Origin: Azospirillaceae bacterium
GTDB taxonomy: Bacteria > Pseudomonadota > Alphaproteobacteria > Azospirillales > Azospirillaceae
DNA: 64,000 nucleotides
Reading direction: 5' to 3'
Assembly (NCBI GenBank): GCA_031291675.1
Contig: JARLIO010000099.1
Span: forward strand, 1-64,000
Made by a program: the position numbers and the translations under genes
The notes under the pieces: model-generated
What the model saw: only the letters and a program-made list of their open reading frames with translations
Told to the model about the DNA's origin: nothing
Databases searched by the model: none
Shown: positions 1-64,000 of the stretch, in pieces
Position numbering within the stretch: the first letter of the stretch is position 1
How the letters are laid out: the number at the start of each line of letters is the position of its first letter

Positions 1-455
1 ACCGTAATCCCCTGGAAAATCCATTTTGCCGCGCCCTCGACGACGAGACTGGAGAAAACCGGTGTTTGTCCCGTTTCGGCGGCAATCGTCACAAAACCGT
101 CATTATAGGCATTTGCGACCTTGATCGCGCCATAATTTCCGCTTCGGAGATGGATCGTGTCACCAGCCTCGACCACGGCATTCGGGTGTGGGCCCGACAG
201 GGATGCGCCCGTGACGTAGGTTTTGTAATAGAGCGATGCGACCAGACCTGAGTTGAGGACGGCCTGGAGATTGCTCCAGGGTGCGCTCGAAGACCCGTCG
301 TTCGCCATGCTGCCGTTGACCGGATCGACATAATAGGAATGGCCGGCCGGGCTGGTGGGCGGAACCGCACAGGTCATCGTCGCATGGGCCGTGTGGGCCG
401 CGAGCAGGACGGACGACAGCACCAGAAACCGGATCGCCGGTGCGAATGTGATCAT
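1..455 (-). CDS. exported right-handed beta-helix protein, N-terminal part (cut by window edge)
   Basis: An open frame runs from an ATG at 455 to the window edge without a stop, giving about 151 residues. A GAGGA ribosome site lies about nine bases upstream of the ATG. The N-terminus is a typical signal peptide: a short start, a hydrophobic stretch (FLVLSSVLLAAHTAHA) and a small-residue cleavage site. The mature part begins with HSYYVDPVNGSMANDGSS followed by APW, a segment commonly seen at the start of parallel beta-helix / DUF1565-like secreted proteins. After it come short strands such as DTIHLRSGNYG and VTIAAETGQTPVF, which resemble helix coils. The protein is probably secreted or bound to the cell surface and may act on or bind polysaccharide, but the catalytic part, if any, is outside the window. 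The call rests on the fold pattern only. Confidence 0.7.
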   Translation of the reverse strand, partial: MITFAPAIRFLVLSSVLLAAHTAHATMTCAVPPTSPAGHSYYVDPVNGSMANDGSSSAPWSNLQAVLNSGLVASLYYKTYVTGASLSGPHPNAVVEAGDTIHLRSGNYGAIKVANAYNDGFVTIAAETGQTPVFSSLVVEGAAKWIFQGIT

Positions 456-1113
456 GGTGAATATTCCTCGGTGATCGATCTCGACCGGTGCGGTGACGGA
501 ATGTGACAAATGCGGCCGTGGCGACAGGCAGCGTCACGCGTTGCTCGGGGATTTCGGGGTGGGCCCGGAGGGGGCCGGCGGATTGCCACCCGTGGCAACC
601 AGGGGGGGGCGATGTCTCGTCCGAAAGGCACGGCGGACCGCGGTATCGTATTATCGTGAAACATTCCGATGGACCCACCACGACGGCATGAGGTCGATGA
701 CACGATGCCTAACCATATGTCATATGACCTAGCTGAAAGACATAGAAGTTAAATAAGGCGGTACTCCTTAAGAAGTTGTGAAGGGCCTCTTGACAAAAAC
801 ATGACCAACCAGGCCAATGATGGGGGCCTTTCCGCGGTGTTCGTCGAACAATATGTTTCGGATAAGGTGACAACACGTTGGGTCATGCTTCGCCTATTTG
901 GGTGAATGCATATCGTATTTTAATAAAAGTTCTTTTTACGCGGCGACTCTGTTGGGTGATGACGGCGGGACGTCGAAAGCCCATCACCGCTGAATTCCCA
1001 CCGAAGCATGGCCCGACGGCAAATCATTGGAACGAGTACATTTTCCTGGCTTATTCGTTGAGCCTTGTCTCCGTGCCGTGACGCTGATTCCAGGGTAATG
1101 CGGGACAAGTTGC
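456..1113. other. intergenic region without a supported gene
   Basis: This stretch holds the upstream region of the minus-strand exported protein and a less GC-rich segment (about 690-950). I see no open frame with a plausible protein and no RNA gene. It borders the decayed DNA that starts at 1114. Confidence 0.5.
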
Positions 1114-1254
1114 ATGACCCCCACCAAGCGGCTCATCAGCCGGATTCTGGTCATTTTCGCGATCGTCATCGCTGGGGTCTCGGCCACGACGCAATGGGCC
1201 GCGGCGATGCGGGGCCATCAGCCCGAACTCGGCGCCCCGTGGTTCACCCGAGGA
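1114..1254 (+). pseudogene. remnant of a TraG/VirD4-type coupling protein N-terminus
   Basis: The first 47 codons read as one transmembrane helix (ILVIFAIVIAGVSATTQWAA) followed by GHQPELGAPWF. This is how many TraG/VirD4-family type IV secretion coupling proteins of alphaproteobacteria begin. After about codon 47 the similarity ends and the frame runs into a dispersed repeat, so none of the ATPase domain (Walker motifs) is present. What remains is a small piece of a protein normally over 600 residues long. It suggests that conjugative DNA once lay here. The family match is from memory of the family pattern and is short, so confidence is moderate. Confidence 0.5.
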
Positions 1255-1294
1255 CGGCAGCACCGCGCAACTTGTGTGGAACCGCCCCGGTGGG

Positions 1295-1441
1295 GTGCGT
1301 CATCGAGTTTGCGACCGTCGCCCTCGCGAACGTGGGGGCCCAGAGCCGCACGCTCCGAACGATGGCGCCCGGGGCCCTGGATGCCCGCGTTCGCGAGCAT
1401 GACGCTGGCGAGAGATCCTCTCATTGTCAGCGACGCGAGCC
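1295..1441 (+). repeat. dispersed repeat, copy 1 of 3
   Basis: About 147 bp, nearly identical to segments at 53878-54019 (same strand) and 59632-59775 (opposite strand). All copies contain an inverted pair, CTCGCGAACGCGGG and CCCGCGTTCGCGAG, about 40 bases apart; this copy has one changed base in the left arm. The repeat reads through several frames without a stop, which creates spurious open frames. It lies inside decayed mobile DNA between the TraG and DUF6880 remnants. Confidence 0.85.
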
Positions 1442-1580
1442 ACGAGAGCATTTTCCGACCAAATGGGTTCCGGTCAGGCACATGATCAGCGGGTTGTGTG
1501 GCGAGGAACGGCAGGTTTTGGAATTCGCGATCGCGTGAGGCAAGAACCATGCCCCTCGTCCAACAACGGTCGGGCTCGAG

Positions 1581-2379
1581 ATGGCGCGTAAGGATATGGT
1601 GTCGCTGGAAACCTTGGCCATGCTGGGTGTGGAAAAGCTCACCCGTATCGTTCTTGGTGAGGCCGAAGATAATCCCGCCTTCCGCAAACGCGTCGTCGCG
1701 GCACTGGCGAGCGTCAAGGGACCGGATGCCGTCGCCGCCCTGATCGGTCTGGAGAAGGAAGCGGCGTTTGCCGAGGATCTCGGTGCCACCGTGGCGACGA
1801 TTACGCAGGAACTGGCACGGTTGAGCCCGCTTCACGCGGTCCAACGTCTGTTGCGCCTCGTCGACACCCACGCCGTCGTCTTTCGCCGCATCGATGATTC
1901 CGCCGGACGCATCCGGGATGTCTATTGGCAGGCGGTCGCGAGCGTTTCGCCGTTGATTGCGGCGCTGCCGCCTCTCGAACGGGCGCGCCGGCCCGCGCGT
2001 TTGCAGATGAGACTACGCCACGATACCCATGGCCTGGCGCAAGCCATCGCCGACGCGCGTGGCGATCTGGATTTGTATCTCGCCCTGGAGGTTCAACGTT
2101 CGCCCTGGCGGTAAAAGCCGTTGCAGGCTGCGGAGCGCCTTCTGGCCGCCAACCGTCTCGATGAAGCGTTGCAATGGGCGCGCCGGGAGCGGAAGGCTGG
2201 CCGATGACCGGATCTATCCGCTGCAGGATCTGGAAGGGGTCCGGCTCGAGGCGCGGATCCTGGAGGCGATGAACGATAGACCGGCCGCCCAGGCCTTGCG
2301 CCGGGCGGCGTTCGTGGGCGGAGGCCGAGGCGGTCAGGAAGATCTTCAAATCCATCGCCGCTATCGTCGATATCGGTGA
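1581..2379 (+). pseudogene. frameshifted DUF6880-family gene
   Basis: The first open part (1581-2114, 177 codons) begins MARKDMVSLETLAMLGVEKL and contains VDTHAVVFRRIDDSAGRI, patterns I associate with the DUF6880 family of uncharacterised helical proteins, normally over 400 residues. The similarity then continues in other frames: RLLAANRLDEALQWARRE is read near 2130-2195, and RIYPLQDLEGVRLEARILEA near 2215-2275 in yet another frame. At least two frameshifts therefore break one original gene, and the C-terminal half is missing. The function of the family is unknown to me. Neighbouring remnants (TraG piece, dispersed repeat) mark the segment 1.1-2.4 kb as decaying acquired DNA. Confidence 0.6.
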
Positions 2380-2413
2380 CCCTTATGGTCATCCCCGACC
2401 GATCCCCATGGGA

Positions 2414-3391
2414 TTACCAGATCCCTTCGGTGAGGGCCGTCTCGTGTGAAGGCGCGCCGCTGGACATTGTCGTCATCAATCCCTTGATCGCGGCCACTGA
2501 AGAGAAATCGCGCAGGCTCAGCCAGGTCTCCAGATCAGCGATCAAGGACCGCAAATGCCCGGGGCCATGGCGGAGCAAGGCCGAGGTCGTCATCACCGCA
2601 TCGGCGCCCACCAGGAGATATTTGATCACCTCGGCCGCTGTCTCCACCCCCGTGGCGGCCGCGAGCGAGGCGTGGGACAGTCGACCGGCGAGCAGGGAGA
2701 GCCAGAGCAGGCCAAGCGGGATCTCCTCCCGATTGCTCAGCGTGACCTCGTTGGTCCAGCGCAGGCGCCCGAGATCGATGTCGCCTTGATAAGGGCGGTT
2801 GAACAGCACCAGCCCATCGGCTCCGGCCTCGTCAAGCTGGCGGGCCAGCACACCAAAGGCGGAGAAATAAGGATGCAGCTTGACCGCAATAGGGATTTTG
2901 ACGCGATTGCGGACGGCTTTGAGAAGAGTGACGCAGTCTGCCTGGGCGTCACCGGCGGCCGTGGACGGGCCGGAGGCGATTTGGTAAATGTTGAGTTCGA
3001 GCGCCGAAGCACCCGCCTGTTCGATGAGCGTGGCGTAGCGAACCCAGCCCGCGTCGGTTGTTGCGTTCAGGCTGGCGATGACCGGGATGTCCACGGCGGC
3101 GCGCGCCTGGGAAACCAGATCGAGATAGCCGTTCGGCCCGGCACTGCCCGCGATCGCGGCCGGAAAGTACGAACCGGCTTCCGGAGAACTTTCGGCACCG
3201 ACGCTCGTCAGCATATCGATCAATCGGTCTTCCTGTTGCATCTGTGCCTCGAACAGCGACGTCAGGACGACGGCACCGGCGCCGAAGTCCTCGAGCTGTC
3301 GAATGGAGCCGATGTCGGCCGAGAGCGGCGACGCCGATGCGATGATCGGATTGCGCAGCGTGAGGCCGAGATAGCTTGTGCCAAGATCCAT
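2414..3391 (-). CDS. dihydroorotate dehydrogenase-like flavoprotein
   Basis: 325 residues from the ATG at 3391. The start is fixed by a GAGGAG ribosome site that overlaps the stop codon of the upstream nifJ gene; only ten bases separate the two genes. The sequence begins MDLGTSYLGLTLRNPIIAS, the usual opening of the class 1 DHODH-like TIM-barrel flavoproteins. It keeps the pattern of FMN-binding strands: VIASLNATTDAGW, ALELNIYQ, IPIAVKLHPYFS (lysine in the KL position) and GADGLVLFNRPY. Genes of this kind often lie beside pyruvate:ferredoxin oxidoreductase genes; their physiological reaction is not settled, so pyrimidine synthesis should not be assumed. It is the last gene of the minus-strand operon. 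The product may pass electrons between a pyrimidine-like or other substrate and ferredoxin; that is inference. Confidence 0.8.
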   Translation of the reverse strand: MDLGTSYLGLTLRNPIIASASPLSADIGSIRQLEDFGAGAVVLTSLFEAQMQQEDRLIDMLTSVGAESSPEAGSYFPAAIAGSAGPNGYLDLVSQARAAVDIPVIASLNATTDAGWVRYATLIEQAGASALELNIYQIASGPSTAAGDAQADCVTLLKAVRNRVKIPIAVKLHPYFSAFGVLARQLDEAGADGLVLFNRPYQGDIDLGRLRWTNEVTLSNREEIPLGLLWLSLLAGRLSHASLAAATGVETAAEVIKYLLVGADAVMTTSALLRHGPGHLRSLIADLETWLSLRDFSSVAAIKGLMTTMSSGAPSHETALTEGIW

Positions 3392-3401
3392 GCCGCTCTC
3401 C

Positions 3402-7018
<3,617 letters not shown>

Positions 7019-7022
<4 letters not shown>

Positions 7023-8689
7023 GTCGAGGGCTCCGAGGCAACACGGATGGGTTCGGCAATCATCTCGATGGCGTGACAGGGACACTGCTCGAAGCAGACG
7101 GCGCAGCCGGTGCAACGATCGTAGAGGAAACGATAGCGCTGTCCCGGCCCGAGCTTGACGATCGCCTGTTCGGGACAGGCGGCATAGCACTGGTCGCACT
7201 CGAAGCAGTTGCCACATGACAGACAGCGGCGGGCCTCGTAGCGGGCTTCGGCCTCGCTCAACCCGGCGGTCGTCTCCGTGAAACCGCGGTCCTGCCGCTC
7301 CGCCACCGGCAACTCGCGTTGCACCGAGCGTGGCGCGTCAGCGAAAATCGGCAGATTGAGCTGATCGAAGCCGACGACCGGATGCTTGAGACCGGCTTGC
7401 GGTGCGGCTTGCGCGATGGGGGGGCGCAGCCAGGCGTCGATATGGCGCGCGGCTTTCTTGCCGTGACCGACCGCTGCGGTGACGGTTCGTTCGCCCGCGA
7501 CTAGGTCACCGCCGGCGAAGATGCCGGGTCGACCCGTCATCATCCCGGCATCGACGACCAGCGAGCCGTCGGGCGTGAAGGCGACGCCGGGCACGTTGCG
7601 CAGGAAACCGCTGTCGCTATGCTGGCCCAGGGCCAGGACGACCGAGTCCGCCGACAAAGTCTCGAATTGGCCGGTCGGCTGCGGCCGGCCCTGGGGGTCC
7701 AGTCGCATCGTCTCGACGGTCAGCTCTCCCGCGCCGATATCGGTAATCGTGCTGAGCCACTTGATTTTGATCCCTTCCGACAGCGCCTCGCGGGTCTCGA
7801 ACGCTTGCGCGGGCATGTGGGCACGGTCACGCCGATAGACGATCAACGCCTCGTCAGCGCCAAGCCGGCGCGCCGTGCGGGCTGCGTCAATCGCGGTATT
7901 GCCGCCGCCATAGACGATGACGCGGCGGCCGAGGCAGGGCGGATCGCCGGTCTCGACCGCGTGCAACAGTGTGATGGCGTCGACGACATGGGCGGCATCG
8001 CGTGCCGGGATCTCGATCCGTTTGCCAAGTTGCGTCCCGATCGCGATGAAGACCGCATCGAAGCCGCCGGCGCGCTGTTCGGCAAGGACGTCCTCGACCT
8101 TGTGGTCGAGGGTGATCTTCACCCCCATGGCTTCAATGCGGTGGACCTCGTTCATGAGATCATCGCGCGGCAGGCGATAGGCCGGGATGCCGAAATGCAG
8201 CATGCCACCGGCGACAGGACCGGCTTCGCGGATCTCGACGCTATGGCCCAGGCGGACGAGGTGGTATGCCGCCGATAGCCCGCTCGGGCCGCCGCCGACC
8301 ACCAGAACATGTTTGCCACTCGGGGCCGCGGTGATGGGCGCGATCCAGCCTTGCCTGGCGGCCAGATCGCCCAGAAACCGCTCCACGGCATGGATGCTGA
8401 TCGCGCTGTCGAGTTGGCCCCGGTTACAGTGCGTTTCGCACGGATGATAGCAGACGCGGCCATGGACGGCCGGAAGGGGATTGTCGCGCAGGATGGTTTC
8501 CCACGCTTCACGGAATTTGCCGGCCTGAGCGAGGTCGAGCCACGCCTGCACATTTTCCCCGGCCGGGCAGGCATTGTTGCATGGGGGCAGCAGGTCGACA
8601 TACACCGGTCGTCGCGCGCGGATCGGACCGGTTCCTTTTTCGCGGAGCAGGTCGATGACCGGGGTGAAATCCGTTTGTCTGGCTGTCAT
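7019..8689 (-). CDS. GltD-like NAD(P)H:ferredoxin-type oxidoreductase with C-terminal 2[4Fe-4S] ferredoxin domain
   Basis: 556 residues from the ATG at 8689. The N-terminal region has the cysteine pattern of glutamate synthase small subunits (CNNACPAGENVQAW and CYHPCETHCNR, within the first 100 residues). Two dinucleotide sites follow: FAD at VVGGGPSGLSAAYHL near 130 and NAD(P) at YGGGNTAIDAART near 260. Unlike true GltD it ends in a bacterial-type ferredoxin domain, CLSCGNCFECDQCYAACP and CTGCAVCFEQCP, starting near residue 490. No large glutamate synthase subunit is adjacent, and the gene overlaps nifJ by four bases. I infer that it shuttles electrons between the ferredoxin reduced by NifJ and NAD(P)H. 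The alternative annotation, glutamate synthase small subunit, looks wrong in this setting. Confidence 0.88.
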
Positions 8690-8708
8690 GGGTGATCTCG
8701 ATTCCCGG

Positions 8709-10043
8709 CTATGAGGAACGGATGACCGACGCGGCGGGCACGCGTGGTGCGCCAACCCCGGTCTCACGCAGGAAAAATGTCAGGATGAGAGAGAGAACGA
8801 TGGCACCGACCCAGATGGTGTCGGCCTCCTGGAAGGTCGCCAATGTCAGGGATCTGCCACCGGAAAACCGCGTCAGGGCGAGGCCGAAGACCGGGGCGAG
8901 GAAGGCGCTGAGGCTGAAGACCAGGAAGTTCATGGCGCCGGTGGCGCTACCCTTGACAGGGTCCGGATTGGCCTCCTTGATCATCGTGTAAGGAATCATC
9001 GCGGCACCGGATCCGATCCCGAAAATCAGCCCGCCGACATAGGGTGGGATCAGCGCATCCAGATAGGCGATACCGATGCCCGACAGCAGCATGACGATGA
9101 TCCCGGCGAGCAGCACCGGCTTGCGCCGGCCGATCCGGTCAGCGAGGAAGCCGAGCAGCGGCGCCCCGATGACCCAGCCCAGGGGCACCATCGACGACCG
9201 CGCCACCGCGGCCGCGGCCGTTGCGTCGAGGCCCTGACGCAGGAACGGAACACCCCAGATCATGTCGCCGATTGCCGTTGGCATGAACAGCAGACCGCCG
9301 ATGATGCCGCACAAATAGGATTGCGGGTTGGTCAGGACGACCTTGTAGGGCGCGAACATGCCCCTTATCGACCCGGTGGCCCGGGTCTGGCGTGATGGCG
9401 TCGCGAACAGCAATAGGACAGCAATCAGCGCGAGCACAGCGCCGGCGCAGATCCAGAACCATTGCCAGGGGATCGGCCCGTGCACCAGGGGACCGACCGC
9501 GAACTGACCGGCGAACCCGCCGAGCATGCCGGCAAACTGGGTGACGCCGATGGCGGTCGCGAGCCAGCGGGCCGAAAAACCATGGACCGCAAGATAAACG
9601 GCACCGGTGAAGGCGAAAGCCGAACCAGCGCCCTGCAGCAACCGTCCGCTCTGAAGCATGCCGATCGAGCCGAGACCGAACAACACGCTGCCCGCGGCAA
9701 CCGTCAGGACACCGACGAAGATCGGAAGTTTGGCGCCATAGCGATCCAGCGCGGCGCCGGCCACGATCGCAAAGCCGGCGTAGGTATAATAGTACAACCC
9801 CAGCAACGTGCTGATTCCGAGCGTCGTCAGGCCGAATGCGGCGGTCAGTTCCGGGATCATCACGCCCGGCGCCGAGCGCAGGGCGTATTGCAGAAAATAG
9901 AAAACCAGACAGAGCGCCCAGGCGGCGATGAATGTGGTTTTCGGTTGCTCACGCCAGGCTTCGGGTCGTGTCTCGATTGCGGTTCCAGCCAAAGGTGCGG
10001 TCTGAGGAGAGAGCGCTGTCGTGCTCTTCAGCATTTTTTGCAT
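8709..10043 (-). CDS. major facilitator superfamily transporter
   Basis: 444 residues from the ATG at 10043, chosen for the GGGAG ribosome site eight bases upstream; two nearby in-frame ATGs are possible. Twelve hydrophobic segments alternate with short loops. The MFS loop pattern between helices 2 and 3 is seen as ALDRYGAKLP, and again between helices 8 and 9 as LADRIGRRKPVLL. It is the first gene of the operon with the GltD-like gene (19 bases apart) and nifJ, and lies opposite the lactate dehydrogenase gene. This context suggests a small organic acid such as pyruvate or lactate as substrate. That is inference; the sequence itself gives only the superfamily. Confidence 0.85.
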   Translation of the reverse strand: MQKMLKSTTALSPQTAPLAGTAIETRPEAWREQPKTTFIAAWALCLVFYFLQYALRSAPGVMIPELTAAFGLTTLGISTLLGLYYYTYAGFAIVAGAALDRYGAKLPIFVGVLTVAAGSVLFGLGSIGMLQSGRLLQGAGSAFAFTGAVYLAVHGFSARWLATAIGVTQFAGMLGGFAGQFAVGPLVHGPIPWQWFWICAGAVLALIAVLLLFATPSRQTRATGSIRGMFAPYKVVLTNPQSYLCGIIGGLLFMPTAIGDMIWGVPFLRQGLDATAAAAVARSSMVPLGWVIGAPLLGFLADRIGRRKPVLLAGIIVMLLSGIGIAYLDALIPPYVGGLIFGIGSGAAMIPYTMIKEANPDPVKGSATGAMNFLVFSLSAFLAPVFGLALTRFSGGRSLTLATFQEADTIWVGAIVLSLILTFFLRETGVGAPRVPAASVIRSS

Positions 10044-10407
10044 CTGCGACTCCCGAGCGGCTATCACAATTCAGCCTCTGTGCCGCGGAGCCATTTGAAC
10101 GGCGCGCACACGGCTATTGTCTTGAAAGGGATTTTAGCGGATGCGCCTCGAAGTTTACTGGCTATCGGGATCGTAGCCTTCGATCGCGGACGGGCACCAC
10201 ACTCGGAATCTACTCAGATCTGCGAGGAGGCGGTCCGCCACAGCAGGAAAAGCGCCGAACAATACTGGAACCGCGACGATCCGGTGTCGAAGCCGGTGGA
10301 TGAGTATTTTCCGGGGCTGTTGCTCGCGAGCCGTCCGCCAGAGTCTAGCGCCGCTCACCCGGATGCCGGTGTCGTGAGCGTGAAACCCGCATTACGAGGA
10401 AAGCGCC
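10044..10407. other. divergent intergenic region between MFS/nifJ operon and lactate dehydrogenase
   Basis: 364 bases that must hold the promoters of both divergent units. I looked for an FNR-type site (TTGAT-N4-ATCAA) and did not find one. I see no convincing -35/-10 pair and no believable protein on either strand. Confidence 0.5.
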
Positions 10408-11349
10408 ATGAAGATCGGGATCATCGGAGCCGGACAGGTTGGCGCCACAGCGGCCTATGCCATGGCGATGCGCGGTATCGGTTCCGAGATCGTGCTCGTC
10501 GATCGCAATGTGGATCTGGCGGTCGCCCAGGCGCACGATATTTTGGACGGGACGCCGTTCGCCTTTCCCATTCGGATCCGTGCCGGGGAGATGGCCGATC
10601 TTGACGGTGCGGGCATCGTCCTGCTGAGCGCCGGGGCAAACCAGAAGCCCGGAGAAACGCGATTGGATCTGCTTTCGCGCAATGCCGAAGTCTTCGGCGC
10701 GATTGTTCCGTCCCTCCTGGCCGCAGTTCCCGCCGCCGTCTTCCTGGTGGCAACCAACCCGGTTGATATCATGACCCAGATCACGACCGTTCTTTCCGGC
10801 CGACAGGGCGTTGCGGCGGCGCGCGTGATCGGGTCGGGCACGATCCTTGACACGGCGCGGTTTCGCGCGCTGCTCGCCGAACATCTCGGGCTGAGCCCCA
10901 ATTCGATTCACGCCCAGGTTCTGGGAGAACATGGTGACAGCGAGGTGCTGCATTGGTCCGGTGCCACGGCCGGCGGCTTGCCGGTGGTGGACGTCGCCCG
11001 GCAGATGGCGCGGAAACTCGACGAGACCGTTCGTCTTCGTATCGATACCGCCGTGCGTCGCGCTGCCGATGTTATCATCAAGGGCAAGGGAGCGACCTGG
11101 TTTGGCGTCGGCGCCGGTCTTGCCCGGCTGGTGCAGATCATTCAAGACGATGAGCGGACCCTGGTCACCTGTTCGATGCTGACGCCGGAATGCCAGGGTG
11201 TGCACGACATCGCTCTGTCGCTGCCGCGCGTCCTGGGAGCCGGAGGGGCGACGACGACCGTGATGCCCAACCTCGATAGCGCCGAGCTTGCTGCACTGAA
11301 ACGGAGTGCTGAGATACTGAAGGAAACAGCGGATCGTGTCCTCCGCTGA
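10408..11349 (+). CDS. ldh: L-lactate dehydrogenase (NAD-dependent)
   Basis: 313 residues, normal for the LDH/MDH family, with a GAGGAAAG ribosome site. The NAD-binding glycine loop GIIGAGQVGATAAYA is at residues 4-18. The substrate loop reads GANQKPGETR near 76-85. The glutamine in this loop is the residue that marks lactate rather than malate dehydrogenases, which have arginine there. The active-site histidine is in GEHGDSEVLHW near 173. The enzyme interconverts pyruvate and L-lactate in the cytoplasm. It sits divergently from the pyruvate:ferredoxin oxidoreductase operon, so the two units share pyruvate as substrate and may be alternative outlets for it under anaerobic conditions. Confidence 0.93.
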   Translation: MKIGIIGAGQVGATAAYAMAMRGIGSEIVLVDRNVDLAVAQAHDILDGTPFAFPIRIRAGEMADLDGAGIVLLSAGANQKPGETRLDLLSRNAEVFGAIVPSLLAAVPAAVFLVATNPVDIMTQITTVLSGRQGVAAARVIGSGTILDTARFRALLAEHLGLSPNSIHAQVLGEHGDSEVLHWSGATAGGLPVVDVARQMARKLDETVRLRIDTAVRRAADVIIKGKGATWFGVGAGLARLVQIIQDDERTLVTCSMLTPECQGVHDIALSLPRVLGAGGATTTVMPNLDSAELAALKRSAEILKETADRVLR

Positions 11350-12013
11350 ATCCGTCCCTTCAAGCGATGACCGAGCCGGCCGCCTGCGCGGTTTTCGCGT
11401 CTGGGGCCCGGCCGGCGTCGGCCGGTCCGCCGCCGGGGCCGCTTCCCGCAACGGGCAGGCGTCGAACCAGGCCCGGATGACCCCAGGGTAACCCTCTGGT
11501 CGAGGTCCCCGGTTCACCCGCGCTGATCCGGAAAATATCGTCACCTTCCGCCAGTGCTGCGCTGCAGGGGAAAAGTTGTGGCTCCGGGCGACGTTACGGG
11601 CGATCGGGAAGTCAAAATAATATTGACGGTACCTTATGACCTGTCTATCCTCACGAAAAATTGAGATATGATTATCGACATCTCTTTAGGGAGAGGTCTC
11701 GGATCGACAATTCCGTTTGGTTGTTGGTTGTTGACTGGGCGATTCTGGGATCGCGCGGGCAACATCGATTCGATTTGCCCAGGAATTGCATGGAAAAAGA
11801 TGGCCGTGTGAACCTGCGGACCGGGAAGACATGCAGAGTGGCTTATGCAATATGGGCACGCATTGATAATGATTGGAATATGCGTTGACGAATAGATCTT
11901 CAACATGATGTCGTTTGAAATATTCAGAGTCTGGCATCAAGTTGAGTGCGGTGGTGAGTATTTTGCTGAAATATCGTGTCGACTTTTAAATTTCGAACGA
12001 CAGGAGAAAGACC
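11350..12013. other. intergenic region, partly low GC
   Basis: The part from about 11600 is visibly richer in A and T than the surroundings. Short open frames exist on both strands (for example 11661-11888), but their translations look like no protein family and have no good ribosome site. The region leads into the MbtH gene and is probably acquired DNA. Confidence 0.45.
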
Positions 12014-12274
12014 GTGGCCGTGGACAACAAAGATGATGGTGGTGGTGGTGGTGGTGGTGGCGTGTATGTCGTCGTCAGAAACGATGAAGAACAATTCTCG
12101 ATATGGCAAAAAGAATTGGAAATACCGAAAGGATGGTCGGCGGTGGGCAAGGAGGGGCTCAAGGATGAGTGCCTCCAGCATGTCAATGAAATTTGGACAG
12201 ACATGCGTCCATTGAGTCTCCGGAAGAAAATGGAGGAAGACGCCAAAAGAAATAGCGGTGAGATGGTTCCCTAA
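12014..12274 (+). CDS. MbtH family protein with an N-terminal glycine run
   Basis: 86 residues from a GTG at 12014, chosen because AGGAG lies seven bases upstream; a second GTG at 12020 is possible. The MbtH fold is clear: [42 protein letters not shown], with the three conserved tryptophans at 31, 41 and 61. MbtH proteins bind and activate the adenylation domains of non-ribosomal peptide synthetases. No synthetase gene is present in this window, so this is an orphan copy that would have to act on enzymes encoded elsewhere. Unusually, the core is preceded by eight glycines encoded by seven GGT codons and one GGC, a simple repeat that could change length by slippage. The surrounding DNA is less GC-rich than the rest, which fits acquisition. 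Confidence 0.92.
12038..12061 (+). repeat. GGT trinucleotide repeat inside the MbtH gene
   Basis: Seven GGT units followed by GGC encode a polyglycine run. Length change by whole units would keep the frame and alter only the linker before the MbtH core. Confidence 0.9.
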
Positions 12275-12434
12275 AGTGCCTCTTTTTTAAATTAATGCGT
12301 GTACCGCGCCCGCGTGACCTGTTGGCGGCGCCGGCGTCATTGGTTCCGTGGTCGCCGCAGGTAATTTTGTCGGATTTGCAGCACCGTCAAAATATTAACC
12401 CCGTGGAACTTCCGCGTTCCACCGATTCGAGGCG

Positions 12435-13025
12435 TCACGGTGTGTTCAGTCGCATCAGCAACTCGCGGAACGGCCCGGCGGGCTCCGCCGTTCGGATGAT
12501 ATCGGCCAGGGCGGCCGCAACGCCCGGCATACCGGCGTTGGCGTAGGCCACGGCGAGGGCGACGGCCTCTGTGGACCCCCGTTGGGCCAGGGGAAGCCGT
12601 GACAGAAACGCCGCGGCCAGCCGGGGATCGAGCACACGCTGAAATCTCGCCAAGCTGTGGAAGCCGAAGCTGGGGATGTGTTCATCAACCCGATATTCCT
12701 GAGAAAACCGGTCAGCGATGTCGGCCGAAGCAAATTGAATGCCATGGCGTTGCTCCAGCAGCGAGCGGTAGCTGTGAATCTGAAGGTCTTCCGGGTGGGC
12801 GGACACGATGTCCGGGTCGGCCAACGCGCATAGCAGCCGACGCGACCGCCAGGAGAACCCGCCATTGCCACCAACGGCGGGGCCATGGGTGGTTGGCCAT
12901 TGGGCCCCTGCATAATCGACCGTGCGCAGACGTTCGTCCCAGCAACCGGCATCCAGCACGAAGCCATCCCATTGCACCAGAAGCACAAACGGCGTGTCGA
13001 CATAACGCAGCAGGTCCTTCATCAC
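12435..13025 (-). CDS. DUF5672 domain protein, C-terminal part of a gene broken by an in-frame TAG
   Basis: 196 residues if translation restarts at 13025. It contains the hallmark of DUF5672: TPFVLLVQWDGFVLDAGCWD, then GGNGGFSWRSRR and HPEDL. Reading the same frame upstream continues the domain without a break (ITVVTAEIGSTNAYSHFVMK) to a TAG codon at 13131-13133. Upstream of this codon the TPR gene is in the same frame and its end supplies the first strand of the domain (CCVDTRQPCLGLIAL). The two open parts are therefore one TPR-DUF5672 gene with a nonsense codon. DUF5672 proteins are related to glycosyltransferases and are found in surface polysaccharide contexts; the activity is unproven. 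Whether this half is made is unclear. Confidence 0.65.
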   Translation of the reverse strand: MMKDLLRYVDTPFVLLVQWDGFVLDAGCWDERLRTVDYAGAQWPTTHGPAVGGNGGFSWRSRRLLCALADPDIVSAHPEDLQIHSYRSLLEQRHGIQFASADIADRFSQEYRVDEHIPSFGFHSLARFQRVLDPRLAAAFLSRLPLAQRGSTEAVALAVAYANAGMPGVAAALADIIRTAEPAGPFRELLMRLNTP

Positions 13026-13130
13026 AAAGTGGCTGTAGGCGTTGGTTGAGCCGATTTCAGCGGTGACGACGGTGATGCCGGGACAGTCGAAAGATTTGGC
13101 CGCGACCAGGACCGTCGCGGCCGGCTGGAT

Positions 13131-14180
13131 CTAAGCCAGGCAGTTCTTCAAGGCAATCAGTCCCAGACACGGTTGGCGCGTGTCGACGCAGCACAGCGTC
13201 GTATCGGGCAGCGCGAGCCGCGCTGTCCGGGGCCGCAATGCCGGCCGCAACGCCAGATCGATCGCAAATAGGTCCAGCAGCATGACGGGATCATCGGCCG
13301 CCGAGGGCTCGACAAAACGCTGAAACAGTGCGACGGCAGCGCTGCTATCGTCGGTCCTGCTGTCCTTGGGGCCGCTGTCCTTGGGGCCGCCGCCCGTGGG
13401 GGCGTCGGCCCGCAAAATCGACGCGCCGGCGCGTCCAATCCGGCCCAGCAAGCTCGACAAATAGCGGGAGTCCGCGCTGTGCGCTGGAGGACACATGGCA
13501 GATGCGGCATCCCAGCGCGCTTCGGCAGCGTGCCGTAAGACTGTGGCCAGGGGATGGACCGGTGGGTCCATCGCCTCGGCGGGCGGTGACAAGGCGACAA
13601 AGCGGTGTTTCAGCTTGATCAATTCCCAGTGCGCGACGTTGGTCCCGGGATCGATCATCAGCGCGCGATCGAATGCCGCCGCCGCCGCCGCCGCGAACTG
13701 GGGCACGCCCAAAGTTTCGCCCAAAACGGCGTAGCCCGCCGACCGATCCGGTGCGAGCGCGATCGACCGCTGGTGTGCGGCCAACGCCAGGTCCTCGCGT
13801 CCCACCAAGGTTGCGATCACGCCAAGCGCGGACCACCCGGCCGCGTGGGTCGGCTTGACGGCCAACGCGCGCCGGTACCAGCGCAACGCCCCGACCCAAT
13901 CCCCACGCCGAGCCGACATGTCGCCGACATTGCCAAGCGCGGTTACCTCGGCGGGATCGAGCCGCAACAAGGCGCGCCGTAGCGTCGCTGCTTCAGCCCA
14001 TTGGCTCTGCTTTTGCGCCAAGATCGCCAGCGTCTGAAGCGATGCCGTCAGCAGGCGCAGCGCCGCCTGCGGATTTGGACAAAGGCTCATGCTTCGGCGC
14101 GCCATGGTTTCGACGAGGACATCGTCGTTTGCCATAAGCTGCTCGACCGCGACAGTGGTCAGGTCATCCCCATCGTTCAT
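13131..14180 (-). CDS. tetratricopeptide-repeat protein, N-terminal part of a split TPR-DUF5672 gene
   Basis: 349 residues from an ATG at 14180 preceded by AAGGGG; a TTG at 14252 is less likely. Residues about 60-165 form TPR-like helical pairs (for example ALGNVGDMSARRGDWVGALR, WYRRALAVKPTHAAGWSALG and AHQRSIALAPDRSAGYAVLG). A short repeated linker GPKDSGPKDS follows the repeats. The C-terminus LALPDTTLCCVDTRQPCLG is the beginning of a DUF5672 domain whose remainder lies beyond the TAG stop in the same frame (12435-13130). The intact protein would be about 580 residues: TPRs for protein contacts and a glycosyltransferase-like domain. I infer a nonsense mutation or a sequence error rather than two natural genes. 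Confidence 0.7.
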   Translation of the reverse strand: MNDGDDLTTVAVEQLMANDDVLVETMARRSMSLCPNPQAALRLLTASLQTLAILAQKQSQWAEAATLRRALLRLDPAEVTALGNVGDMSARRGDWVGALRWYRRALAVKPTHAAGWSALGVIATLVGREDLALAAHQRSIALAPDRSAGYAVLGETLGVPQFAAAAAAAFDRALMIDPGTNVAHWELIKLKHRFVALSPPAEAMDPPVHPLATVLRHAAEARWDAASAMCPPAHSADSRYLSSLLGRIGRAGASILRADAPTGGGPKDSGPKDSRTDDSSAAVALFQRFVEPSAADDPVMLLDLFAIDLALRPALRPRTARLALPDTTLCCVDTRQPCLGLIALKNCLA

Positions 14181-14482
14181 CAGTTCGCCCCTTGACGGTG
14201 ACCCGGCGCCGCCTGGCAGGTCGTCGTTGATTCGATTCGGAAAAAGCTGCAAATCGGCAATCGCAGCTACTGGACGCGGCCATAACGTAAACGCACTCGC
14301 CTTTTAGTAAGGATGTCGACTGTCGTGAGGCAGTCAATAGAAAATGAAAGACATTTGCGTGTTGCTTGGTGGCGCGCCAGCATGATTGAGCGAACGTGGT
14401 GAAGCACCGACGCACAGTAAAGTGGCCCGGCTTGTTCTGGGGATTTCTACCTTGGGGCATGTGGTTCACCCGGGCTCTTAAC

Positions 14483-14504
14483 GGGCGGGCACGGAGGCCC
14501 GCCC
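14483..14504. repeat. REP-like palindrome
   Basis: GGGCGGGC and GCCCGCCC form a perfect 8-bp stem around the loop ACGGAG. The loop is the reverse complement of the loop in the element at 15214-15237, so the two are related elements in opposite orientation. Confidence 0.7.
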
Positions 14505-15213
14505 CACCGACTATCGTTACCGGGGATGTGTCAACATCATCGCGGGTCGGTATAACACCTCTTGCCGCGACATCACCGGCAGGCCTTTTGGGCATCGCGG
14601 CCGTTGTGTGTCGCGCATTCAACACGCCGCAAACGAGCCTCCGGTGTGTCGTATTTCAGGGAATAATCAATTAAAAGTGTAAAATCTCAGCGATAACTAC
14701 AATTATTCAAGAGTGTCGTCAGATCGTCTTGGTGTTTTTCTGTCGCGGCAGCTCATCCTGGTCGTAATAGTAGTATTCGTTTGAAACGAATTGATGGCTT
14801 TTCGGCGATGTCGTCGATTGCAGGCCGGAACGTCGGCTCAAAATGAGCGACAACCGATTGGCAGAGTCGTAAACTATCGGCGCTCATCGGTAATGCTCGC
14901 ATTTGAGCAAAAATTGACTTTGTGTTAGTCGAAAACGCGTGGCGGTCGCCCCGGGCTTTCGGAGGGATGTCTTTGTGCCTTCGGCGATCATCGCGCCGCG
15001 GCAGCGGTCGAGGAAAGTCATGGTTGAACGCGATGCGATGGCCTGGGCCGAAATGACAGGCCGAACGGAAAGTTTCGGCTGGATTCCCGGATTTATACCA
15101 AAGCCTTGTCGATTGATGACCTGCCCTTGGGTGCCGGATGGAACGACAGAGATCGAATTTCGTTAGCCGCCCACCGGCCTGGGGCTGACCCGCGAGGAAT
15201 GAAACTTCGCAGC

Positions 15214-15237
15214 GGCGCGGGCCTCCGTGCCCGCGCC
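15214..15237. repeat. REP-like palindrome
   Basis: GGCGCGGGC and GCCCGCGCC form a perfect 9-bp stem with loop CTCCGT, just upstream of the chemoreceptor start at 15273. Related to the element at 14483-14504. Confidence 0.7.
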
Positions 15238-15272
15238 ACCGTCTCTTTCTAGACCCGCAGTATGGAGCTGAA

Positions 15273-17351
15273 ATGCGTATCAAGACTGTCTTCCTCCTTG
15301 GCTTCACGGCCGTCGCAATTCCGGGGCTGATCGCGTCCGTCTGGCTGGCGATGAATGCCCGGTCGAACTATGCGCGGGCATCGGAGGCCACGGCGACGGC
15401 ACGCTTGCTGAACAATTCGCTGCGGGCCGAGTCCGCGGTCTCCGTCGAGCTCGGTCAGATGAGCACGGTTGCTCTGGCGCCGTCCCCCGATCTGCCGGCA
15501 CTGGATGCCAGTTCCGCGGATGATGACAATGCCATCGAGGCGACGCGGCTCAGCCTCGATCCGGGATCGCCGCAAGCTGCCGTGCTCCGCGACGTGGTGA
15601 CGGCCGTGAAGGCCTTGCGCCAGCGGACCAGGGAGGCGGCCGGCCACCCGGTTGACGCCCGCGATAAGGCGCTGCTGGTCGATCTTGTCGCTGCCGGTGC
15701 GAATTTGCCCAATCAGATCGACCAGGTGACGATCAGCGCGGAAAATGCGATGCAAACGACGTCCCCGGCGATTGCCGCCATCGCCGCGATTGCCCGGCAG
15801 GTCACCGAATTGCGCAAATATGTCGGGCAACGCAGTCTGGTGATGAACGGATGGCTCGGCGGCCAGGCGTACGACGCGGCCGGGATCGAGCAGGCTCGGG
15901 GCCTGACCGGCCGGGTGGAGCAGATCTGGCAGACCGCCGAGCGGATGATGGATGCGGCCCCGGCCGGACCGACGGTTGCCGAGGTCCGCAAGACGCTGGA
16001 GACCGGCTATTTCAAGGATGCCATCCCCCGTTACGAGACCATCATGCAGGTCGCCCGATCCCGGCTGGCTGTTGCGCCGGGCGCCGCGGTCCCGGGGTGG
16101 CCGTCGACCCTGGCCGAGTTCCGTGCCTGGAACGTGCCGGCGATGAAGGGGTTGCTGCCCTTGCGCGATGCCGCGCTCGACGCGGCGGTCCAGCGCGGCG
16201 AAAGCGAGGCCGGCACCGCCTGGCAACAGCTGGTCGCCGCGTGCACCATGGCGCTGGCGGCACTGGGCTTTGCGGTTGCCGGTGCGGTCGTCGTTCTTCG
16301 TCGCCTGATCCAGCCGGTGGGAATCGCCACCGCGCTGGTCAAAAGGATCGCCGGCGGTGAACTGACCCTCGATGTTCCCTATCGTGACCGGTCCGACGAG
16401 ATCGGCGAGCTCGCCGGTGCGGTCGAGGTGCTCCGCATCGCCTCGCTCGAGCGGGTCGAATTGGCGGCGGCCCAGAAGGCCGAGAACGCGACGAAGGAGC
16501 GCCGGGCACAGGTGATGGCGGGACTGACCCGCAACTTCGAAGCCAAGGTCGGGGCCCTGGTCAAGGCCCTGTCCTCGTCAGCAAGCGGGATGCAGACGAC
16601 CGCTCAATCGATGTCCGCCACCGCTGAAGAGACCAACAACCAGGCGATGACCGTGGCCACGTCGGCCGAACGGACCTCGGCGAATGTCCAGACCGTCGCC
16701 AGTGCAACCGAGGAACTGTCCTCCTCGAGCCAGGAAATCTCGCGCCAGGTGGTGCAATCAACCAGGATCGCCAGCCAGGCCGTCGAGGATGCCCGGCAGA
16801 CCGACGCGACCGTCCAGGCGCTGGCAAGCGCGGCGCAAAAAATTGGCGAAGTCGTCAAGCTGATCAGCGATATCGCCAGCCAGACCAACCTGCTCGCCCT
16901 CAATGCCACGATCGAAGCCGCGCGTGCCGGCGAACACGGCAAGGGTTTTGCTGTTGTTGCGACCGAGGTCAAGAGCCTGGCCAACCAGACCGCGACGGCG
17001 ACCGACGACATTGCGGGGCAGATCACCCAGATCCAGGCCGCCACGCAACAGGCGGTCGTGGCGATCCGCGCGATCGGCGTCACGATCTCGGAGATCAACG
17101 CGATCGCCACCGCCATCGCCTCGGCTGTCGAAGAACAGGGGGCGGCGACACAGGAAATCGCCCGCAATGTTCAGCAGGCGGCGCAGGCCACGCAGGAGGT
17201 TACCGGCAACATCGCCGGCGTCAAACAGGCCTCGGAGGAAACCGGGGTCGCGGCCGGACAGGTTCTGAATGCGGCCACCGAGGTTCTGCAACTCTCCACC
17301 GACCTTCATACCGAGGTTGACGGCTTTCTGACCGGGATCAAGGTTGCGTGA
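15273..17351 (+). CDS. methyl-accepting chemotaxis protein with large periplasmic domain
   Basis: 692 residues. The first transmembrane helix is near residues 5-26 and the second near 317-345 ([17 protein letters not shown]). They enclose a periplasmic sensor region of about 290 residues that is mostly helical and has no motif I can name. A HAMP segment follows (near 345-400, [20 protein letters not shown]), then a long cytoplasmic signalling domain with the hairpin tip [20 protein letters not shown] near 534 that contacts CheA and CheW. No C-terminal CheR-docking pentapeptide is seen. The gene has its own upstream region and ends 125 bases before the UbiD gene. The ligand is unknown. Confidence 0.93.
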
Positions 17352-17476
17352 GGGGCGCCGCACCAGCCGGGGCCGACCATGGGGTTGACACGATCCCGGC
17401 TGGTGCGACTGTTTCTCCACAAGCGTTCCCGCCCGTTCCTGCCGGAACGATCCCCATCGCAACAGGAGCTACCCCT

Positions 17477-18892
17477 ATGCTGGCACAGACCGGCGCGTTG
17501 TCCGGGACCCCGAGGTCCCCTGCGGTGCTGACGCTGCGCGCGTGGCTCGATCGCCTCGCCGCGACGAACCGCTTGAGCGTGATGCGCCCCGGGGTCGACC
17601 TGGTGCATCAGCTTGCCGCCATCGCCAATCGCCTGGACGGCAAGACAGCCAGCTTCTTCCCGCATCCCGGCGGGCATACCGGCTCCGTGGTGTCGGGCCT
17701 GGTGTCGAGCCGGGCCTGGATGGCCGAGGCCCTGGGCGTGCCGCCGGACGCGCTGGTCCACCATATGCAGGCTGCGGCAGCCAATCCGAGGCCCTGGCGC
17801 GAGGTCGCGGATGCCCCGGCCCAGGAGGTCGTCCATAGCGGTGCGATCGATTTGCTCAAGCTGCTGCCGATCCCGACCCATAACGAGTTTGACAGTGGCC
17901 CCTATATCTCGGCGGGCCTGACGATCGCCCGCGATCCCGAAACCGGGGTCCAGAATGTCGCGATTCATCGTTGCCAGATCAGCGGGCCGGACCGTATCGG
18001 CATCCTGTTGTTGCCCCGGCATACCGACCAGTTCTTCCGCAAGGCGGAATCCCTCGGGCAGGGACTGGAGGTTGCGCTGGTCATCGGTGTCGATCCGGCG
18101 ATATTGCTGTCGTCCCAGGCCATCGTCCCGCTCGGCCAGGACGAACTGGCCATCGCGGGTGCGTTGCGCGGGGCGCCGCTGGATGTCGTGCGCTGCAGGA
18201 CCAACGCGGTGCGTGTGCCCGCCGAGGCTGAGATCGTGATCGAGGGCCGCCTGCTGCCGTATACGCGTGAGCCCGAGGGGCCGTTCGGCGAGTTTCCGCA
18301 GTATTACGGCGAGCGGGCCGACCGCCATGTGCTGCAGGTGGACGCGGTCACGCACCGGACCAGGCCGATCTTCCACACCATCGTCGGCGGCGGGCTCGAG
18401 CATCTGTTGCTGGGCGCGATTCCGCGCGAGGCGACGATTTTGGCGACGTTGCAGCGCAATTTCCCCGGCGTCCAGGACGTGCATCTGTCGTTGGGCGGGG
18501 TTGGCCGTTACCACCTCTATGTCAAGCTGAAGAAGACCCAAAATGGCGAGGGCAAGAATGTCCTGCTGGGGGCATTCGCCGCTCATTACGACATCAAGCA
18601 CGCCGTCGTCGTGGACAGCGACGTCGATATCCACGACCCGGCCGAGGTCGAGTGGGCGATCTCGACCCGGTTCCAGGCAGATCGTGACCTGGTGATCATA
18701 TCGAACAGCCAGGGCTCGAAACTGGACCCGTCGACCGACCGCGGGGTCGGGGCGAAGATGGGCCTCGATGCCACGATTCCGGTGGATGCGCCGCCGATGA
18801 AGTATCGGCGCATCGCGGTCCCGGGCGAAGCTGCCGTGGATTTGCAGGCGATGATCGCGCCGGGCGTCGATTGGCACGCCGCGCTGACGTGA
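17477..18892 (+). CDS. UbiD family prenyl-FMN-dependent decarboxylase
   Basis: 471 residues from the ATG at 17477, set by AGGAG eight bases upstream. UbiD enzymes reversibly decarboxylate aromatic or unsaturated acids using prenylated FMN made by UbiX. Typical elements are present: the N-terminal FFPHPGGHTGSVVSGLVSSR, the cofactor-binding region NVAIHRCQ near 160, the acidic active-site segment REPEGPFGEFPQYYGE near 262-277, and the C-terminal SRGL-like tail NSQGSKLDPS. No ubiX is beside it, and no other ubiquinone gene, so both ubiquinone synthesis and aromatic degradation are possible. A convergent MFS carrier of the metabolite:proton symporter type ends 27 bases away and could carry the substrate; that is inference from position. 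Confidence 0.9.
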   Translation: MLAQTGALSGTPRSPAVLTLRAWLDRLAATNRLSVMRPGVDLVHQLAAIANRLDGKTASFFPHPGGHTGSVVSGLVSSRAWMAEALGVPPDALVHHMQAAAANPRPWREVADAPAQEVVHSGAIDLLKLLPIPTHNEFDSGPYISAGLTIARDPETGVQNVAIHRCQISGPDRIGILLLPRHTDQFFRKAESLGQGLEVALVIGVDPAILLSSQAIVPLGQDELAIAGALRGAPLDVVRCRTNAVRVPAEAEIVIEGRLLPYTREPEGPFGEFPQYYGERADRHVLQVDAVTHRTRPIFHTIVGGGLEHLLLGAIPREATILATLQRNFPGVQDVHLSLGGVGRYHLYVKLKKTQNGEGKNVLLGAFAAHYDIKHAVVVDSDVDIHDPAEVEWAISTRFQADRDLVIISNSQGSKLDPSTDRGVGAKMGLDATIPVDAPPMKYRRIAVPGEAAVDLQAMIAPGVDWHAALT

Positions 18893-18903
18893 TCCCTCGG
18901 GAG

Positions 18904-18927
18904 GGGGCCGACCTGCCGGTCAGCCCC
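18904..18927. terminator. bidirectional terminator between convergent UbiD and MFS genes
   Basis: GGGGCCGACC and GGTCAGCCCC form a 10-bp stem with one mismatch and loop TGCC, followed by TTT on the plus strand. It lies between the two convergent stop codons and overlaps the last codons of the MFS gene. Confidence 0.55.
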
Positions 18928-20260
18928 TTTCGAGATTGCCTTTGGTCTCGGGAATGATCAGCGCGCCGATGACGTAGAGCAGGGAAACCGCCGTCGCGAA
19001 GATCGCCAACGTCATCGGCAGCCCCTCCGGCCCGTTCGAAACCAGCGACACCGCCGTGGGCATCATGCCGCCGATCGCGAAACCAACATTCCAGGACAAC
19101 CCGGTGCCGGTGGCGCGCAGATCCGTCGGGAACCGTTCATTCAGGAAGATCAGGATCGGCCCATAGCTGCCATTGGCGAGAAAGGCGATCGCCATGACGC
19201 ACAGCGCCATCGAGGTCATATCGGTCAGTTTCGCCAATGTCAGGAACAGGATCGGGAACGCGACCACACGCGTCACGCCGCTCCACAACAAAACGGGCTT
19301 GCGGCCGACATGCTGGCTGATCTCACCGAACAGCGTGGCCCCCGCGGCGGCCGCGACGCTCGCGCCGATCAGCACAATCGCGGCGACGCGACCCGGGGCA
19401 TGATTGACCAGATTGAGAAACGTCGGCAGGTATCCGGAGGTCAGGTAATAACCGGCGCCGGCCCCCAGCGTCATGATGGTGTTGACAAAAAAGATCCCGG
19501 CATAGCGCCGGGCGAACAAGCGGCGGAGCGGTGAACCGGGAACCACGGTTTCCGGCTGGAGCGCTTTCTTGCGGGCGGCGGCCTTGAAGGCCGGGGATTC
19601 TTGAAGATGGCGGAACAGCAACAACCCGACGACCGATGTCAGCAGGCCGGAAAAAAACATCAGGCGCCACCCCCATTCGGCGAAGGCGTCGCCCGGGGCC
19701 AGCAGGGTCACGACGTAGAACACCAGCGAAGCGAATAAGCCCCCCATCGCCGATCCGCCGCCGCCGACGACGCCGGACATCAGCCCGCGCCACCGTTCCG
19801 GCACCGACTCGGTGCCGATCGTGTGGGATGAGGCGACGACCCCGCCGACGAACAAACCCTGGATCAGACGAAACAACAAGAACAGGCCGGACGCGCTCCA
19901 GCCGATTTGCGCCACCGAGGGCAGCAGTCCGAAAATGGCGGTGCACACGCCGACGCCAACGACGGCGATCATCAAGGCCCGTCTGCGGCCCTTGCGATCG
20001 GCATACGAGCCGAAAAGGGCTGAACCCAGCGGTCGGACCAGAAGCGTGACCGCAAAAGCGGCATAGGCGCCCGCCAGCGACAGCATCGGCTCCGTCGCCG
20101 GGAAAAACAGCCGGCCCACGATCGGCGCGACGTAAAGCAGGATAAACAGATCGAACAGATCCAGGCTCCAGCCGAACAGAGCCGCAGCGGCGGCCAGGGC
20201 GGTCTGTCGCCGGGTCGGAACCGCAAGGGGCAAAGCCTCTGGGTCGGATATCGCGGACAT
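18920..20260 (-). CDS. MFS transporter of the metabolite:H+ symporter type
   Basis: 446 residues from the ATG at 20260, supported by GGGGAG seven bases upstream. Twelve hydrophobic segments are present. The loop SYADRKGRRRALMI after helix 2 and the mid-protein segment IGTESVPERWRGLMSG match the sugar/metabolite:H+ symporter branch (MHS, relatives of ShiA, ProP and aromatic acid carriers). The acidic DLFDLFILLY in helix 1 is also typical. The protein would import an organic acid with protons across the inner membrane. It is convergent with the UbiD-type decarboxylase, which makes an aromatic or unsaturated acid a reasonable guess, though unproven. Confidence 0.85.
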   Translation of the reverse strand: MSAISDPEALPLAVPTRRQTALAAAAALFGWSLDLFDLFILLYVAPIVGRLFFPATEPMLSLAGAYAAFAVTLLVRPLGSALFGSYADRKGRRRALMIAVVGVGVCTAIFGLLPSVAQIGWSASGLFLLFRLIQGLFVGGVVASSHTIGTESVPERWRGLMSGVVGGGGSAMGGLFASLVFYVVTLLAPGDAFAEWGWRLMFFSGLLTSVVGLLLFRHLQESPAFKAAARKKALQPETVVPGSPLRRLFARRYAGIFFVNTIMTLGAGAGYYLTSGYLPTFLNLVNHAPGRVAAIVLIGASVAAAAGATLFGEISQHVGRKPVLLWSGVTRVVAFPILFLTLAKLTDMTSMALCVMAIAFLANGSYGPILIFLNERFPTDLRATGTGLSWNVGFAIGGMMPTAVSLVSNGPEGLPMTLAIFATAVSLLYVIGALIIPETKGNLERG

Positions 20261-20560
20261 CGTCTTCTCCCCTTTACCCGGAAAGTCGCGGCAACCCTGC
20301 CGGAAGTCATAAAGAACCATACCCAAACGCTCGTGAGGGTGAAAGTTTCGATATGCTTTGAGGGGGCGCAATGTCCACGACGGAAAATTCGAGGACATTT
20401 GTTGTATTTTCTCGTCATGCTTGAGCACGATGAAGCTTTTGCCGATTTATATCAATCCGCTGTGGTCGTGACCGATCAAAGCACAGCCTCAGGCGCCGGC
20501 GCGCTCCTCCGGGCGCTTGGCTCCGCGCCCCCGGGACGCGCCGTCGCCGTCGCGACCGGG

Positions 20561-20597
20561 ACCAGCCCGCCATGAGCAAAGATCATGGCGGGCTGGT
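20561..20597. terminator. long hairpin directly after kup
   Basis: A perfect 15-bp stem (ACCAGCCCGCCATGA with its complement) and a 7-base loop begin one base after the kup stop codon. No T-run follows on the minus strand, so the hairpin may act as a transcript-end stabiliser rather than a classic terminator. Confidence 0.55.
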
Positions 20598-20598
20598 A

Positions 20599-22557
20599 TC
20601 AAATCTCGACACGAAAGCCAACCTCCATCACCGCCTTGGGAGGCAGGTGGAAATAGTCGGGCGACCGTAAACTCATCCGGTTGAGAAAGTTGAAGATGGC
20701 CCAGATCGGTGGGCTCAGTGCCGAATGCTTCTGCCGCCGGACGATGCTTTCGTGGGCAATGTAGTAGTGAACATTGTCCCGACAAAATTCCAGGCCCAGC
20801 TTGGCGCAACCCCGTATGGCGGTGGCGATGTCGGGCCGCTGCATGAAGCCGATCTTGACTGTGATCCGATGAAATCCATGGCCCAGGCTTTGGATTTCCA
20901 GCCGTTCCGACGCCGAAATTCGGGGTCGGCGCGTCGGCACGACGGTCAGAAGGACGACATTTTCATGCAGGACGCGGTTATGGGCCACATGGTGCAGGAT
21001 CATGGGGGAGACGCGGTCCACCTGCCGGGTGACAAAGACCCCGCAGCCGGGAAGCCGCGCCACGAGCGTCTCGTCCAGATGGGCCAGAAAATCCGAGAGG
21101 GGTATCGCCTCGCGGGCAATATGGTCGGCGGTGATGCTGGTCCCGAGCCGCCAGGCAATCATTATGGTGGCCACCAGGCTACCGATCGCCAGCGGCAGCC
21201 AGCCGCCATCGGCGATCTTGGTGGCATTGGCGAGCATGAAGGTGGCGTCGATGGCACCGAACAACGCGGTCACAGCGCCGGCCAGCGCGGCCGGCCAGCG
21301 CCACAGATGGCGCATGACGTCGTGCAACAGGATCGTGGTGATCAGCATCGTGCCCGAGACCGCGATACCATAAGCCGCGGCCAGGCTGTCCGAGGTCCGG
21401 AATGTGATCACCACGGCCAGCGTGCCGCACATCAGCGCCCAATTGACGACACTGATATAGATCTGGCCATAGGCGAGGCTGGAGGTCGAGACCACCTGCA
21501 TCCGCGGCGACAGACGCATGATCATGGCCTGGCGCGTCAGCGAGAAAACACCGGAGATCAGGGCCTGGCTGGCGATCACGGTGGCGGCCGTGGCGAGTAT
21601 GACGATCGGCAGCACCAAGGCCGGAGGCGCCAGTTTGAAGAACGGGTTGTCGGCCGCGTCGGGGTGCTGCAGCAACAGAGCGCCCTGGCCGAAATAGTTC
21701 AGCAGCAAAGCCGGGAATACCAGGCCGAACCAGGCGATCCGGATCGCCCGGGCCGAAAAATGCCCCATGTCGGCATACAACGCCTCGGCCCCGGTCAGCG
21801 CCAGAAAGGTGGCGCCGAACACGGCGAAGGACACCGTCGGCGCCTGGATCAGGAAATCGACAGCATAGCGTGGATTGATGGCCTCCAGGATCTGCGGGGC
21901 TTCGACGATGCCGCGGATCCCCAGAACGCCGATGATGACAAACCAGCCGGCCATGACGGGTCCGAACAACTTGCCGATCGCGGCGGTGCCAAAGCGCTGG
22001 ATCAGGAACAGGCCGATCAGGATCACCAGGGTTGCCGGCACGATGACGCCACCGACATTGGGGACGGCGACCTTGAGGCCTTCCACAGCCGAGAGCACCG
22101 AGATCGCGGGCGTAATGATGCCATCGCCGAACAGCAGCGCGGCCCCGCAGACGCCGATCACGACCAGGAAGGGCAGCCGGTGCCCGGGGGAGGAAATCGG
22201 CACCGTGACCAGCGACAGCAGGGCCAGGATCCCGCCCTCACCGTCATTGTCGGCGTTCATCACGATCGTGACGTATTTGAGCGCGACGACGATGGTCAGC
22301 GCCCAGAAAATCAGGCTGATGATGCCCATGACGGCAGGTGTCATCGAGGGTGCCGGACCCGCGGCGCGGATCGCGACCTGGAACGCATAGAGCGGTGACG
22401 TGCCGATATCGCCGAAGACGACCCCCAGGGCCCCAAGGGCGGCAACCCGCCACGACCCGTGATGCGCCCCCGGAGGCGGTGGATCGGCGGCGAGACCGTC
22501 CCGCGGTTCCTGCAAAGCGAGCCGGGCGGTGGATGCCAAAGGCGCGGATACCATCAT
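20599..22557 (-). CDS. kup: Kup-type potassium uptake protein
   Basis: 652 residues, the family's usual length (about 620-660). The N-terminal half has the Kup signatures GALGVVFGDIGTSPLYAFQV near 41 and ADNDGEGGILALLSLV near 101, followed by about twelve membrane segments, and a C-terminal cytoplasmic domain of roughly 160 residues. Kup proteins take up potassium with protons across the inner membrane and matter most at low pH. The start has two consecutive ATGs with GGGAG upstream. The gene stands alone: its 5' neighbour is more than 200 bases away and its 3' end has a strong hairpin. Confidence 0.95.
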   Translation of the reverse strand: MMVSAPLASTARLALQEPRDGLAADPPPPGAHHGSWRVAALGALGVVFGDIGTSPLYAFQVAIRAAGPAPSMTPAVMGIISLIFWALTIVVALKYVTIVMNADNDGEGGILALLSLVTVPISSPGHRLPFLVVIGVCGAALLFGDGIITPAISVLSAVEGLKVAVPNVGGVIVPATLVILIGLFLIQRFGTAAIGKLFGPVMAGWFVIIGVLGIRGIVEAPQILEAINPRYAVDFLIQAPTVSFAVFGATFLALTGAEALYADMGHFSARAIRIAWFGLVFPALLLNYFGQGALLLQHPDAADNPFFKLAPPALVLPIVILATAATVIASQALISGVFSLTRQAMIMRLSPRMQVVSTSSLAYGQIYISVVNWALMCGTLAVVITFRTSDSLAAAYGIAVSGTMLITTILLHDVMRHLWRWPAALAGAVTALFGAIDATFMLANATKIADGGWLPLAIGSLVATIMIAWRLGTSITADHIAREAIPLSDFLAHLDETLVARLPGCGVFVTRQVDRVSPMILHHVAHNRVLHENVVLLTVVPTRRPRISASERLEIQSLGHGFHRITVKIGFMQRPDIATAIRGCAKLGLEFCRDNVHYYIAHESIVRRQKHSALSPPIWAIFNFLNRMSLRSPDYFHLPPKAVMEVGFRVEI

Positions 22558-22768
22558 CGGTCACTCCCGAAGTCGGAACGGGGATAGGATCAATGCTCGC
22601 CGGTGATCACAGCGGCGGTGTGTGCCGCTGAAACAAAATTGTCGAATAGATCGGGTGATCACGGGGGTGATGTCGGCCGACGCTGTCGTTACCGCTCCGG
22701 TGTAACAGAGGGATCCGCTTCGACAAACAGATTTTGCAACCAGTCTGGATTGATGCTGATCGCCCTCA

Positions 22769-23452
22769 TCATTGTCGGGCCTTGCGACGGTATTCCATGA
22801 TCACCGTACCATGCTGCCCGCAGTTGAGTGCACTCGCCGACCGGTTTTCCGGGATATCGGCGATCCGAATCCCGTTGTTGGTGAGATCCAGGAACAGGCC
22901 GCCGCCGCCTTTGACCGTCGGTTTGCCGACCACCAGCCGGCCGTCGCGATTGATCTTGCCGACCCCCGAGAAATCGCACACCGAGCCACCGCGGCCGCCG
23001 ACACTGTTGACCGCAACCAGGGCGTTTCCGCTGGTCAGGCCCATGACCCAGAGATTGACCGGGCCCCCCAACCCGGCATAGGCCCCGACGAAACGGTCAG
23101 AGGGGGCCGGCGCCTGCTTGTCGGGATTGAAGGACAGCACCGTGATGCGCCGTTCCATTGCCGCGCGCAGGCAGTCGGTGTCGGCAGCGCACTGGGCGCG
23201 TTCGGCAAGCCACGCGTTCTGATCGTTGCGCAACGCCCAGACGCCGGGGGACTGGGCCCGGTCTTCGCCGCCGATAATCCGGATGGCTTCGGCAAGGGTG
23301 TGGAGCAGGCGATCATTGAGGGCCGCCAAGGCCGAATCGTGGCAGATCGTGACATCCACCTGTTGCCTGGCCTTTGCGCATTCCAGCGCCAGGGCGTGGT
23401 GCGGCAACAACAACCCGCCGATCAACAGGATGATGATTATCCGCGGTTTCAT
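22769..23452 (-). CDS. exported LprI-like (DUF1311) protein
   Basis: 227 residues starting MKPRIIIILLIGGLLL, a clear signal peptide ending in HALA. The mature N-terminus shows the DUF1311/LprI pattern: paired cysteines and the spacing LECAKARQQVDVTICHD, then ALAALNDRL and NAWLAERAQCAADTDCLRAA, where four cysteines probably form disulphides in the periplasm. In mycobacteria LprI inhibits lysozyme; in most proteobacteria the role of the domain is unknown. The C-terminal 110 residues are glycine-rich beta-type sequence with two more cysteines and no match I recognise. The gene stands alone, so context does not help. Confidence 0.78.
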   Translation of the reverse strand: MKPRIIIILLIGGLLLPHHALALECAKARQQVDVTICHDSALAALNDRLLHTLAEAIRIIGGEDRAQSPGVWALRNDQNAWLAERAQCAADTDCLRAAMERRITVLSFNPDKQAPAPSDRFVGAYAGLGGPVNLWVMGLTSGNALVAVNSVGGRGGSVCDFSGVGKINRDGRLVVGKPTVKGGGGLFLDLTNNGIRIADIPENRSASALNCGQHGTVIMEYRRKARQ

Positions 23453-23774
23453 GATCCTTAACTCCGCTCCTGTCCGGGACCACCGGTCCCCGTCACGTCG
23501 CCGTCGATGGTGTCAGAAATGGCCGGCGACGGGTGCCACCACGAAGGCCGTTATGGGTGACGCTTTATCGGGGTTTGGCCCTTTGTCCGCAATCCGGTTT
23601 CGTCCTGTTTTGCGGTTGCGTGACGGTGGCGTCTGAGATTAGATGCTTTACAAACAAACATGCGTTAGCGACGGTCGGAGAAGGGATTTTCGACCGGGGC
23701 GATGCCCATCAGCGATGTGTTGGCCGAACAACGGCATCGTCTGACGCCAAAACGCAGCCATGGGGAGAAAATCA
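23453..23774. other. divergent intergenic region
   Basis: About 320 bases between the LprI-like gene and the chemoreceptor. It must contain both promoters. I see no gene and no clear repeat or operator. Confidence 0.45.
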
Positions 23775-25487
23775 GTGTCGAGCCAAGGTGTGTGGTCCCG
23801 CTTGCGGTTGCGCCAGCGTTTCATGCTTCTGGTCGGCGTCGGGCTGATCTTGTGCGTCGCAGCGGCGATGGTTCTGGTCAGCTTGCTGCAACAGTCGGAG
23901 ATGGATCGAAATTTCGACCGCCTCAGTCGCAACGAGTTGTCGTCGTTGCAGGCTCTGATCGTCAGCGCCATGAGCAAACGCCCCGAGGATCCCGACAATA
24001 TCGCGATCAGCGTTTTCAACGGCTGGTTTGACCGTCGCAACGCCGACTATGATGGCAAGGTCTGGAGCAGTTGGTCGCCGCAGGTGACCGCTTATGTCCG
24101 TGCCACCAATCCCGATCAGCCGGTCAAGCCGGTTCGTGATCCGATTGATGATGAGGCGTTTCGCACCGGCCAACCTGTGGGTCGTTTCGTCGGGGATCGC
24201 TATCGCTACAGCGTCCCGATTGTTCTGGGCGTTAGCCAGGGCGCGGACCAGGAGGTCTGCCATTCCTGTCACGAGGCTATGGGCCTGAAAACCGGCGATG
24301 TCATCGCCGTGCTGTCCAGCGAATTGAATGCGGGCCAGGAACAGGCGCGGCTCGCCCGCACTTTGTTGGGCGTCCTGGCCGTCGGGATTGCGATCACGCT
24401 GTTGGCGGTCCTGGGCGTTCGGGCGACGCTGGGGCGGGTTGTCCTGGCCCCGATGGCGGCTTTGGCCGGCGTGATGACGCGACTGGCCCAGGGCGACATC
24501 GCGGTTGCGGTGGCCGGGGCCTCGCGGCGGGATGAGATCGGCGACATGGCGCGAACCGTTGCGGTCTTCAAGGAAAATGCCGAGGCGAAGCGCCAGATGG
24601 AGCAGGATCAGGCCCGGGCCGCCCGGGACCGTGAACGACGCCTTGCCGGGATCGAAAACTTGATCAGCCGGTTCGACCAGGTGATCGCCGGGGTGGTCCA
24701 TGGCCTGGGCGACGCGGCACGGCAATTGTCGGGCACCGCGGATACGGTGGCGCAGGCGTCCCGCAATGCCACCGACCAGTCGGTCCAGGCGGCCTCGGTG
24801 GCGGAGCAGGTCAGCCGCAGTGTGCGGAGTGTCTCCGAGGCCGCCGACGGTCTGGCGGCCTCGATCCGCGCGATCGATGCCCAGGTCGGCCACTCGGCGC
24901 GGATTTCGACGACGGCAACCGGGCAGGCCGAACAGTCGAACGATCGGGTCCGCAGCCTGGTCGCCGCGGTGGCCCGGATCGGCGATTTCGCAAAACTGAT
25001 CAATACCATCGCGGCGCAGACCAATCTGCTGGCGCTCAACGCGACGATCGAGGCGGCGCGGGCTGGCGAGGCCGGTCGGGGGTTCACGGTGGTCGCCGGT
25101 GAGGTCAAAAATCTCGCAGCGCAGACCGCCCAGGCGACGCAGGAAATTCAGGCGCAAATCACGGCGATCGAAACCGAAACCCGCCAGACGGCGGCGGTGC
25201 TTGAGGATATCACCGCGACGGTCAGCGAGCTTGGCCGGATTACCGGGGTGATCTCGGTGGCTGTTGCGGGACAGACCACGGCGACGACCGACATCGCCTC
25301 GCATATCGAGCGCGCGGCCAGTGGCACCGGCACCGTGTCGTCGACGATTGCCGATGTCAGTCAGCGAACCGAAACCGTTCACCAGGCGGGGGCTGCAATG
25401 CTGTCGGCCGTCGCCGCGGTGGCGCACCAGTCCAGTGTCCTGGATCGGGAGGTGCATCTCTTCCTGGAGGGCATCCGCAACAGCTGA
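23775..25487 (+). CDS. methyl-accepting chemotaxis protein with periplasmic c-type haem motif
   Basis: 570 residues from a GTG at 23775, preferred because GGGGAG lies seven bases upstream; an in-frame ATG at 23760 overlaps that site. A transmembrane helix near residues 14-36 and a second near 195-215 bracket a periplasmic domain of about 160 residues. Near its end is CHSCH (residue about 162), a CxxCH site for covalent haem, in a setting like the Tll0287/DUF3365 haem sensor domain. HAMP follows, then the signalling domain with the tip [20 protein letters not shown] near 415. The protein is probably a redox, oxygen or nitric-oxide sensor for taxis. It needs a cytochrome c maturation system, which is not in this window. 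It is convergent with rpoH. Confidence 0.9.
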
Positions 25488-25509
25488 GGGCGTCTCGTTG
25501 ATGATCACG

Positions 25510-25532
25510 GGGCGCCCGCCCGGGGGGCGCCC
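25510..25532. terminator. candidate bidirectional terminator between chemoreceptor and rpoH
   Basis: Two copies of the self-complementary GGGCGCCC lie seven bases apart and can form an 8-bp stem between the two convergent stop codons. There is no long T-run. Confidence 0.4.
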
Positions 25533-25534
25533 GT

Positions 25535-26419
25535 TCACGGGGTGAGATGCTGCTCCACCGCGGCGTTCTTGATTGATTTCTGTAGCTTTTCGAAGGCCCG
25601 CACCTCGATTTGACGGACGCGCTCGCGGCTGATGCCGTAATGCTGCGACAAATCCTCCAGCGTCGTTGGCGTATCGCGCAGTCGCCGCTCCGTCAGGATG
25701 TGCCGTTCCCGTTCGTTGAGGTTTCGCAGCGCCTGACGCAGCAGATCCTTGCGCTTGCCCATTTCCTCGCGTTCGGCCAGGGTGATCTCCTGGCTTTCGG
25801 TCTCGTCAACCAGCCAATCCTGCCATTCACCCTCGCTGTCGGCGCGTAGCGGCGCGTTGAGGGAATGGTCGGGGCTGGCGAGGCGCCGATTCATCGCGAT
25901 CACATCGGATTCCGGCACCTCGAGCTTGGTGGCGATGGCCTGGACATGCTCGGGGGACAGATCCCCCTCATCAATGGCCTGCATCTGGCCCTTCAGCTTG
26001 CGCAGGTTGAAGAACAGCTTCTTCTGCGCCGCGGTCGTGCCCATCTTCACCAGCGACCAGGAGTGCAGGATGTATTCCTGGATTGCGGCACGAATCCACC
26101 ACATGGCATAGGTGGCCAAGCGAAAGCCCCGGTCGGGATCAAAACGCTTGACCGCCTGCATCATGCCGACATTGCCCTCCGAGATCAGCTCGGACAGTGG
26201 CAGGCCATAGCCGCGATACCCCATGGCGATTTTGGCGACGAGACGCAGGTGGCTGGTGACCAGCTTGTGGGCGGAATCGCTGTCGCCGCCTTCGCGCCAG
26301 GTCTTGGCCAACATGTACTCCTCCTCCGCCGCCAGCATCGGAAAGCGCCGGATCTCCTGGAGGTAGCGGGCGAGATTGCTTTCGGAACTGACGACCGGAA
26401 TGCTGGGAACACTAGCCAT
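25535..26419 (-). CDS. rpoH: RNA polymerase heat-shock sigma factor (sigma-32)
   Basis: 294 residues from the ATG at 26419. Region 2 is complete: HLRLVAKIAMGYRGYGLPLS, then RGFRLATYAMWWIRAAIQEY, where the paired tryptophans contact the -10 element. The RpoH box QKKLFFNLRKLK, diagnostic of this sigma group and involved in core binding and turnover, is present near residue 132. Region 4.2 ends with LSQHYGISRERVRQIEVRAF. The protein directs transcription of chaperone and protease genes after heat or other protein-damaging stress. It lies 129 bases downstream of rluD on the same strand, with a hairpin in the gap. RpoH in many bacteria is controlled at translation and by proteolysis. Confidence 0.96.
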   Translation of the reverse strand: MASVPSIPVVSSESNLARYLQEIRRFPMLAAEEEYMLAKTWREGGDSDSAHKLVTSHLRLVAKIAMGYRGYGLPLSELISEGNVGMMQAVKRFDPDRGFRLATYAMWWIRAAIQEYILHSWSLVKMGTTAAQKKLFFNLRKLKGQMQAIDEGDLSPEHVQAIATKLEVPESDVIAMNRRLASPDHSLNAPLRADSEGEWQDWLVDETESQEITLAEREEMGKRKDLLRQALRNLNERERHILTERRLRDTPTTLEDLSQHYGISRERVRQIEVRAFEKLQKSIKNAAVEQHLTP

Positions 26420-26465
26420 CTGTCTGAAACCCTTCCGGATGGTTTGGTTTGGTACCTGTATCGCC

Positions 26466-26486
26466 ACACCCGACCATCCCGGGTGT
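26466..26486. promoter_or_regulatory. hairpin in the rpoH leader
   Basis: ACACCCG and CGGGTGT form a perfect 7-bp stem with a 7-base loop, 46 bases or more upstream of the rpoH start. It could end the rluD transcript or be part of a structured rpoH leader. A TATTAT -10-like element on the minus strand lies a little further upstream. Confidence 0.3.
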
Positions 26487-26548
26487 CACGCCGATCTGGA
26501 GCCGGCTTCCCGTATAATACCCGAGTTTGGCGCAAGGCGGACATGAAT

Positions 26549-27589
26549 TTAAATTAATTCCAGTGTTGAAACCAATTGGCTGAAATCATGCGGTAATTTT
26601 GTAGAAAATATCATCGATTCAGCGGTTACCGGATGCGTGAAGCGAAGCGCCTGGGCGTGTAGCGCCTGACGCGCGAACCCGACGACGCGGGCGCGCAGCG
26701 CCAACGGGATCGCGGTCTGCCGGTCGTCGCCGACCCGGCCGTACAACGGGTCCCCGATCAGCGGGTGGCCCTGAGCGGTCAGATGCACCCGGATCTGATG
26801 GGTTCGACCAGTCTCCAGCCGGCATTCTATCAGGGCTGCCGTCTTGGCGTATCGGCGCAAGACGGTATAATTCGTCACGGCAGGCTTACCACCAAAGCGC
26901 AGCAGCGCCATTTTCTGCCGGTTCGCCGGGCTGCGACCAATATTGCCTTCGATCCGGCCCTGCGCCGGTTGCGGGATACCCCAGACCACGGCGACATAGG
27001 TGCGCGCCAGGCTGTGGTCGGCAAACTGGGCGGAGAGGCCGGCATGGGCACGATCGGTTTTGGCGACGACCATCAGGCCACTGGTATCCTTGTCCAGGCG
27101 GTGGACGATGCCGGGGCGCCGCACGCCGCCGATGCCGGACAGCCGATCGCCGCAATAGGCCAGCAGAGCATTGACCAGGGTTCCGTCGGGATTCCCGGCG
27201 GCCGGATGCACCACCAGGCCGGCCGGCTTGTCGAGTACCAGCAGGTCATGGTCTTCAAAGATGATGGTCAGGGGAATGGCTTGGGGCCGGGGCAGCGCCG
27301 CTACTGCCGGTGGTACCGTCACCGTCAATTCCTGCCCGGGTTTGACGCGGCTCGATGCGTCGGTTAAGGTCCGCACGCCATCGTGGATCAAGCCCTGGTC
27401 GAGCAGGGCTTTGAGACGCGATCGTGACAGCGGTGCCCCGCCATCGTCGGCGATCAGAGCGGCGAGGGTGCGGTCCAGCCGGGTACCGGCCAGGGCCGGC
27501 GGGACGGTCACGACGCGCACGACGGCGGTTTCGGCCGCTTCGATCCGGTCGTCGGTCGCATCGATCAATTCGTCGTCGCTGTCATCCAT
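26549..27589 (-). CDS. rluD: RluA/RluD family 23S rRNA pseudouridine synthase
   Basis: 346 residues from the ATG at 27589; an ATG at 27613 is also possible but would overlap the divergent gene's start. An S4-like RNA-binding region with RLDRTLAALI and SRSRLKALLDQGLI leads into the catalytic domain. The catalytic aspartate is in the family motif GIVHRLDKDTSGLMVVAK near 161. The C-terminal motif RLETGRTHQIRVHL is also intact. The enzyme isomerises uridines in 23S rRNA, probably those of helix 69 as for RluD, but RluC-like specificity cannot be excluded. The rluD-rpoH order, with a divergent DUF6476 gene, is shared with related alphaproteobacteria as far as I know. Confidence 0.92.
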   Translation of the reverse strand: MDDSDDELIDATDDRIEAAETAVVRVVTVPPALAGTRLDRTLAALIADDGGAPLSRSRLKALLDQGLIHDGVRTLTDASSRVKPGQELTVTVPPAVAALPRPQAIPLTIIFEDHDLLVLDKPAGLVVHPAAGNPDGTLVNALLAYCGDRLSGIGGVRRPGIVHRLDKDTSGLMVVAKTDRAHAGLSAQFADHSLARTYVAVVWGIPQPAQGRIEGNIGRSPANRQKMALLRFGGKPAVTNYTVLRRYAKTAALIECRLETGRTHQIRVHLTAQGHPLIGDPLYGRVGDDRQTAIPLALRARVVGFARQALHAQALRFTHPVTAESMIFSTKLPHDFSQLVSTLELI

Positions 27590-27612
27590 GGTTGATCGGA
27601 GGGAACCATCCA

Positions 27613-27966
27613 TTGCAAGGTCTGAAAGTCGCGATTGTCGTGATGGGGATCCTGATTGTTGCAGGTTTTTCGGTACTCGGCGTTGAAATCTACCGCCGGA
27701 TCGCGCATCCCGGGGTCCCACAAACCGCAATGACCGCTCATCCCCTGGAGTCCGGCGTCACGGACGTTATCACGTTGGACCTGCCGGAGGGCAGTCGGAT
27801 GAGTGATCCGGTCGCCATCGGGGCGCGGGTCGCGATCCACGTCACCCTGCCGCAGGGCGACGACCGCCTGTTTCTGATTGATCCCGGCACGCGTCGCGTG
27901 ACAGCGATCCTCCCGCGGGACGGCGCCGCCGCACCGGCGCATCCCGCCGCGGTGCCGGTTCGTTGA
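27613..27966 (+). CDS. DUF6476 family small membrane protein
   Basis: 117 residues from a TTG at 27613, with GGAGGG nine bases upstream. One N-terminal transmembrane helix (VAIVVMGILIVAGFSVLGV, residues 6-24) is followed by a periplasmic or cytoplasmic domain of mostly beta type (GVTDVITLDLPEGSRMSD, then DDRLFLIDPGTRRVTAIL). The pattern fits DUF6476, a small family found beside rluD and rpoH in alphaproteobacteria. Its function is unknown. The gene is divergent from rluD with only 23 bases between the two start codons, so the promoters must overlap. The rare TTG start is supported by the ribosome site but is not certain. Confidence 0.75.
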   Translation: MQGLKVAIVVMGILIVAGFSVLGVEIYRRIAHPGVPQTAMTAHPLESGVTDVITLDLPEGSRMSDPVAIGARVAIHVTLPQGDDRLFLIDPGTRRVTAILPRDGAAAPAHPAAVPVR

Positions 27967-28090
27967 GCGTGGCGTCCCAGAGGCCGCCCCTGAGAGGCCG
28001 GTATCGCAACGACCAGCACCATGGTCGGGGCAGATGTGGCTTTGGTGGGGCGAGGCTGAGGCGGGCCTATGACGATGGGGAAAACCAGCC

Positions 28091-29122
28091 ATGAATTTTT
28101 GCAGTGACAACGTCGCCGGCGCGGCGCCGGAAATTTTGGCGGCGCTGGTTGCCGCGGCACAGGGGACTGCGCCATCCTACGGGGCCGATCCGGTCACGGC
28201 GCGGTTGCACCGCCGGTTGGAGACGCTGTTCGGCACGGCGCTGGCGGCCTTTCCGGTTGCAACGGGCACGGCGGCCAACGCCCTGGCCCTGGCCGCCCTG
28301 GTGCCCCCTTATGGCGCCGTTTTTTGCCATGAAGGTGCGCACATCAATACCGATGAATGCGGCGCGCCGGAGGCCATGACCGGCGGCGCGAAGCTGATTG
28401 CGCTGCCGGGTGCCCATGGCAAACTTGACCCTGCGACGCTGGAGGCCGTGCTGCGGCGAGGCCATGGCGGCGGCGTCCATCACGTCCAGCCCGCGCTGGT
28501 CAGCCTGACGCAGGGCACCGAGGCCGGGACGATGTACCAGCCCGACGAGATCGCCGCGATGAGCGCGATCGCCCATCATCATGGCCTGAGCGTCCATATG
28601 GATGGCGCGCGTTTCGCCAACGCGGTGGCGGCGCTGGGGATCGATGCCGCGGCGGCAAGCTGGCGGGTGGGGGTCGACGTCCTGTCGTTGGGCGCGACCA
28701 AGAACGGCGCCCTGGCCGCGGAGGTGGTGATCTTCTTCAAGCCGGAGCAGGCGCACGATTTCGGTTTTCGCCGCAAGCGCGCCGGGCATCTGGTTTCGAA
28801 GCAACGCTTCCTGTCGAGCCAGCTGGACGCGTATTTCACCGATGATCTGTGGCTGCGGCTGGCCGGGCACGCCAACGCGATGGCGATGCGGTTGGCCCGC
28901 GGCCTGATGACGATTCCGGGTGCCGTGCTGATCAACCCGGTCGAGATCAACGAGATCTTCGTGGCGTTGCCGGAGCCGGTGATCGCGGGCTTGCTGGAGG
29001 CTGGCTTCGATTTTTACCGGTGGGAGGGATCGGTGGTCCGGCTGGTCACGGCGTTCAACACCGACCCGGCGTCGGTCGATGCGCTGGTGGTGACGGCGCG
29101 GCGGCTTGCCGATCGCGGATAA
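28091..29122 (+). CDS. ltaE: low-specificity L-threonine aldolase
   Basis: 343 residues, a fold-type I PLP enzyme. It cleaves L-threonine or L-allo-threonine to glycine and acetaldehyde. Seen are the N-terminal MNFCSDNVAGAAPEI, the PLP phosphate region VATGTAANALAL near 54, SVHMDGARFANAV near 172-184 with the aspartate that contacts the pyridine nitrogen, and the lysine that forms the Schiff base in LSLGATKNGA (residue about 204). The gene appears to be a single unit 74 bases upstream of tRNA-Glu. It belongs to the chromosomal backbone next to an integration site. Confidence 0.92.
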   Translation: MNFCSDNVAGAAPEILAALVAAAQGTAPSYGADPVTARLHRRLETLFGTALAAFPVATGTAANALALAALVPPYGAVFCHEGAHINTDECGAPEAMTGGAKLIALPGAHGKLDPATLEAVLRRGHGGGVHHVQPALVSLTQGTEAGTMYQPDEIAAMSAIAHHHGLSVHMDGARFANAVAALGIDAAAASWRVGVDVLSLGATKNGALAAEVVIFFKPEQAHDFGFRRKRAGHLVSKQRFLSSQLDAYFTDDLWLRLAGHANAMAMRLARGLMTIPGAVLINPVEINEIFVALPEPVIAGLLEAGFDFYRWEGSVVRLVTAFNTDPASVDALVVTARRLADRG

Positions 29123-29147
29123 AGTGTCGGGCGTCGAAGAATTTTGC

Positions 29148-29175
29148 TTGCGCACCTGGCAGGCTTCGCTTAAAA
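29148..29175 (+). promoter_or_regulatory. possible promoter of tRNA-Glu
   Basis: TTGCGC and TTAAAA are separated by 16 bases and end about 20 bases before the tRNA. The match to a sigma-70 promoter is only fair. Confidence 0.3.
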
Positions 29176-29196
29176 GAGCCAACCGCGCCAAGCGAA

Positions 29197-29272
29197 GTCC
29201 CCTTCGTCTAGAGGCCTAGGACACCGCCCTCTCACGGCGGTAACACGGGTTCGACTCCCGTAGGGGACGCCA
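29197..29272 (+). tRNA. tRNA-Glu (anticodon CTC)
   Basis: 76 bases including an encoded CCA. The acceptor arms GTCCCCT and AGGGGAC pair fully. The anticodon stem CCGCC/GGCGG holds the loop CTCTCAC, giving anticodon CTC. The T arm CGGGT-TCGACTC-CCG is normal. The gene is the attachment site of the serine-recombinase element: the recombinase gene runs into it on the opposite strand, and the tRNA remains complete. Confidence 0.95.
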
Positions 29273-30898
29273 CTCTTGTCCAAAAAAGCGAACTCGCTTT
29301 TTGGGCAGAGGACGACCAGACATCAACTGCCGCGCCAGACTGTCCTTACGCCCGGTCAATCGAATCAGGCCATCGCCGACTTCGACTCTTTCCACGACGG
29401 ATTGCAGGTATTCCTTCCGAAATGCCACAGGGCCTTCCAGCAGGCGAGTCTTGAGCGATGCGGTAAAATCCTCGATCATGGCGGGTGTCAGTTCTGGCAA
29501 TTGGGCGTCTGGAGTCTCGGCGCACTCCAACAAGCGTTTGGATTCGTCCCTCTGGGTCTTCAATGCCGCCAGACGATCTTTCAGGGTGCTGTCGGAAAGA
29601 TCGGCAACGCCGTTTTCGATGGCGGCGTACAGACGTTGAACCTTTGCTTCCACTTCGCGGTGGGCGCTGCGGAGGGTTTCGACGCGGGCGGTTCCGGCCC
29701 GCTGGCTATCCGCGTACTGATCGAACAGGGCTGCCAGCATGTCGCACATCCGGTCGGGCTGGAGCATTCTATTAGTCAGATGCTCCATCACCAATGAATC
29801 CAAACGATCTAGGCGAATGCTGCGCCCCCGACAGGCGCTCTTTCCCTGACGGGCTTGCGTGGCGCAGGTGTAGTAGCGATATCGTCCGCCTTTGCCCGTG
29901 CGCAGGGTCATGCCGCCCCCGCAATCGGCACAAACGGCAATTCCTGTGAGTAGGCATGGCGCTGCCGTCAGTCTGGGGGCTGTGACCTTTGGGTTGCGTT
30001 CTTTCAGGCGGCTTTGCACATCCTGAAAACTGGCTTCGTCAATGATTGATGGGGTGGTGAATTCGATGGTTTCCGCCTCGGATTTGACACGCCCGGTTTT
30101 GGCCTCGGTTACGTTGAAACGATGTGTGCCAATATAGGCAGTCCGGGTCAGCACCTCATGGATGAACTTGCACGACAGATTGGCTCCGCTCGGCGTCCGC
30201 ATTCCCTGGGCGTTCAACGCGCTGACGATGGACTTGATGCCCATTGGACCATTCCGCCCATCGCCTTCCAAATAAAGCGAGAAGATGGTGCGTACGGTCT
30301 CCGCTTGGATCGGATCGACGGCAAGGCGTTTCTTGATCTTCTGCCCGCGTTTCTCTGCATCGACGACCCTGTAGCCGAACGGCGGGCGCGACCCGTTCCA
30401 GAAGCCCTGGCGGGCATTCTCGTTCATGGCTCGTAAGGTGTGCTTGGCGTTCTCACGGGATTGGTACTCATCGAACAGCGCCATGATCTGGCGCATCATC
30501 ACCGAAGTGGGATCATCTCCCAATTCCTGGGTGATGGACACCAGACGAATGTCATGCTTGGCAAGACGGCGAACATGAAACTCCAATTCAAAATGGTCGC
30601 GGAAAAACCGGCTGAAGGAATGAACCACAATCACGTCGCAGGATTGCGGTTTGCTGGTGGCCGCTTCCATCATGCGTTGAAATTCCGGGCGGCGGTCGTC
30701 GGTGGCGGATGCGCCCGGTTCTACGAACTCGGCGACTATGGTCCAGCCTTTGGACTGACAATAGGCTTCGGCCTGGCGCTTCTGGTCGGGAATGGAGAGG
30801 TCATGTTCCGCTTGCCTTCCGGTCGATACCCGCAGGTAAAGGGCCGCCCGCAGTTTCGGTTGTAGAGGAAGCAATGAGGATGCTTGAGAACAGGTCAC
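29216..30898 (-). CDS. large serine recombinase (resolvase/invertase family integrase)
   Basis: 560 residues from a GTG at 30898 with GAGG seven bases upstream. The N-terminal catalytic domain has the active serine in YLRVSTGRQ (S25) and the arginines in VVHSFSRFFRDHFE. A recombinase domain follows (WNGSRPPFGYRVVDA onward), then a zinc ribbon (CADCGGG near 320, with two more cysteines in YYTCATQARQGKSAC) and a coiled-coil stretch near 400-470, as usual in this class. It integrates and probably excises the element by strand exchange at att sites. The last residues, PLRESNPCYRRERAVS, are encoded by the reverse strand of tRNA-Glu. This tail is therefore created or replaced by integration, a frequent arrangement for tRNA-Glu integrases. 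Confidence 0.92.
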   Translation of the reverse strand: MTCSQASSLLPLQPKLRAALYLRVSTGRQAEHDLSIPDQKRQAEAYCQSKGWTIVAEFVEPGASATDDRRPEFQRMMEAATSKPQSCDVIVVHSFSRFFRDHFELEFHVRRLAKHDIRLVSITQELGDDPTSVMMRQIMALFDEYQSRENAKHTLRAMNENARQGFWNGSRPPFGYRVVDAEKRGQKIKKRLAVDPIQAETVRTIFSLYLEGDGRNGPMGIKSIVSALNAQGMRTPSGANLSCKFIHEVLTRTAYIGTHRFNVTEAKTGRVKSEAETIEFTTPSIIDEASFQDVQSRLKERNPKVTAPRLTAAPCLLTGIAVCADCGGGMTLRTGKGGRYRYYTCATQARQGKSACRGRSIRLDRLDSLVMEHLTNRMLQPDRMCDMLAALFDQYADSQRAGTARVETLRSAHREVEAKVQRLYAAIENGVADLSDSTLKDRLAALKTQRDESKRLLECAETPDAQLPELTPAMIEDFTASLKTRLLEGPVAFRKEYLQSVVERVEVGDGLIRLTGRKDSLARQLMSGRPLPKKRVRFFGQEWRPLRESNPCYRRERAVS

Positions 30899-31304
30899 GG
30901 CAATACCTCGCTACGGCGTCAATCTCGGCGGAGGTCACGGGCGGGAAAGGCGGAAGATCGTCCGTCACCACGTTGCGCTGTTCGCCGTCGCGGGATTCTG
31001 CCCCGACCGGGAAATGTCCGCCAGCAAAATTTTGATGAGAAGACCGCATGTGACCGTCGTGCCAAATATAGTGGCAATTCCGGTCCTATTTTTAATTGTT
31101 CCGCCAAAATCAAAAATAGCCTTTATCTACGCTTATGTTTCCGGTCATTGCTGGATTTGGAGAAAAATAGGGGCGACCCAAATGGTGCCATATTGGGGCC
31201 ATTAAAAACCTCATAGCACCATGAAAAATGATGTTAAGACAATGACTTAACGGCGCAATGGTGCCGTTGCTTTATCTTGCCTAATCTCCGTCGCTCAAGC
31301 GGGT
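30899..31304. other. AT-rich region between recombinase and first cargo gene
   Basis: About 400 bases, clearly AT-richer than the chromosome. It contains an inverted repeat (GTTAAG and CTTAAC, seven bases apart, near 31233) and the word ATGGTGCC at two places. These could be operators or recombinase-related sites. No believable protein is encoded. Confidence 0.45.
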
Positions 31305-32225
31305 GTGCAGGTCCGCAGCTACAAGAAGGGTGTCATCGCCACACTAGTCGGTTCGTTCCTCGGGCCGAAGCTCTACGATGAGACGAACGTCTACAAGGCA
31401 GCCGCAACGGCGATGGCTCTGGACACTATTTATCCCGACTATCAGGTGCCGATACGCTTCAAAAATCCCGTCCTCGGGGCATTCGCCAATGCGGTATGGC
31501 AATGTTCCACCGCCGCAGAAGTGGGGGTAATACTCAACACCGCCGAACAGAAAGCAGACGGTGGCACACCGCCACGGAGAAGCGGGGGGCGTCCGCCGTC
31601 CGTGGACGGAGCGTCTCCTGAGCCTGCCATATTCATCGAAGCGCGAAACAGCCTCGAAGGTATCCCAAAAGAATACGCGGCACTTGAGGCCAAGTTCGGG
31701 AAAAAAGACGTTGACTGGAAGGTGGTCGAACGATTTCTCGTCGAACCGGGCGATGGGCGCGTGTTGGAGAAATTCATCCTGTCCGCCCGGGGCCGGAGAG
31801 AGGTCATCCATTTCGACGTTAGCGGCTTTGTGCGTGCCAACGGCCTCGAAGAGCAAGCCCGGTTGAATCGAGTCACCGCAAAGTACGACCGGAGCTTGAA
31901 GGTACTTCTTCCCAAGGACCGGGCCATGTACCTCCTGGAGATCGTCCTCAAACTGACGGACGATCAACTTGAACAAATCGGATGGTCTGTTGAAGTTAAA
32001 AATGGCTTAGTCGGCTGTCTCAGCGACGCACTGAAACCATTTCACGGGAAAGATTACAAGGATATTCCGCCCAGCTATCAGGTCGAGATGATGCTGTCGC
32101 AATGGTCGAATATCTACGTTTTCGTCCGCATGTGCGAACCGCGCGACATCGAACAGGAGGATGAACTGGAGGATCTCAAGGCTTTCATCGGTGGGGCTGT
32201 CGGGAAGGCAAAGCACGGAAACTGA
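31305..32225 (+). CDS. hypothetical protein in the tRNA-Glu element
   Basis: 306 residues from a GTG at 31305; the ribosome site is weak and the start is uncertain. I recognise no family. There is no signal peptide or obvious membrane helix. A low-complexity basic linker (GGTPPRRSGGRPPSVDG near residues 85-101) separates an N-terminal part of about 80 residues from a C-terminal part rich in charged helices (for example DRAMYLLEIVLKLTDDQLEQ). The linker DNA contains the palindrome CCGTCCGTGGACGG. The two parts could be separate domains. It may be a defence, regulatory or phage-derived protein, but nothing in the sequence decides this. The C-terminus is acidic (DIEQEDELEDLKAF). Confidence 0.6.
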   Translation: MQVRSYKKGVIATLVGSFLGPKLYDETNVYKAAATAMALDTIYPDYQVPIRFKNPVLGAFANAVWQCSTAAEVGVILNTAEQKADGGTPPRRSGGRPPSVDGASPEPAIFIEARNSLEGIPKEYAALEAKFGKKDVDWKVVERFLVEPGDGRVLEKFILSARGRREVIHFDVSGFVRANGLEEQARLNRVTAKYDRSLKVLLPKDRAMYLLEIVLKLTDDQLEQIGWSVEVKNGLVGCLSDALKPFHGKDYKDIPPSYQVEMMLSQWSNIYVFVRMCEPRDIEQEDELEDLKAFIGGAVGKAKHGN

Positions 32226-32361
32226 CAGCACTGAAGGGCGGTATGTATTCGTTTATTGCTCAACGTGGGACTCCCCGGACGGATACTTTTCAGCAACTGA
32301 CGGGAAATTGGCACGTGGTCATCAGAGTGCTTGCTAATGCACGAAAAGGATGGCGTTTACT

Positions 32362-33042
32362 ATGAGATTCATCGTGCTGCTATGGGCCCACCTGCTGTTG
32401 CCGCTTACCGCCCATGCCGAGATGGTCAACGTGAGTGCTGTTGAGTCGCTTGACGGTGCCGTCAAGTGCATTTGGGCGCGTGACCGTGTGGTGTCGATCA
32501 TTAGCGGTCCTTGTGAGAATTTCACACCACCAACCCGCATCAGGCTTGGTGCGACCTTCATAGCCAACGGCAAGACTAGGACCATCGGCATTATCACAGC
32601 CACCCACATCGATAAGGACATGTCCAGCGTCGGCCTCAAGGCTAGCGACACCACCTGTGTTGCTGCCGAATCGTCCAAAGAAATCCCAGATGGGCAAGGT
32701 GACCATGTGGGAACGTGGCTCTACATCAAACAATGTCGGCAATTGAACATAGTGGAGCAACAGCCTCCAGGGGTAATCACGCCCATTGCAGCCGTAGAAT
32801 TTCTCAAGCGCCCCAATGATTTGCAGGCCGTGTACGTCGGCGGCATAATGGAGGGCGAGATCTTCTTTCTATACGGCACGTCGAATAAGGATTATCCGGC
32901 TTGGATCGCGTGTGTTCAACAAAAGGCCTTAGGGGATACGACGAACGATGTGGTGGCATTCATCCGTTCCACCCCGAACTTCACCGAGGGTGTCGGTAGT
33001 GCCTTGGCCCAGGTGCTGGGGCGCCGCTGCAAGAATAGATGA
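32362..33042 (+). CDS. exported hypothetical protein in the tRNA-Glu element
   Basis: 226 residues from the ATG at 32362; an ATG four codons upstream also fits. The N-terminus MRFIVLLWAHLLLPLTAHAE is a good signal peptide, so the product is probably periplasmic. The mature protein has six or so cysteines (for example CIWARD, GPCENF, TTCVAAE, KQCRQL, WIACVQ, RRCKNR), enough for several disulphide bonds. The segment FTPPTRIRLGATFIANGKTR looks like beta structure. I recognise no family. It lies 136 bases after the preceding cargo gene on the same strand; a link to immunity or surface function would be a guess. Confidence 0.6.
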   Translation: MRFIVLLWAHLLLPLTAHAEMVNVSAVESLDGAVKCIWARDRVVSIISGPCENFTPPTRIRLGATFIANGKTRTIGIITATHIDKDMSSVGLKASDTTCVAAESSKEIPDGQGDHVGTWLYIKQCRQLNIVEQQPPGVITPIAAVEFLKRPNDLQAVYVGGIMEGEIFFLYGTSNKDYPAWIACVQQKALGDTTNDVVAFIRSTPNFTEGVGSALAQVLGRRCKNR

Positions 33043-33111
33043 AGCGCCGGTGTTCGGGGCCTCATTCCGAATAGCTCGTCCCAATAGGTATAAGCCAACC
33101 CTTGCCATCCA

Positions 33112-33126
33112 TACGGCAATACCGTA
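33112..33126. promoter_or_regulatory. inverted repeat upstream of the BrnT-type toxin gene
   Basis: TACGG-CAATA-CCGTA is a perfect 5-bp inverted repeat ending ten bases before the brnT start codon. This is where toxin-antitoxin operators usually lie, so it may be bound by the XRE-type antitoxin. A TATAAG -10-like element is seen about 20 bases upstream. Confidence 0.45.
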
Positions 33127-33136
33127 GTCTTGTTAC

Positions 33137-33415
33137 ATGAAGATCGAATTCGACCCGGACAAAGACGCTTCAAACCAGGAGAAGCACGGGGTGCCCTTGG
33201 CGTATGGGGCCAAGGTTTTGGACGATCCCAATCGGTTGGAAGTCTTGGACGTGCGGTTCGATTATGCCGAGGACCGATTCGTTTGCTACGGCATGGTCGA
33301 GGGGCGGGTGTGGGTTTGCGTCTTTACCCAGCGCGACGATGTTTCGCGCATTATCAGTGTGAGGAAAGCCAATGAGCGGGAAGCAAAGCGATATGACGAA
33401 ACGCCTAGATGGTGA
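33137..33415 (+). CDS. brnT: BrnT family type II toxin (RNase)
   Basis: 92 residues, the normal BrnT size. The family pattern is clear: MKIEFDPDKDASNQEKHGV, then DDPNRLEV, RFDYAEDRFVCYGMVEGRVW, and the C-terminal RIISVRKANEREAKRY. BrnT is a RelE-fold ribonuclease that slows translation and is neutralised by a partner protein. No good ribosome site precedes the ATG, so expression may be low. The end overlaps the next gene by 44 bases, which couples toxin and antitoxin synthesis. Toxin first and antitoxin second is the normal order for brnTA. Confidence 0.88.
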   Translation: MKIEFDPDKDASNQEKHGVPLAYGAKVLDDPNRLEVLDVRFDYAEDRFVCYGMVEGRVWVCVFTQRDDVSRIISVRKANEREAKRYDETPRW

Positions 33416-33659
33416 TGCGGACTTGCCGCTTTCGGATGACGAGTTCGAGCGTGGGTTGGGGGCGATGCTGGCTCGTCGGGCGAGGGCGGCGACAGGTTTG
33501 TCTCAGGCCGCCTTTGCCAAGCGTTACGGTGTTCCGGCTGGCTCACTCAGGGATTGGGAGCAAGGGCGTCGGATGCCCGATGCCGCGACGCAAAGCTATC
33601 TGCGCGTGATCATCAAAATGCCCGATGAAATTGCCAAGGCTTTGCACAACGCCGCTTAA
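33372..33659 (+). CDS. XRE-type helix-turn-helix antitoxin partner of BrnT
   Basis: 95 residues overlapping the toxin gene by 44 bases. The C-terminal half is a helix-turn-helix of the XRE/COG2944 type: LSQAAFAKRYGVPAGSLRDW, then EQGRRMPDAATQSYLRVI. The N-terminal part is acidic (LDGDADLPLSDDEFERGLG) and may wrap the toxin. Classical BrnA antitoxins carry a ribbon-helix-helix domain instead, so this pair uses a different DNA-binding partner. It probably neutralises BrnT and represses the operon through the inverted repeat upstream. Start alternatives exist at the ATG eight codons in. Confidence 0.8.
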   Translation: MSGKQSDMTKRLDGDADLPLSDDEFERGLGAMLARRARAATGLSQAAFAKRYGVPAGSLRDWEQGRRMPDAATQSYLRVIIKMPDEIAKALHNAA

Positions 33660-33725
33660 GTTCCGGCTGATTCAATCGGCCTGTATAGCAATTTCAATGA
33701 CATATAGGTTCTCGGTTTCATCACC

Positions 33726-33745
33726 TATGGCACGCCAATCTTTTC
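33726..33745. repeat. candidate right attachment site (degenerate copy of the tRNA-Glu 3' end)
   Basis: This 20-base segment matches 29261-29280 (end of tRNA-Glu and its flank) at 16 positions, with an uninterrupted core ACGCCA followed after one mismatch by TCTT. It lies between the last element gene and the chromosomal ABC operon, where attR is expected. The match is short and could be chance. Confidence 0.35.
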
Positions 33746-33795
33746 AATGGCTGCGGATCGCAGCCCGCAATCCACTCCCCGAACCTACGGTGTCG

Positions 33796-34848
33796 TTACG
33801 GCACGGATGTCTCCGCCGGGGTGTCGGTGATATCGTCGCGGTGGCACGCAATCCATTGGTCGGCGGTCCCGCGCCGCAGCACCGGGCGATCGATCCGGCA
33901 CCGGTCAACGGCATAGCGACACCGAGGATGAAAGCCACATCCTGCGGGCGGGTCCATCGGCGACGGGACCTCACCGGACACCCCGACAAACGATTGCTTG
34001 CCCGCACCGATGCGTGGCATCCCGGCAACCAGGAGACGGGAGTAGGGATGTCGCGCCCGTCCGAACAACGTCTCGGTCGGCGCCAACTCGACAATCCGGC
34101 CCAGATACATCACCGCCGTGCGGTCACAGATATGGTAGACGACGCCGAGGTCATGACTGATCAACAGGGTCGTCAGCCCCAGATCCCGGCGCAGCGTCAT
34201 CAACAGATTGATGATCTGCGCCTGCACCGATACGTCCAGCGCGGCCGCCGCCTCATCGCACACCAGGATCTCCGGCTTGACGGCCAAGGCGCGGGCGATG
34301 GCAATGCGCTGACGCTGGCCGCCGGAAAACTGGTGGGGATAGCGATGCGCCAGCGCCGGATCCAATCCAACCTGGACCATGATCCCGTCGACATAGCCGG
34401 CCAGCGCTTCGCGGCCGACAAGGCCATGGACGGCGGGCGCCTCGCCGATGATCCGCTGGATCGTCATCCGCGGATTCAACGAGGCCATCGGGTCCTGAAA
34501 CACCATCTGCACCTTGAGCCGCTGTCGGCGCGCCGTCGCACCCGATGCGCGATAAAGAACCTGACCGCGATAGCGGACCTCCCCCGCCGTCGGCTTCAGC
34601 AATCCCGCCACCATGCGCGCCAGCGTGCTCTTGCCGCACCCTGATTCGCCGACCAGACCCAGGGTTTCGCCCCGTTCCAGGTCGAGACAAACATCGCTGA
34701 CCGCATGGACCCCGTCACCGGCGCGCCGGTGATCGAGGGTCGCGACCAGACGTTCGGTCAAGGTCGGACGGGCCGCATATCGCTTCGACAAATGGGCGAT
34801 TTCGAGCAGCGGCACGGCGGGGGCCCAATCCGATGACGGTTCGATCAC
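33796..34848 (-). CDS. dipeptide/oligopeptide ABC transporter ATP-binding protein (OppF/DppF type)
   Basis: 350 residues from a GTG at 34848 whose GTGA overlaps the stop of the preceding ATPase gene by four bases. Walker [10 protein letters not shown], the Q-loop in [15 protein letters not shown], the signature [16 protein letters not shown] and Walker [14 protein letters not shown] are all present. The C-terminus has the oligopeptide-type extension with cysteines ([15 protein letters not shown]), which in some relatives binds an iron-sulphur cluster. A non-canonical point is alanine for the usual proline-threonine/valine-serine after the Walker B glutamate (DEAAAALD). It powers import with the OppD-type ATPase and is the last gene of the operon. 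Confidence 0.92.
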
Positions 34849-35885
34849 GGTTGCTCCGGGGATGGCAGCGATGGCTCGGGATTGACACAGCGCCAGCAAT
34901 GACCAGGGGCCTGACCGGTGTCGACCGGGTGGCGATCGCCGGTGAGTTCGGGCATGACCGCGCAAGCGGCAATCGCACGCGGGCACCGCGGCTGGAAGGA
35001 ACAGCCGGGCGGCAAGGCCAATGGCGACGGCATCATCCCGGGAATCTGGGCCAGGGGTTCCGAACGGCGACCATAGCCGGGCCGGGCCTCGATCAGACCC
35101 TTGGTGTAGGGATGACGGGGCCGGCCGATCACCGTTGCCGTCGGACCGGTTTCAACGACGCGGCCGGCGTAAAAGACACAAAGCCGATCGGCCAATCCCG
35201 AGACGACCGCAAGGTCATGGGTGATCCAGATCAGGGCCATACCCGTTTCACGAACCAATTCCTGGATTCTCCTCAGGATCTGCGCCTGGATCGTGACATC
35301 AAGGGCGGTTGTCGGCTCGTCCGCGATCAACAGGTCCGGCCGGTGCAGCAGGGCGATCGCAATGGCGACACGCTGGCGCATGCCTCCCGAAAGCTGGTGC
35401 GGGTAGACCTTGAGCTGGTGCTCCGGTGCCGGGATGCCGGCACGGCCCAGCGCTTCGCAGGCCAAGTGTCGCGCGGCTGCCCGATCGATCGTGCGATGGG
35501 CGCGCAGCGCCTCGACGATCTGGCTTTCGATCGTCAGCACCGGGTTGAGCGTCGACATCGGGTCCTGAAAGATCATGGCGATGCGATTGCCGCGCAGCGT
35601 GCGCTGCCGCCGCCGGCCGATCCGGATCAGATCCTCGCCGTGAAACCGGATCTCGCCGCCGGAGACGCGACCGGGCGGATCGATCAGACCGAGGATCGAG
35701 AGCGCCGTGACCGACTTGCCCGACCCCGATTCACCGACCAGCCCGAGGATTTCACCGCGGTGCACGCTGAAGCCAACGCCGGCAACGACCGTCACGAAGC
35801 CGGATCGGCCGTCGAAACCGATCGAAAGCTTGTCGATCGCCAACACGGGCGACGGCACCGTGGCTGGATCGGCCGCAAACGCCAT
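34845..35885 (-). CDS. dipeptide/oligopeptide ABC transporter ATP-binding protein (OppD/DppD type)
   Basis: 346 residues from the ATG at 35885, four bases after the OppC-type stop. Walker A GESGSGKSV, Q-loop MIFQDPMSTLNPVL, signature QLSGGMRQRVAIAIAL and Walker B LLIADEPTTALD are complete. The C-terminal oligopeptide-type extension PPGCSFQPRCPRAIAAC carries the usual cysteines. The protein pairs with the downstream OppF-type ATPase to form the asymmetric nucleotide-binding dimer on the cytoplasmic face. Gene order (binding protein, two permeases, two ATPases) and overlaps show one operon. Confidence 0.93.
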   Translation of the reverse strand: MAFAADPATVPSPVLAIDKLSIGFDGRSGFVTVVAGVGFSVHRGEILGLVGESGSGKSVTALSILGLIDPPGRVSGGEIRFHGEDLIRIGRRRQRTLRGNRIAMIFQDPMSTLNPVLTIESQIVEALRAHRTIDRAAARHLACEALGRAGIPAPEHQLKVYPHQLSGGMRQRVAIAIALLHRPDLLIADEPTTALDVTIQAQILRRIQELVRETGMALIWITHDLAVVSGLADRLCVFYAGRVVETGPTATVIGRPRHPYTKGLIEARPGYGRRSEPLAQIPGMMPSPLALPPGCSFQPRCPRAIAACAVMPELTGDRHPVDTGQAPGHCWRCVNPEPSLPSPEQP

Positions 35886-35889
35886 CGCC

Positions 35890-36765
35890 TCAACGCTCCC
35901 CCGTCGAATGGAACCAATCCTGAAGCCCATCGCCCACAATGTTGATGGCACCAATGACCAAGACCAGGGCGATGCCGGGAAACAGGCTGATCCAATATTC
36001 CCCGCTCAGCAGATAGTCGTAACCGCCCGCGATCAGCATCCCCAGCGAGGGTTCGGTGACCGGCACGCCAACGCCCAGGAACGACAATGTCGCCTCCAAT
36101 GTGATCGCGTGGGCTGCCTGGACTGGAACGATCACCAGCAGTGGCGGCAGGCAGTTGGGCAACAGATGACCCAAGGCGATCCGCAACGGTGCCAGCCCGA
36201 GGCCGGCCGCGGCCTGGACATAGTCCTTGCCGCGCTCGACCAGCGCCGAGGCCCGGACCGTTCGGGCGAAATAAGCCCATTGCACGGCGATCAGCGCCAA
36301 AATCACCTTGTCGACGCCCTGGCCCAGCAAACCGAGGAGTATCAAGGCAATCAGGATGGCCGGAAACGATAGCTGAAGGTCGACGAGGCGCATGATCGCG
36401 GCATCCACCCAGCTCCGGGCAAAGGCAGCCAGCAATCCGGTCACCATCCCGAACAGCAGCGCGACCGTGGTACTGACAGATGCCACCAGCAGACTGGTGC
36501 GCAGCCCGTAGAAAATCGCCGACAGCATGTCGCGACCCTGCGGATCGGTGCCGAGCCAATAGCGGGCGGTGCCGGTCGCCATGGCGGATCCGGGCGGCAG
36601 ATGGGCATCAATGACGTCGAGTTGGGCAAGATCGTAAGGATTCTGCTGCGACAGCCACGGGGCCAACACGGCGACCAGCACGGCGGCGACCAGGACCAGA
36701 CCGGCGATCACCGTCGCCGGGCGCGCCGCCGCGATGAGCCGCCAAGAGCGGGGGTGAGCCGGCAT
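35890..36765 (-). CDS. ABC transporter permease (OppC/DppC type)
   Basis: 291 residues from the ATG at 36765, 20 bases after the OppB-type stop. An N-terminal membrane helix (VIAGLVLVAAVLVAVLA) is followed by the periplasmic segment GTDPQGRDMLSAIFYGLRTS, typical of OppC. The EAA-type cytoplasmic loop reads AAAGLGLAPLRIALGHLLPN, and about six membrane helices are present in total. Together with the OppB-type permease it forms the membrane channel. The C-terminus GDGLQDWFHSTGER resembles the usual DGLRDALDP-type ending. Confidence 0.92.
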   Translation of the reverse strand: MPAHPRSWRLIAAARPATVIAGLVLVAAVLVAVLAPWLSQQNPYDLAQLDVIDAHLPPGSAMATGTARYWLGTDPQGRDMLSAIFYGLRTSLLVASVSTTVALLFGMVTGLLAAFARSWVDAAIMRLVDLQLSFPAILIALILLGLLGQGVDKVILALIAVQWAYFARTVRASALVERGKDYVQAAAGLGLAPLRIALGHLLPNCLPPLLVIVPVQAAHAITLEATLSFLGVGVPVTEPSLGMLIAGGYDYLLSGEYWISLFPGIALVLVIGAINIVGDGLQDWFHSTGER

Positions 36766-36785
36766 CACGCCCGGGCCGACCGCCG

Positions 36786-37754
36786 TCAACGGTTGGCTCC
36801 AATGCGGGGATCGAGTGCGGCATACAACAGATCGACCAGCAGGTTGATCACCATGAACACCAGCACGATGACCAGCAGGTAGGCGACGACGACCGGGCGA
36901 TCCAGATGGACGATGCTGTCGATCAGCAATTTGCCCATCCCGGGCCAGGCAAAAATTGACTCGGTCACGACCGAGAAGGCGATCACCGATCCCAGCTCCA
37001 TGCCCAGCACCGTCACGATCGGGATCATGATGTTCTTCAGGATATGGACCCCGATGATCCGCCCCGACGACAAACCCTTGGCCCGTGCAAAACGGATGTA
37101 ATCCTGGCGCGCGACGTTGCGCGTGCCGGCACTGGCGAGGCGAATGATCAGCGATGTTTTGAACAGGGCCAGGTTCGCCGCCGGCAACAACAGATGGGCG
37201 AGGCCGTCGAGGCTGAGGATGCCGAGTGAAATCCCGGCAACCGGCACGGTGATGCCGCGCCCCCCCGCCGGCAACCAACCAAAATGAACCGAGAACGTCA
37301 TGATCAGCACCAGCCCGACCCAGAAGGTCGGCAGGCAGAAACCCAGGATCGAGAAGGCGGCAATCGCCCGCCCGACGATGCCGCCCGGGCTCAGTCCAGC
37401 CCAAAGGCCAAGCGGCAAGCCGATCAGCAGCGCCGTGATCATCGCCGTCACCGCCAGTTCCAGCGTCGCCGGAAGTCGTTCCAGCACCAGACCGAGGGCC
37501 GGCGCACCATGGACGAACGAGGTGCCCAGATCGCCATGGGCCAGACGCCCCACGAAGCTCAGGAACTGGATCGCCAACGGCTGGTCGAGGCCGAGGCGGG
37601 CCATCGCCGCCTGGCGCTCCATCTGGTCGGCTTCGGGACTGACCAGGACGTCAACCGGATTGCCGATCGCATAGATGGCGAGAAACGCCAGAATCGCCAT
37701 CACCAGCAGGACCGCGACGCTTTGGCCGACCCGGCGCAGCAAGACGGTCACCAT
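36786..37754 (-). CDS. ABC transporter permease (OppB/DppB type)
   Basis: 322 residues from the ATG at 37754, which overlaps the stop of the binding-protein gene by one base (TGATG). It starts VLLRRVGQSVAVLLVMAILA with the family's first helix and has the characteristic LGLDQPLAIQFLSFVGRLA segment followed by GDLGTSF. The cytoplasmic coupling loop is DYIRFARAKGLSSGRIIGVH. About six membrane helices are present, and the C-terminus YAALDPRIG is conserved. It forms the permease pair with the OppC-type protein for uptake of a peptide, nickel complex or opine-like solute. Confidence 0.93.
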   Translation of the reverse strand: MVTVLLRRVGQSVAVLLVMAILAFLAIYAIGNPVDVLVSPEADQMERQAAMARLGLDQPLAIQFLSFVGRLAHGDLGTSFVHGAPALGLVLERLPATLELAVTAMITALLIGLPLGLWAGLSPGGIVGRAIAAFSILGFCLPTFWVGLVLIMTFSVHFGWLPAGGRGITVPVAGISLGILSLDGLAHLLLPAANLALFKTSLIIRLASAGTRNVARQDYIRFARAKGLSSGRIIGVHILKNIMIPIVTVLGMELGSVIAFSVVTESIFAWPGMGKLLIDSIVHLDRPVVVAYLLVIVLVFMVINLLVDLLYAALDPRIGANR

Positions 37755-39373
37755 CACGGCCCCCGCGCGACGTCGTTTGCGAGGACATCGGTCGCCAGCG
37801 TGAATTGGTCGGCGCGCGCCTTGTAGCTCAGACCGGACCGCAGTGCCCAGGCCGTCAGCTCGTAATGCAGCGGGATCACGGCGACGTCATCCATTGCCAC
37901 CTTCATCGCCTGGGCCAACAGGGCTTCGCGGCCGGGATCGTCGATCGTGGCCAGGGCCCGGATCAGCAGATCGTCCACCGCCCGATTGGAATAACCGCCA
38001 TAGTTAAAGGTCCCGAAACCATGGGTGACATCAGGGGTGGCGATGATCGCCTTGAGCGGCGAAGACATTTCACCCGTCGCCGGCCCCCACCCCAGCAGCG
38101 ACGCACTGAATTCGTTGCGATGGGCACGCTGGAAGAAAATGCTGTTGGTGCTGGCATCGACCCGGGTCTTGACGCCGATCCGTGTCCACATCTGGGCAAC
38201 GGCCTGGGCCACCTTCTGATCATGGATGTAGCGGTCGTTGGGCGTCCCCAGCACCAGTTCGAAACCATCGGGATAACCGGCCTGTTCGAGCAGCTGGCGG
38301 GAGCGCACCGGATCATAATTGACGTGGATCGCCGGGTTGAAACCGAAAAATCCCGGTGGCATCAGTTCGGACGCCGCGACGGCGCTGCTGTTCATGATGC
38401 TGCGAACAATGGCGTCGCGGTTGATCGCAATCGCCAGGGCCTCGCGCACCCGCGGATCTTTCAGGGGATTGCGGCCGGCCGCGCCGGCGATGGAACGGGG
38501 TTGGTCGCTTGTTTGATCCAATTCCAGGAAAATCGTCCGGTTCGACTGCACCTGAACCACCGAAATCCCCGGCGTCGCCCGCAGCCGTTCCAGATCCTGG
38601 ACCGGCGGCATCTCGATCATGTCGACATCGCCGGCCAGAAGTGCCGCGACCCGCGGGGCATCGGCGGTCAAAGGCCGGAAGATCACCCGGTCCCAAGCCG
38701 GCCGCGGGCCCCAGTAATCGGGGTTGCGCACCAGGACGATGCGGTCGCCCTTGACGTATTCGGCCCGCTTGAACGGGCCGGTGCCCATGGCCAGCGTGCC
38801 GTCATCGAACAGCGCGCTGTTGGGATAGGACGACACCCCATTGCATCCCGCGCGATCGAAGCGCACGGCCATGCCGCCAGCGGCACGGGCCGAGACGATG
38901 CCGAAGGTCGCCAGCTCGGTCGGCAGCAACGGATAGGGTGCCGCGGTGCGAATGATCAGCGTGTAGGGATCGGGCGTCTCGATCGCGTCGATCCCGCGGG
39001 TATAGAGCGCGAACGATGTCGGGCTGTTGGGGACATTCGGAATGCGGCAGACGGTATAGATGAAATCCTGGGCGGTGAACGCGGTGCCGTCGTGAAACCG
39101 CACCCCTTGGCGCAGCTTGAATTCCCAGGTCAACGCGTCGATGGGCCGCCATTGCGTGGCCAAGAGCGGGAACAGCTTCTGATTTTCATCCTGGCCGATC
39201 AGGGATTCGAAAACGTGACGCCGCAAAGAATTGTCCGGCGTCGTATTGCGAAAATGCGGATCAAACGTGGCCGGCTCGGCGGCGGTGCCGATCCGCAGAT
39301 CGGCCGATCGGGCCGGACCCGTCAGCAACAGACCGGTCATTGCGCATGCCATGGCACACAAACGCAGCTTCAT
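37754..39373 (-). CDS. extracellular solute-binding protein, family 5 (peptide/nickel type)
   Basis: 539 residues from the ATG at 39373 with GGAG eight bases upstream. The signal peptide MKLRLCAMACAMTGLLLTGP is followed by a cleavage site near ARSA; the cysteines are not in a lipobox. The family 5 pattern is seen in TAAEPATFDPHFRNTTPDNS, RQGVRFHDGTAFTAQDFIYT, TGPFKRAEYVKGDRIVLVRN and PDYWGPRPA. The protein captures the substrate in the periplasm for the four transport proteins encoded downstream. Binding proteins of this family carry di- and oligopeptides, nickel, haem, opines or sugars, and the sequence does not settle which. The operon starts here, 124 bases after the chemoreceptor gene on the same strand. 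Confidence 0.93.
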   Translation of the reverse strand: MKLRLCAMACAMTGLLLTGPARSADLRIGTAAEPATFDPHFRNTTPDNSLRRHVFESLIGQDENQKLFPLLATQWRPIDALTWEFKLRQGVRFHDGTAFTAQDFIYTVCRIPNVPNSPTSFALYTRGIDAIETPDPYTLIIRTAAPYPLLPTELATFGIVSARAAGGMAVRFDRAGCNGVSSYPNSALFDDGTLAMGTGPFKRAEYVKGDRIVLVRNPDYWGPRPAWDRVIFRPLTADAPRVAALLAGDVDMIEMPPVQDLERLRATPGISVVQVQSNRTIFLELDQTSDQPRSIAGAAGRNPLKDPRVREALAIAINRDAIVRSIMNSSAVAASELMPPGFFGFNPAIHVNYDPVRSRQLLEQAGYPDGFELVLGTPNDRYIHDQKVAQAVAQMWTRIGVKTRVDASTNSIFFQRAHRNEFSASLLGWGPATGEMSSPLKAIIATPDVTHGFGTFNYGGYSNRAVDDLLIRALATIDDPGREALLAQAMKVAMDDVAVIPLHYELTAWALRSGLSYKARADQFTLATDVLANDVARGP

Positions 39374-39497
39374 CAAAGATCTCCGGATGGTTTCAGCAGG
39401 GACCGGGATGACGGGCGACGCAACCCGACCCCGCAGCCGAAGACCGGTGCCCTGGCGCCAGGCCAAGGCGACACGAAAGGGCCCCCGGCATTGCGGC

Positions 39498-41624
39498 TCA
39501 GACACCGGCGATGGCCGACAGGAATTCCTGAACCTCGCGATGGTGCTGATCGGTCTCCCGTGACAGCCCGTCGATGGTTTCCAGGACCCGCAGGGCCGAC
39601 ACTGTGGTTTCTTGCGCGTTTCCGGTCACCATCCGGATGTCGGCGGTGACCAGGCTGGTTGCGGTTGCCGCAGACTGAACATTCTGGCTGATCGATACCG
39701 TGGTCGCCGATTGCTGATCGACCGCCGCCGCGATCGTTTGGGCGATGCCGTTGATTTCGATGATCATCGTGGCGATGCCGTTGATCACCGTGGCGCATTC
39801 CCCGGTGCTCTGGCGGATGTCGTTGATCTGGCGTTCAATCATCTGGGTCGCGCCCGCCGAGCGGTTGGCCAGGGCCTTGACCTCCTGGGCGACGACGACG
39901 AATCCCCGGCCGGCTTCGCCGGCCCGTGCCGCCTCGATCGTGGCGTTCAGGGCCAGCAGGTTGGTTTGTTCGGCGATGGCACTGATCGTGCTCAGGATCG
40001 CATCGGCCTCTTTGGTCGCGCTCATCATGCGCGCCATCACCGTTCGGGTGCGTTCGGCATTATCGACCGCCCGGCGGGTATGGTCGGCGGCGCGAACCGC
40101 TTCCTCGGCGATCTGGCGGGTGGCCGCGGAGAGTTCTTCCAGCGCGGCGGCAACGGTGCCGACATTCGACGATGTCAGCATCGCACCGTCGGCCGCGGAG
40201 GCGATCTTCGAGCTGGTGCGTTCGGCGACGTCCCGCATCAGGCTGGCGTCCTCGTTGACCTCACGCCGGATGGCTTCCACCCGATCAAGGGTCTGGCCCA
40301 CGGCGCCGCCAAAACGCCGGATCAGGTCGGACATCAGCGTCAGCCGCTGTTTTTCGGCGTCCGCCTTTGCCTGCTCCTGGCTGCGCATCTGATCGCGTTC
40401 CACCGCGGCCGCCCGGAACACCTGCAGGGCGCGCGCCATCGTGCCGATCTCGTCCTCGCGACGGACACCGGGAATGTCGATCGCGAGGTCGCCCGCCGCC
40501 AGCCGTTCCATCCGGGCGGTAAGCCCGACCAGCCGTTTCAGGATATCACGCTGGACCAGCAGCCAGGAAAACAGCAAGCCCCCGATCAGCGCCACGCCAA
40601 CAATCGTCGCCGTCGCCGTCATGCCGGTGATGATCGTGCGGTCGACCTCCTTGCCCATCTGACCGGCACGCTGCTCGGTCGCCCGGACCACGTCCTCCAC
40701 CTCCTTCGCCTGCTCTTGCAATGCGGCGGACAGGGACTCCAAGGTCGCCGCTGTTTTCACCCGCCCCTCGAGTTCGGCTTGGCGCAAGCCGAACAGCCCG
40801 GACGGACCGCTGCCGCGATCCAGCATGGCGCCCGCCAGACGCTTGGGCATATCATCGGAAAGGATGCCGGCGAGGAAGTCACCGGCAAACTTCATCTTGT
40901 CCTTGGCGGCCGCGAATTCCTTGTTCAGCGCCGCAAGGGTCTCGATATTGCCCGCGACATCGGCCTTGCCCAGGGTGGCCGCCACCATGTTGGCCTGCCC
41001 GATCATATCGGCGAAGGCCTGAACCACCGGGACATCGGTACTGATCAGGTTGATGGCCAGGTTCGTCAGATCCGAGGCCTCCGTCGGCATCTCCAGCGTC
41101 AAATTCTGGATTGAAAGATTCTTGTCCTCGGCCAACGGCGCGATCGCCTTCAGCAGCGCGGCGTGGGCCTGCGTCAGTTCCGCCATGACGCCATGCCGCC
41201 GCACCGCCAACGCCAGTTGGTTCTTGACCTCGCCATCAAGCTGATCAACCAATCCATGCATGGCGTCGAACTGGCTCGACAAGCGCTGGCGACGATCGGC
41301 GTCCAGGCCCAACGTCGCCATCTGGTCGAGCATGCCGCGCAGCGTGCGCGTCCGATTGTCGAAGGCGTCGCGCAGTGTGGCGCGTTCGCCTTCGTCGGCC
41401 GCGGCCGCCAAGCTCCGGGCCTGATCCGCCAAACCGGCGCTCTGGTTCGCCAGTTTCAACGCGGCGTTCGACAAAGGCAGCTCTGCTGAAAGGACCTGAT
41501 CAAACCTGGTTGCCACCCGCAACTGAAAAAATCCGCTGGTGACACCAATTGCTAGTGCAGCAAGTAATAACCCGCCCACCGCACCAATCAATTTGGTCCG
41601 GATACTTCCAGCAATTCTCAACAT
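39498..41624 (-). CDS. methyl-accepting chemotaxis protein
   Basis: 708 residues from the ATG at 41624 (GGAG six bases upstream). Transmembrane helix 1 ([20 protein letters not shown]) and helix 2 near residue 330 enclose an unusually long periplasmic domain of nearly 300 residues. It is almost wholly helical (for example [38 protein letters not shown]) and resembles helical-bundle sensor domains such as that of TorS, which binds a periplasmic partner protein. HAMP ([20 protein letters not shown]) and the signalling tip [20 protein letters not shown] follow. It lies between an orphan TRAP-type binding protein (72 bases upstream, same strand) and the peptide-type ABC operon. I infer that it may sense a ligand-loaded binding protein. 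Confidence 0.92.
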
Positions 41625-41696
41625 CGTTGTCTCCGGTATCGTGGACGCCTCGGAAACGAGCCTATCTCGTCGGTCATGCAACAGTACCCGTCATCA

Positions 41697-42752
41697 CTAC
41701 TCGTTTTGTTTGATGACGGTTTGCGCTTTTTCGACCAAGGCCTTGCCGTCGATGCCCTGCTTGGTGACACCGGCAGCCCATTCGTCGTAGACGTCGGTCA
41801 GTTCCTTGTGCATGGCGTCGATGGCCGCGGCGTCAAAGTTGACAAAGACGTGGTGGCCGTCCTTGGCCAGGTCTTGCCGCGTCACGTCCTCCTGCTTGTC
41901 GCGGTCAATCGCGATCACCGTGCCCAGGGCGCAGCCGGCGCTGAGTTCCTTGACGAAGGCCTGCTGGACGTCCGGTGGCAGGCCGTTGAAGTATTTTTCC
42001 GACATGAACAGGCCGACCGCGGGTGCCGAGAAGCCGATATCGATGATCTGGGTCACCTGGTCCATCAACATCTTGCCGTCGATACCGCTGGTGATCTCGG
42101 AGGCGTACAGGCCGTAGGCCATGCCCTGGATCATGCCGGAGGCCAAGCCCTTGCCGGTGTCGCCGATCCCGAGATTGACTGGAATGGCCCCCAGTTTCTG
42201 CAGCGCCCGCGCCCCTGTCGGCCCCGGTGCCCGGATCTTGACGCCGCGCAGGTCACTGGGGGATTCGATCTTGCGCTTGTCGTCGAGGAGGATCGCATAG
42301 GTCGGCAGCGCCCAGGTCGTCAGCACCTTCAGCCCTTTGAAGTCACGATCGAACATCCCCGCGTCCTGGAGCGCACACAACGCCTTGGTTCCGGCCAGCG
42401 AGGTCCGACGGATCATGGGGAGTTCCACAACGCCGGTGCTGGCAAATCGTGATGGGTTGCTACTGAACACAACATAGGCCAGCTGCAGGTCATTCGATTC
42501 GACCTTGGAGACTACTTCTGTTACTTTGCCGTATTTGTTATCGTAGCCGACATCGAACGTTACAGCGCCTTTGGTGTCAGCCGTTATTGCAGCAAATTGT
42601 TTTTCGACAAGTTGCCACGTTGACGAGGAAGGTAACTGAAGCGTTCCAACCTTGATCACGGTTTCTGCCTGGGCTGGCGCCGTTAACATGGCACCGACTG
42701 ACAGTGCCAATGTGCTAACGACAAAATTCCGTAACAAAGCAGATTTATTCAT
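41697..42752 (-). CDS. TRAP transporter solute-binding protein (DctP family), orphan
   Basis: 351 residues from the ATG at 42752. A signal peptide (LRNFVVSTLALSVGAMLTAP, cleavage near AQA) precedes a DctP-type fold: TVIKVGTLQLPSSSTWQLVE, a central segment LDDKRKIESPSDLRGVKIRA with the conserved arginine that binds a carboxylate, and a C-terminal helical part. Such proteins bind C4-dicarboxylates, keto acids or aromatic acids in the periplasm and deliver them to DctQ/DctM membrane proteins. No dctQ or dctM lies beside it. The only close neighbour on the strand is a chemoreceptor with a helical-bundle sensor domain. This suggests a role in sensing rather than, or in addition to, transport. Confidence 0.88.
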   Translation of the reverse strand: MNKSALLRNFVVSTLALSVGAMLTAPAQAETVIKVGTLQLPSSSTWQLVEKQFAAITADTKGAVTFDVGYDNKYGKVTEVVSKVESNDLQLAYVVFSSNPSRFASTGVVELPMIRRTSLAGTKALCALQDAGMFDRDFKGLKVLTTWALPTYAILLDDKRKIESPSDLRGVKIRAPGPTGARALQKLGAIPVNLGIGDTGKGLASGMIQGMAYGLYASEITSGIDGKMLMDQVTQIIDIGFSAPAVGLFMSEKYFNGLPPDVQQAFVKELSAGCALGTVIAIDRDKQEDVTRQDLAKDGHHVFVNFDAAAIDAMHKELTDVYDEWAAGVTKQGIDGKALVEKAQTVIKQNE

Positions 42753-42820
42753 TCTCTTCAGATCCTCTGTTTCGGTATTTGTTGTCATCTGATCCGTTGG
42801 ATCTCAATGACGATGACGGT

Positions 42821-42863
42821 CCTGGTGGCGACGGGCCTGGTGGCGACGGGCCTGGTGGCGGCG
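42821..42863. repeat. 15-bp tandem repeat, just under three units
   Basis: CCTGGTGGCGACGGG occurs twice in full and once as a partial copy with one change. It lies 69 bases upstream of the binding-protein start and is not in a supported gene. Confidence 0.85.
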
Positions 42864-43188
42864 AATTTCGATGGGCAAATTTGAGACGGATGTCCTGAGT
42901 ATTGCGTCTGTTTCAACGTCTATTGCCTTGCCGGTGTCGTTCGCAATGTCGGGATCGAATGGATCCATGAGATACGCGCATCGCAGGAACGCAACAGGCC
43001 GCATCGACGAAGGAAATGTATTTTCGATAAATTGTTCCCCTAAGCTGACTCTCTTTCAGGCACATTCGCGCTCACCGAGCATGACATTTAAGAAAATACC
43101 AAAATATCTTATCAGTTTTATGATCATATTATGTCCGTCGCATACGCGTTTCAAATTATCCTGAAAAATGAAAGGTGAAATGACGGCC

Positions 43189-43368
43189 TTATCGGAAAGT
43201 GGCTTCAACCAATGGCCAAGGTCCCGATTCTAGCGTTTTGCTCATCGTCCTGGCCAAACGCGCCATTTCAGCCTGATCCGGGTGTCCCACGACCCGCGCA
43301 ATGCCGGGGGTCCGGCCCTTGGTTTCGCGCGGGCCGTCATGGGTTTGCCGCAGCTTGACCGGAAGCAA
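43189..43368 (-). CDS. possible small protein, low confidence
   Basis: 59 residues from a TTG at 43368. AGGAGG is present upstream but only three bases away, which is too close for good initiation. The translation (starting LLPVKLRQTHDGPRETKGR) is charged and free of low complexity, and its codon use looks like that of the neighbours, so this may be a small gene or the tail of a decayed one. I recognise no family. Confidence 0.3.
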   Translation of the reverse strand: MLPVKLRQTHDGPRETKGRTPGIARVVGHPDQAEMARLARTMSKTLESGPWPLVEATFR

Positions 43369-43645
43369 TCGCCTCCTGACGCAGTGACAATCTTATTGCG
43401 TTGCGATTGTCTCAGTCCAAGCGAATGACGCGGCAGGACCCCATTCGAGGCAAGTAAAATTTGGTCTTTTGTGAATTAATTTATACTATGCGGCGCCGTT
43501 ATCCACCGTGCCGGTCCAAAAAATACGTCGATGCTGCCATTGTCACGGTAAATTAAGCGATATTTCATATTTCTAGCATTGACGATCGCCGCAGGCGATC
43601 ATTATAGAATCTCTTTTTATCGATAAAATTGAAACGGTTTAACAA

Positions 43646-45145
43646 GTGGCAAAAAACGAGAGTAACACGGACCAATGTCTCATCGGCATCACGTCGCGTG
43701 CTGACCCGGCGATGCCGCCCTTGATCCGTGACTTTCTGTGCGGCACGGCGAGCGCGCTGGGGATCCCCGGCGACGACATCGCCCGTCTGCGCGGCCTCAC
43801 CGAAGAGGTGTGCCGTTACGTGATCGAGCAATCCTTCGATCCCGGTGACAATGGCCAATTCCAAATGAGCCTGTGGCGCCGGACGGACTCGATCGAACTG
43901 GTCGTGGAGGATCGTGGTCTGCCCCTCCATTTCGATCAGCAGGCGCCGCTTGACCGGAGCCAGGCCGCACTCCTCCCGCTTCGGGCCTATGCGGACGAGG
44001 TTCGTTTCCACAACCTCGGCAAGCAGGGCAAGCGTCTTGAATTCAGTTGTCGCCTCGATGCCGAGACGATCGAGCAGATTGTGGCCCGTGAGTCGGCGTC
44101 GCCAGTACCGGATTCCGTTGGCGAGGACAATGTCACGCTTCGGATGATGACCGCGGCCGATGTCGTGCGGGTCTCGCAATGCATCTACCGATCCTACGGG
44201 CTCTCCTACTACCGGGAATCGCTCTATTATCCCGCGAAGATCGTGGCGATGCTGCAGCGGGGACAGCTTGAATCGTGCATCGCCATCACTGATTCGGGCC
44301 GGATCGCCGGGCATCTCGCTATTTTTTATGACCGGAGCGACGCGAAGGTCTGCGAGACGGGTGTCGCTGTCGTCGATCCGCAATTCCGCGGCCACCGCCT
44401 GTTCGAAAAGATGAAGGTGATGGCGGGCACGCGGGCGATCGAACGCGGAATGTATGGCATCTACAGCGACGCGGTCACCGCTCATCCCTACTCGCAACGA
44501 AGCAATCTGGCCCTTGGCGCGCGCGAGACCGGCGTCCTGCTCGCCTATCTGCCCGATCGTGTGCTCTTCAAGAAAATCAAGGAGGTGGAATCGCCCGCCC
44601 GCGGGACAAGCTTCCAGTTCTTTCTGCGGGTCTGCCCGATCCCGGAGGCCGAGGTTTTTCTTCCCGTGCATCACGCCGCATTGATCGAAGAAATCTACGC
44701 CCGCCTCGACGTGCCCCGGCGGATCATCAAGGCCGACAGCAATGCCTTTGAATCGGTGCGCGGCCTGCGCACGCAATATGATCTCGAACACAAACCGGAG
44801 ACCAGCCTCATCTACCTGCGCATCAATTCTTACGGGAGCGACGTGTTGCTGGTCATTCACAATATATTGCGTGATGTCCTGCAAAGGAACGATGTCGCCT
44901 GCGTCCATCTTCTTTTACCATTGCGCGAGCCGTTGACCGAGTTGCTGTGCAAGGGCATGGAAAGTTTCGGCTTTTTCTTTTCCAGCATCCTGATTGAATA
45001 TGACCACGGCGATTTTTTGCGCCTACAGTATCTCAATAACCTGATCGTTAATCCGGCGGATATCAAGGTTGCGTCCGATTTTGGGCAGAAATTGCTCGAT
45101 TACGTTCTCGACCAGCGGGAAGTCATCACACGAAATGCCATCTGA
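43646..45145 (+). CDS. RsbW-like ATP-binding domain fused to GNAT acetyltransferase-like domain
   Basis: 499 residues from a GTG at 43646; no clear ribosome site, so an internal start such as the ATG at 43712 is possible. Residues 1-140 resemble the GHKL ATPase of anti-sigma kinases (RsbW/SpoIIAB): LRGLTEEVCRYVIEQSFDP matches the N-box helix region and IELVVEDRGLPLHFD the ATP-binding G1 strand. Residues about 155-310 resemble GNAT: VTLRMMTAADVVRVSQCIYR, then VAVVDPQFRGHRLFEKMKVM with the acyl-CoA loop (FRGHRLFEK). A third part of about 180 residues has no match I know. The gene lies 27 bases before a SulP transporter whose STAS domain is a typical substrate for such kinases. Confidence 0.82.
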   Translation: MAKNESNTDQCLIGITSRADPAMPPLIRDFLCGTASALGIPGDDIARLRGLTEEVCRYVIEQSFDPGDNGQFQMSLWRRTDSIELVVEDRGLPLHFDQQAPLDRSQAALLPLRAYADEVRFHNLGKQGKRLEFSCRLDAETIEQIVARESASPVPDSVGEDNVTLRMMTAADVVRVSQCIYRSYGLSYYRESLYYPAKIVAMLQRGQLESCIAITDSGRIAGHLAIFYDRSDAKVCETGVAVVDPQFRGHRLFEKMKVMAGTRAIERGMYGIYSDAVTAHPYSQRSNLALGARETGVLLAYLPDRVLFKKIKEVESPARGTSFQFFLRVCPIPEAEVFLPVHHAALIEEIYARLDVPRRIIKADSNAFESVRGLRTQYDLEHKPETSLIYLRINSYGSDVLLVIHNILRDVLQRNDVACVHLLLPLREPLTELLCKGMESFGFFFSSILIEYDHGDFLRLQYLNNLIVNPADIKVASDFGQKLLDYVLDQREVITRNAI

Positions 45146-45172
45146 TCAACGAGTCCTGTTCCGGAGATCACC

Positions 45173-47431
45173 ATGTTGATGAGCCAGGCGCAACCGTCCA
45201 TGGCCTTTGATGGCAATGTGCGGGGCGATATCATGGGCGGCATGACGGCCATGCTGGTGTCGCTGCCCATGATCCTCAGTTGTGGCGCCGTGGTGTATCA
45301 ACCGTTCGGCCCGCATTTCGTCGCCGCGGGTGTCGCCGCCGCGTTCATCACGGCAATCGCCGGAGCCCTGGTTCCCGCCATTCTCGGGGGGCGTCTGCAT
45401 GTCAACGCGCCGCGCCCGACGCAGGCGGCCCTGCTCGCCGCGATGATGGTCGATCTGGCCGGCCAACCGAATTTTCGCGCGCTGCTGCCGTCCGATGCGC
45501 TGGGCGCCGACGCGGTGCTGATGGTGATGGCCGCCGCAGCCCTTGCGATTGCTGGCGTCACCCAGATCGTGCTCGGCACCCTTCGGCTCGGCGATCTCGT
45601 CAAATACGTGCCCCAGACCATCGTCGCGGGTTTCGTCGCCGGCTTCGTGATCCAAATCGTGGTGGTCCAGATCCCGTTTCTGCTGGGATTGGATGGCTGG
45701 TCGTCTCTGCGTCACGCGCTGCTCGGTGCCGGGGCGACGATCAACGTCTATTCGCTCGCGCTCGGGCTTCTGGCCGCCGCTGTCACTTTGCTGACCCGCC
45801 GCGTGACACGCCTGGTCCCCGGCGCCTTGGCGGGGTTGCTGATCGGAACCGTGGTCGACGGGACGGTTCAGCATTGGTTGCCGGGAGTCGACCGGGGCGC
45901 TATCATCGGAACCCTGCCGCCGGGCCTGTCGCTGGGCCTGCCGCTGACCGGCCTCAACACCGTGTTCCACGCCGGCCTGCCGGGGTCCGCGATCTACGCT
46001 CTGGTCGCGACCGGACTGACGCTGGCATTCATCACATCGATCCAGTCTCTTCTGAGCGCCACGGCCGCGGATTCCCTCTTCGGTGCGTCGGGGAATAGCA
46101 ATCAAGAGTTGACGAATCAAGGCGCAAGCAATCTGGTATCGGCCCTGATCGGTGGGACTGCGAGCGGTGGCTCGCCGCTTCTGACCCGGGCCGCCTTTCA
46201 GCAGGGCGGACAAACCCGACGGGTCAACCTGGTGCTGGGTCTGGGCCTGATCGTCCTGGCCTGGGGGTTGCGCGAGCCGGTCGGGGCCATTCCCTTGTCT
46301 GTCCTGGCGGCGGTCGTGATCGTCGTGACCGCCCAGGGATTGGATGACTGGACCAAACATCTGTTGCGGACCCTGTGGCGCGGGCCCCAGCGTCGCGACA
46401 TCCGCCGCCTTGGCACGGATCTGGCCGTCCTGGCCCTGGTGAGCCTTCTGGTTGCCTTCGTCAGCGTTCCCGCGGCGATCGGGATCGGCATGGCGATCAC
46501 GGTCGCGGTGTTCCTGAAACGATCCAGCACCTCGCCGGTTCGCCGGATTTACCGGGGTGACGTGCTGCAATCCAACACCGTGCGCAGCAATGTTGACGCC
46601 GCCGTGCTGGAACAGCATGGCCAGGAGACTGCGATCGTCGAACTTCAGGGGCCGATCTTCTTCGGTTCGGCGGATCTGTTGAGTCGCAGCATCGAGGAGG
46701 CCGGTGCCGACGCGCGCTGCGTTTTGCTGGATTTTCGGCGTGTGACCGACTTCGACAGTACCAGTGTGCTGATCTTGAAGCGGGTTGACGGCCTGTTGAG
46801 CGGGCGCGGCTGTCGCCTGTTGCTGGCCGGCCTGGCAGAGGGCTCCGATTTTCGCTGTTTCCTGCACGAAGTCGGGTTCGATCGCCCCGAACAGGAAGGA
46901 CGGATCTTCGCCGAGCTCGATTTTGCCCTGGCCCATGCGGAGGATCGATTGCTGGCGGCACGGCGCACCGATCCGGTCGAGCATGACGAGATCCCGCTGA
47001 CCAGCCACCCGGCGCTCACCGGGCTGAGCGTGGCGCGGCTGTCGATGATCGAAATCCTGGCGCAACGCATGGAATATCCCACCGGCACCGCGATTTATCG
47101 GGAGGGTGAACCGGCGGCGTCAATCTTCCTGCTGATGAAGGGCGCTGCGACCCGCCAACGCCGTCTCGCCGGCAGCCCCCACCCGTTGCGCCAGACCGGC
47201 TATCGCGCCGGAGCGTTGTTTGGTGAAGCCGCCTTGTTTCGTGGGGGGCCGTGGGCGGCGGATGTCGTCACCGATACGCCCGTCGTCTGTTATCGCCTCG
47301 CCGTCGAAGACCTGTTGATGGTCGACAGCATCGATCCCTGGATTGCCCTGACGATCGTTCGCAATATCGCCAGCGGACTGATGGACCGGGTGCAATTCCT
47401 GCGTCAGGTGCAGATGGCCCGGGCGCAGTAG
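45173..47431 (+). CDS. SulP family anion transporter with STAS and cyclic-nucleotide-binding domains
   Basis: 752 residues with GGAG six bases before the start. Membrane part, residues 1-440: about a dozen helices with the SulP features GDIMGGMTAMLVSLPMILSC at the start, HVNAPRPTQAALLAA and SNQELTNQGASNLVSALIGG. STAS domain near 475-590, including VELQGPIFFGSADLLSRSIE and FRRVTDFDSTSVLILKRV; the serine in FDSTS sits where SpoIIAA-type proteins are phosphorylated. A cNMP-binding-type domain near 620-740 follows (RMEYPTGTAIYREGEPAASI, GYRAGALFGEAALFRGG). The substrate may be sulphate, bicarbonate or an organic anion. Two regulatory domains on one transporter, and a kinase-like gene directly upstream, point to control of transport by phosphorylation and a nucleotide. 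Confidence 0.92.
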   Translation: MLMSQAQPSMAFDGNVRGDIMGGMTAMLVSLPMILSCGAVVYQPFGPHFVAAGVAAAFITAIAGALVPAILGGRLHVNAPRPTQAALLAAMMVDLAGQPNFRALLPSDALGADAVLMVMAAAALAIAGVTQIVLGTLRLGDLVKYVPQTIVAGFVAGFVIQIVVVQIPFLLGLDGWSSLRHALLGAGATINVYSLALGLLAAAVTLLTRRVTRLVPGALAGLLIGTVVDGTVQHWLPGVDRGAIIGTLPPGLSLGLPLTGLNTVFHAGLPGSAIYALVATGLTLAFITSIQSLLSATAADSLFGASGNSNQELTNQGASNLVSALIGGTASGGSPLLTRAAFQQGGQTRRVNLVLGLGLIVLAWGLREPVGAIPLSVLAAVVIVVTAQGLDDWTKHLLRTLWRGPQRRDIRRLGTDLAVLALVSLLVAFVSVPAAIGIGMAITVAVFLKRSSTSPVRRIYRGDVLQSNTVRSNVDAAVLEQHGQETAIVELQGPIFFGSADLLSRSIEEAGADARCVLLDFRRVTDFDSTSVLILKRVDGLLSGRGCRLLLAGLAEGSDFRCFLHEVGFDRPEQEGRIFAELDFALAHAEDRLLAARRTDPVEHDEIPLTSHPALTGLSVARLSMIEILAQRMEYPTGTAIYREGEPAASIFLLMKGAATRQRRLAGSPHPLRQTGYRAGALFGEAALFRGGPWAADVVTDTPVVCYRLAVEDLLMVDSIDPWIALTIVRNIASGLMDRVQFLRQVQMARAQ

Positions 47432-47478
47432 CGATCGGTGCGTTCCGTGCCGGCAGCGGGCTGCCGCCCGCACCCGCT

Positions 47479-47564
47479 CGGGGTGAACCCCGAATCCCCC
47501 TCTATTTTGACAAAACAAAGGGGTCTGGGGCATGACCCCCGTTGGGGTTGGGCGAAAGCCCAAC
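47479..47564. repeat. cluster of three small hairpins (REP-like)
   Basis: Three perfect stems lie in a row after the SulP gene: CGGGGT-GA-ACCCCG (47479-47492), GGGGTC with GACCCC (47520-47539), and GTTGGGC-GAAA-GCCCAAC (47547-47564). The last has a stable GAAA tetraloop. The cluster could end the SulP transcript or be a dispersed palindromic repeat. Confidence 0.55.
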
Positions 47565-47643
47565 GCTTCGTCGCCAAATTGAGAACCGCTGATTGAGCCG
47601 GCACAAGATTGACTCTTCCCCACCGGAAGGGCACCTTTGAGCC

Positions 47644-47988
47644 ATGGTGGCGACGGTGTCAAACCAGACAATCGGCAGCGACGGCAACGAAGCCCTGGAT
47701 ATCCTCCGGCGGTTGGAACCGTCGCTCGGGCGCGTATCAACGGACGTTTCGCGGCTATCGACGGATGTTTCGCGGCTATCGACGGACCTCGCGCGCGTAT
47801 CGACGGATCTCGTGCGCGTTTCGACGGATGTCGGGAAGATTGATGACCGGCTGCGGAAGGTCGAGACGGATGTTGCGGAACTGAAGGGCCGCGTGTCTCA
47901 GCTTCCAACTCTCTGGCAGCTTGCCGGCTTGATCTTCGCGATCTTCGGCGCCTCATTTGTGCTGATCCGGTTCGCGTCAGGGCATTGA
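47644..47988 (+). CDS. small coiled-coil protein with C-terminal membrane helix
   Basis: 114 residues. The middle is five tandem seven-residue units of the form RVSTDVS, RLSTDVS, RLSTDLA, RVSTDLV, RVSTDVG, followed by DDRLRKVETDVAELKGRVSQ. Hydrophobic residues recur in heptad positions, so the protein should form a parallel coiled coil. The C-terminus has one membrane helix (LAGLIFAIFGASFVLI), so the coil is tail-anchored. The repeats are encoded by 21-bp DNA repeats whose number could change. Similar small proteins are common near transposon or phage-type DNA and their function is generally unknown. There is no good ribosome site, and the start may be within a few codons of that given. Confidence 0.7.
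   Translation: MVATVSNQTIGSDGNEALDILRRLEPSLGRVSTDVSRLSTDVSRLSTDLARVSTDLVRVSTDVGKIDDRLRKVETDVAELKGRVSQLPTLWQLAGLIFAIFGASFVLIRFASGH
47731..47835 (+). repeat. 21-bp tandem repeat, five units
   Basis: Five in-frame units of 21 bases, with the common core TCGACGGA, encode the heptads of the small coiled-coil protein. Units differ at a few positions only, so the array has probably expanded recently. Confidence 0.9.
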
Positions 47989-48032
47989 GGGGCGCCGGTT
48001 CCGCCGCGTGCCCGGCGCACCGTGGGCCCGGG

Positions 48033-48566
48033 TCAGCCGAACTCCGCACTGCAGTTCGGCGTCTCCCAGACCGTCACCTTGACCAGCGCGGCGAGGCCGC
48101 GGCTGCGCGCGGCGACGCAGGGGCCGAGGCGCTCGAACCAGTGGCGGGCCAGGCATTCCGCCGTGGGTGGAAAGGCGATCACATAGAGTTTCTGCCCGAG
48201 CCTTGTCTCATCGGTTTCGGCAAATCCCTGGGCGCGCACGCTGTTGGCGAGTTGCCGTTGCCAGGCCGTCGCGTCAGCGGATTCGGGCGCAAACAATGCC
48301 AGGATCTCGGTGTCGTGAAGCGAAAGGATCAGGCCGTGGTCACAGGGTGCATCCACGACGGCCATCATCTCCTCCTTCAGGAAACCGAAATCCAGCACCA
48401 TGCCCGCTTCTTCGCCCGAGGCGTGGAGCTCGCCGCTGATCGATCGACAGGTTGCCTCGATCACATAGCGGTGTCCGTGCAGGTGTCGGCACTTCGAGGC
48501 GTGGTCCGGAATCCGGTGGCCGGCGTCGATGGCGATCTGCCGGGTGACTTCAAAGTATCTCGTCAA
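48033..48566 (-). CDS. queD: 6-carboxy-5,6,7,8-tetrahydropterin synthase
   Basis: 177 residues, somewhat longer than the 120-residue E. coli enzyme. The zinc-binding histidines are in AGHRIPD and HLHGHRYVIEA, and the catalytic cysteine precedes them in SKCRHLHGH. The acidic motif MVLDFGFLKEEMMAVVD and the C-terminal VTVWETPNCSAEFG (glutamate that anchors the pterin) are present. It converts 7,8-dihydroneopterin triphosphate to the carboxytetrahydropterin used by QueE in queuosine synthesis. An insertion of about 40 residues (ALFAPESADATAWQRQLANS onward) accounts for the extra length and is common in alphaproteobacterial versions. queE lies 85 bases upstream on the same strand. Confidence 0.92.
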   Translation of the reverse strand: MTRYFEVTRQIAIDAGHRIPDHASKCRHLHGHRYVIEATCRSISGELHASGEEAGMVLDFGFLKEEMMAVVDAPCDHGLILSLHDTEILALFAPESADATAWQRQLANSVRAQGFAETDETRLGQKLYVIAFPPTAECLARHWFERLGPCVAARSRGLAALVKVTVWETPNCSAEFG

Positions 48567-48651
48567 GGATGTGGTCCTGCGTTGCGCGTCGTGAAGGCTT
48601 GATGTTCAAGGGGGCAATCTCTCCGATGCTTCTCAAACAAGAAAGCGGCGT

Positions 48652-49284
48652 TCACGGTATTCCGATCAGCTTGTGGGTTTGCAGGCTGAGGCGCCAGCTT
48701 GGATGGTCCAGGCAGTAGCGGACCGCCGCCGCCGTGTTGCGGATGCGCTCCGGTCCATCCAGGGGCTGAAGCCAGCGATGCTGGAAATCGAGAGGGCCCA
48801 AGCCGTCGGGCAGGAGGGTCGGCTGAGGATAGATGAGCTTGATCTCATGGCCCCGTCGCAGCCGCCACGGCGCCCCGGCTTTCGGGCTGACGCAGATCCA
48901 GTCGACCCCCTCCGGCGGTTCCAGCGTGCCATTGGTCTCGATCGCGACTTCGAAACCCTCCGTGTGGGCGGCCTCCAGCAGGGCGGTGTCCAGTTGCAGC
49001 AGCGGTTCGCCACCGGTGAAAACGACATAGCGCAGGGGCCGGGAGGGGCCCCAGGTGCGGGCAATCGCCGCGGCCAGCGCGCCGGCGTCGCTGAACCTGC
49101 CGCCACCTTCGCCGTCGGTGCCGACAAAGTCGGTGTCGCAGAACTGGCAGACGGCCGAGAGGCGATCCGGCTCGCGGCCACTCCACAGGTTGCAGCCGGC
49201 GAAGCGGCAAAACACGGCGGCCCGGCCGGCTTGGGCGCCTTCGCCCTGCAGGGTCTTGAAGAGTTCTTTGACGCTGTAGCTCAT
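48652..49284 (-). CDS. queE: 7-carboxy-7-deazaguanine synthase (radical SAM)
   Basis: 210 residues from the ATG at 49284. It starts YSVKELFKTLQGEGAQAGR, the QueE substrate-binding pattern. The [4Fe-4S] cysteines are in GCNLWSGREP and AVCQFCDTDF: the spacing is C-x14-C-x2-C rather than the radical SAM standard C-x3-C-x2-C, as known for the QueE subgroup of many proteobacteria. SAM contacts follow in YVVFTGGEPLLQLDT and IETNGT. The enzyme makes 7-carboxy-7-deazaguanine from the QueD product, the first deazapurine on the route to preQ0 and queuosine in tRNA. No queC or queF is in the window. Confidence 0.93.
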   Translation of the reverse strand: MSYSVKELFKTLQGEGAQAGRAAVFCRFAGCNLWSGREPDRLSAVCQFCDTDFVGTDGEGGGRFSDAGALAAAIARTWGPSRPLRYVVFTGGEPLLQLDTALLEAAHTEGFEVAIETNGTLEPPEGVDWICVSPKAGAPWRLRRGHEIKLIYPQPTLLPDGLGPLDFQHRWLQPLDGPERIRNTAAAVRYCLDHPSWRLSLQTHKLIGIP

Positions 49285-49437
49285 GACACCGCCGCTCCGG
49301 TCTTGGCGAGGCGCGGTCCAGCCGGTGCGGTTCGACACGCACGGCTGGCTGAAAGGGTCAGAGGGATCGGTGAGGGCAAAAAGGTGTGGTCCTGTTTCAC
49401 AATGTCGTTCCAAGAGGGCGCGTGCCGCCCGTGGGGG

Positions 49438-50040
49438 TCAACCCTCGGTGTCGGGCGGGGTTGGTGCCGGTGCGCCGGACGGTGCGCCGAGCCATGGCCC
49501 GGGCAACTCGGTATTTCCCGGACCCAGAGCGCGCTGGACCAGGATGCTGTCGGCCCAATGGCCGAACTTGAACCCGACCGAAGGCAACAGCCCGACCTGG
49601 CGGAAGCCGCAGGCCTCGTGCAGACGCAGCGACGGCAGGTTGGCGCTGTCGATATAGCCGAGCATCTGCCGATAGCCCGCCGCGGCGCAGGCGTCAATCA
49701 AGGCCGGCAGCAGGCTGCGGCCGATACCGCTGTTGAGATAATCCTGATGCACATAGATCGAATGTTTGACCGTAAAGCGATAGGCCGGGCGCTTGCGAAA
49801 GGGCACCACATAGGCGTAGCCGGCGACGATGCCGTCGACATCGGCCACGAGGTGCGGCAGGCGCCGTTTGCGCATATTCTTGCGCCGGTGTTTCAAATCT
49901 TCGGCATTGAGCGGGTCCGCTTCAAAGGCGCCGAGATCGCCGACGCCACGCTGGATATGATAGGAATAGATGGCCAGCATCGCCGGCACGTCCTCGTCGG
50001 TCGAGGGTCGGACGACAATATTCTGCAGGATCGTCTTCAT
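49438..50040 (-). CDS. GNAT family N-acetyltransferase (phosphinothricin acetyltransferase type)
   Basis: 200 residues from the ATG at 50040. The fold shows IVVRPSTDEDVPAMLAIYSY at the start, VADVDGIVAGYAYVVPFRKR, the acyl-CoA motif region VHQDYLNSGIGRSLLPALID and the closing LGYIDSANLPSLRLHEACGF. The aromatic and acidic positions match the Pat/Bar/MnaT subgroup, which acetylates small amines such as phosphinothricin, methionine sulphone or similar amino acids. In most bacteria without antibiotic pressure the true substrate is unknown. The C-terminal 25 residues are a proline-rich tail (PGPWLGAPSGAPAPTPPD) not typical of the family. It lies downstream of the decarboxylase gene on the same strand, 130 bases away. 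Confidence 0.87.
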   Translation of the reverse strand: MKTILQNIVVRPSTDEDVPAMLAIYSYHIQRGVGDLGAFEADPLNAEDLKHRRKNMRKRRLPHLVADVDGIVAGYAYVVPFRKRPAYRFTVKHSIYVHQDYLNSGIGRSLLPALIDACAAAGYRQMLGYIDSANLPSLRLHEACGFRQVGLLPSVGFKFGHWADSILVQRALGPGNTELPGPWLGAPSGAPAPTPPDTEG

Positions 50041-50170
50041 AGGCCACCGCTGGCGTTGGAGTATTTTCCGACCCGGTCGGGGACCGGCCGGGCGCGGAAA
50101 ATGCGTCGAAACATAGGGGCTGGAGCCGTTTTCGATCCAACCTGACCGGAAACGGCTCCCGTGATCGCGT

Positions 50171-52528
50171 CTATTCCCGCACGACGTAGGTGTAGAACCG
50201 AATGCGTCCATCCGGCTGGAGTTCCCGATAAAGCCCCTGGATCTCGTTGTCGAAGCCGGGGAACAGGTTTGCGCCGGTTTCGAACACTTTGAGATAGTCG
50301 AGCATCGGTTGGGCCCGTTCGCCCAGGCGCTCGCCGGGGACGATCGTTGCGATCCCCGGCGGATAGACAACGAACAGGGTTGTCGCAATTCGGCCCGAGA
50401 TCTGGTCGAGCGGCAGATAGTCGACCTTGTTGCGCACCAGTTGGCGGACCGCGTCGCGCGGCGCCATGGCCGGTTCGGGCAGATGGCTGGGCCGGAACAT
50501 CCGGCGTTGCAGCAGGCTGGTCTGCTGGTCACGGTAAAAGGCATGCATCTCACCACACAGATCGCGCAGCCTCTTGCCGGCATAGCGGGCCGGTCGTCGC
50601 CGCACGAATTCCGGCAGCGCCTCGTCGAGCAGGACATTCTCGTCATGCAGGCGCTTGAATGAGACCAGTGCGCTGAGCAGGGTGCCCGCCTTGCTGGATT
50701 CGACACCGGGCGTCAGCAGGAACAGGATCGAGTTCAGGTCGTTCTTTTCCGGGACGATCTGGATGTCACGCAGATATTCGGCCAGCACCGGGGCCGGGAT
50801 GCCGTGTTGCTGATAGGTGCCGGTGCTGCGGTCGAATCCGGGCGTCAGCAGGGTCAGCTTGTTGGGGTCGGTGATGGCATAGCCGGGCGCCAGGTGCGTG
50901 AAACCATGCCAGGATGCGCCTGGCTGAAACGCCCAGCAGTCGGGATTGCTCGCCAGGATGTCCGTGGGAACGTCCTCCCAGGCGACCTCATCCTGCAATT
51001 GCGGGTCGTCGGCGCGCGGCATCAGGACCTTGTCGGGGACGAACGGGTCGAAGAACCATTTGCGGGCGGGATCGCTTTCGCGCTCTTCAAACTCGCGGCG
51101 AATCGCCCGGATCTTTTTGCGCAGCTCGATTCCGAGACGAATGGTGTCGTCCCACAGCACCTCACCGGAGCGGCCCTTCATCATCTGGGCGCCGACATCA
51201 AGCGAGGCAAACAGCGGATAAAACGGCGATGTCGTCGCATGCAGCAGGAATGATTCGTTGAAGCGGCGATGTTCGACGCGTCGTTCCTGGCCGCGGATAT
51301 GGTTGTCCTTGATATGAATTTGCGACGCCTGGGAGAAGCTCGCCAGTTGTTTGTGGGTCGACTGGGTCGCGATGATCCCGGGGTCATTGTCGCCGAGCGG
51401 TCCCAGCCCCATCGCGAAGTGCCCCTTGAACAGCGGGTGGAACTTCATGAAGCCGGCCCAGGCCTCGTCGAACAGGATATAGTCGCACAGATGCCCGATC
51501 TTTTTCAGGATCATCTCGGCGCTGTAGATCGTCCCGTCATAGCTGCACTGCTGGATCACGGCGGCGCGGAAGGGGCGGGGGCGCTGCCAGGCGGTGGGAT
51601 CCTTGACCAGGGGATTGCGGCGGATCTTGTCGCGGATCTTGTCCTCGTCGAGCGCCTCGAAATCGATCGGTCCGATCAGCCCGAAGGCATTGCGGTCGGT
51701 TTCCAGATAGATCGGGATCGCGCCGGCGAGGAACAGGGCGCCGTGATGGGCGGCTTTGTGGTTGTTGCGGTCGAACAGGACCAGATCGTCTTCGGTCACC
51801 AGGGCTGATAGTACGATCTTGTTGGAGGATGAGGTCCCGTTGAGCACGAAATAGGTCCGCTCGGCCCCGAAGATCTGGGCGGCCTCTTTCTGGGCCTGCA
51901 AGGCCGGGCCGTCATGGACCAGAAGATCGCCCAGGTCGAGCACCGAGTTGTCGATATCGTCGCGGAAGATCGCCTCGCCGAGATGTTCGACGAAAATCCG
52001 TCCAATCGGGCTGCGCCGATAGAAATTGCCGCCGTTATGGCCGGGACAGGTCCAAAGCTGGTTTCCCTCTTCCGAATAGTCGACGAGGGCGCCGAAAAAC
52101 GGTGTCTTCAGCGTGTCCGCATATTGTTTCATGCGGCTGACCAGATTTTTGGAGATGAATTCAGGGGTTTCCTCGGCCAGGAAGATATAGCCGTCGATCA
52201 GGTGCAGGACATCGACCGCGATATGCTCAAGCCGCTGGCGCCGCACCAGCAGCATGATCGGCAGTTCCAGGCCGCGCCGACGCACCAGCTTGACCAGGGC
52301 GGCGGCTTTGTTGTCAAAGCCCTTTTTGCCCCAGTCGACAATCATGCAGCCGATCGCGGCATCGGTGCGGATCACCAGTTCGGCGTCCTCGATCCGCCTT
52401 GCCTTGACTACCTGAAAGCCGAGGCGCTCGACCTCCGAAATGATGTTCTGCAGCCGTTGGCCTTCAAGCTCATCGTTGTCAAAGGCCGGGGTGCAGACGA
52501 GAAAGCTGAAATGCTTGAAGAAGTCCAT
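50171..52528 (-). CDS. PLP-dependent Orn/Lys/Arg decarboxylase
   Basis: 785 residues, the length of the inducible/biosynthetic AAT-fold decarboxylases. The N-terminal 130 residues form the receiver-like wing domain. The PLP domain has TCPGHNGGNFYRRSPIGRIF, VLNGTSSSNKIVLSALV, LFDEAWAGFMKFHP with the cofactor aspartate, and the Schiff-base lysine in STHKQLASFSQASQIH near residue 393. The C-terminal domain ends in PDGRIRFYTYVVRE. The enzyme removes CO2 from arginine, lysine or ornithine to give agmatine, cadaverine or putrescine, for acid resistance or polyamine supply. Which substrate is used cannot be read safely. No antiporter gene is adjacent, which argues for a polyamine role. Confidence 0.92.
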   Translation of the reverse strand: MDFFKHFSFLVCTPAFDNDELEGQRLQNIISEVERLGFQVVKARRIEDAELVIRTDAAIGCMIVDWGKKGFDNKAAALVKLVRRRGLELPIMLLVRRQRLEHIAVDVLHLIDGYIFLAEETPEFISKNLVSRMKQYADTLKTPFFGALVDYSEEGNQLWTCPGHNGGNFYRRSPIGRIFVEHLGEAIFRDDIDNSVLDLGDLLVHDGPALQAQKEAAQIFGAERTYFVLNGTSSSNKIVLSALVTEDDLVLFDRNNHKAAHHGALFLAGAIPIYLETDRNAFGLIGPIDFEALDEDKIRDKIRRNPLVKDPTAWQRPRPFRAAVIQQCSYDGTIYSAEMILKKIGHLCDYILFDEAWAGFMKFHPLFKGHFAMGLGPLGDNDPGIIATQSTHKQLASFSQASQIHIKDNHIRGQERRVEHRRFNESFLLHATTSPFYPLFASLDVGAQMMKGRSGEVLWDDTIRLGIELRKKIRAIRREFEERESDPARKWFFDPFVPDKVLMPRADDPQLQDEVAWEDVPTDILASNPDCWAFQPGASWHGFTHLAPGYAITDPNKLTLLTPGFDRSTGTYQQHGIPAPVLAEYLRDIQIVPEKNDLNSILFLLTPGVESSKAGTLLSALVSFKRLHDENVLLDEALPEFVRRRPARYAGKRLRDLCGEMHAFYRDQQTSLLQRRMFRPSHLPEPAMAPRDAVRQLVRNKVDYLPLDQISGRIATTLFVVYPPGIATIVPGERLGERAQPMLDYLKVFETGANLFPGFDNEIQGLYRELQPDGRIRFYTYVVRE

Positions 52529-52873
52529 GTCTTGGCCTCGGTGTCAGGACGGGCGGGGCAAAAGAAACGTAGCCTGGGACCGCAGATTTCAGCGATGGGC
52601 GGCGGAGCATGCGCGAACAGCGAGGCGCTGCCAAATTAAAATTGGCTTACAATCCGGCGCCCGTCCGTCCGCTGCGGCGGGCTGGCGCAACGGCGGGTGC
52701 GCACGGCCATCGGCGATGGCGCTGGAAACATAAATGACCTCCTGCCAACGGTTAACCCGGTTGCAAGGTGCGACCGTCAAAGTCACAAAACAAACAATTT
52801 TGGTGGAAACCGGCCCAAATCAATAACTTGGCGATTTGAAAAGGGGGCGTTTCACTTTAGTCTCAGTTGAAAA

Positions 52874-52904
52874 TTGGCACTGGAAAATCCAGGTCACTTA
52901 TAAT
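52874..52904 (+). promoter_or_regulatory. sigma-70 type promoter for the small ORF at 52926-53149
   Basis: A perfect TATAAT lies at 52899-52904, with TTGGCA 19 bases upstream. A consensus -10 box is rare in this GC-rich DNA and sits about 20 bases before the ribosome site AGGGAG, which suggests strong expression of a short leader. Confidence 0.5.
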
Positions 52905-52925
52905 AGTCTTTACAGGGAGAAATCC

Positions 52926-52973
52926 ATGACATTTCGATGGAAACGGCCACGCTCAATAGGGGGATCACCATGA
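52926..52973 (+). CDS. possible 15-residue leader ORF
   Basis: An ATG at 52926 with AGGGAG seven bases upstream opens a 15-codon frame that stops at a TGA overlapping the start of the next gene (ATGA). The arrangement is typical of translational coupling. The peptide (MTFRWKRPRSIGGSP) is basic and has no run of a single amino acid that would suggest attenuation. Confidence 0.35.
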   Translation: MTFRWKRPRSIGGSP

Positions 52974-53149
52974 TGATGACGACAACCTTGCATGGTCACG
53001 AAGCGGTCGAATATGCTGAAAAGCAGGGTCTCCTGCTCAACAAGCATGCCGACCCGATCGAAGACGCGCGCCACGATATTACGCCGCAGGAAGCCTACAG
53101 TATCATCGCCGTCAGCCCCGCCCTGATCTGGATCGAAGCCCAGGCCTGA
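52970..53149 (+). CDS. small hypothetical protein (59 residues)
   Basis: 59 residues from the ATG at 52970, preferred because GGGGGA lies five bases upstream; an in-frame ATG at 52937 gives 70 residues. The protein is soluble and mixed in charge, with EAVEYAEKQGLLLNKHADPI followed by EDARHDITPQEAYSIIAVSP and a C-terminal ALIWIEAQA. The segment ITPQEAYSIIAVSPAL looks like a short helix and strand. I recognise no family. A strong promoter and coupled leader ORF suggest that it is well expressed. It lies between the divergent amino acid decarboxylase gene and convergent mgsA; a functional tie is not shown. Confidence 0.65.
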   Translation: MMMTTTLHGHEAVEYAEKQGLLLNKHADPIEDARHDITPQEAYSIIAVSPALIWIEAQA

Positions 53150-53299
53150 GCCGATCACCGTGCCGCCGGGGGGATGGCGCGATACCAGCGGTCGAGGAGA
53201 TCCGGGAATGCGGATCGCTCTTCCTCCCGGCTCATTCACACGGATCATCACCGACACGGATCATCACCAGCGCCGCCGCCCCAAGCCGCGGTCGTCCGC

Positions 53300-53752
53300 C
53301 TATTCGTCGGTATCGCGGTCGATATAGGCGTCGTAGTCGGTTTTGGCCTGTCGGTAGGGCCGTCGCTCAAAGAAGTCGCTGTTGATCACGAAATCCGCTG
53401 TCGAACGGGTCATCGCCAGCACAATATTATAGACGGTCGACAGCCGGGTCAGCGCCTTGATGTCGACGTCATGCGGCTGGGTCGTCATCGGATCGATCAA
53501 AAACACCAGGATGTCCAGCCGGCCCTGGGCGATCAGCGCGCCCAGCTGCTGATCCCCGCCCAACGGTCCCGATTTGAGTCGGTTGATGGTGAGACGCGGA
53601 CAGGCGTCGACCAGCAATTGGCCCGTGGTCCCGGTGGCAAACAGTTCGTGGCGTGACAGCGTCTCTTCGTTGAGCCCGACCCATTCGATCAGGTCCTTTT
53701 TGCGGCCATCATGCGCGACCAGCCCGACGCGTTTCCTGATATTCGTGATGAC
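53300..53752 (-). CDS. mgsA: methylglyoxal synthase without a standard start codon
   Basis: The enzyme turns dihydroxyacetone phosphate into methylglyoxal and phosphate. From about 53752 the frame reads VITNIRKRVGLVAHDGRKKD, LFATGTTGQLL, SGPLGGDQQLGALIA with the catalytic aspartate, and DPMTTQPHDVDIKALTRL with the phosphate-binding residues and second aspartate. All residues of the active site I know are kept. However, from the upstream TGA near 53880 to a TTG at 53617 there is no ATG, GTG or TTG in this frame, and the TTG would remove the N-terminal third of the domain. Either a CTG (53722) or ATC is used, or a mutation has removed the start. The dispersed repeat at 53878-54019 begins just beyond the upstream stop, so its insertion may have removed the original 5' end. 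The coordinates of the start are approximate. Confidence 0.65.
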   Translation of the reverse strand, partial: VITNIRKRVGLVAHDGRKKDLIEWVGLNEETLSRHELFATGTTGQLLVDACPRLTINRLKSGPLGGDQQLGALIAQGRLDILVFLIDPMTTQPHDVDIKALTRLSTVYNIVLAMTRSTADFVINSDFFERRPYRQAKTDYDAYIDRDTDE

Positions 53753-53877
53753 GCCCTCGGTAGCGGAGTGTGGCGGACCCGGTCCGTCGTCCCAACGATG
53801 GCGGATCGCGCCGGGAATGGCGACTGTTTTTTTGCCGCGGATCGCCGCAGCCTGTGCCCCGCGCGGGGGGCGGGGGG

Positions 53878-54019
53878 GTCATCGAATTTACGACCGTCGC
53901 CCTCGCGAACGCGGGGGCCCAGAGCCGCACGCTCCGAACGATGGCGCCTGGGGCCTGGATGCCCGCGTTCGCGAGCATGACGGTGGCGAGAGATCCTCTC
54001 ATTGTCAGCGACGCGAGCC
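53878..54019 (+). repeat. dispersed repeat, copy 2 of 3
   Basis: About 142 bp, same orientation as the copy at 1295-1441. Both arms of the inner inverted repeat, CTCGCGAACGCGGG and CCCGCGTTCGCGAG, are perfect here. It sits between the mgsA open frame and the MsbA-like gene. Confidence 0.85.
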
Positions 54020-54167
54020 CGTAGCCAACCTCATCGCCAGCGCAATGCTCTTCAACCCCACCGGTGTTGCCTATCCCGATGACCTGGGCCTGGCGTACCG
54101 GGCGCAGGGGCGGCGGCCGCCGCGATCGATCTCGGTGCGCACCATATTGAAAAGACGGGCGGGCCCC

Positions 54168-55979
54168 TCAATCGCCGCGGAGCGCGGTTTCCCCGGTAAA
54201 TTGCAGGGCTGCGAGCCGGGCATAGAGCCCCTTGCGGTGCGACAGCGCGTCATGGGTCCCGGTTTCAACGGTTTGGCCATGGTCGAGAACATGGATGACG
54301 TTGGCGTCGCGGATCGTTGACAGACGGTGGGCGATCACCAGTGTGGTGCGCCCTTCCATCAGCCGTTCCAGAGCTTCCTGGATCTGGCGCTCGGACTCGG
54401 TATCGAGCGCGCTGGTGGCTTCGTCGAGCAGCAAGATCGGCGCATCCTTCAGCAAGGCACGGGCGATGGCCAGGCGCTGACGCTGACCGCCCGACAGCCG
54501 CATGCCGCGTTCGCCGACCACGGTGTCATAGCCTTGGGGCAGGGCGCGGATGAAGTCGTCGGCGGCGGCGGCGCGGGCGGCGGCCCAGACGTCGGCCTCA
54601 GGCGCCGCGGGCCGGCCATAGCGGATATTGTTGAAGACGGTGTCGTCGAACAGGATCACGTCCTGGCTGACCACGGCCATGGTATCGCGCAGGCTGGCCA
54701 GGGAAATGTCGCGAAGATCGTGGCCATTGATGACAATGCGGCCGGCCTGAGGATCGAAAAAGCGCGGGATCAGGGCGAACACCGTGCTCTTGCCGGCTCC
54801 CGAGGGGCCGACCAGCGCGGTAACCTGGCCCGCCGGGGCGACGAAGCTGGCACCGTCCAGGGCCGATTGCTCGCCGTCATAGCTGAAATGGACGTTCTCG
54901 AAGCGGATCTCGCCGGCGATCCGCGGCAGGACCGTGGCGTCGGGTGGGTCGACCAGGGTTGGCTTGAGGTCCAGCAGGCCGAACACCCGCTCGGCGGCGG
55001 CCAGGCCTTCCTGAACCGTCGGCGCCACCTTGCCCAGCGAGCGCAGCGGCTGATAGGCCATCAACACCGCCGCGATGAACGAGAAGAAGGTTCCCGCGGT
55101 GGTTCGACCATCAATGACATGAAGGCCGCCATAGACGATGACCGCCGCGATGGCGATGCCGCTGAATGTGTCGACGAAGGGCTGGCTGACCGCATTGACC
55201 CGCGCGGCGCGAAAATTCAGCTTGAACAGCGCGGTGACGACATCGTCGAACCGGGCGCATTCCCGGTCCTCCATGCCGAACGATTTGATCACCCGGATGC
55301 CCTGGAAGCTCTGCGACAAGGTTGTGGTCAGCGCACCCATCCCCTCCTGGATCGAGGCCGACACCCGGCGCATCCGTCGGCTCAGGCGTTGGATCTGGAT
55401 GGCGCTGAGCGGGGTGGTGACCAGGATGATCAGCGTCAGCAGCCAATCCTGGTAGAGCATGACACCGAGCAGGAAGATCACCGTCAGGCTGTCGCGGCCG
55501 ACGCCGACCAGCGCGCCCGAAACGGTGGTGCGCATGGCGTTGGTATCATAGGTGAAATGCGATACCAGGGTGCCGGAGTTTCGCGACTGGAACAGCGACA
55601 GGTCGTGATGCATTAGGTGATGGAACAACCGCTTTTGCAGATCCGTGATGATGCGTTGGCCGATATAGGCCAGCAGTGTGTCCTGGATGTAGGCGGCGAT
55701 GCTTTTGAGCAGGAAGGTCCCGGCAACGGCGGCGCCGATCAGCCACAGCATGCCCCGATCGCGATCGACGAAGACCTTGTTGACGACCGGATCCATCAGC
55801 CAGGCGGAAACCGCGGTCATCGCCGCGACAATCACCATGCACAGCACGACGAGAACCAGGCGCTGGGCATAGGGCCGCACCGCTTCGTTCAGCAGGCGCC
55901 GGACGATGCGGCGGCGGGCCGGATCGGTCGCCGCGCTGGCGAGGGTCGGCTTCGCGCCGGGGGATGATGTCGGGGGCAT
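54168..55979 (-). CDS. msbA: MsbA-like ABC transporter (lipid A/lipid exporter type)
   Basis: 603 residues from the ATG at 55979 with GGAG seven bases upstream. The half-transporter has six membrane helices in residues 30-310 followed by one nucleotide-binding domain: Walker A GPSGAGKST near 393, signature LSGGQRQRLAIARAL near 496 and Walker B ILLLDEATSALD. The coupling helix region QSRNSGTLVSHFTYDTNAMR is typical of MsbA. As a homodimer it would flip lipid A-core or other lipids across the inner membrane. Lipid A biosynthesis genes are not adjacent here, so a related multidrug or lipid exporter role is possible. The next gene upstream is divergent. Confidence 0.88.
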   Translation of the reverse strand: MPPTSSPGAKPTLASAATDPARRRIVRRLLNEAVRPYAQRLVLVVLCMVIVAAMTAVSAWLMDPVVNKVFVDRDRGMLWLIGAAVAGTFLLKSIAAYIQDTLLAYIGQRIITDLQKRLFHHLMHHDLSLFQSRNSGTLVSHFTYDTNAMRTTVSGALVGVGRDSLTVIFLLGVMLYQDWLLTLIILVTTPLSAIQIQRLSRRMRRVSASIQEGMGALTTTLSQSFQGIRVIKSFGMEDRECARFDDVVTALFKLNFRAARVNAVSQPFVDTFSGIAIAAVIVYGGLHVIDGRTTAGTFFSFIAAVLMAYQPLRSLGKVAPTVQEGLAAAERVFGLLDLKPTLVDPPDATVLPRIAGEIRFENVHFSYDGEQSALDGASFVAPAGQVTALVGPSGAGKSTVFALIPRFFDPQAGRIVINGHDLRDISLASLRDTMAVVSQDVILFDDTVFNNIRYGRPAAPEADVWAAARAAAADDFIRALPQGYDTVVGERGMRLSGGQRQRLAIARALLKDAPILLLDEATSALDTESERQIQEALERLMEGRTTLVIAHRLSTIRDANVIHVLDHGQTVETGTHDALSHRKGLYARLAALQFTGETALRGD

Positions 55980-56224
55980 GAAATTTCTCCGCAGCGCCCA
56001 GCGGGCTGGCCCGGTATTCAAAAGTGAGCCCGCGTCTAATAAACCATGGTGGCGCCGATACAACAGGCTTTTTTGCACAGGCCGTTGCCGGACCGATCGA
56101 CGGCAAGGCCGGCGCCGGGGATGCCGGGCCGCGTGATCACGGCTATTGACCAGATCTGAAATTCTGTTACCGGTTCGGATACTTGCCCTCGTCCCCGTCC
56201 TCTCTGAATGAGCGCTTTCAGGCC

Positions 56225-56914
56225 ATGCTTGATCTCCCGTCGCTGGTCTCGCCCCTGCCGGGCCCCCTCAGCCGTCGCGAACGGGTGCGCGCGGGTCTCG
56301 ATATGTGGCTCGTCGACCACGGCTTCATCCGCGATATCTATTGCAACATCCACCAGATCACGGAAACCGTGTGGCGTTCGGCGCAGCCGGCGCCGCATCA
56401 TTTGCGCTGGGCCCAGCGGCGCGGCATCAAGACCGTCGTCAATTTGCGGGGCCGGCGCGATACCTGCGGCTCCTATATCCTGGAACGTGAGGCTTGCCAC
56501 CGGCTTGGCCTGACCCTGATCGATTTCCCGATCCGCTCCCGCGGGCCGCTGGAGCGCGCGACGCTGCACGCCGCGGCCGAGATGTTCGACTCTTTGCGCT
56601 ACCCCGTGCTGTTTCATTGCAAATCCGGCGCCGATCGGGCCGGGATCATGGCAACCTTGTATCTGTTCCTGCATCGTGGCGTGCCGTTGCGCGAGGCACT
56701 GGGGCAATTGTCGTTGCGCTATGGTCACATTCGCCACGCCCGCACCGGTCTCAGCGATTTCTTCTTCGAAAGCTATCTTCTGGCCAATGATGCCGAGCCG
56801 ATCGCCTTTTTCGACTGGGTCGATACGGTCTATGATCCGCAGACGCTCGACGCGGCGTTCACGGAAAGCCGGGTTGCGCGCATCCTCGTCAACAATGTCC
56901 TGAAACGCGAATAG
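56225..56914 (+). CDS. dual-specificity/tyrosine phosphatase-like protein
   Basis: 229 residues from the ATG at 56225; a TTG at 56183 would add 14 residues, and neither has a good ribosome site. The phosphatase P-loop is VLFHCKSGADRAGIMATLYL, with the CxxxxxR nucleophile and arginine. Upstream, IYCNIHQITETVWRSAQPAP and IKTVVNLRGRRD match the start of Siw14-like bacterial phosphatases, where an aspartate acts as general acid. The substrate may be a phosphoprotein, inositol or nucleotide phosphate, or lipid phosphate. It is divergent from the MsbA-like gene, and a phosphatase gene near a lipid exporter gene could act in envelope lipid metabolism; that is inference. Confidence 0.85.
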   Translation: MLDLPSLVSPLPGPLSRRERVRAGLDMWLVDHGFIRDIYCNIHQITETVWRSAQPAPHHLRWAQRRGIKTVVNLRGRRDTCGSYILEREACHRLGLTLIDFPIRSRGPLERATLHAAAEMFDSLRYPVLFHCKSGADRAGIMATLYLFLHRGVPLREALGQLSLRYGHIRHARTGLSDFFFESYLLANDAEPIAFFDWVDTVYDPQTLDAAFTESRVARILVNNVLKRE

Positions 56915-56933
56915 ACGCTGTTGCCGCCTGTGC

Positions 56934-58292
56934 TCAGGTCGGCAGCCGGACCAGAGCGCGCAATCCGCCGTGGGGGCTGTCCAGCAGCAGCAGCTCCCCA
57001 CCATGTCCGCGCACGACATCGCGGGCAATGGTCAGCCCCAGGCCGACACCGCCGGTCGAACGGCCGCGGGTTTCCTCCAGTTGGACGAACGGTTTGAACA
57101 CCTCCTCGCGCGCCGTCGCCGGGATGCCGGGGCCATCGTCGTCGATCGCGATCTCGACCGTGCCGTCCTGCTGATGAACGCTGATCCAGGCCCGGTCGGC
57201 GTGATGGCGGGCATTGCCCAACAAATTAACCAGGCAGCGTTTGACGGCGTTGCGTCGCATCGGCAGGGCAATCGGCTCATCAAAATCGATCGAAAGTTCC
57301 AGGCCGTCGCGCCGGGCGGTACCGGCGACCTCGTCGATCAGCCGCGACAAGTCGGTCGAACGCAGCGGTTCATTGCCGTCGCCGCGAGCGAAGGACAAAT
57401 AGCCTTCGATCATGGTTTCCATTTCGGCGACGTCATCCCGCAACTCCTCCAGCTCCGCGGAATCGGCCATCATCGCCAGGGCCAGTTTCATCCGGGTCAG
57501 CGGCGTGCGCAGGTCATGGCTGACCCCGGCCAGCATTTCGGTGCGCTGACTGATCTGGCGCCGGATGCGGTCGCGCATCACCAGGAACGCGGTCGCGGCC
57601 TGGCGGACCTCGGTCGCCCCTTCCGGTCTGAAATTGGGCACCTCGCCACCCTTGCCCAGGCTTTCGGCCGCGATCGCCAGGCGCCGGATCGGGCGGATCT
57701 GGTTGCGCATAAAGATGATCGCAATCGCAAACAGAACCATGGCGCTGCCCATCATCCATAGGATGAACACGGTGGTGGTCGGGCTGGCCAGGCGCCGCTC
57801 GGGTGTCAGCACCGAGAGGACGGCGGTCGGCAACTGGATCTCGATATGGATCCATTTGTCATCGACGCTACTGATGACGAACGGGCGCCGGACCCGTTCC
57901 TCCAGCGCCTGGGCCAGCAGCGGTGTCACCAGCCCGGTATAGGGTGGTGGCGCCTCGGGCAGCAGTTGTTCGGGTTCGACGGCGACGATGAAATCCATGT
58001 GGCGCGAGACCATCGACAAGGTCTGGCTGCGCTCGTCGGTGTCATTGTCGCGTTCAAGCTGTTCGATCAGAAAACCGATATCCCCGGCCACGCCGCTGGC
58101 CATGCGCCGCGTCACCGTCTCCCAGTGCCGGTCATAGAAGATCCAGGTTGCCACCGCCTGAGCCAGGATCAGGGGCGTGATGATGATCAGGGTGGTGCGA
58201 CCGAACAGGGTCCGGGGCAGGAACCGCTTGATCCAGGATGACGGACCCCGTCGCTGCGGCCGTGACGGCGTCGTGCTCGGCTTCTGGGGCAT
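56934..58292 (-). CDS. EnvZ-type sensor histidine kinase
   Basis: 452 residues from the ATG at 58292. A membrane helix near 30-50 (TLFGRTTLIIITPLILAQAV) and one near 175-195 flank a periplasmic domain of about 120 residues. A HAMP domain follows (IRRLAIAAESLGKGGEVPNF). The phosphorylated histidine is in MLAGVSHDLRTPLTRMKLAL near residue 258, and the ATP domain has CLVNLLGNARHH, IDDDGPGIP and TGGVGLGLTIA. It lies 51 bases after the response regulator gene and is the last gene of a MarR-OmpR-EnvZ-like operon. Such pairs in alphaproteobacteria respond to envelope or osmotic conditions. The signal is unknown. Confidence 0.93.
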   Translation of the reverse strand: MPQKPSTTPSRPQRRGPSSWIKRFLPRTLFGRTTLIIITPLILAQAVATWIFYDRHWETVTRRMASGVAGDIGFLIEQLERDNDTDERSQTLSMVSRHMDFIVAVEPEQLLPEAPPPYTGLVTPLLAQALEERVRRPFVISSVDDKWIHIEIQLPTAVLSVLTPERRLASPTTTVFILWMMGSAMVLFAIAIIFMRNQIRPIRRLAIAAESLGKGGEVPNFRPEGATEVRQAATAFLVMRDRIRRQISQRTEMLAGVSHDLRTPLTRMKLALAMMADSAELEELRDDVAEMETMIEGYLSFARGDGNEPLRSTDLSRLIDEVAGTARRDGLELSIDFDEPIALPMRRNAVKRCLVNLLGNARHHADRAWISVHQQDGTVEIAIDDDGPGIPATAREEVFKPFVQLEETRGRSTGGVGLGLTIARDVVRGHGGELLLLDSPHGGLRALVRLPT

Positions 58293-58343
58293 GGAACGGG
58301 ATTCCTTCACAGCGATCCAGTCAACAGGGTGCCATCCTGGCCA

Positions 58344-59036
58344 TCAGTCCGGGCGTAACAGATAGCCTTCGCCCCGCACGGTCTGAATATAGCGCGGCTG
58401 GCTCGGGTCGGGTTCGATCTTGCGGCGAAGCCGCGTGACCTGGACGTCGACGGTCCGGCTGTTGCCGTTGATCTTGAGCCGTTCGGTCAATTCGTCACGG
58501 GTGAAGGCGGTTCCGGGTGACGAGGCCAGGACGCGCAACAGGCTGGCCTCGGCCGTGGTCAGGTGCAGGATCTCATCGCCATCGCGCAGCTCGTCGCGCT
58601 CGGGCGCGAAGCACCAGCGACCAAGATACAAAGGCGGCTTGGGGTCAAGCGAACGGGGTACGCGCCGCAGGATCGAATTGATGCGCAGGACCAGCTCGCG
58701 CGCCTCGAACGGCTTGGCGAGATAGTCGTCGGCGCCGGCCTCAAGGCCGGCGATCCGGTCATCGGGTTCGCCCCGCGCCGTCAGCAACAGGATCGGGACA
58801 TCGTTGGTCTTGCGCAGCGCCGCGGTCAGATCCAGCCCGGATTCCCCGGGCATCATGACATCGAGCACGATCAGGTCGAAACTGAGACTGGCCAGCGTCG
58901 TCCGGGCCTCGGCGGCATCCTTGGCGACAGAGACGATGAAGCCCGTCGTCGAGAGATATTTGCGCAGCAGTTCCCGCAAACGGGTGTCGTCATCGACAAC
59001 CAGGATGTGCGGCATGTCTTCGGTCATCGTCGTCAT
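58344..59036 (-). CDS. OmpR-type response regulator
   Basis: 230 residues from the ATG at 59036; a GTG one codon upstream is possible. The receiver has the acidic pair in ILVVDDDTRLRELLRKYL, the phosphorylated aspartate in DLIVLDVMMPGESGLDLT near residue 54, the conserved threonine in ILLLTARGE and lysine in DDYLAKPFEARELV. The C-terminal winged helix has LTTAEASLLRVLASSPG, FTRDELTERL, SRTVDVQVTRLRRKIE and IQTVRGEGYLLRP, all typical of OmpR/PhoB. It is regulated by the downstream kinase and lies 23 bases after the MarR-type gene. Its target promoters cannot be deduced here. Confidence 0.95.
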   Translation of the reverse strand: MTTMTEDMPHILVVDDDTRLRELLRKYLSTTGFIVSVAKDAAEARTTLASLSFDLIVLDVMMPGESGLDLTAALRKTNDVPILLLTARGEPDDRIAGLEAGADDYLAKPFEARELVLRINSILRRVPRSLDPKPPLYLGRWCFAPERDELRDGDEILHLTTAEASLLRVLASSPGTAFTRDELTERLKINGNSRTVDVQVTRLRRKIEPDPSQPRYIQTVRGEGYLLRPD

Positions 59037-59059
59037 CACAGAGGCCGTTTTCCCCCGGC

Positions 59060-59587
59060 TCAGCGTTTGGGTGTGGGGACCCGGCGCGGCTCGGCCGGAT
59101 CGCCGCGCGGGTTTCCGAAGCGGATGCGATCCCCGTCCTCAATCAAACCCAGCATCACCGTGCGGAAGCCCTCGACCGCCTCGGCGCCGGCATTGCGATA
59201 AGCCGTGGCGAGGCGTTGGCGCTGGTTTTCGGTCAGTTGCCTTTCAAGCTCGATGCCCTTGGCGGTCAGGCTCAGCAGGCGCTGGCGTCGATCGCGTTCG
59301 CCGGTCTGCTGGATGATGAAATCCTGCTGGACCAGCTCGGTGAGCACCCGGCCCAGGCTTTGCTTGGTGATGCGCAGGATCGCCAGCAATTCCGTGACCG
59401 TCACCGCCGGATGCCGGCCGACGAAATAGATGACCCGGTGATGCGCGCGGCCCAGGCCGATCCGGCTCAGAATGGCATCGGGTTCCGCCGTGAAGTCACG
59501 ATAGGCGTAAAACAGCAGCTCCATTCCCTGGCGCAGCTCTTCCTCACGCAGGAACAGCGGATTGATGCCGGTTTTTACGTCAGCCAT
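59060..59587 (-). CDS. MarR family transcriptional regulator
   Basis: 175 residues. The winged helix shows HPAVTVTELLAILRITKQSL as helices 3-4, LGRVLTELVQQDFIIQQTGE as the start of the wing, and DRRQRLLSLTAKGIELERQL with the family's DRR-x-LTxxG motif. It would act as a dimer at a palindromic operator. As the first gene of an operon with an OmpR-type regulator and EnvZ-type kinase, it may control that operon. Fusion of these three gene types in one unit is also seen in other Rhodospirillales as far as I recall. No ligand is evident. Confidence 0.9.
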   Translation of the reverse strand: MADVKTGINPLFLREEELRQGMELLFYAYRDFTAEPDAILSRIGLGRAHHRVIYFVGRHPAVTVTELLAILRITKQSLGRVLTELVQQDFIIQQTGERDRRQRLLSLTAKGIELERQLTENQRQRLATAYRNAGAEAVEGFRTVMLGLIEDGDRIRFGNPRGDPAEPRRVPTPKR

Positions 59588-59631
59588 ATTGACATATCCG
59601 ACAAGAAATTTGTCGCCTGGAGCCTAGTGGG

Positions 59632-59775
59632 GTGCGTCGCCGACAATGAGAGGATCTCCCGCCACCGTCATGCTCGCGAACGCGGGCATCCAGGGCCCCA
59701 GGCGCCATCGTTCGGAGCTTGCGGCCCTGGGCCCCCGCGTTCGCGAGGGCGACGGTCGCAAATTCGATGACGCAC
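59632..59775 (-). repeat. dispersed repeat, copy 3 of 3
   Basis: About 144 bp, opposite in orientation to the other two copies. Its ends are GTGCGTC and GACGCAC, a 7-bp terminal inverted repeat, and the inner pair CTCGCGAACGCGGG/CCCGCGTTCGCGAG is perfect. It lies 44 bases upstream of the MarR-type gene. Confidence 0.85.
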
Positions 59776-60051
59776 TCCACGAGGAACCGATAGCAATCGA
59801 ATAACGAAAGGGCATTGTTACGGCGGTTCTTCCCTTCGATGGCGGTCTCGTGCCGCGGCGCGAGGCGCAAATTCATGTGCTGAGCCATGGGCTCCACGAT
59901 GCGAGCGGTGTATTCGAAGAGGAGCCCGTTTACAACGGTTCCGTCTTCAAACGGACCGGACACAGTACGCGGTTGGCGCAATCGGCGCAAATCCATGATT
60001 TGTCGTTGCCTTGTCCCATCGCGCGGATCGACGACCTCATCCGCGTCGTGG
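59776..60051. other. intergenic region downstream of moaE
   Basis: Open frames exist on both strands (for example reading leftward, GPFEDGTVVNGLLFEY followed by TARIVEPMAQHMNL). I recall no family for them, and there is no ribosome site. The segment may be a remnant of an old gene or another dispersed element next to the repeat at 59632. Confidence 0.35.
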
Positions 60052-60504
60052 TTAAAGGCTCCAACGGGCGGCGGCGTCATCGTCGCTCGATTTGGCCTCG
60101 ACCCAACGGCTGCCCGTGGTCGTCACTTCCTGTTTCCAGAACGGGGCCTGGGTTTTGAGCCAGTCGATCAGAAAGCGGCAACTGTCAAAGGCTGCGTCCC
60201 GGTGGGCACTGGTGGTGGCGACCAGGACGATGCGATCGCCCGGGCACAGCCGGCCATGGCGGTGGATGACCAGGACCTGATCCAGCGGCCAGCGCCGCCG
60301 GGCCTCCGCCTCGATCGCCTCGAGCTGGCGTTCGGTCATGCCCGGATAATGTTCCAGCACCAGGGCGACCAGCGGGTCATCGCCGCCCGAATCGCGCACC
60401 ATGCCGACAAAGCTGGTCATGGCGCCGATCGCGGGGCGATCGCGGCCCAGGGCGGCCAATTCGGCGCCGACATCGAAATCCTCGGCCTGGACCCGGACGA
60501 CCAT
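60052..60504 (-). CDS. moaE: molybdopterin synthase catalytic subunit
   Basis: 150 residues from the ATG at 60504. The enzyme, with MoaD, inserts two sulphurs into precursor Z to give molybdopterin. Seen are GAMTSFVGMVRDSG at the start of the core, LEHYPGMTERQLEAIEAEA, VLVIHRHGRLCPGDRIVLVA, and the catalytic lysines in LIDWLKTQAPFWKQE. The gene follows moaD by 46 bases on the same strand. A molybdoenzyme such as nitrate reductase or DMSO reductase must exist elsewhere in the genome; none is in this window. Confidence 0.95.
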   Translation of the reverse strand: MVVRVQAEDFDVGAELAALGRDRPAIGAMTSFVGMVRDSGGDDPLVALVLEHYPGMTERQLEAIEAEARRRWPLDQVLVIHRHGRLCPGDRIVLVATTSAHRDAAFDSCRFLIDWLKTQAPFWKQEVTTTGSRWVEAKSSDDDAAARWSL

Positions 60505-60550
60505 GGCATTCCCCTTGTTCGCCGGCATGTTGCGGCGCCGGTGCCCGGTT

Positions 60551-60802
60551 TCAGCCGCCGGTCACCGGGGGAAACAGGGCGATTTCGTCATCCGGCGCGA
60601 CGGGATGGTCGTTGCGGGCGAAGGCCTGATTCACCGCAACCCGCACCACCGACCGGTTCGCCAGGGCGTCGGCGTAAGCCGGACCGCGGGACGCCAGCCA
60701 GGTGAGCAGGTCCGATACCGTCGCGACCGAGGCGGGCGGGGTGACGTCCTCCCCGGCCAAGCCGATTTTTGTCTTCAGCCACGCGAAATACAACAGTTTC
60801 AC
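60551..60802 (-). CDS. moaD: molybdopterin synthase sulphur carrier subunit
   Basis: 83 residues from a GTG at 60802 that overlaps the pgsA stop by four bases (GTGA). It is a ubiquitin-like protein starting KLLYFAWLKTKIG and ending in the required glycine pair (ALFPPVTGG), whose terminal carboxylate is activated as an adenylate by MoeB and then carries the sulphur. The length and the segment VRVAVNQAFARNDHPVAPDD are normal. Its position between pgsA and moaE is the usual arrangement in this bacterial group. Confidence 0.95.
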   Translation of the reverse strand: MKLLYFAWLKTKIGLAGEDVTPPASVATVSDLLTWLASRGPAYADALANRSVVRVAVNQAFARNDHPVAPDDEIALFPPVTGG

Positions 60803-61431
60803 GACGTCTCCGCCCTTGGAATGTCGGTCAGAGTGGCCGGCGATGGCGTCTTCGGCGCCGACGGTGCCGTGCGTGGCGGTTCGATCATGTGAATCCAGCC
60901 GACCCGCATATAGTCCCATCCCGTGACGAGTGTCAGCAATCCGGCAATCCACAGCCCGATCACGCCGATCATTTGCAACGGCAGATCGATCGCCACGGTA
61001 TTGCCGACGATCAGGAAACCCAGCGCGAACATCTGCAGCGTGGTCTTCCATTTCGCCAGGCGGCTGACCGGAACGCCGACATTGAGGCCGGCCAGAAACT
61101 CACGCAAACCCGAAACCAGCACTTCGCGCAGCAGGATGACCACCGCAGGCAGCACGGACAAGCCGTTGAGACGGCCGACCGCGACCAGCATGAACAGCAC
61201 GGCCGAGACCAGAAGCTTGTCGGCGATCGGATCAAGAAATTTGCCGATCACCGAGGTCTGGTCGCGCGCGCGGGCCAGGTAACCGTCGAAATAGTCGGTG
61301 ATGGCCGCCGCGGCAAACAGGAAACCGTTGGTCCAGGCCGCCCATTCGGTGCGGACGAAGAACAGGGCGATGACCAGGGGGATCACCGCGATCCGCGACA
61401 GGGTCAGAATGTTGGGCAGGCTGGTCAGCAT
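60799..61431 (-). CDS. pgsA: CDP-diacylglycerol--glycerol-3-phosphate 3-phosphatidyltransferase
   Basis: 210 residues. It makes phosphatidylglycerol phosphate from CDP-diacylglycerol and sn-glycerol 3-phosphate in the inner membrane. The CDP-alcohol phosphotransferase motif is complete: DYFDGYLARARDQTSVIGKF followed by LDPIADKL, with all four aspartates. It starts SLPNILTLSRIAVIPLVIAL, the usual first membrane helix, and has about five more. The C-terminal 30 residues are a proline-rich extension (EPPRTAPSAPKTPSPATL) not part of the family core. The gene lies 57 bases after uvrC and overlaps moaD. Confidence 0.95.
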   Translation of the reverse strand: MLTSLPNILTLSRIAVIPLVIALFFVRTEWAAWTNGFLFAAAAITDYFDGYLARARDQTSVIGKFLDPIADKLLVSAVLFMLVAVGRLNGLSVLPAVVILLREVLVSGLREFLAGLNVGVPVSRLAKWKTTLQMFALGFLIVGNTVAIDLPLQMIGVIGLWIAGLLTLVTGWDYMRVGWIHMIEPPRTAPSAPKTPSPATLTDIPRAETS

Positions 61432-61488
61432 GATCGATGGCTACGGTTGAGATGCACGAAAACCCGCACGGCGAGAACCGGGGTCATC

Positions 61489-63492
61489 CTAGCCTTCGGA
61501 ATGGAAATGATCATAAATCTTTTTGGCGACCGTGCGGCTAATTCCAGCGACCATGGCCAAATCGTCGAGACCGGCCTGGGCCACGGCGCGGGCCGATCCG
61601 AAATGGTGCAAAAGGGCCTTCTTGCGCAACGGACCAATTCCGGGAATTTCGTCAATCGTCGATTGTCCAATCGCTTTGATCCGTCGCGCCCGGTGGGTTC
61701 CGATCGCGAAGCGGTGCGCCTCGTCCCGCAATCGCTGGAGGAAATACAACACCGGGTCTTTGAGATCGAGCGAGATCGGCGCGCGACCCGGCAGGAAGAA
61801 GCGCTCGCGGCCGGCATTGCGGTCCGGACCCTTGGCAATCGCCACCAGGGCCACATCAACGACGCCCAGTTCGGCCAAAACCTGTTCCGCGGCCGTCAAT
61901 TGGCCCTGGCCACCGTCGATCAGCACCAGGTCGGGCCAACTGCCCCCGGACCGTTCCGGATCCTCCTTCAGCGCCCTGGCGAATCGGCGGGTCAGCACCT
62001 CGCGCATCATCGCGAAATCGTCGCCGGCGGCTTCGGCGCTGCGAATCGTGAACTTGCGATAGGCGTTTTTGAGCATTCCTTCGGGTCCGGCGACAATCAT
62101 GGCGCCAATCGCATGGCTGCCCTGAATATGGCTGTTGTCGTAGACCTCGATCCGCTGCGGCGGGCCGTCGAGCCCGAACAGGGTCGCGACGCCGTCGAGC
62201 AATCGGGACTGGGTCCTCGATTCGGCCAGACGCCGGCCGATCGCTTCGCGCGCATTGTCCAGCGCATGATCGATCAGGCGGGTTTTGTCGCCGCGTCGGG
62301 GAACCGCCAGCTCGACGCGATGGCCGGCGCGGATCGTCAGCGCCTGCTCGATCAGCGCCTGCTCCTCAAGGTCGTGGCTGATCAGGACCAGGCCAGGCGC
62401 CGTCTTGTTCTCATAGAATTGGGCGACAAACGCGGTCAGGACCTCGGCGGTGTCGAGCGTCTTGTCATGGCTCGGGAAATAGGCGCGGTTGCCGTAATTC
62501 CCGCCATTGCGGAAGAAGAACACCTGGACGCAGGTGTGGCCGCCCTCCTGGTGTGCCGCGATGACATCGGCATCCCTGATGCCCTCGACATTGATATCCT
62601 GGTGGGCCTGGACCGCGGTCAGGGCGCGGATCCGGTCGCGATATTTCGCGGCGGTTTCGAAATCCAGGGCGTCGCTGGCCGTCTGCATCTGGCGGGCGAA
62701 TTCGGCCTGAATCTCGCTGCTTTTGCCCGACAGAAAACTACGGGTCTGGTCGACCTGGGCCTGGTATTCCGCGACGCTGACCCGTTCGACACAGGGAGCG
62801 GTACAGCGCTTGATCTGATATTGCAGACAGGGGCGGGTCCGGGCGGCAAACACCGCGTCGCTGCAATTGCGCAGCAGGAAGGCACGTTGCAGCGCGGTAA
62901 TGGTCCGGTTGACGGCGCCGGCATTGGCGAAGGGGCCGAAATAAACGGCCGCACGGCTTCGCACGCCGCGATGCTTGGTCAATTGGGGGCACGGATGGTC
63001 GTCCGTGATCATGATGTAGGGAAAGCTCTTATCGTCGCGCAACAGAACATTGTAGTGCGGCAGCAAACGCTTGATCAGGTTTGACTCGAGCAGCAGCGCC
63101 TCGACCTCGGTATGGGTGGTGACGAACTCCATCGTCACGGTTTCAGCGATCATGCGCTGGATCCGTACCGGCTGCTTGTGCGGCTGGGTATAGGCGTAAA
63201 CCCGCTTCTTGAGGCTCTTGGCCTTGCCGACATAGAGCACGCCGCCATCGGCGCCGATCATGCGATAGACGCCGGGGCTGCCCGGCAGGGTCTTGACGTA
63301 GTCCTGGATCACCGCGACGCCGCGGGCGAGATTGGCCGCGCCACGACCGGTGGCGACCGGCGGGGCCGGGGGGTCGAGATTGACCCCGGACGCCGCCGCT
63401 TCATCGACGGCAGGGGCGGCGGCGGACAGTGTGGCTTCCTCGGAAGGGGCGGTGCGGGTCACGGCCATCGTCGGGCGATCGGACATGCTCAT
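61489..63492 (-). CDS. uvrC: excinuclease ABC subunit C
   Basis: 667 residues from the ATG at 63492; another ATG follows two codons later. The first 55 residues are an alanine- and proline-rich extension before the GIY-YIG endonuclease domain ([20 protein letters not shown]). The UvrB-binding motif region [20 protein letters not shown] and the UVR helix follow, then the RNase H-like endonuclease domain ([32 protein letters not shown]). Two helix-hairpin-helix motifs close the protein ([39 protein letters not shown]). With UvrAB it makes the 3' and 5' cuts around bulky DNA lesions. The upstream region contains several DnaA-box-like sites. Confidence 0.97.
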
Positions 63493-63897
63493 TATCTCGT
63501 GTGGTTGGTGCTGCCGGTCAACGGGTGGCGGCGGCGAACCGCAAACCGGATCGCCGCCGCCACGGGCACACCGCGCCGCGACGAATCACGGTCCGATCCA
63601 GCTTATCCACGGATCCTGTGGATAAGCTTGTCGATAAACCATGGTCCAGGATGTGACAAGTCAAGGTCACCGCGGGTTTCTCCGGATTGCCCGAAAAATA
63701 GGCAACATTCCTAAAGCGTTGATTATGCTAAAAATAATCTTTGTCAACACCTGTCTGCCAATCCCGGGGTGATGGGAGGATTGTGCCTGCGGCAGTTTGA
63801 TCCGGGGACGACGGTGGTGTGTACAACTGCATTTCCAGGGTTGATTTTTGCCGCGGCCTGAGGCAGCCACCCGATATCCCTTATGATCACGGGGATA
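63493..63897. other. intergenic region upstream of uvrC
   Basis: About 400 bases. It holds three DnaA-box-like sites (63603-63637) followed by an AT-rich stretch at about 63690-63755. No gene is seen. Confidence 0.5.
63603..63637. promoter_or_regulatory. cluster of three DnaA-box-like 9-mers
   Basis: TTATCCACG at 63603-63611, TGTGGATAA at 63617-63625 (a perfect consensus box in reverse orientation) and TGTCGATAA at 63629-63637 (one mismatch, reverse). The first two also form a 10-bp inverted repeat GCTTATCCAC/GTGGATAAGC. They lie 111-145 bases upstream of uvrC next to an AT-rich stretch. Confidence 0.5.
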
Positions 63898-64000
63898 TTA
63901 CTCGCTGGGGACCAAGCCTTGTTTGGGTTGGGCCCAGGCCAAATGTTCACCGCCATCGAGCGCGATCATCTGTCCCGTCATGGCCTGCGCTGCGAGAAGG
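63898..64000 (-). CDS. short-chain dehydrogenase/reductase (SDR), C-terminal end, cut by window edge
   Basis: The last 33 codons of a minus-strand gene, stop at 63898-63900. The tail AAQAMTGQMIALDGGEHLAW is the typical end of classical SDR enzymes, where SxxxTGQxxxVDGG closes the Rossmann fold. The rest of the protein, with the cofactor and active-site motifs, is outside the window, so the substrate cannot be named. Confidence 0.75.
   Translation of the reverse strand, partial: LLAAQAMTGQMIALDGGEHLAWAQPKQGLVPSE

Follow-up and report, generated by a model that had tools for sequence, protein, structure and literature searches.

A four-gene cassette in Azospirillaceae joins a DctP-type binding protein and a chemoreceptor to a SulP-STAS transporter and an RsbW-fold/GNAT protein that lacks the N-box Asn and ATP lid

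STAS domains are found in both anion transporters and anti-sigma switch proteins, and the locus described here, in a 64,000-nucleotide stretch of an Azospirillaceae genome (the window), resembles systems of both kinds. As with RsbW/SpoIIAB and RsbV/SpoIIAA, one of its proteins has an N-terminal domain with the RsbW fold (Z 14.8) and an RsbW sequence match, and a STAS domain is encoded next door. Unlike RsbW/SpoIIAB, this protein lacks the N-box Asn and the ATP lid and is fused to a GNAT domain, and the STAS domain sits in a transporter. The transporter joins a SulP membrane domain to STAS, as do DauA and other SLC26/SulP proteins, but differs from these in its extra cyclic-nucleotide-binding (cNMP)-type domain and its dedicated RsbW-fold neighbour. 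TorT-TorS, in which a receptor is activated by a binding protein, offers a further parallel: a binding-protein gene lies beside a receptor with a weak TorS sensor match (in five of the ten cassette loci described below, at E up to 0.01), although here the binding protein is of the DctP type and the receptor is a chemoreceptor.

Binding proteins widely activate chemoreceptors and other receptors, according to PMC9602780. PMC5703999 reports that DauA, a SulP protein, transduces signals together with DctA, and that SLC26 proteins contact their partners mostly by way of STAS. Control of a transporter ATPase by the STAS protein MlaB is described in PMC7367683, where phosphorylation is so far without evidence. 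The cassette is like MlaB-MlaF, as set out in PMC7367683, in that contact between STAS and an ATPase-type partner would govern a transporter; in MlaB-MlaF, however, the STAS protein is separate and the ATPase is the motor, whereas here STAS is carried on a secondary transporter. The three-part architecture of the RsbW-fold protein recurs, at 34-36% identity, in HATPase_c_2-GNAT proteins of a Syntrophaceae (L043) and a Sumerlaeota (L042) genome, but these, unlike the cassette protein, keep the N-box Asn and the lid; no match to the cassette SulP, DctP or chemoreceptor was found within 17 kb around each. A literature search for RsbW-acetyltransferase fusions returned no papers, literature on STAS, SulP and partner switching yielded no description of an RsbW/GNAT-SulP pair, and literature linking DctP or TorS to chemoreceptors supplied no more than background.

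Comparison of loci showed joint inheritance of four genes, which encode the DctP protein, the methyl-accepting chemoreceptor (MCP), the RsbW-fold/GNAT protein (hereafter the GNAT protein) and the SulP-STAS-cNMP transporter. In each of the ten loci that have both the GNAT protein and SulP, the genes for DctP and the MCP adjoin this pair; of the 11 full-length loci that rank closest, 10 have the GNAT-protein and SulP genes side by side. A genome-wide search that covered the GNAT protein, SulP and DctP gave strong matches to all three in the identical 10 of 82 genomes of the family, with the MCP scored beside the others at the loci only. The pairing of the GNAT protein with SulP, which the first-pass annotation had proposed to check by co-occurrence, is therefore upheld; that annotation left out the adjoining genes for DctP and the MCP, which form part of the conserved unit. 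The cassette is missing from 72 of the 82 family genomes and present in 6 of the 45 genomes of one genus (g3). Its four genes are the only called genes common to all ten loci (neighbour genes were called by a custom script, with approximate starts; in L027, a relative outside the cassette, it overlooked the relative's own gene, which other searches located).

Adjacency is kept across three gene arrangements. At six loci the MCP gene sits immediately upstream of the GNAT-protein gene and on the same strand; at the other four, DctP-MCP is divergent from the GNAT-protein gene. The GNAT-protein gene neighbours SulP in all ten loci and the MCP gene in six. Because SulP is convergent in five of the ten loci, co-transcription is not conserved. 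Across the four genes, protein distances correlate closely (r 0.985-0.995; 45 pairs from ten loci), and the cassette loci are divided by a deep split at 37-41% identity; retained adjacency together with matching distances over this split suggests continued selection for all four genes. The gene trees differ in detail: the SulP tree pairs the window with L019 (support 0.57), the other three genes pair L018 with L019, and branching order within genus g3 varies among gene trees at weak nodes. The Opp-type ABC genes at 33796-39505 were ruled out as members of the unit, none of its called genes being shared with the other nine cassette loci. Genes similar to this set lie near L027, L030 and L031, three relatives outside the cassette.

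In a class sample of 385 genomes, with mostly the best two or three candidates scored in each, GNAT-protein matches were present in at least three (G000, G012 and G159) and SulP matches in at least four (G000, G012, G124 and G245); a phylum sample of 398 genomes scored in the same way held at least one match (G000). Two class-sample SulP-STAS-cNMP loci, L115 and L116, gave no match to the cassette DctP, MCP or GNAT protein over 12.7 and 18.5 kb, respectively. A scan of named genomes with two peptide patterns drawn from the RsbW domain returned 12 loci, of which the eight cassette loci (L034-L041) lie on the same contigs as eight of the ten analysed and are not added cases. Azospirillum griseum and A. 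rugosum are among the carriers of the cassette. A plasmid search found nothing.

The DctP-type (TRAP family 7) periplasmic solute-binding protein is encoded on the minus strand at 41697..42788 (PF03480, E 6.4e-17). The window neighbours scanned near its gene were the MCP gene and the Opp-type ABC set, and no TRAP permease was among them. The chemoreceptor gene (39498..41681, minus strand) encodes HAMP and MCPsignal domains, as in all ten cassette chemoreceptors, and the TorS-like sensor match of the window copy is sub-threshold, at 23.4 bits against a cut-off of 27. Between the two divergent gene pairs lies an 857-base gap (42789..43645), presumed to be a control region. A promoter scan of 42700-45200 gave three sites where 1.9 are expected by chance, promoter and terminator scans as a whole yielded about chance level, and Rfam at gathering scores found one tRNA only in the window.

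The GNAT protein, of 499 residues, is encoded on the plus strand at 43646..45145, and 27 bases separate its gene from that of the transporter, in agreement with the first-pass annotation. It comprises an RsbW fold that lacks the N-box Asn and the ATP lid (residues about 9-137), a GNAT domain (about 161-305), a weakly GNAT-like third domain (about 316-470) and a helix (478-498). In Pfam, the HATPase_c_2 match on residues 19-132 is sub-threshold (E 5.3e-5; 23.7 bits, cut-off 27.4) and the GNAT match is weak, at E 0.11, so that at E up to 0.1 the former is found and the latter is not. At that same threshold, with each protein scanned singly, HATPase_c_2 and Acetyltransf_1 are each found in 13 of 16 relatives. 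In an AlphaFold2 model (mean pLDDT 77, with minima at residues 92-113 and 139-159), the best fold for residues 8-135 is SpoIIAB/RsbW (1tid_A, Z 14.8, rmsd 2.9, 116 aligned), the top matches including entries of complexes with STAS proteins, and the best fold for residues 162-339 is RimI (5isv_A, Z 14.2, rmsd 4.3, 156 aligned). The N-terminal domain also has a profile match to RsbW 6m36 (E 1.1e-6), and the third domain, modelled alone, is well folded (pLDDT 88), with weak resemblance to GNAT. As modelled, then, a GHKL/RsbW fold is present in the N-terminal domain and a GNAT fold follows in the same chain, consistent with the fusion of kinase-like and GNAT-like parts that had been noticed before.

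Residues for ATP binding are missing from the kinase-like domain, a point absent from the first-pass annotation. The N-box Asn is replaced in all ten cassette proteins (by Tyr in four and His in six) and the glycine-rich ATP lid is missing from every one; the N-box Glu is kept and D89 and G91 of the G1 DxG motif are invariant, also in all ten. Both the Asn and the lid are present in seven of the nine non-cassette relatives that have the ATPase-like domain (L030 and L031, without an RsbW part, are excluded from these counts). L027 and L074 lack the Asn and the lid and have no SulP match alongside, so a link between ATP-site loss and the transporter, in the sense of an adaptation to it, was ruled out. 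The dN/dS of the RsbW domain is about 0.09, 0.11 and 0.18 in three close pairs; two wider pairs, with synonymous change saturated or undefined, were left unused. By this measure purifying selection acts on the ATPase-like domain, which has therefore been retained for some role despite the loss of kinase residues.

The transporter, a SulP/SLC26-type protein of 752 residues, is encoded on the plus strand at 45173..47431. Sulfate_transp (E 8.5e-35) is followed by STAS (E 3.5e-9; residues 484-557), both above cut-offs, and by a cNMP-type domain over residues 633-715 (cNMP_binding, PF00027; E 1.8e-14, 53.9 bits against a cut-off of 27.5). Scores fall far below the equivalog cut-offs for DauA (104 of 614 bits) and BicA (140 of 880 bits). 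The STAS match includes Ser529, the Ser of the FDSTS motif singled out earlier, which by SpoIIAA/RsbV numbering is the phosphorylation position; Ser529 and Thr530 are invariant in all ten cassette transporters. An acceptor-type Ser occurs in ten of ten cassette SulPs versus 3 of 13 non-cassette SulPs, and Leu occupies that position in L115 and L116, the closest SulP-STAS-cNMP proteins identified beyond the cassette. Regulation by cNMP, an input suggested in the first-pass annotation, is doubtful for the window copy because the phosphate-binding-cassette Arg is Trp there (as in L020; it is Arg in the other eight).

We tentatively favour, at a probability of about 0.4, the reading that the cassette serves chemotaxis and uptake and that the GNAT protein, as a pseudo-RsbW/GNAT adaptor, gates transport by docking on the transporter STAS domain. 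DctP loaded with ligand would bind the chemoreceptor and bring about chemotaxis to the solute, probably a carboxylate, and the SulP protein would import the solute sensed by DctP or a counter-anion. The RsbW-fold domain would no longer bind Mg-ATP normally and would phosphorylate nothing, but would still dock on STAS at the Ser loop and so gate transport. The GNAT part may provide the signal input, through bound acyl-CoA or another ligand; alternatively, it may carry a modifying activity to the transporter. Doubtful, though worth stating, is the more specific proposal of a pseudo-RsbW adaptor, linked to the chemoreceptor, that controls the SLC26/SulP transporter by docking on STAS independently of nucleotide, with GNAT as ligand sensor. 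Chemoreceptors normally signal to CheA, which counts against a link from the chemoreceptor to the GNAT protein. Further points against the favoured reading are the loss of ATP residues in L027 and L074, the convergent SulP gene in five loci and the absence of the cassette from most family genomes. Against docking, the DauA-DctA contact is made through the membrane domain and not STAS, according to PMC5703999.

Classical partner switching, with the RsbW-like domain phosphorylating Ser529 and thereby controlling transport, was the idea of the first-pass annotation; the gene pair and the STAS Ser it named proved conserved, while its kinase mechanism is not supported. The RsbW fold found by structure comparison, the invariant Ser529 and Thr530 and the persistence of the N-box Glu and the G1 Asp and Gly would all fit it, and the host genome could supply such a switch in trans: 4 of its 22 HATPase_c_2 matches are short frames (139-262 residues) above cut-off, all with N-box Asn and glycine-rich lid on inspection by eye, and there are five SpoIIE-type phosphatase matches. 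With the Asn and the lid gone from all ten cassette proteins and kept in most other relatives, however, phosphorylation is ruled out as the leading model, and we give partner switching only a very slim chance. It is also unlikely, but deserving of real weight, that GNAT does the work, by acylating the transporter, the chemoreceptor or the solute taken up, and that the RsbW fold serves solely for dimerisation or as a scaffold. Conservation is highest in GNAT (mean pairwise identity 0.63, versus 0.55 for the third domain and 0.52 for the RsbW part), the residues invariant in all 16 relatives include His223, Glu237, Arg248, His280 and Gln284, and the truncated paralogs L030 and L031 retain GNAT and the third domain with the RsbW part gone. 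Against this stands the acetyl-CoA loop, for which the GNAT motif is R/Q-x-x-G-x-G/A: cassette proteins have RGRRLF (eight), RGHRLF (one, the window) or RGRHLF (one), with Arg or His at position 4 and Phe at position 6 throughout, and so depart from it. As the last-position Phe also occurs in the non-cassette relatives L027, L030, L031, L042 and L043, it could be typical of the family and not a fault of the cassette proteins.

The GNAT protein could instead tune the chemoreceptor, making the cassette a find-and-eat unit for one solute. The six loci with the MCP gene directly upstream in the same direction would suit such a role, but the neighbour kept in all ten is SulP, and the divergent DctP-MCP pair at the other four makes it improbable. 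We consider it more improbable still that the genes are linked by shared expression or joint transfer alone, with no molecular contact; the patchy presence of the cassette, in the family and within genus g3 alike, fits block transfer or loss, yet adjacency kept through three arrangements and distances that match over the deep split argue otherwise.

If the more specific reading, nucleotide-independent STAS docking by a pseudo-RsbW adaptor, is true, a partner-switch fold would have been put to new use, free of kinase chemistry, coupling solute sensing to anion uptake. The role of STAS in SLC26/SulP transporters is not fully explored, according to a review (PMC8256260), and the cassette offers a compact bacterial system in which to ask whether a transporter STAS domain and an RsbW fold still bind each other, and whether any such binding takes place without phosphorylation.

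As the first-pass annotation proposed, the gene for the 499-residue GNAT protein (43646-45145, + strand) lies 27 bases from that of a 752-residue SulP transporter carrying STAS and cNMP-type domains (45173-47431, +), and a co-occurrence search placed strong matches to both in the same 10 of 82 Azospirillaceae genomes. Relatives of the GNAT protein occur in 13 of the 82; the ten strongest, scoring at least 833 bits, fall in the same 10 genomes as the transporter (10/82 at E ≤1e-90) and the strong DctP matches (E <1e-170), with named hosts including Azospirillum griseum, A. rugosum, A. cavernae and A. canadense. At E ≤1e-40, DctP showed weaker matches in two more genomes (G033 and G057) and a second copy in both G047 and G049. 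Genes for a DctP-type binding protein (41697-42788, − strand) and an MCP chemoreceptor (39498-41681, −) are among the neighbours at all ten loci; the conserved unit is thus larger than the GNAT protein-SulP pair and includes both. The DctP and MCP genes are divergent from the pair in the window and L018-L020, all four genes run in the same direction in L021, and SulP is convergent in L022-L026. Between the four genes, protein distances correlate at r 0.985-0.995; their trees differ only at nodes with weak support. One clade unites the cassette GNAT proteins (support 0.999); the next relative, at locus L027, is 37% identical, and cassette SulP, DctP and MCP were unmatched in the 19 kb around it.

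As first annotated, the GNAT protein has three parts, an ATPase-like domain of the RsbW type, a GNAT domain and a third one. In its predicted structure (mean pLDDT 77), residues 8-135 matched SpoIIAB (Z 14.8) and residues 162-339 matched the GNAT RimI (Z 14.2). Modelled on its own (pLDDT 88), the third domain gave weak GNAT matches as its top Foldseek rows, with two matches at E ≤0.001 (best 7e-4), and structure comparison ranked the N-terminal parts of NUDT7 (Z 8.3) and NUDT6 (Z 8.2) best, with GNATs at 7.5 or below. It may, without certainty, be a degenerate half-GNAT. Paralogs at L030 (7412-8461) and L031 (8270-9436), with the loop RGGGLF, consist of the GNAT and third domains only, indicating that both can exist without the RsbW part.

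Classical phosphorylation of the STAS domain by the RsbW-like domain, the original proposal, fared poorly on alignment: all ten cassette proteins keep the N-box Glu but have other residues in place of the glycine-rich lid, and the N-box Asn has given way to Tyr in the window and L018-L020 and to His in L021-L026. Seven of nine non-cassette relatives with the domain keep both features (L028, L029, L032, L033, L042, L043 and L097). L027 and L074 have lost both, so the loss is not unique to the transporter-linked clade. The L074 relative (8433-9914), from another family of the same class, lies directly downstream of a gene that by eye resembles a CoA-transferase or acetyl-CoA hydrolase. Nei-Gojobori dN/dS for the RsbW-fold domain in three close pairs (about 0.09, 0.11 and 0.18), within the range of other cassette proteins, indicates that the domain is maintained by selection. 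Elsewhere in the genome, 22 matches include four short RsbW-like frames that score above the Pfam cut-off and by eye retain the Asn and lid, and there are five SpoIIE-type phosphatase matches, so phosphorylation in trans may still occur.

Ser529 and Thr530 of the transporter STAS domain are invariant across the ten loci, whereas 3 of the 13 SulPs compared from outside the cassette have Ser at the acceptor position; Leu stands there in the two nearest SulP-STAS-cNMP proteins from the class sample. This contrast is suggestive only, because the ten rows are related and an excerpt of PMC7367683 reports broad conservation of Ser or Thr at that position across STAS proteins. Eight of the ten cassettes keep the phosphate-binding Arg of the cNMP-type domain, and the window and L020 have Trp instead, making cyclic-nucleotide binding unlikely as a requirement common to all cassettes.

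Alongside the observed co-inheritance, ATP-residue loss and STAS serine conservation and the predicted fold, we consider most likely a chemotaxis-and-uptake cassette in which the RsbW-fold/GNAT protein would serve the transporter STAS domain as an adaptor without catalytic activity. We infer that DctP would contact the MCP, and that the RsbW-fold/GNAT protein would dock on the STAS domain and, once docked, gate SulP transport; the solute's identity is likewise conjectural. Rival readings give the 499-residue protein a GNAT-centred enzyme role, have it tune the chemoreceptor, keep to classical phosphorylation, or reduce the association to mere co-transfer of the genes. Against assuming STAS contact stands DauA, a known signalling SulP whose partner contact, in an excerpt of PMC5703999, is through the membrane domain rather than STAS. 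Among the matches listed from open-licence PMC papers, neither the pair nor the cassette was described.

Several window features accompany the cassette. Directly behind the MCP gene lies an Opp-type gene set for ABC import of peptides (SBP_bac_5, a permease and two ATPases; 33796-39505, −), which the other cassette loci do not share. Upstream of the DctP gene, 27 bases from its start, are three near-identical direct repeat copies with 15-base spacing (42815-42863). A 114-residue frame a short way downstream of the transporter (47644-47988, +) has repeats of STDV/STDL motifs, a hydrophobic stretch at its C-terminus and no cluster mate in the other cassette loci; by eye, the two frames that follow (48033-49413, −) resemble the queuosine-synthesis proteins QueD and QueE.

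On the sensor side, the window DctP matches PF03480 (E 6.4e-17), and its nearest solved relatives are the TRAP binding proteins 7nr2, 5im2, 5iga and 5i5p. Since some of these presumably bind aromatic acids, our guess at its ligand would be a carboxylate, aromatic or otherwise. HAMP and signalling domains are present in the MCP at all ten loci, and a TorS-sensor match (E ≤0.01) at five. At two further loci, L093 (a 5.2-kb contig only) and L094, DctP paralogs adjoin related MCPs, 29-31% identical across 740-751 positions, and SulP and the GNAT protein were unmatched in the 16 kb of L094; from these sequences, DctP and MCP appear to form an independent module that joined the cassette. In L094 (7201-13764), an 839-residue frame follows the pair, its C-terminus resembling a response-regulator receiver by eye. 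This locus suggests a recurring binding protein-chemoreceptor module within Azospirillaceae.
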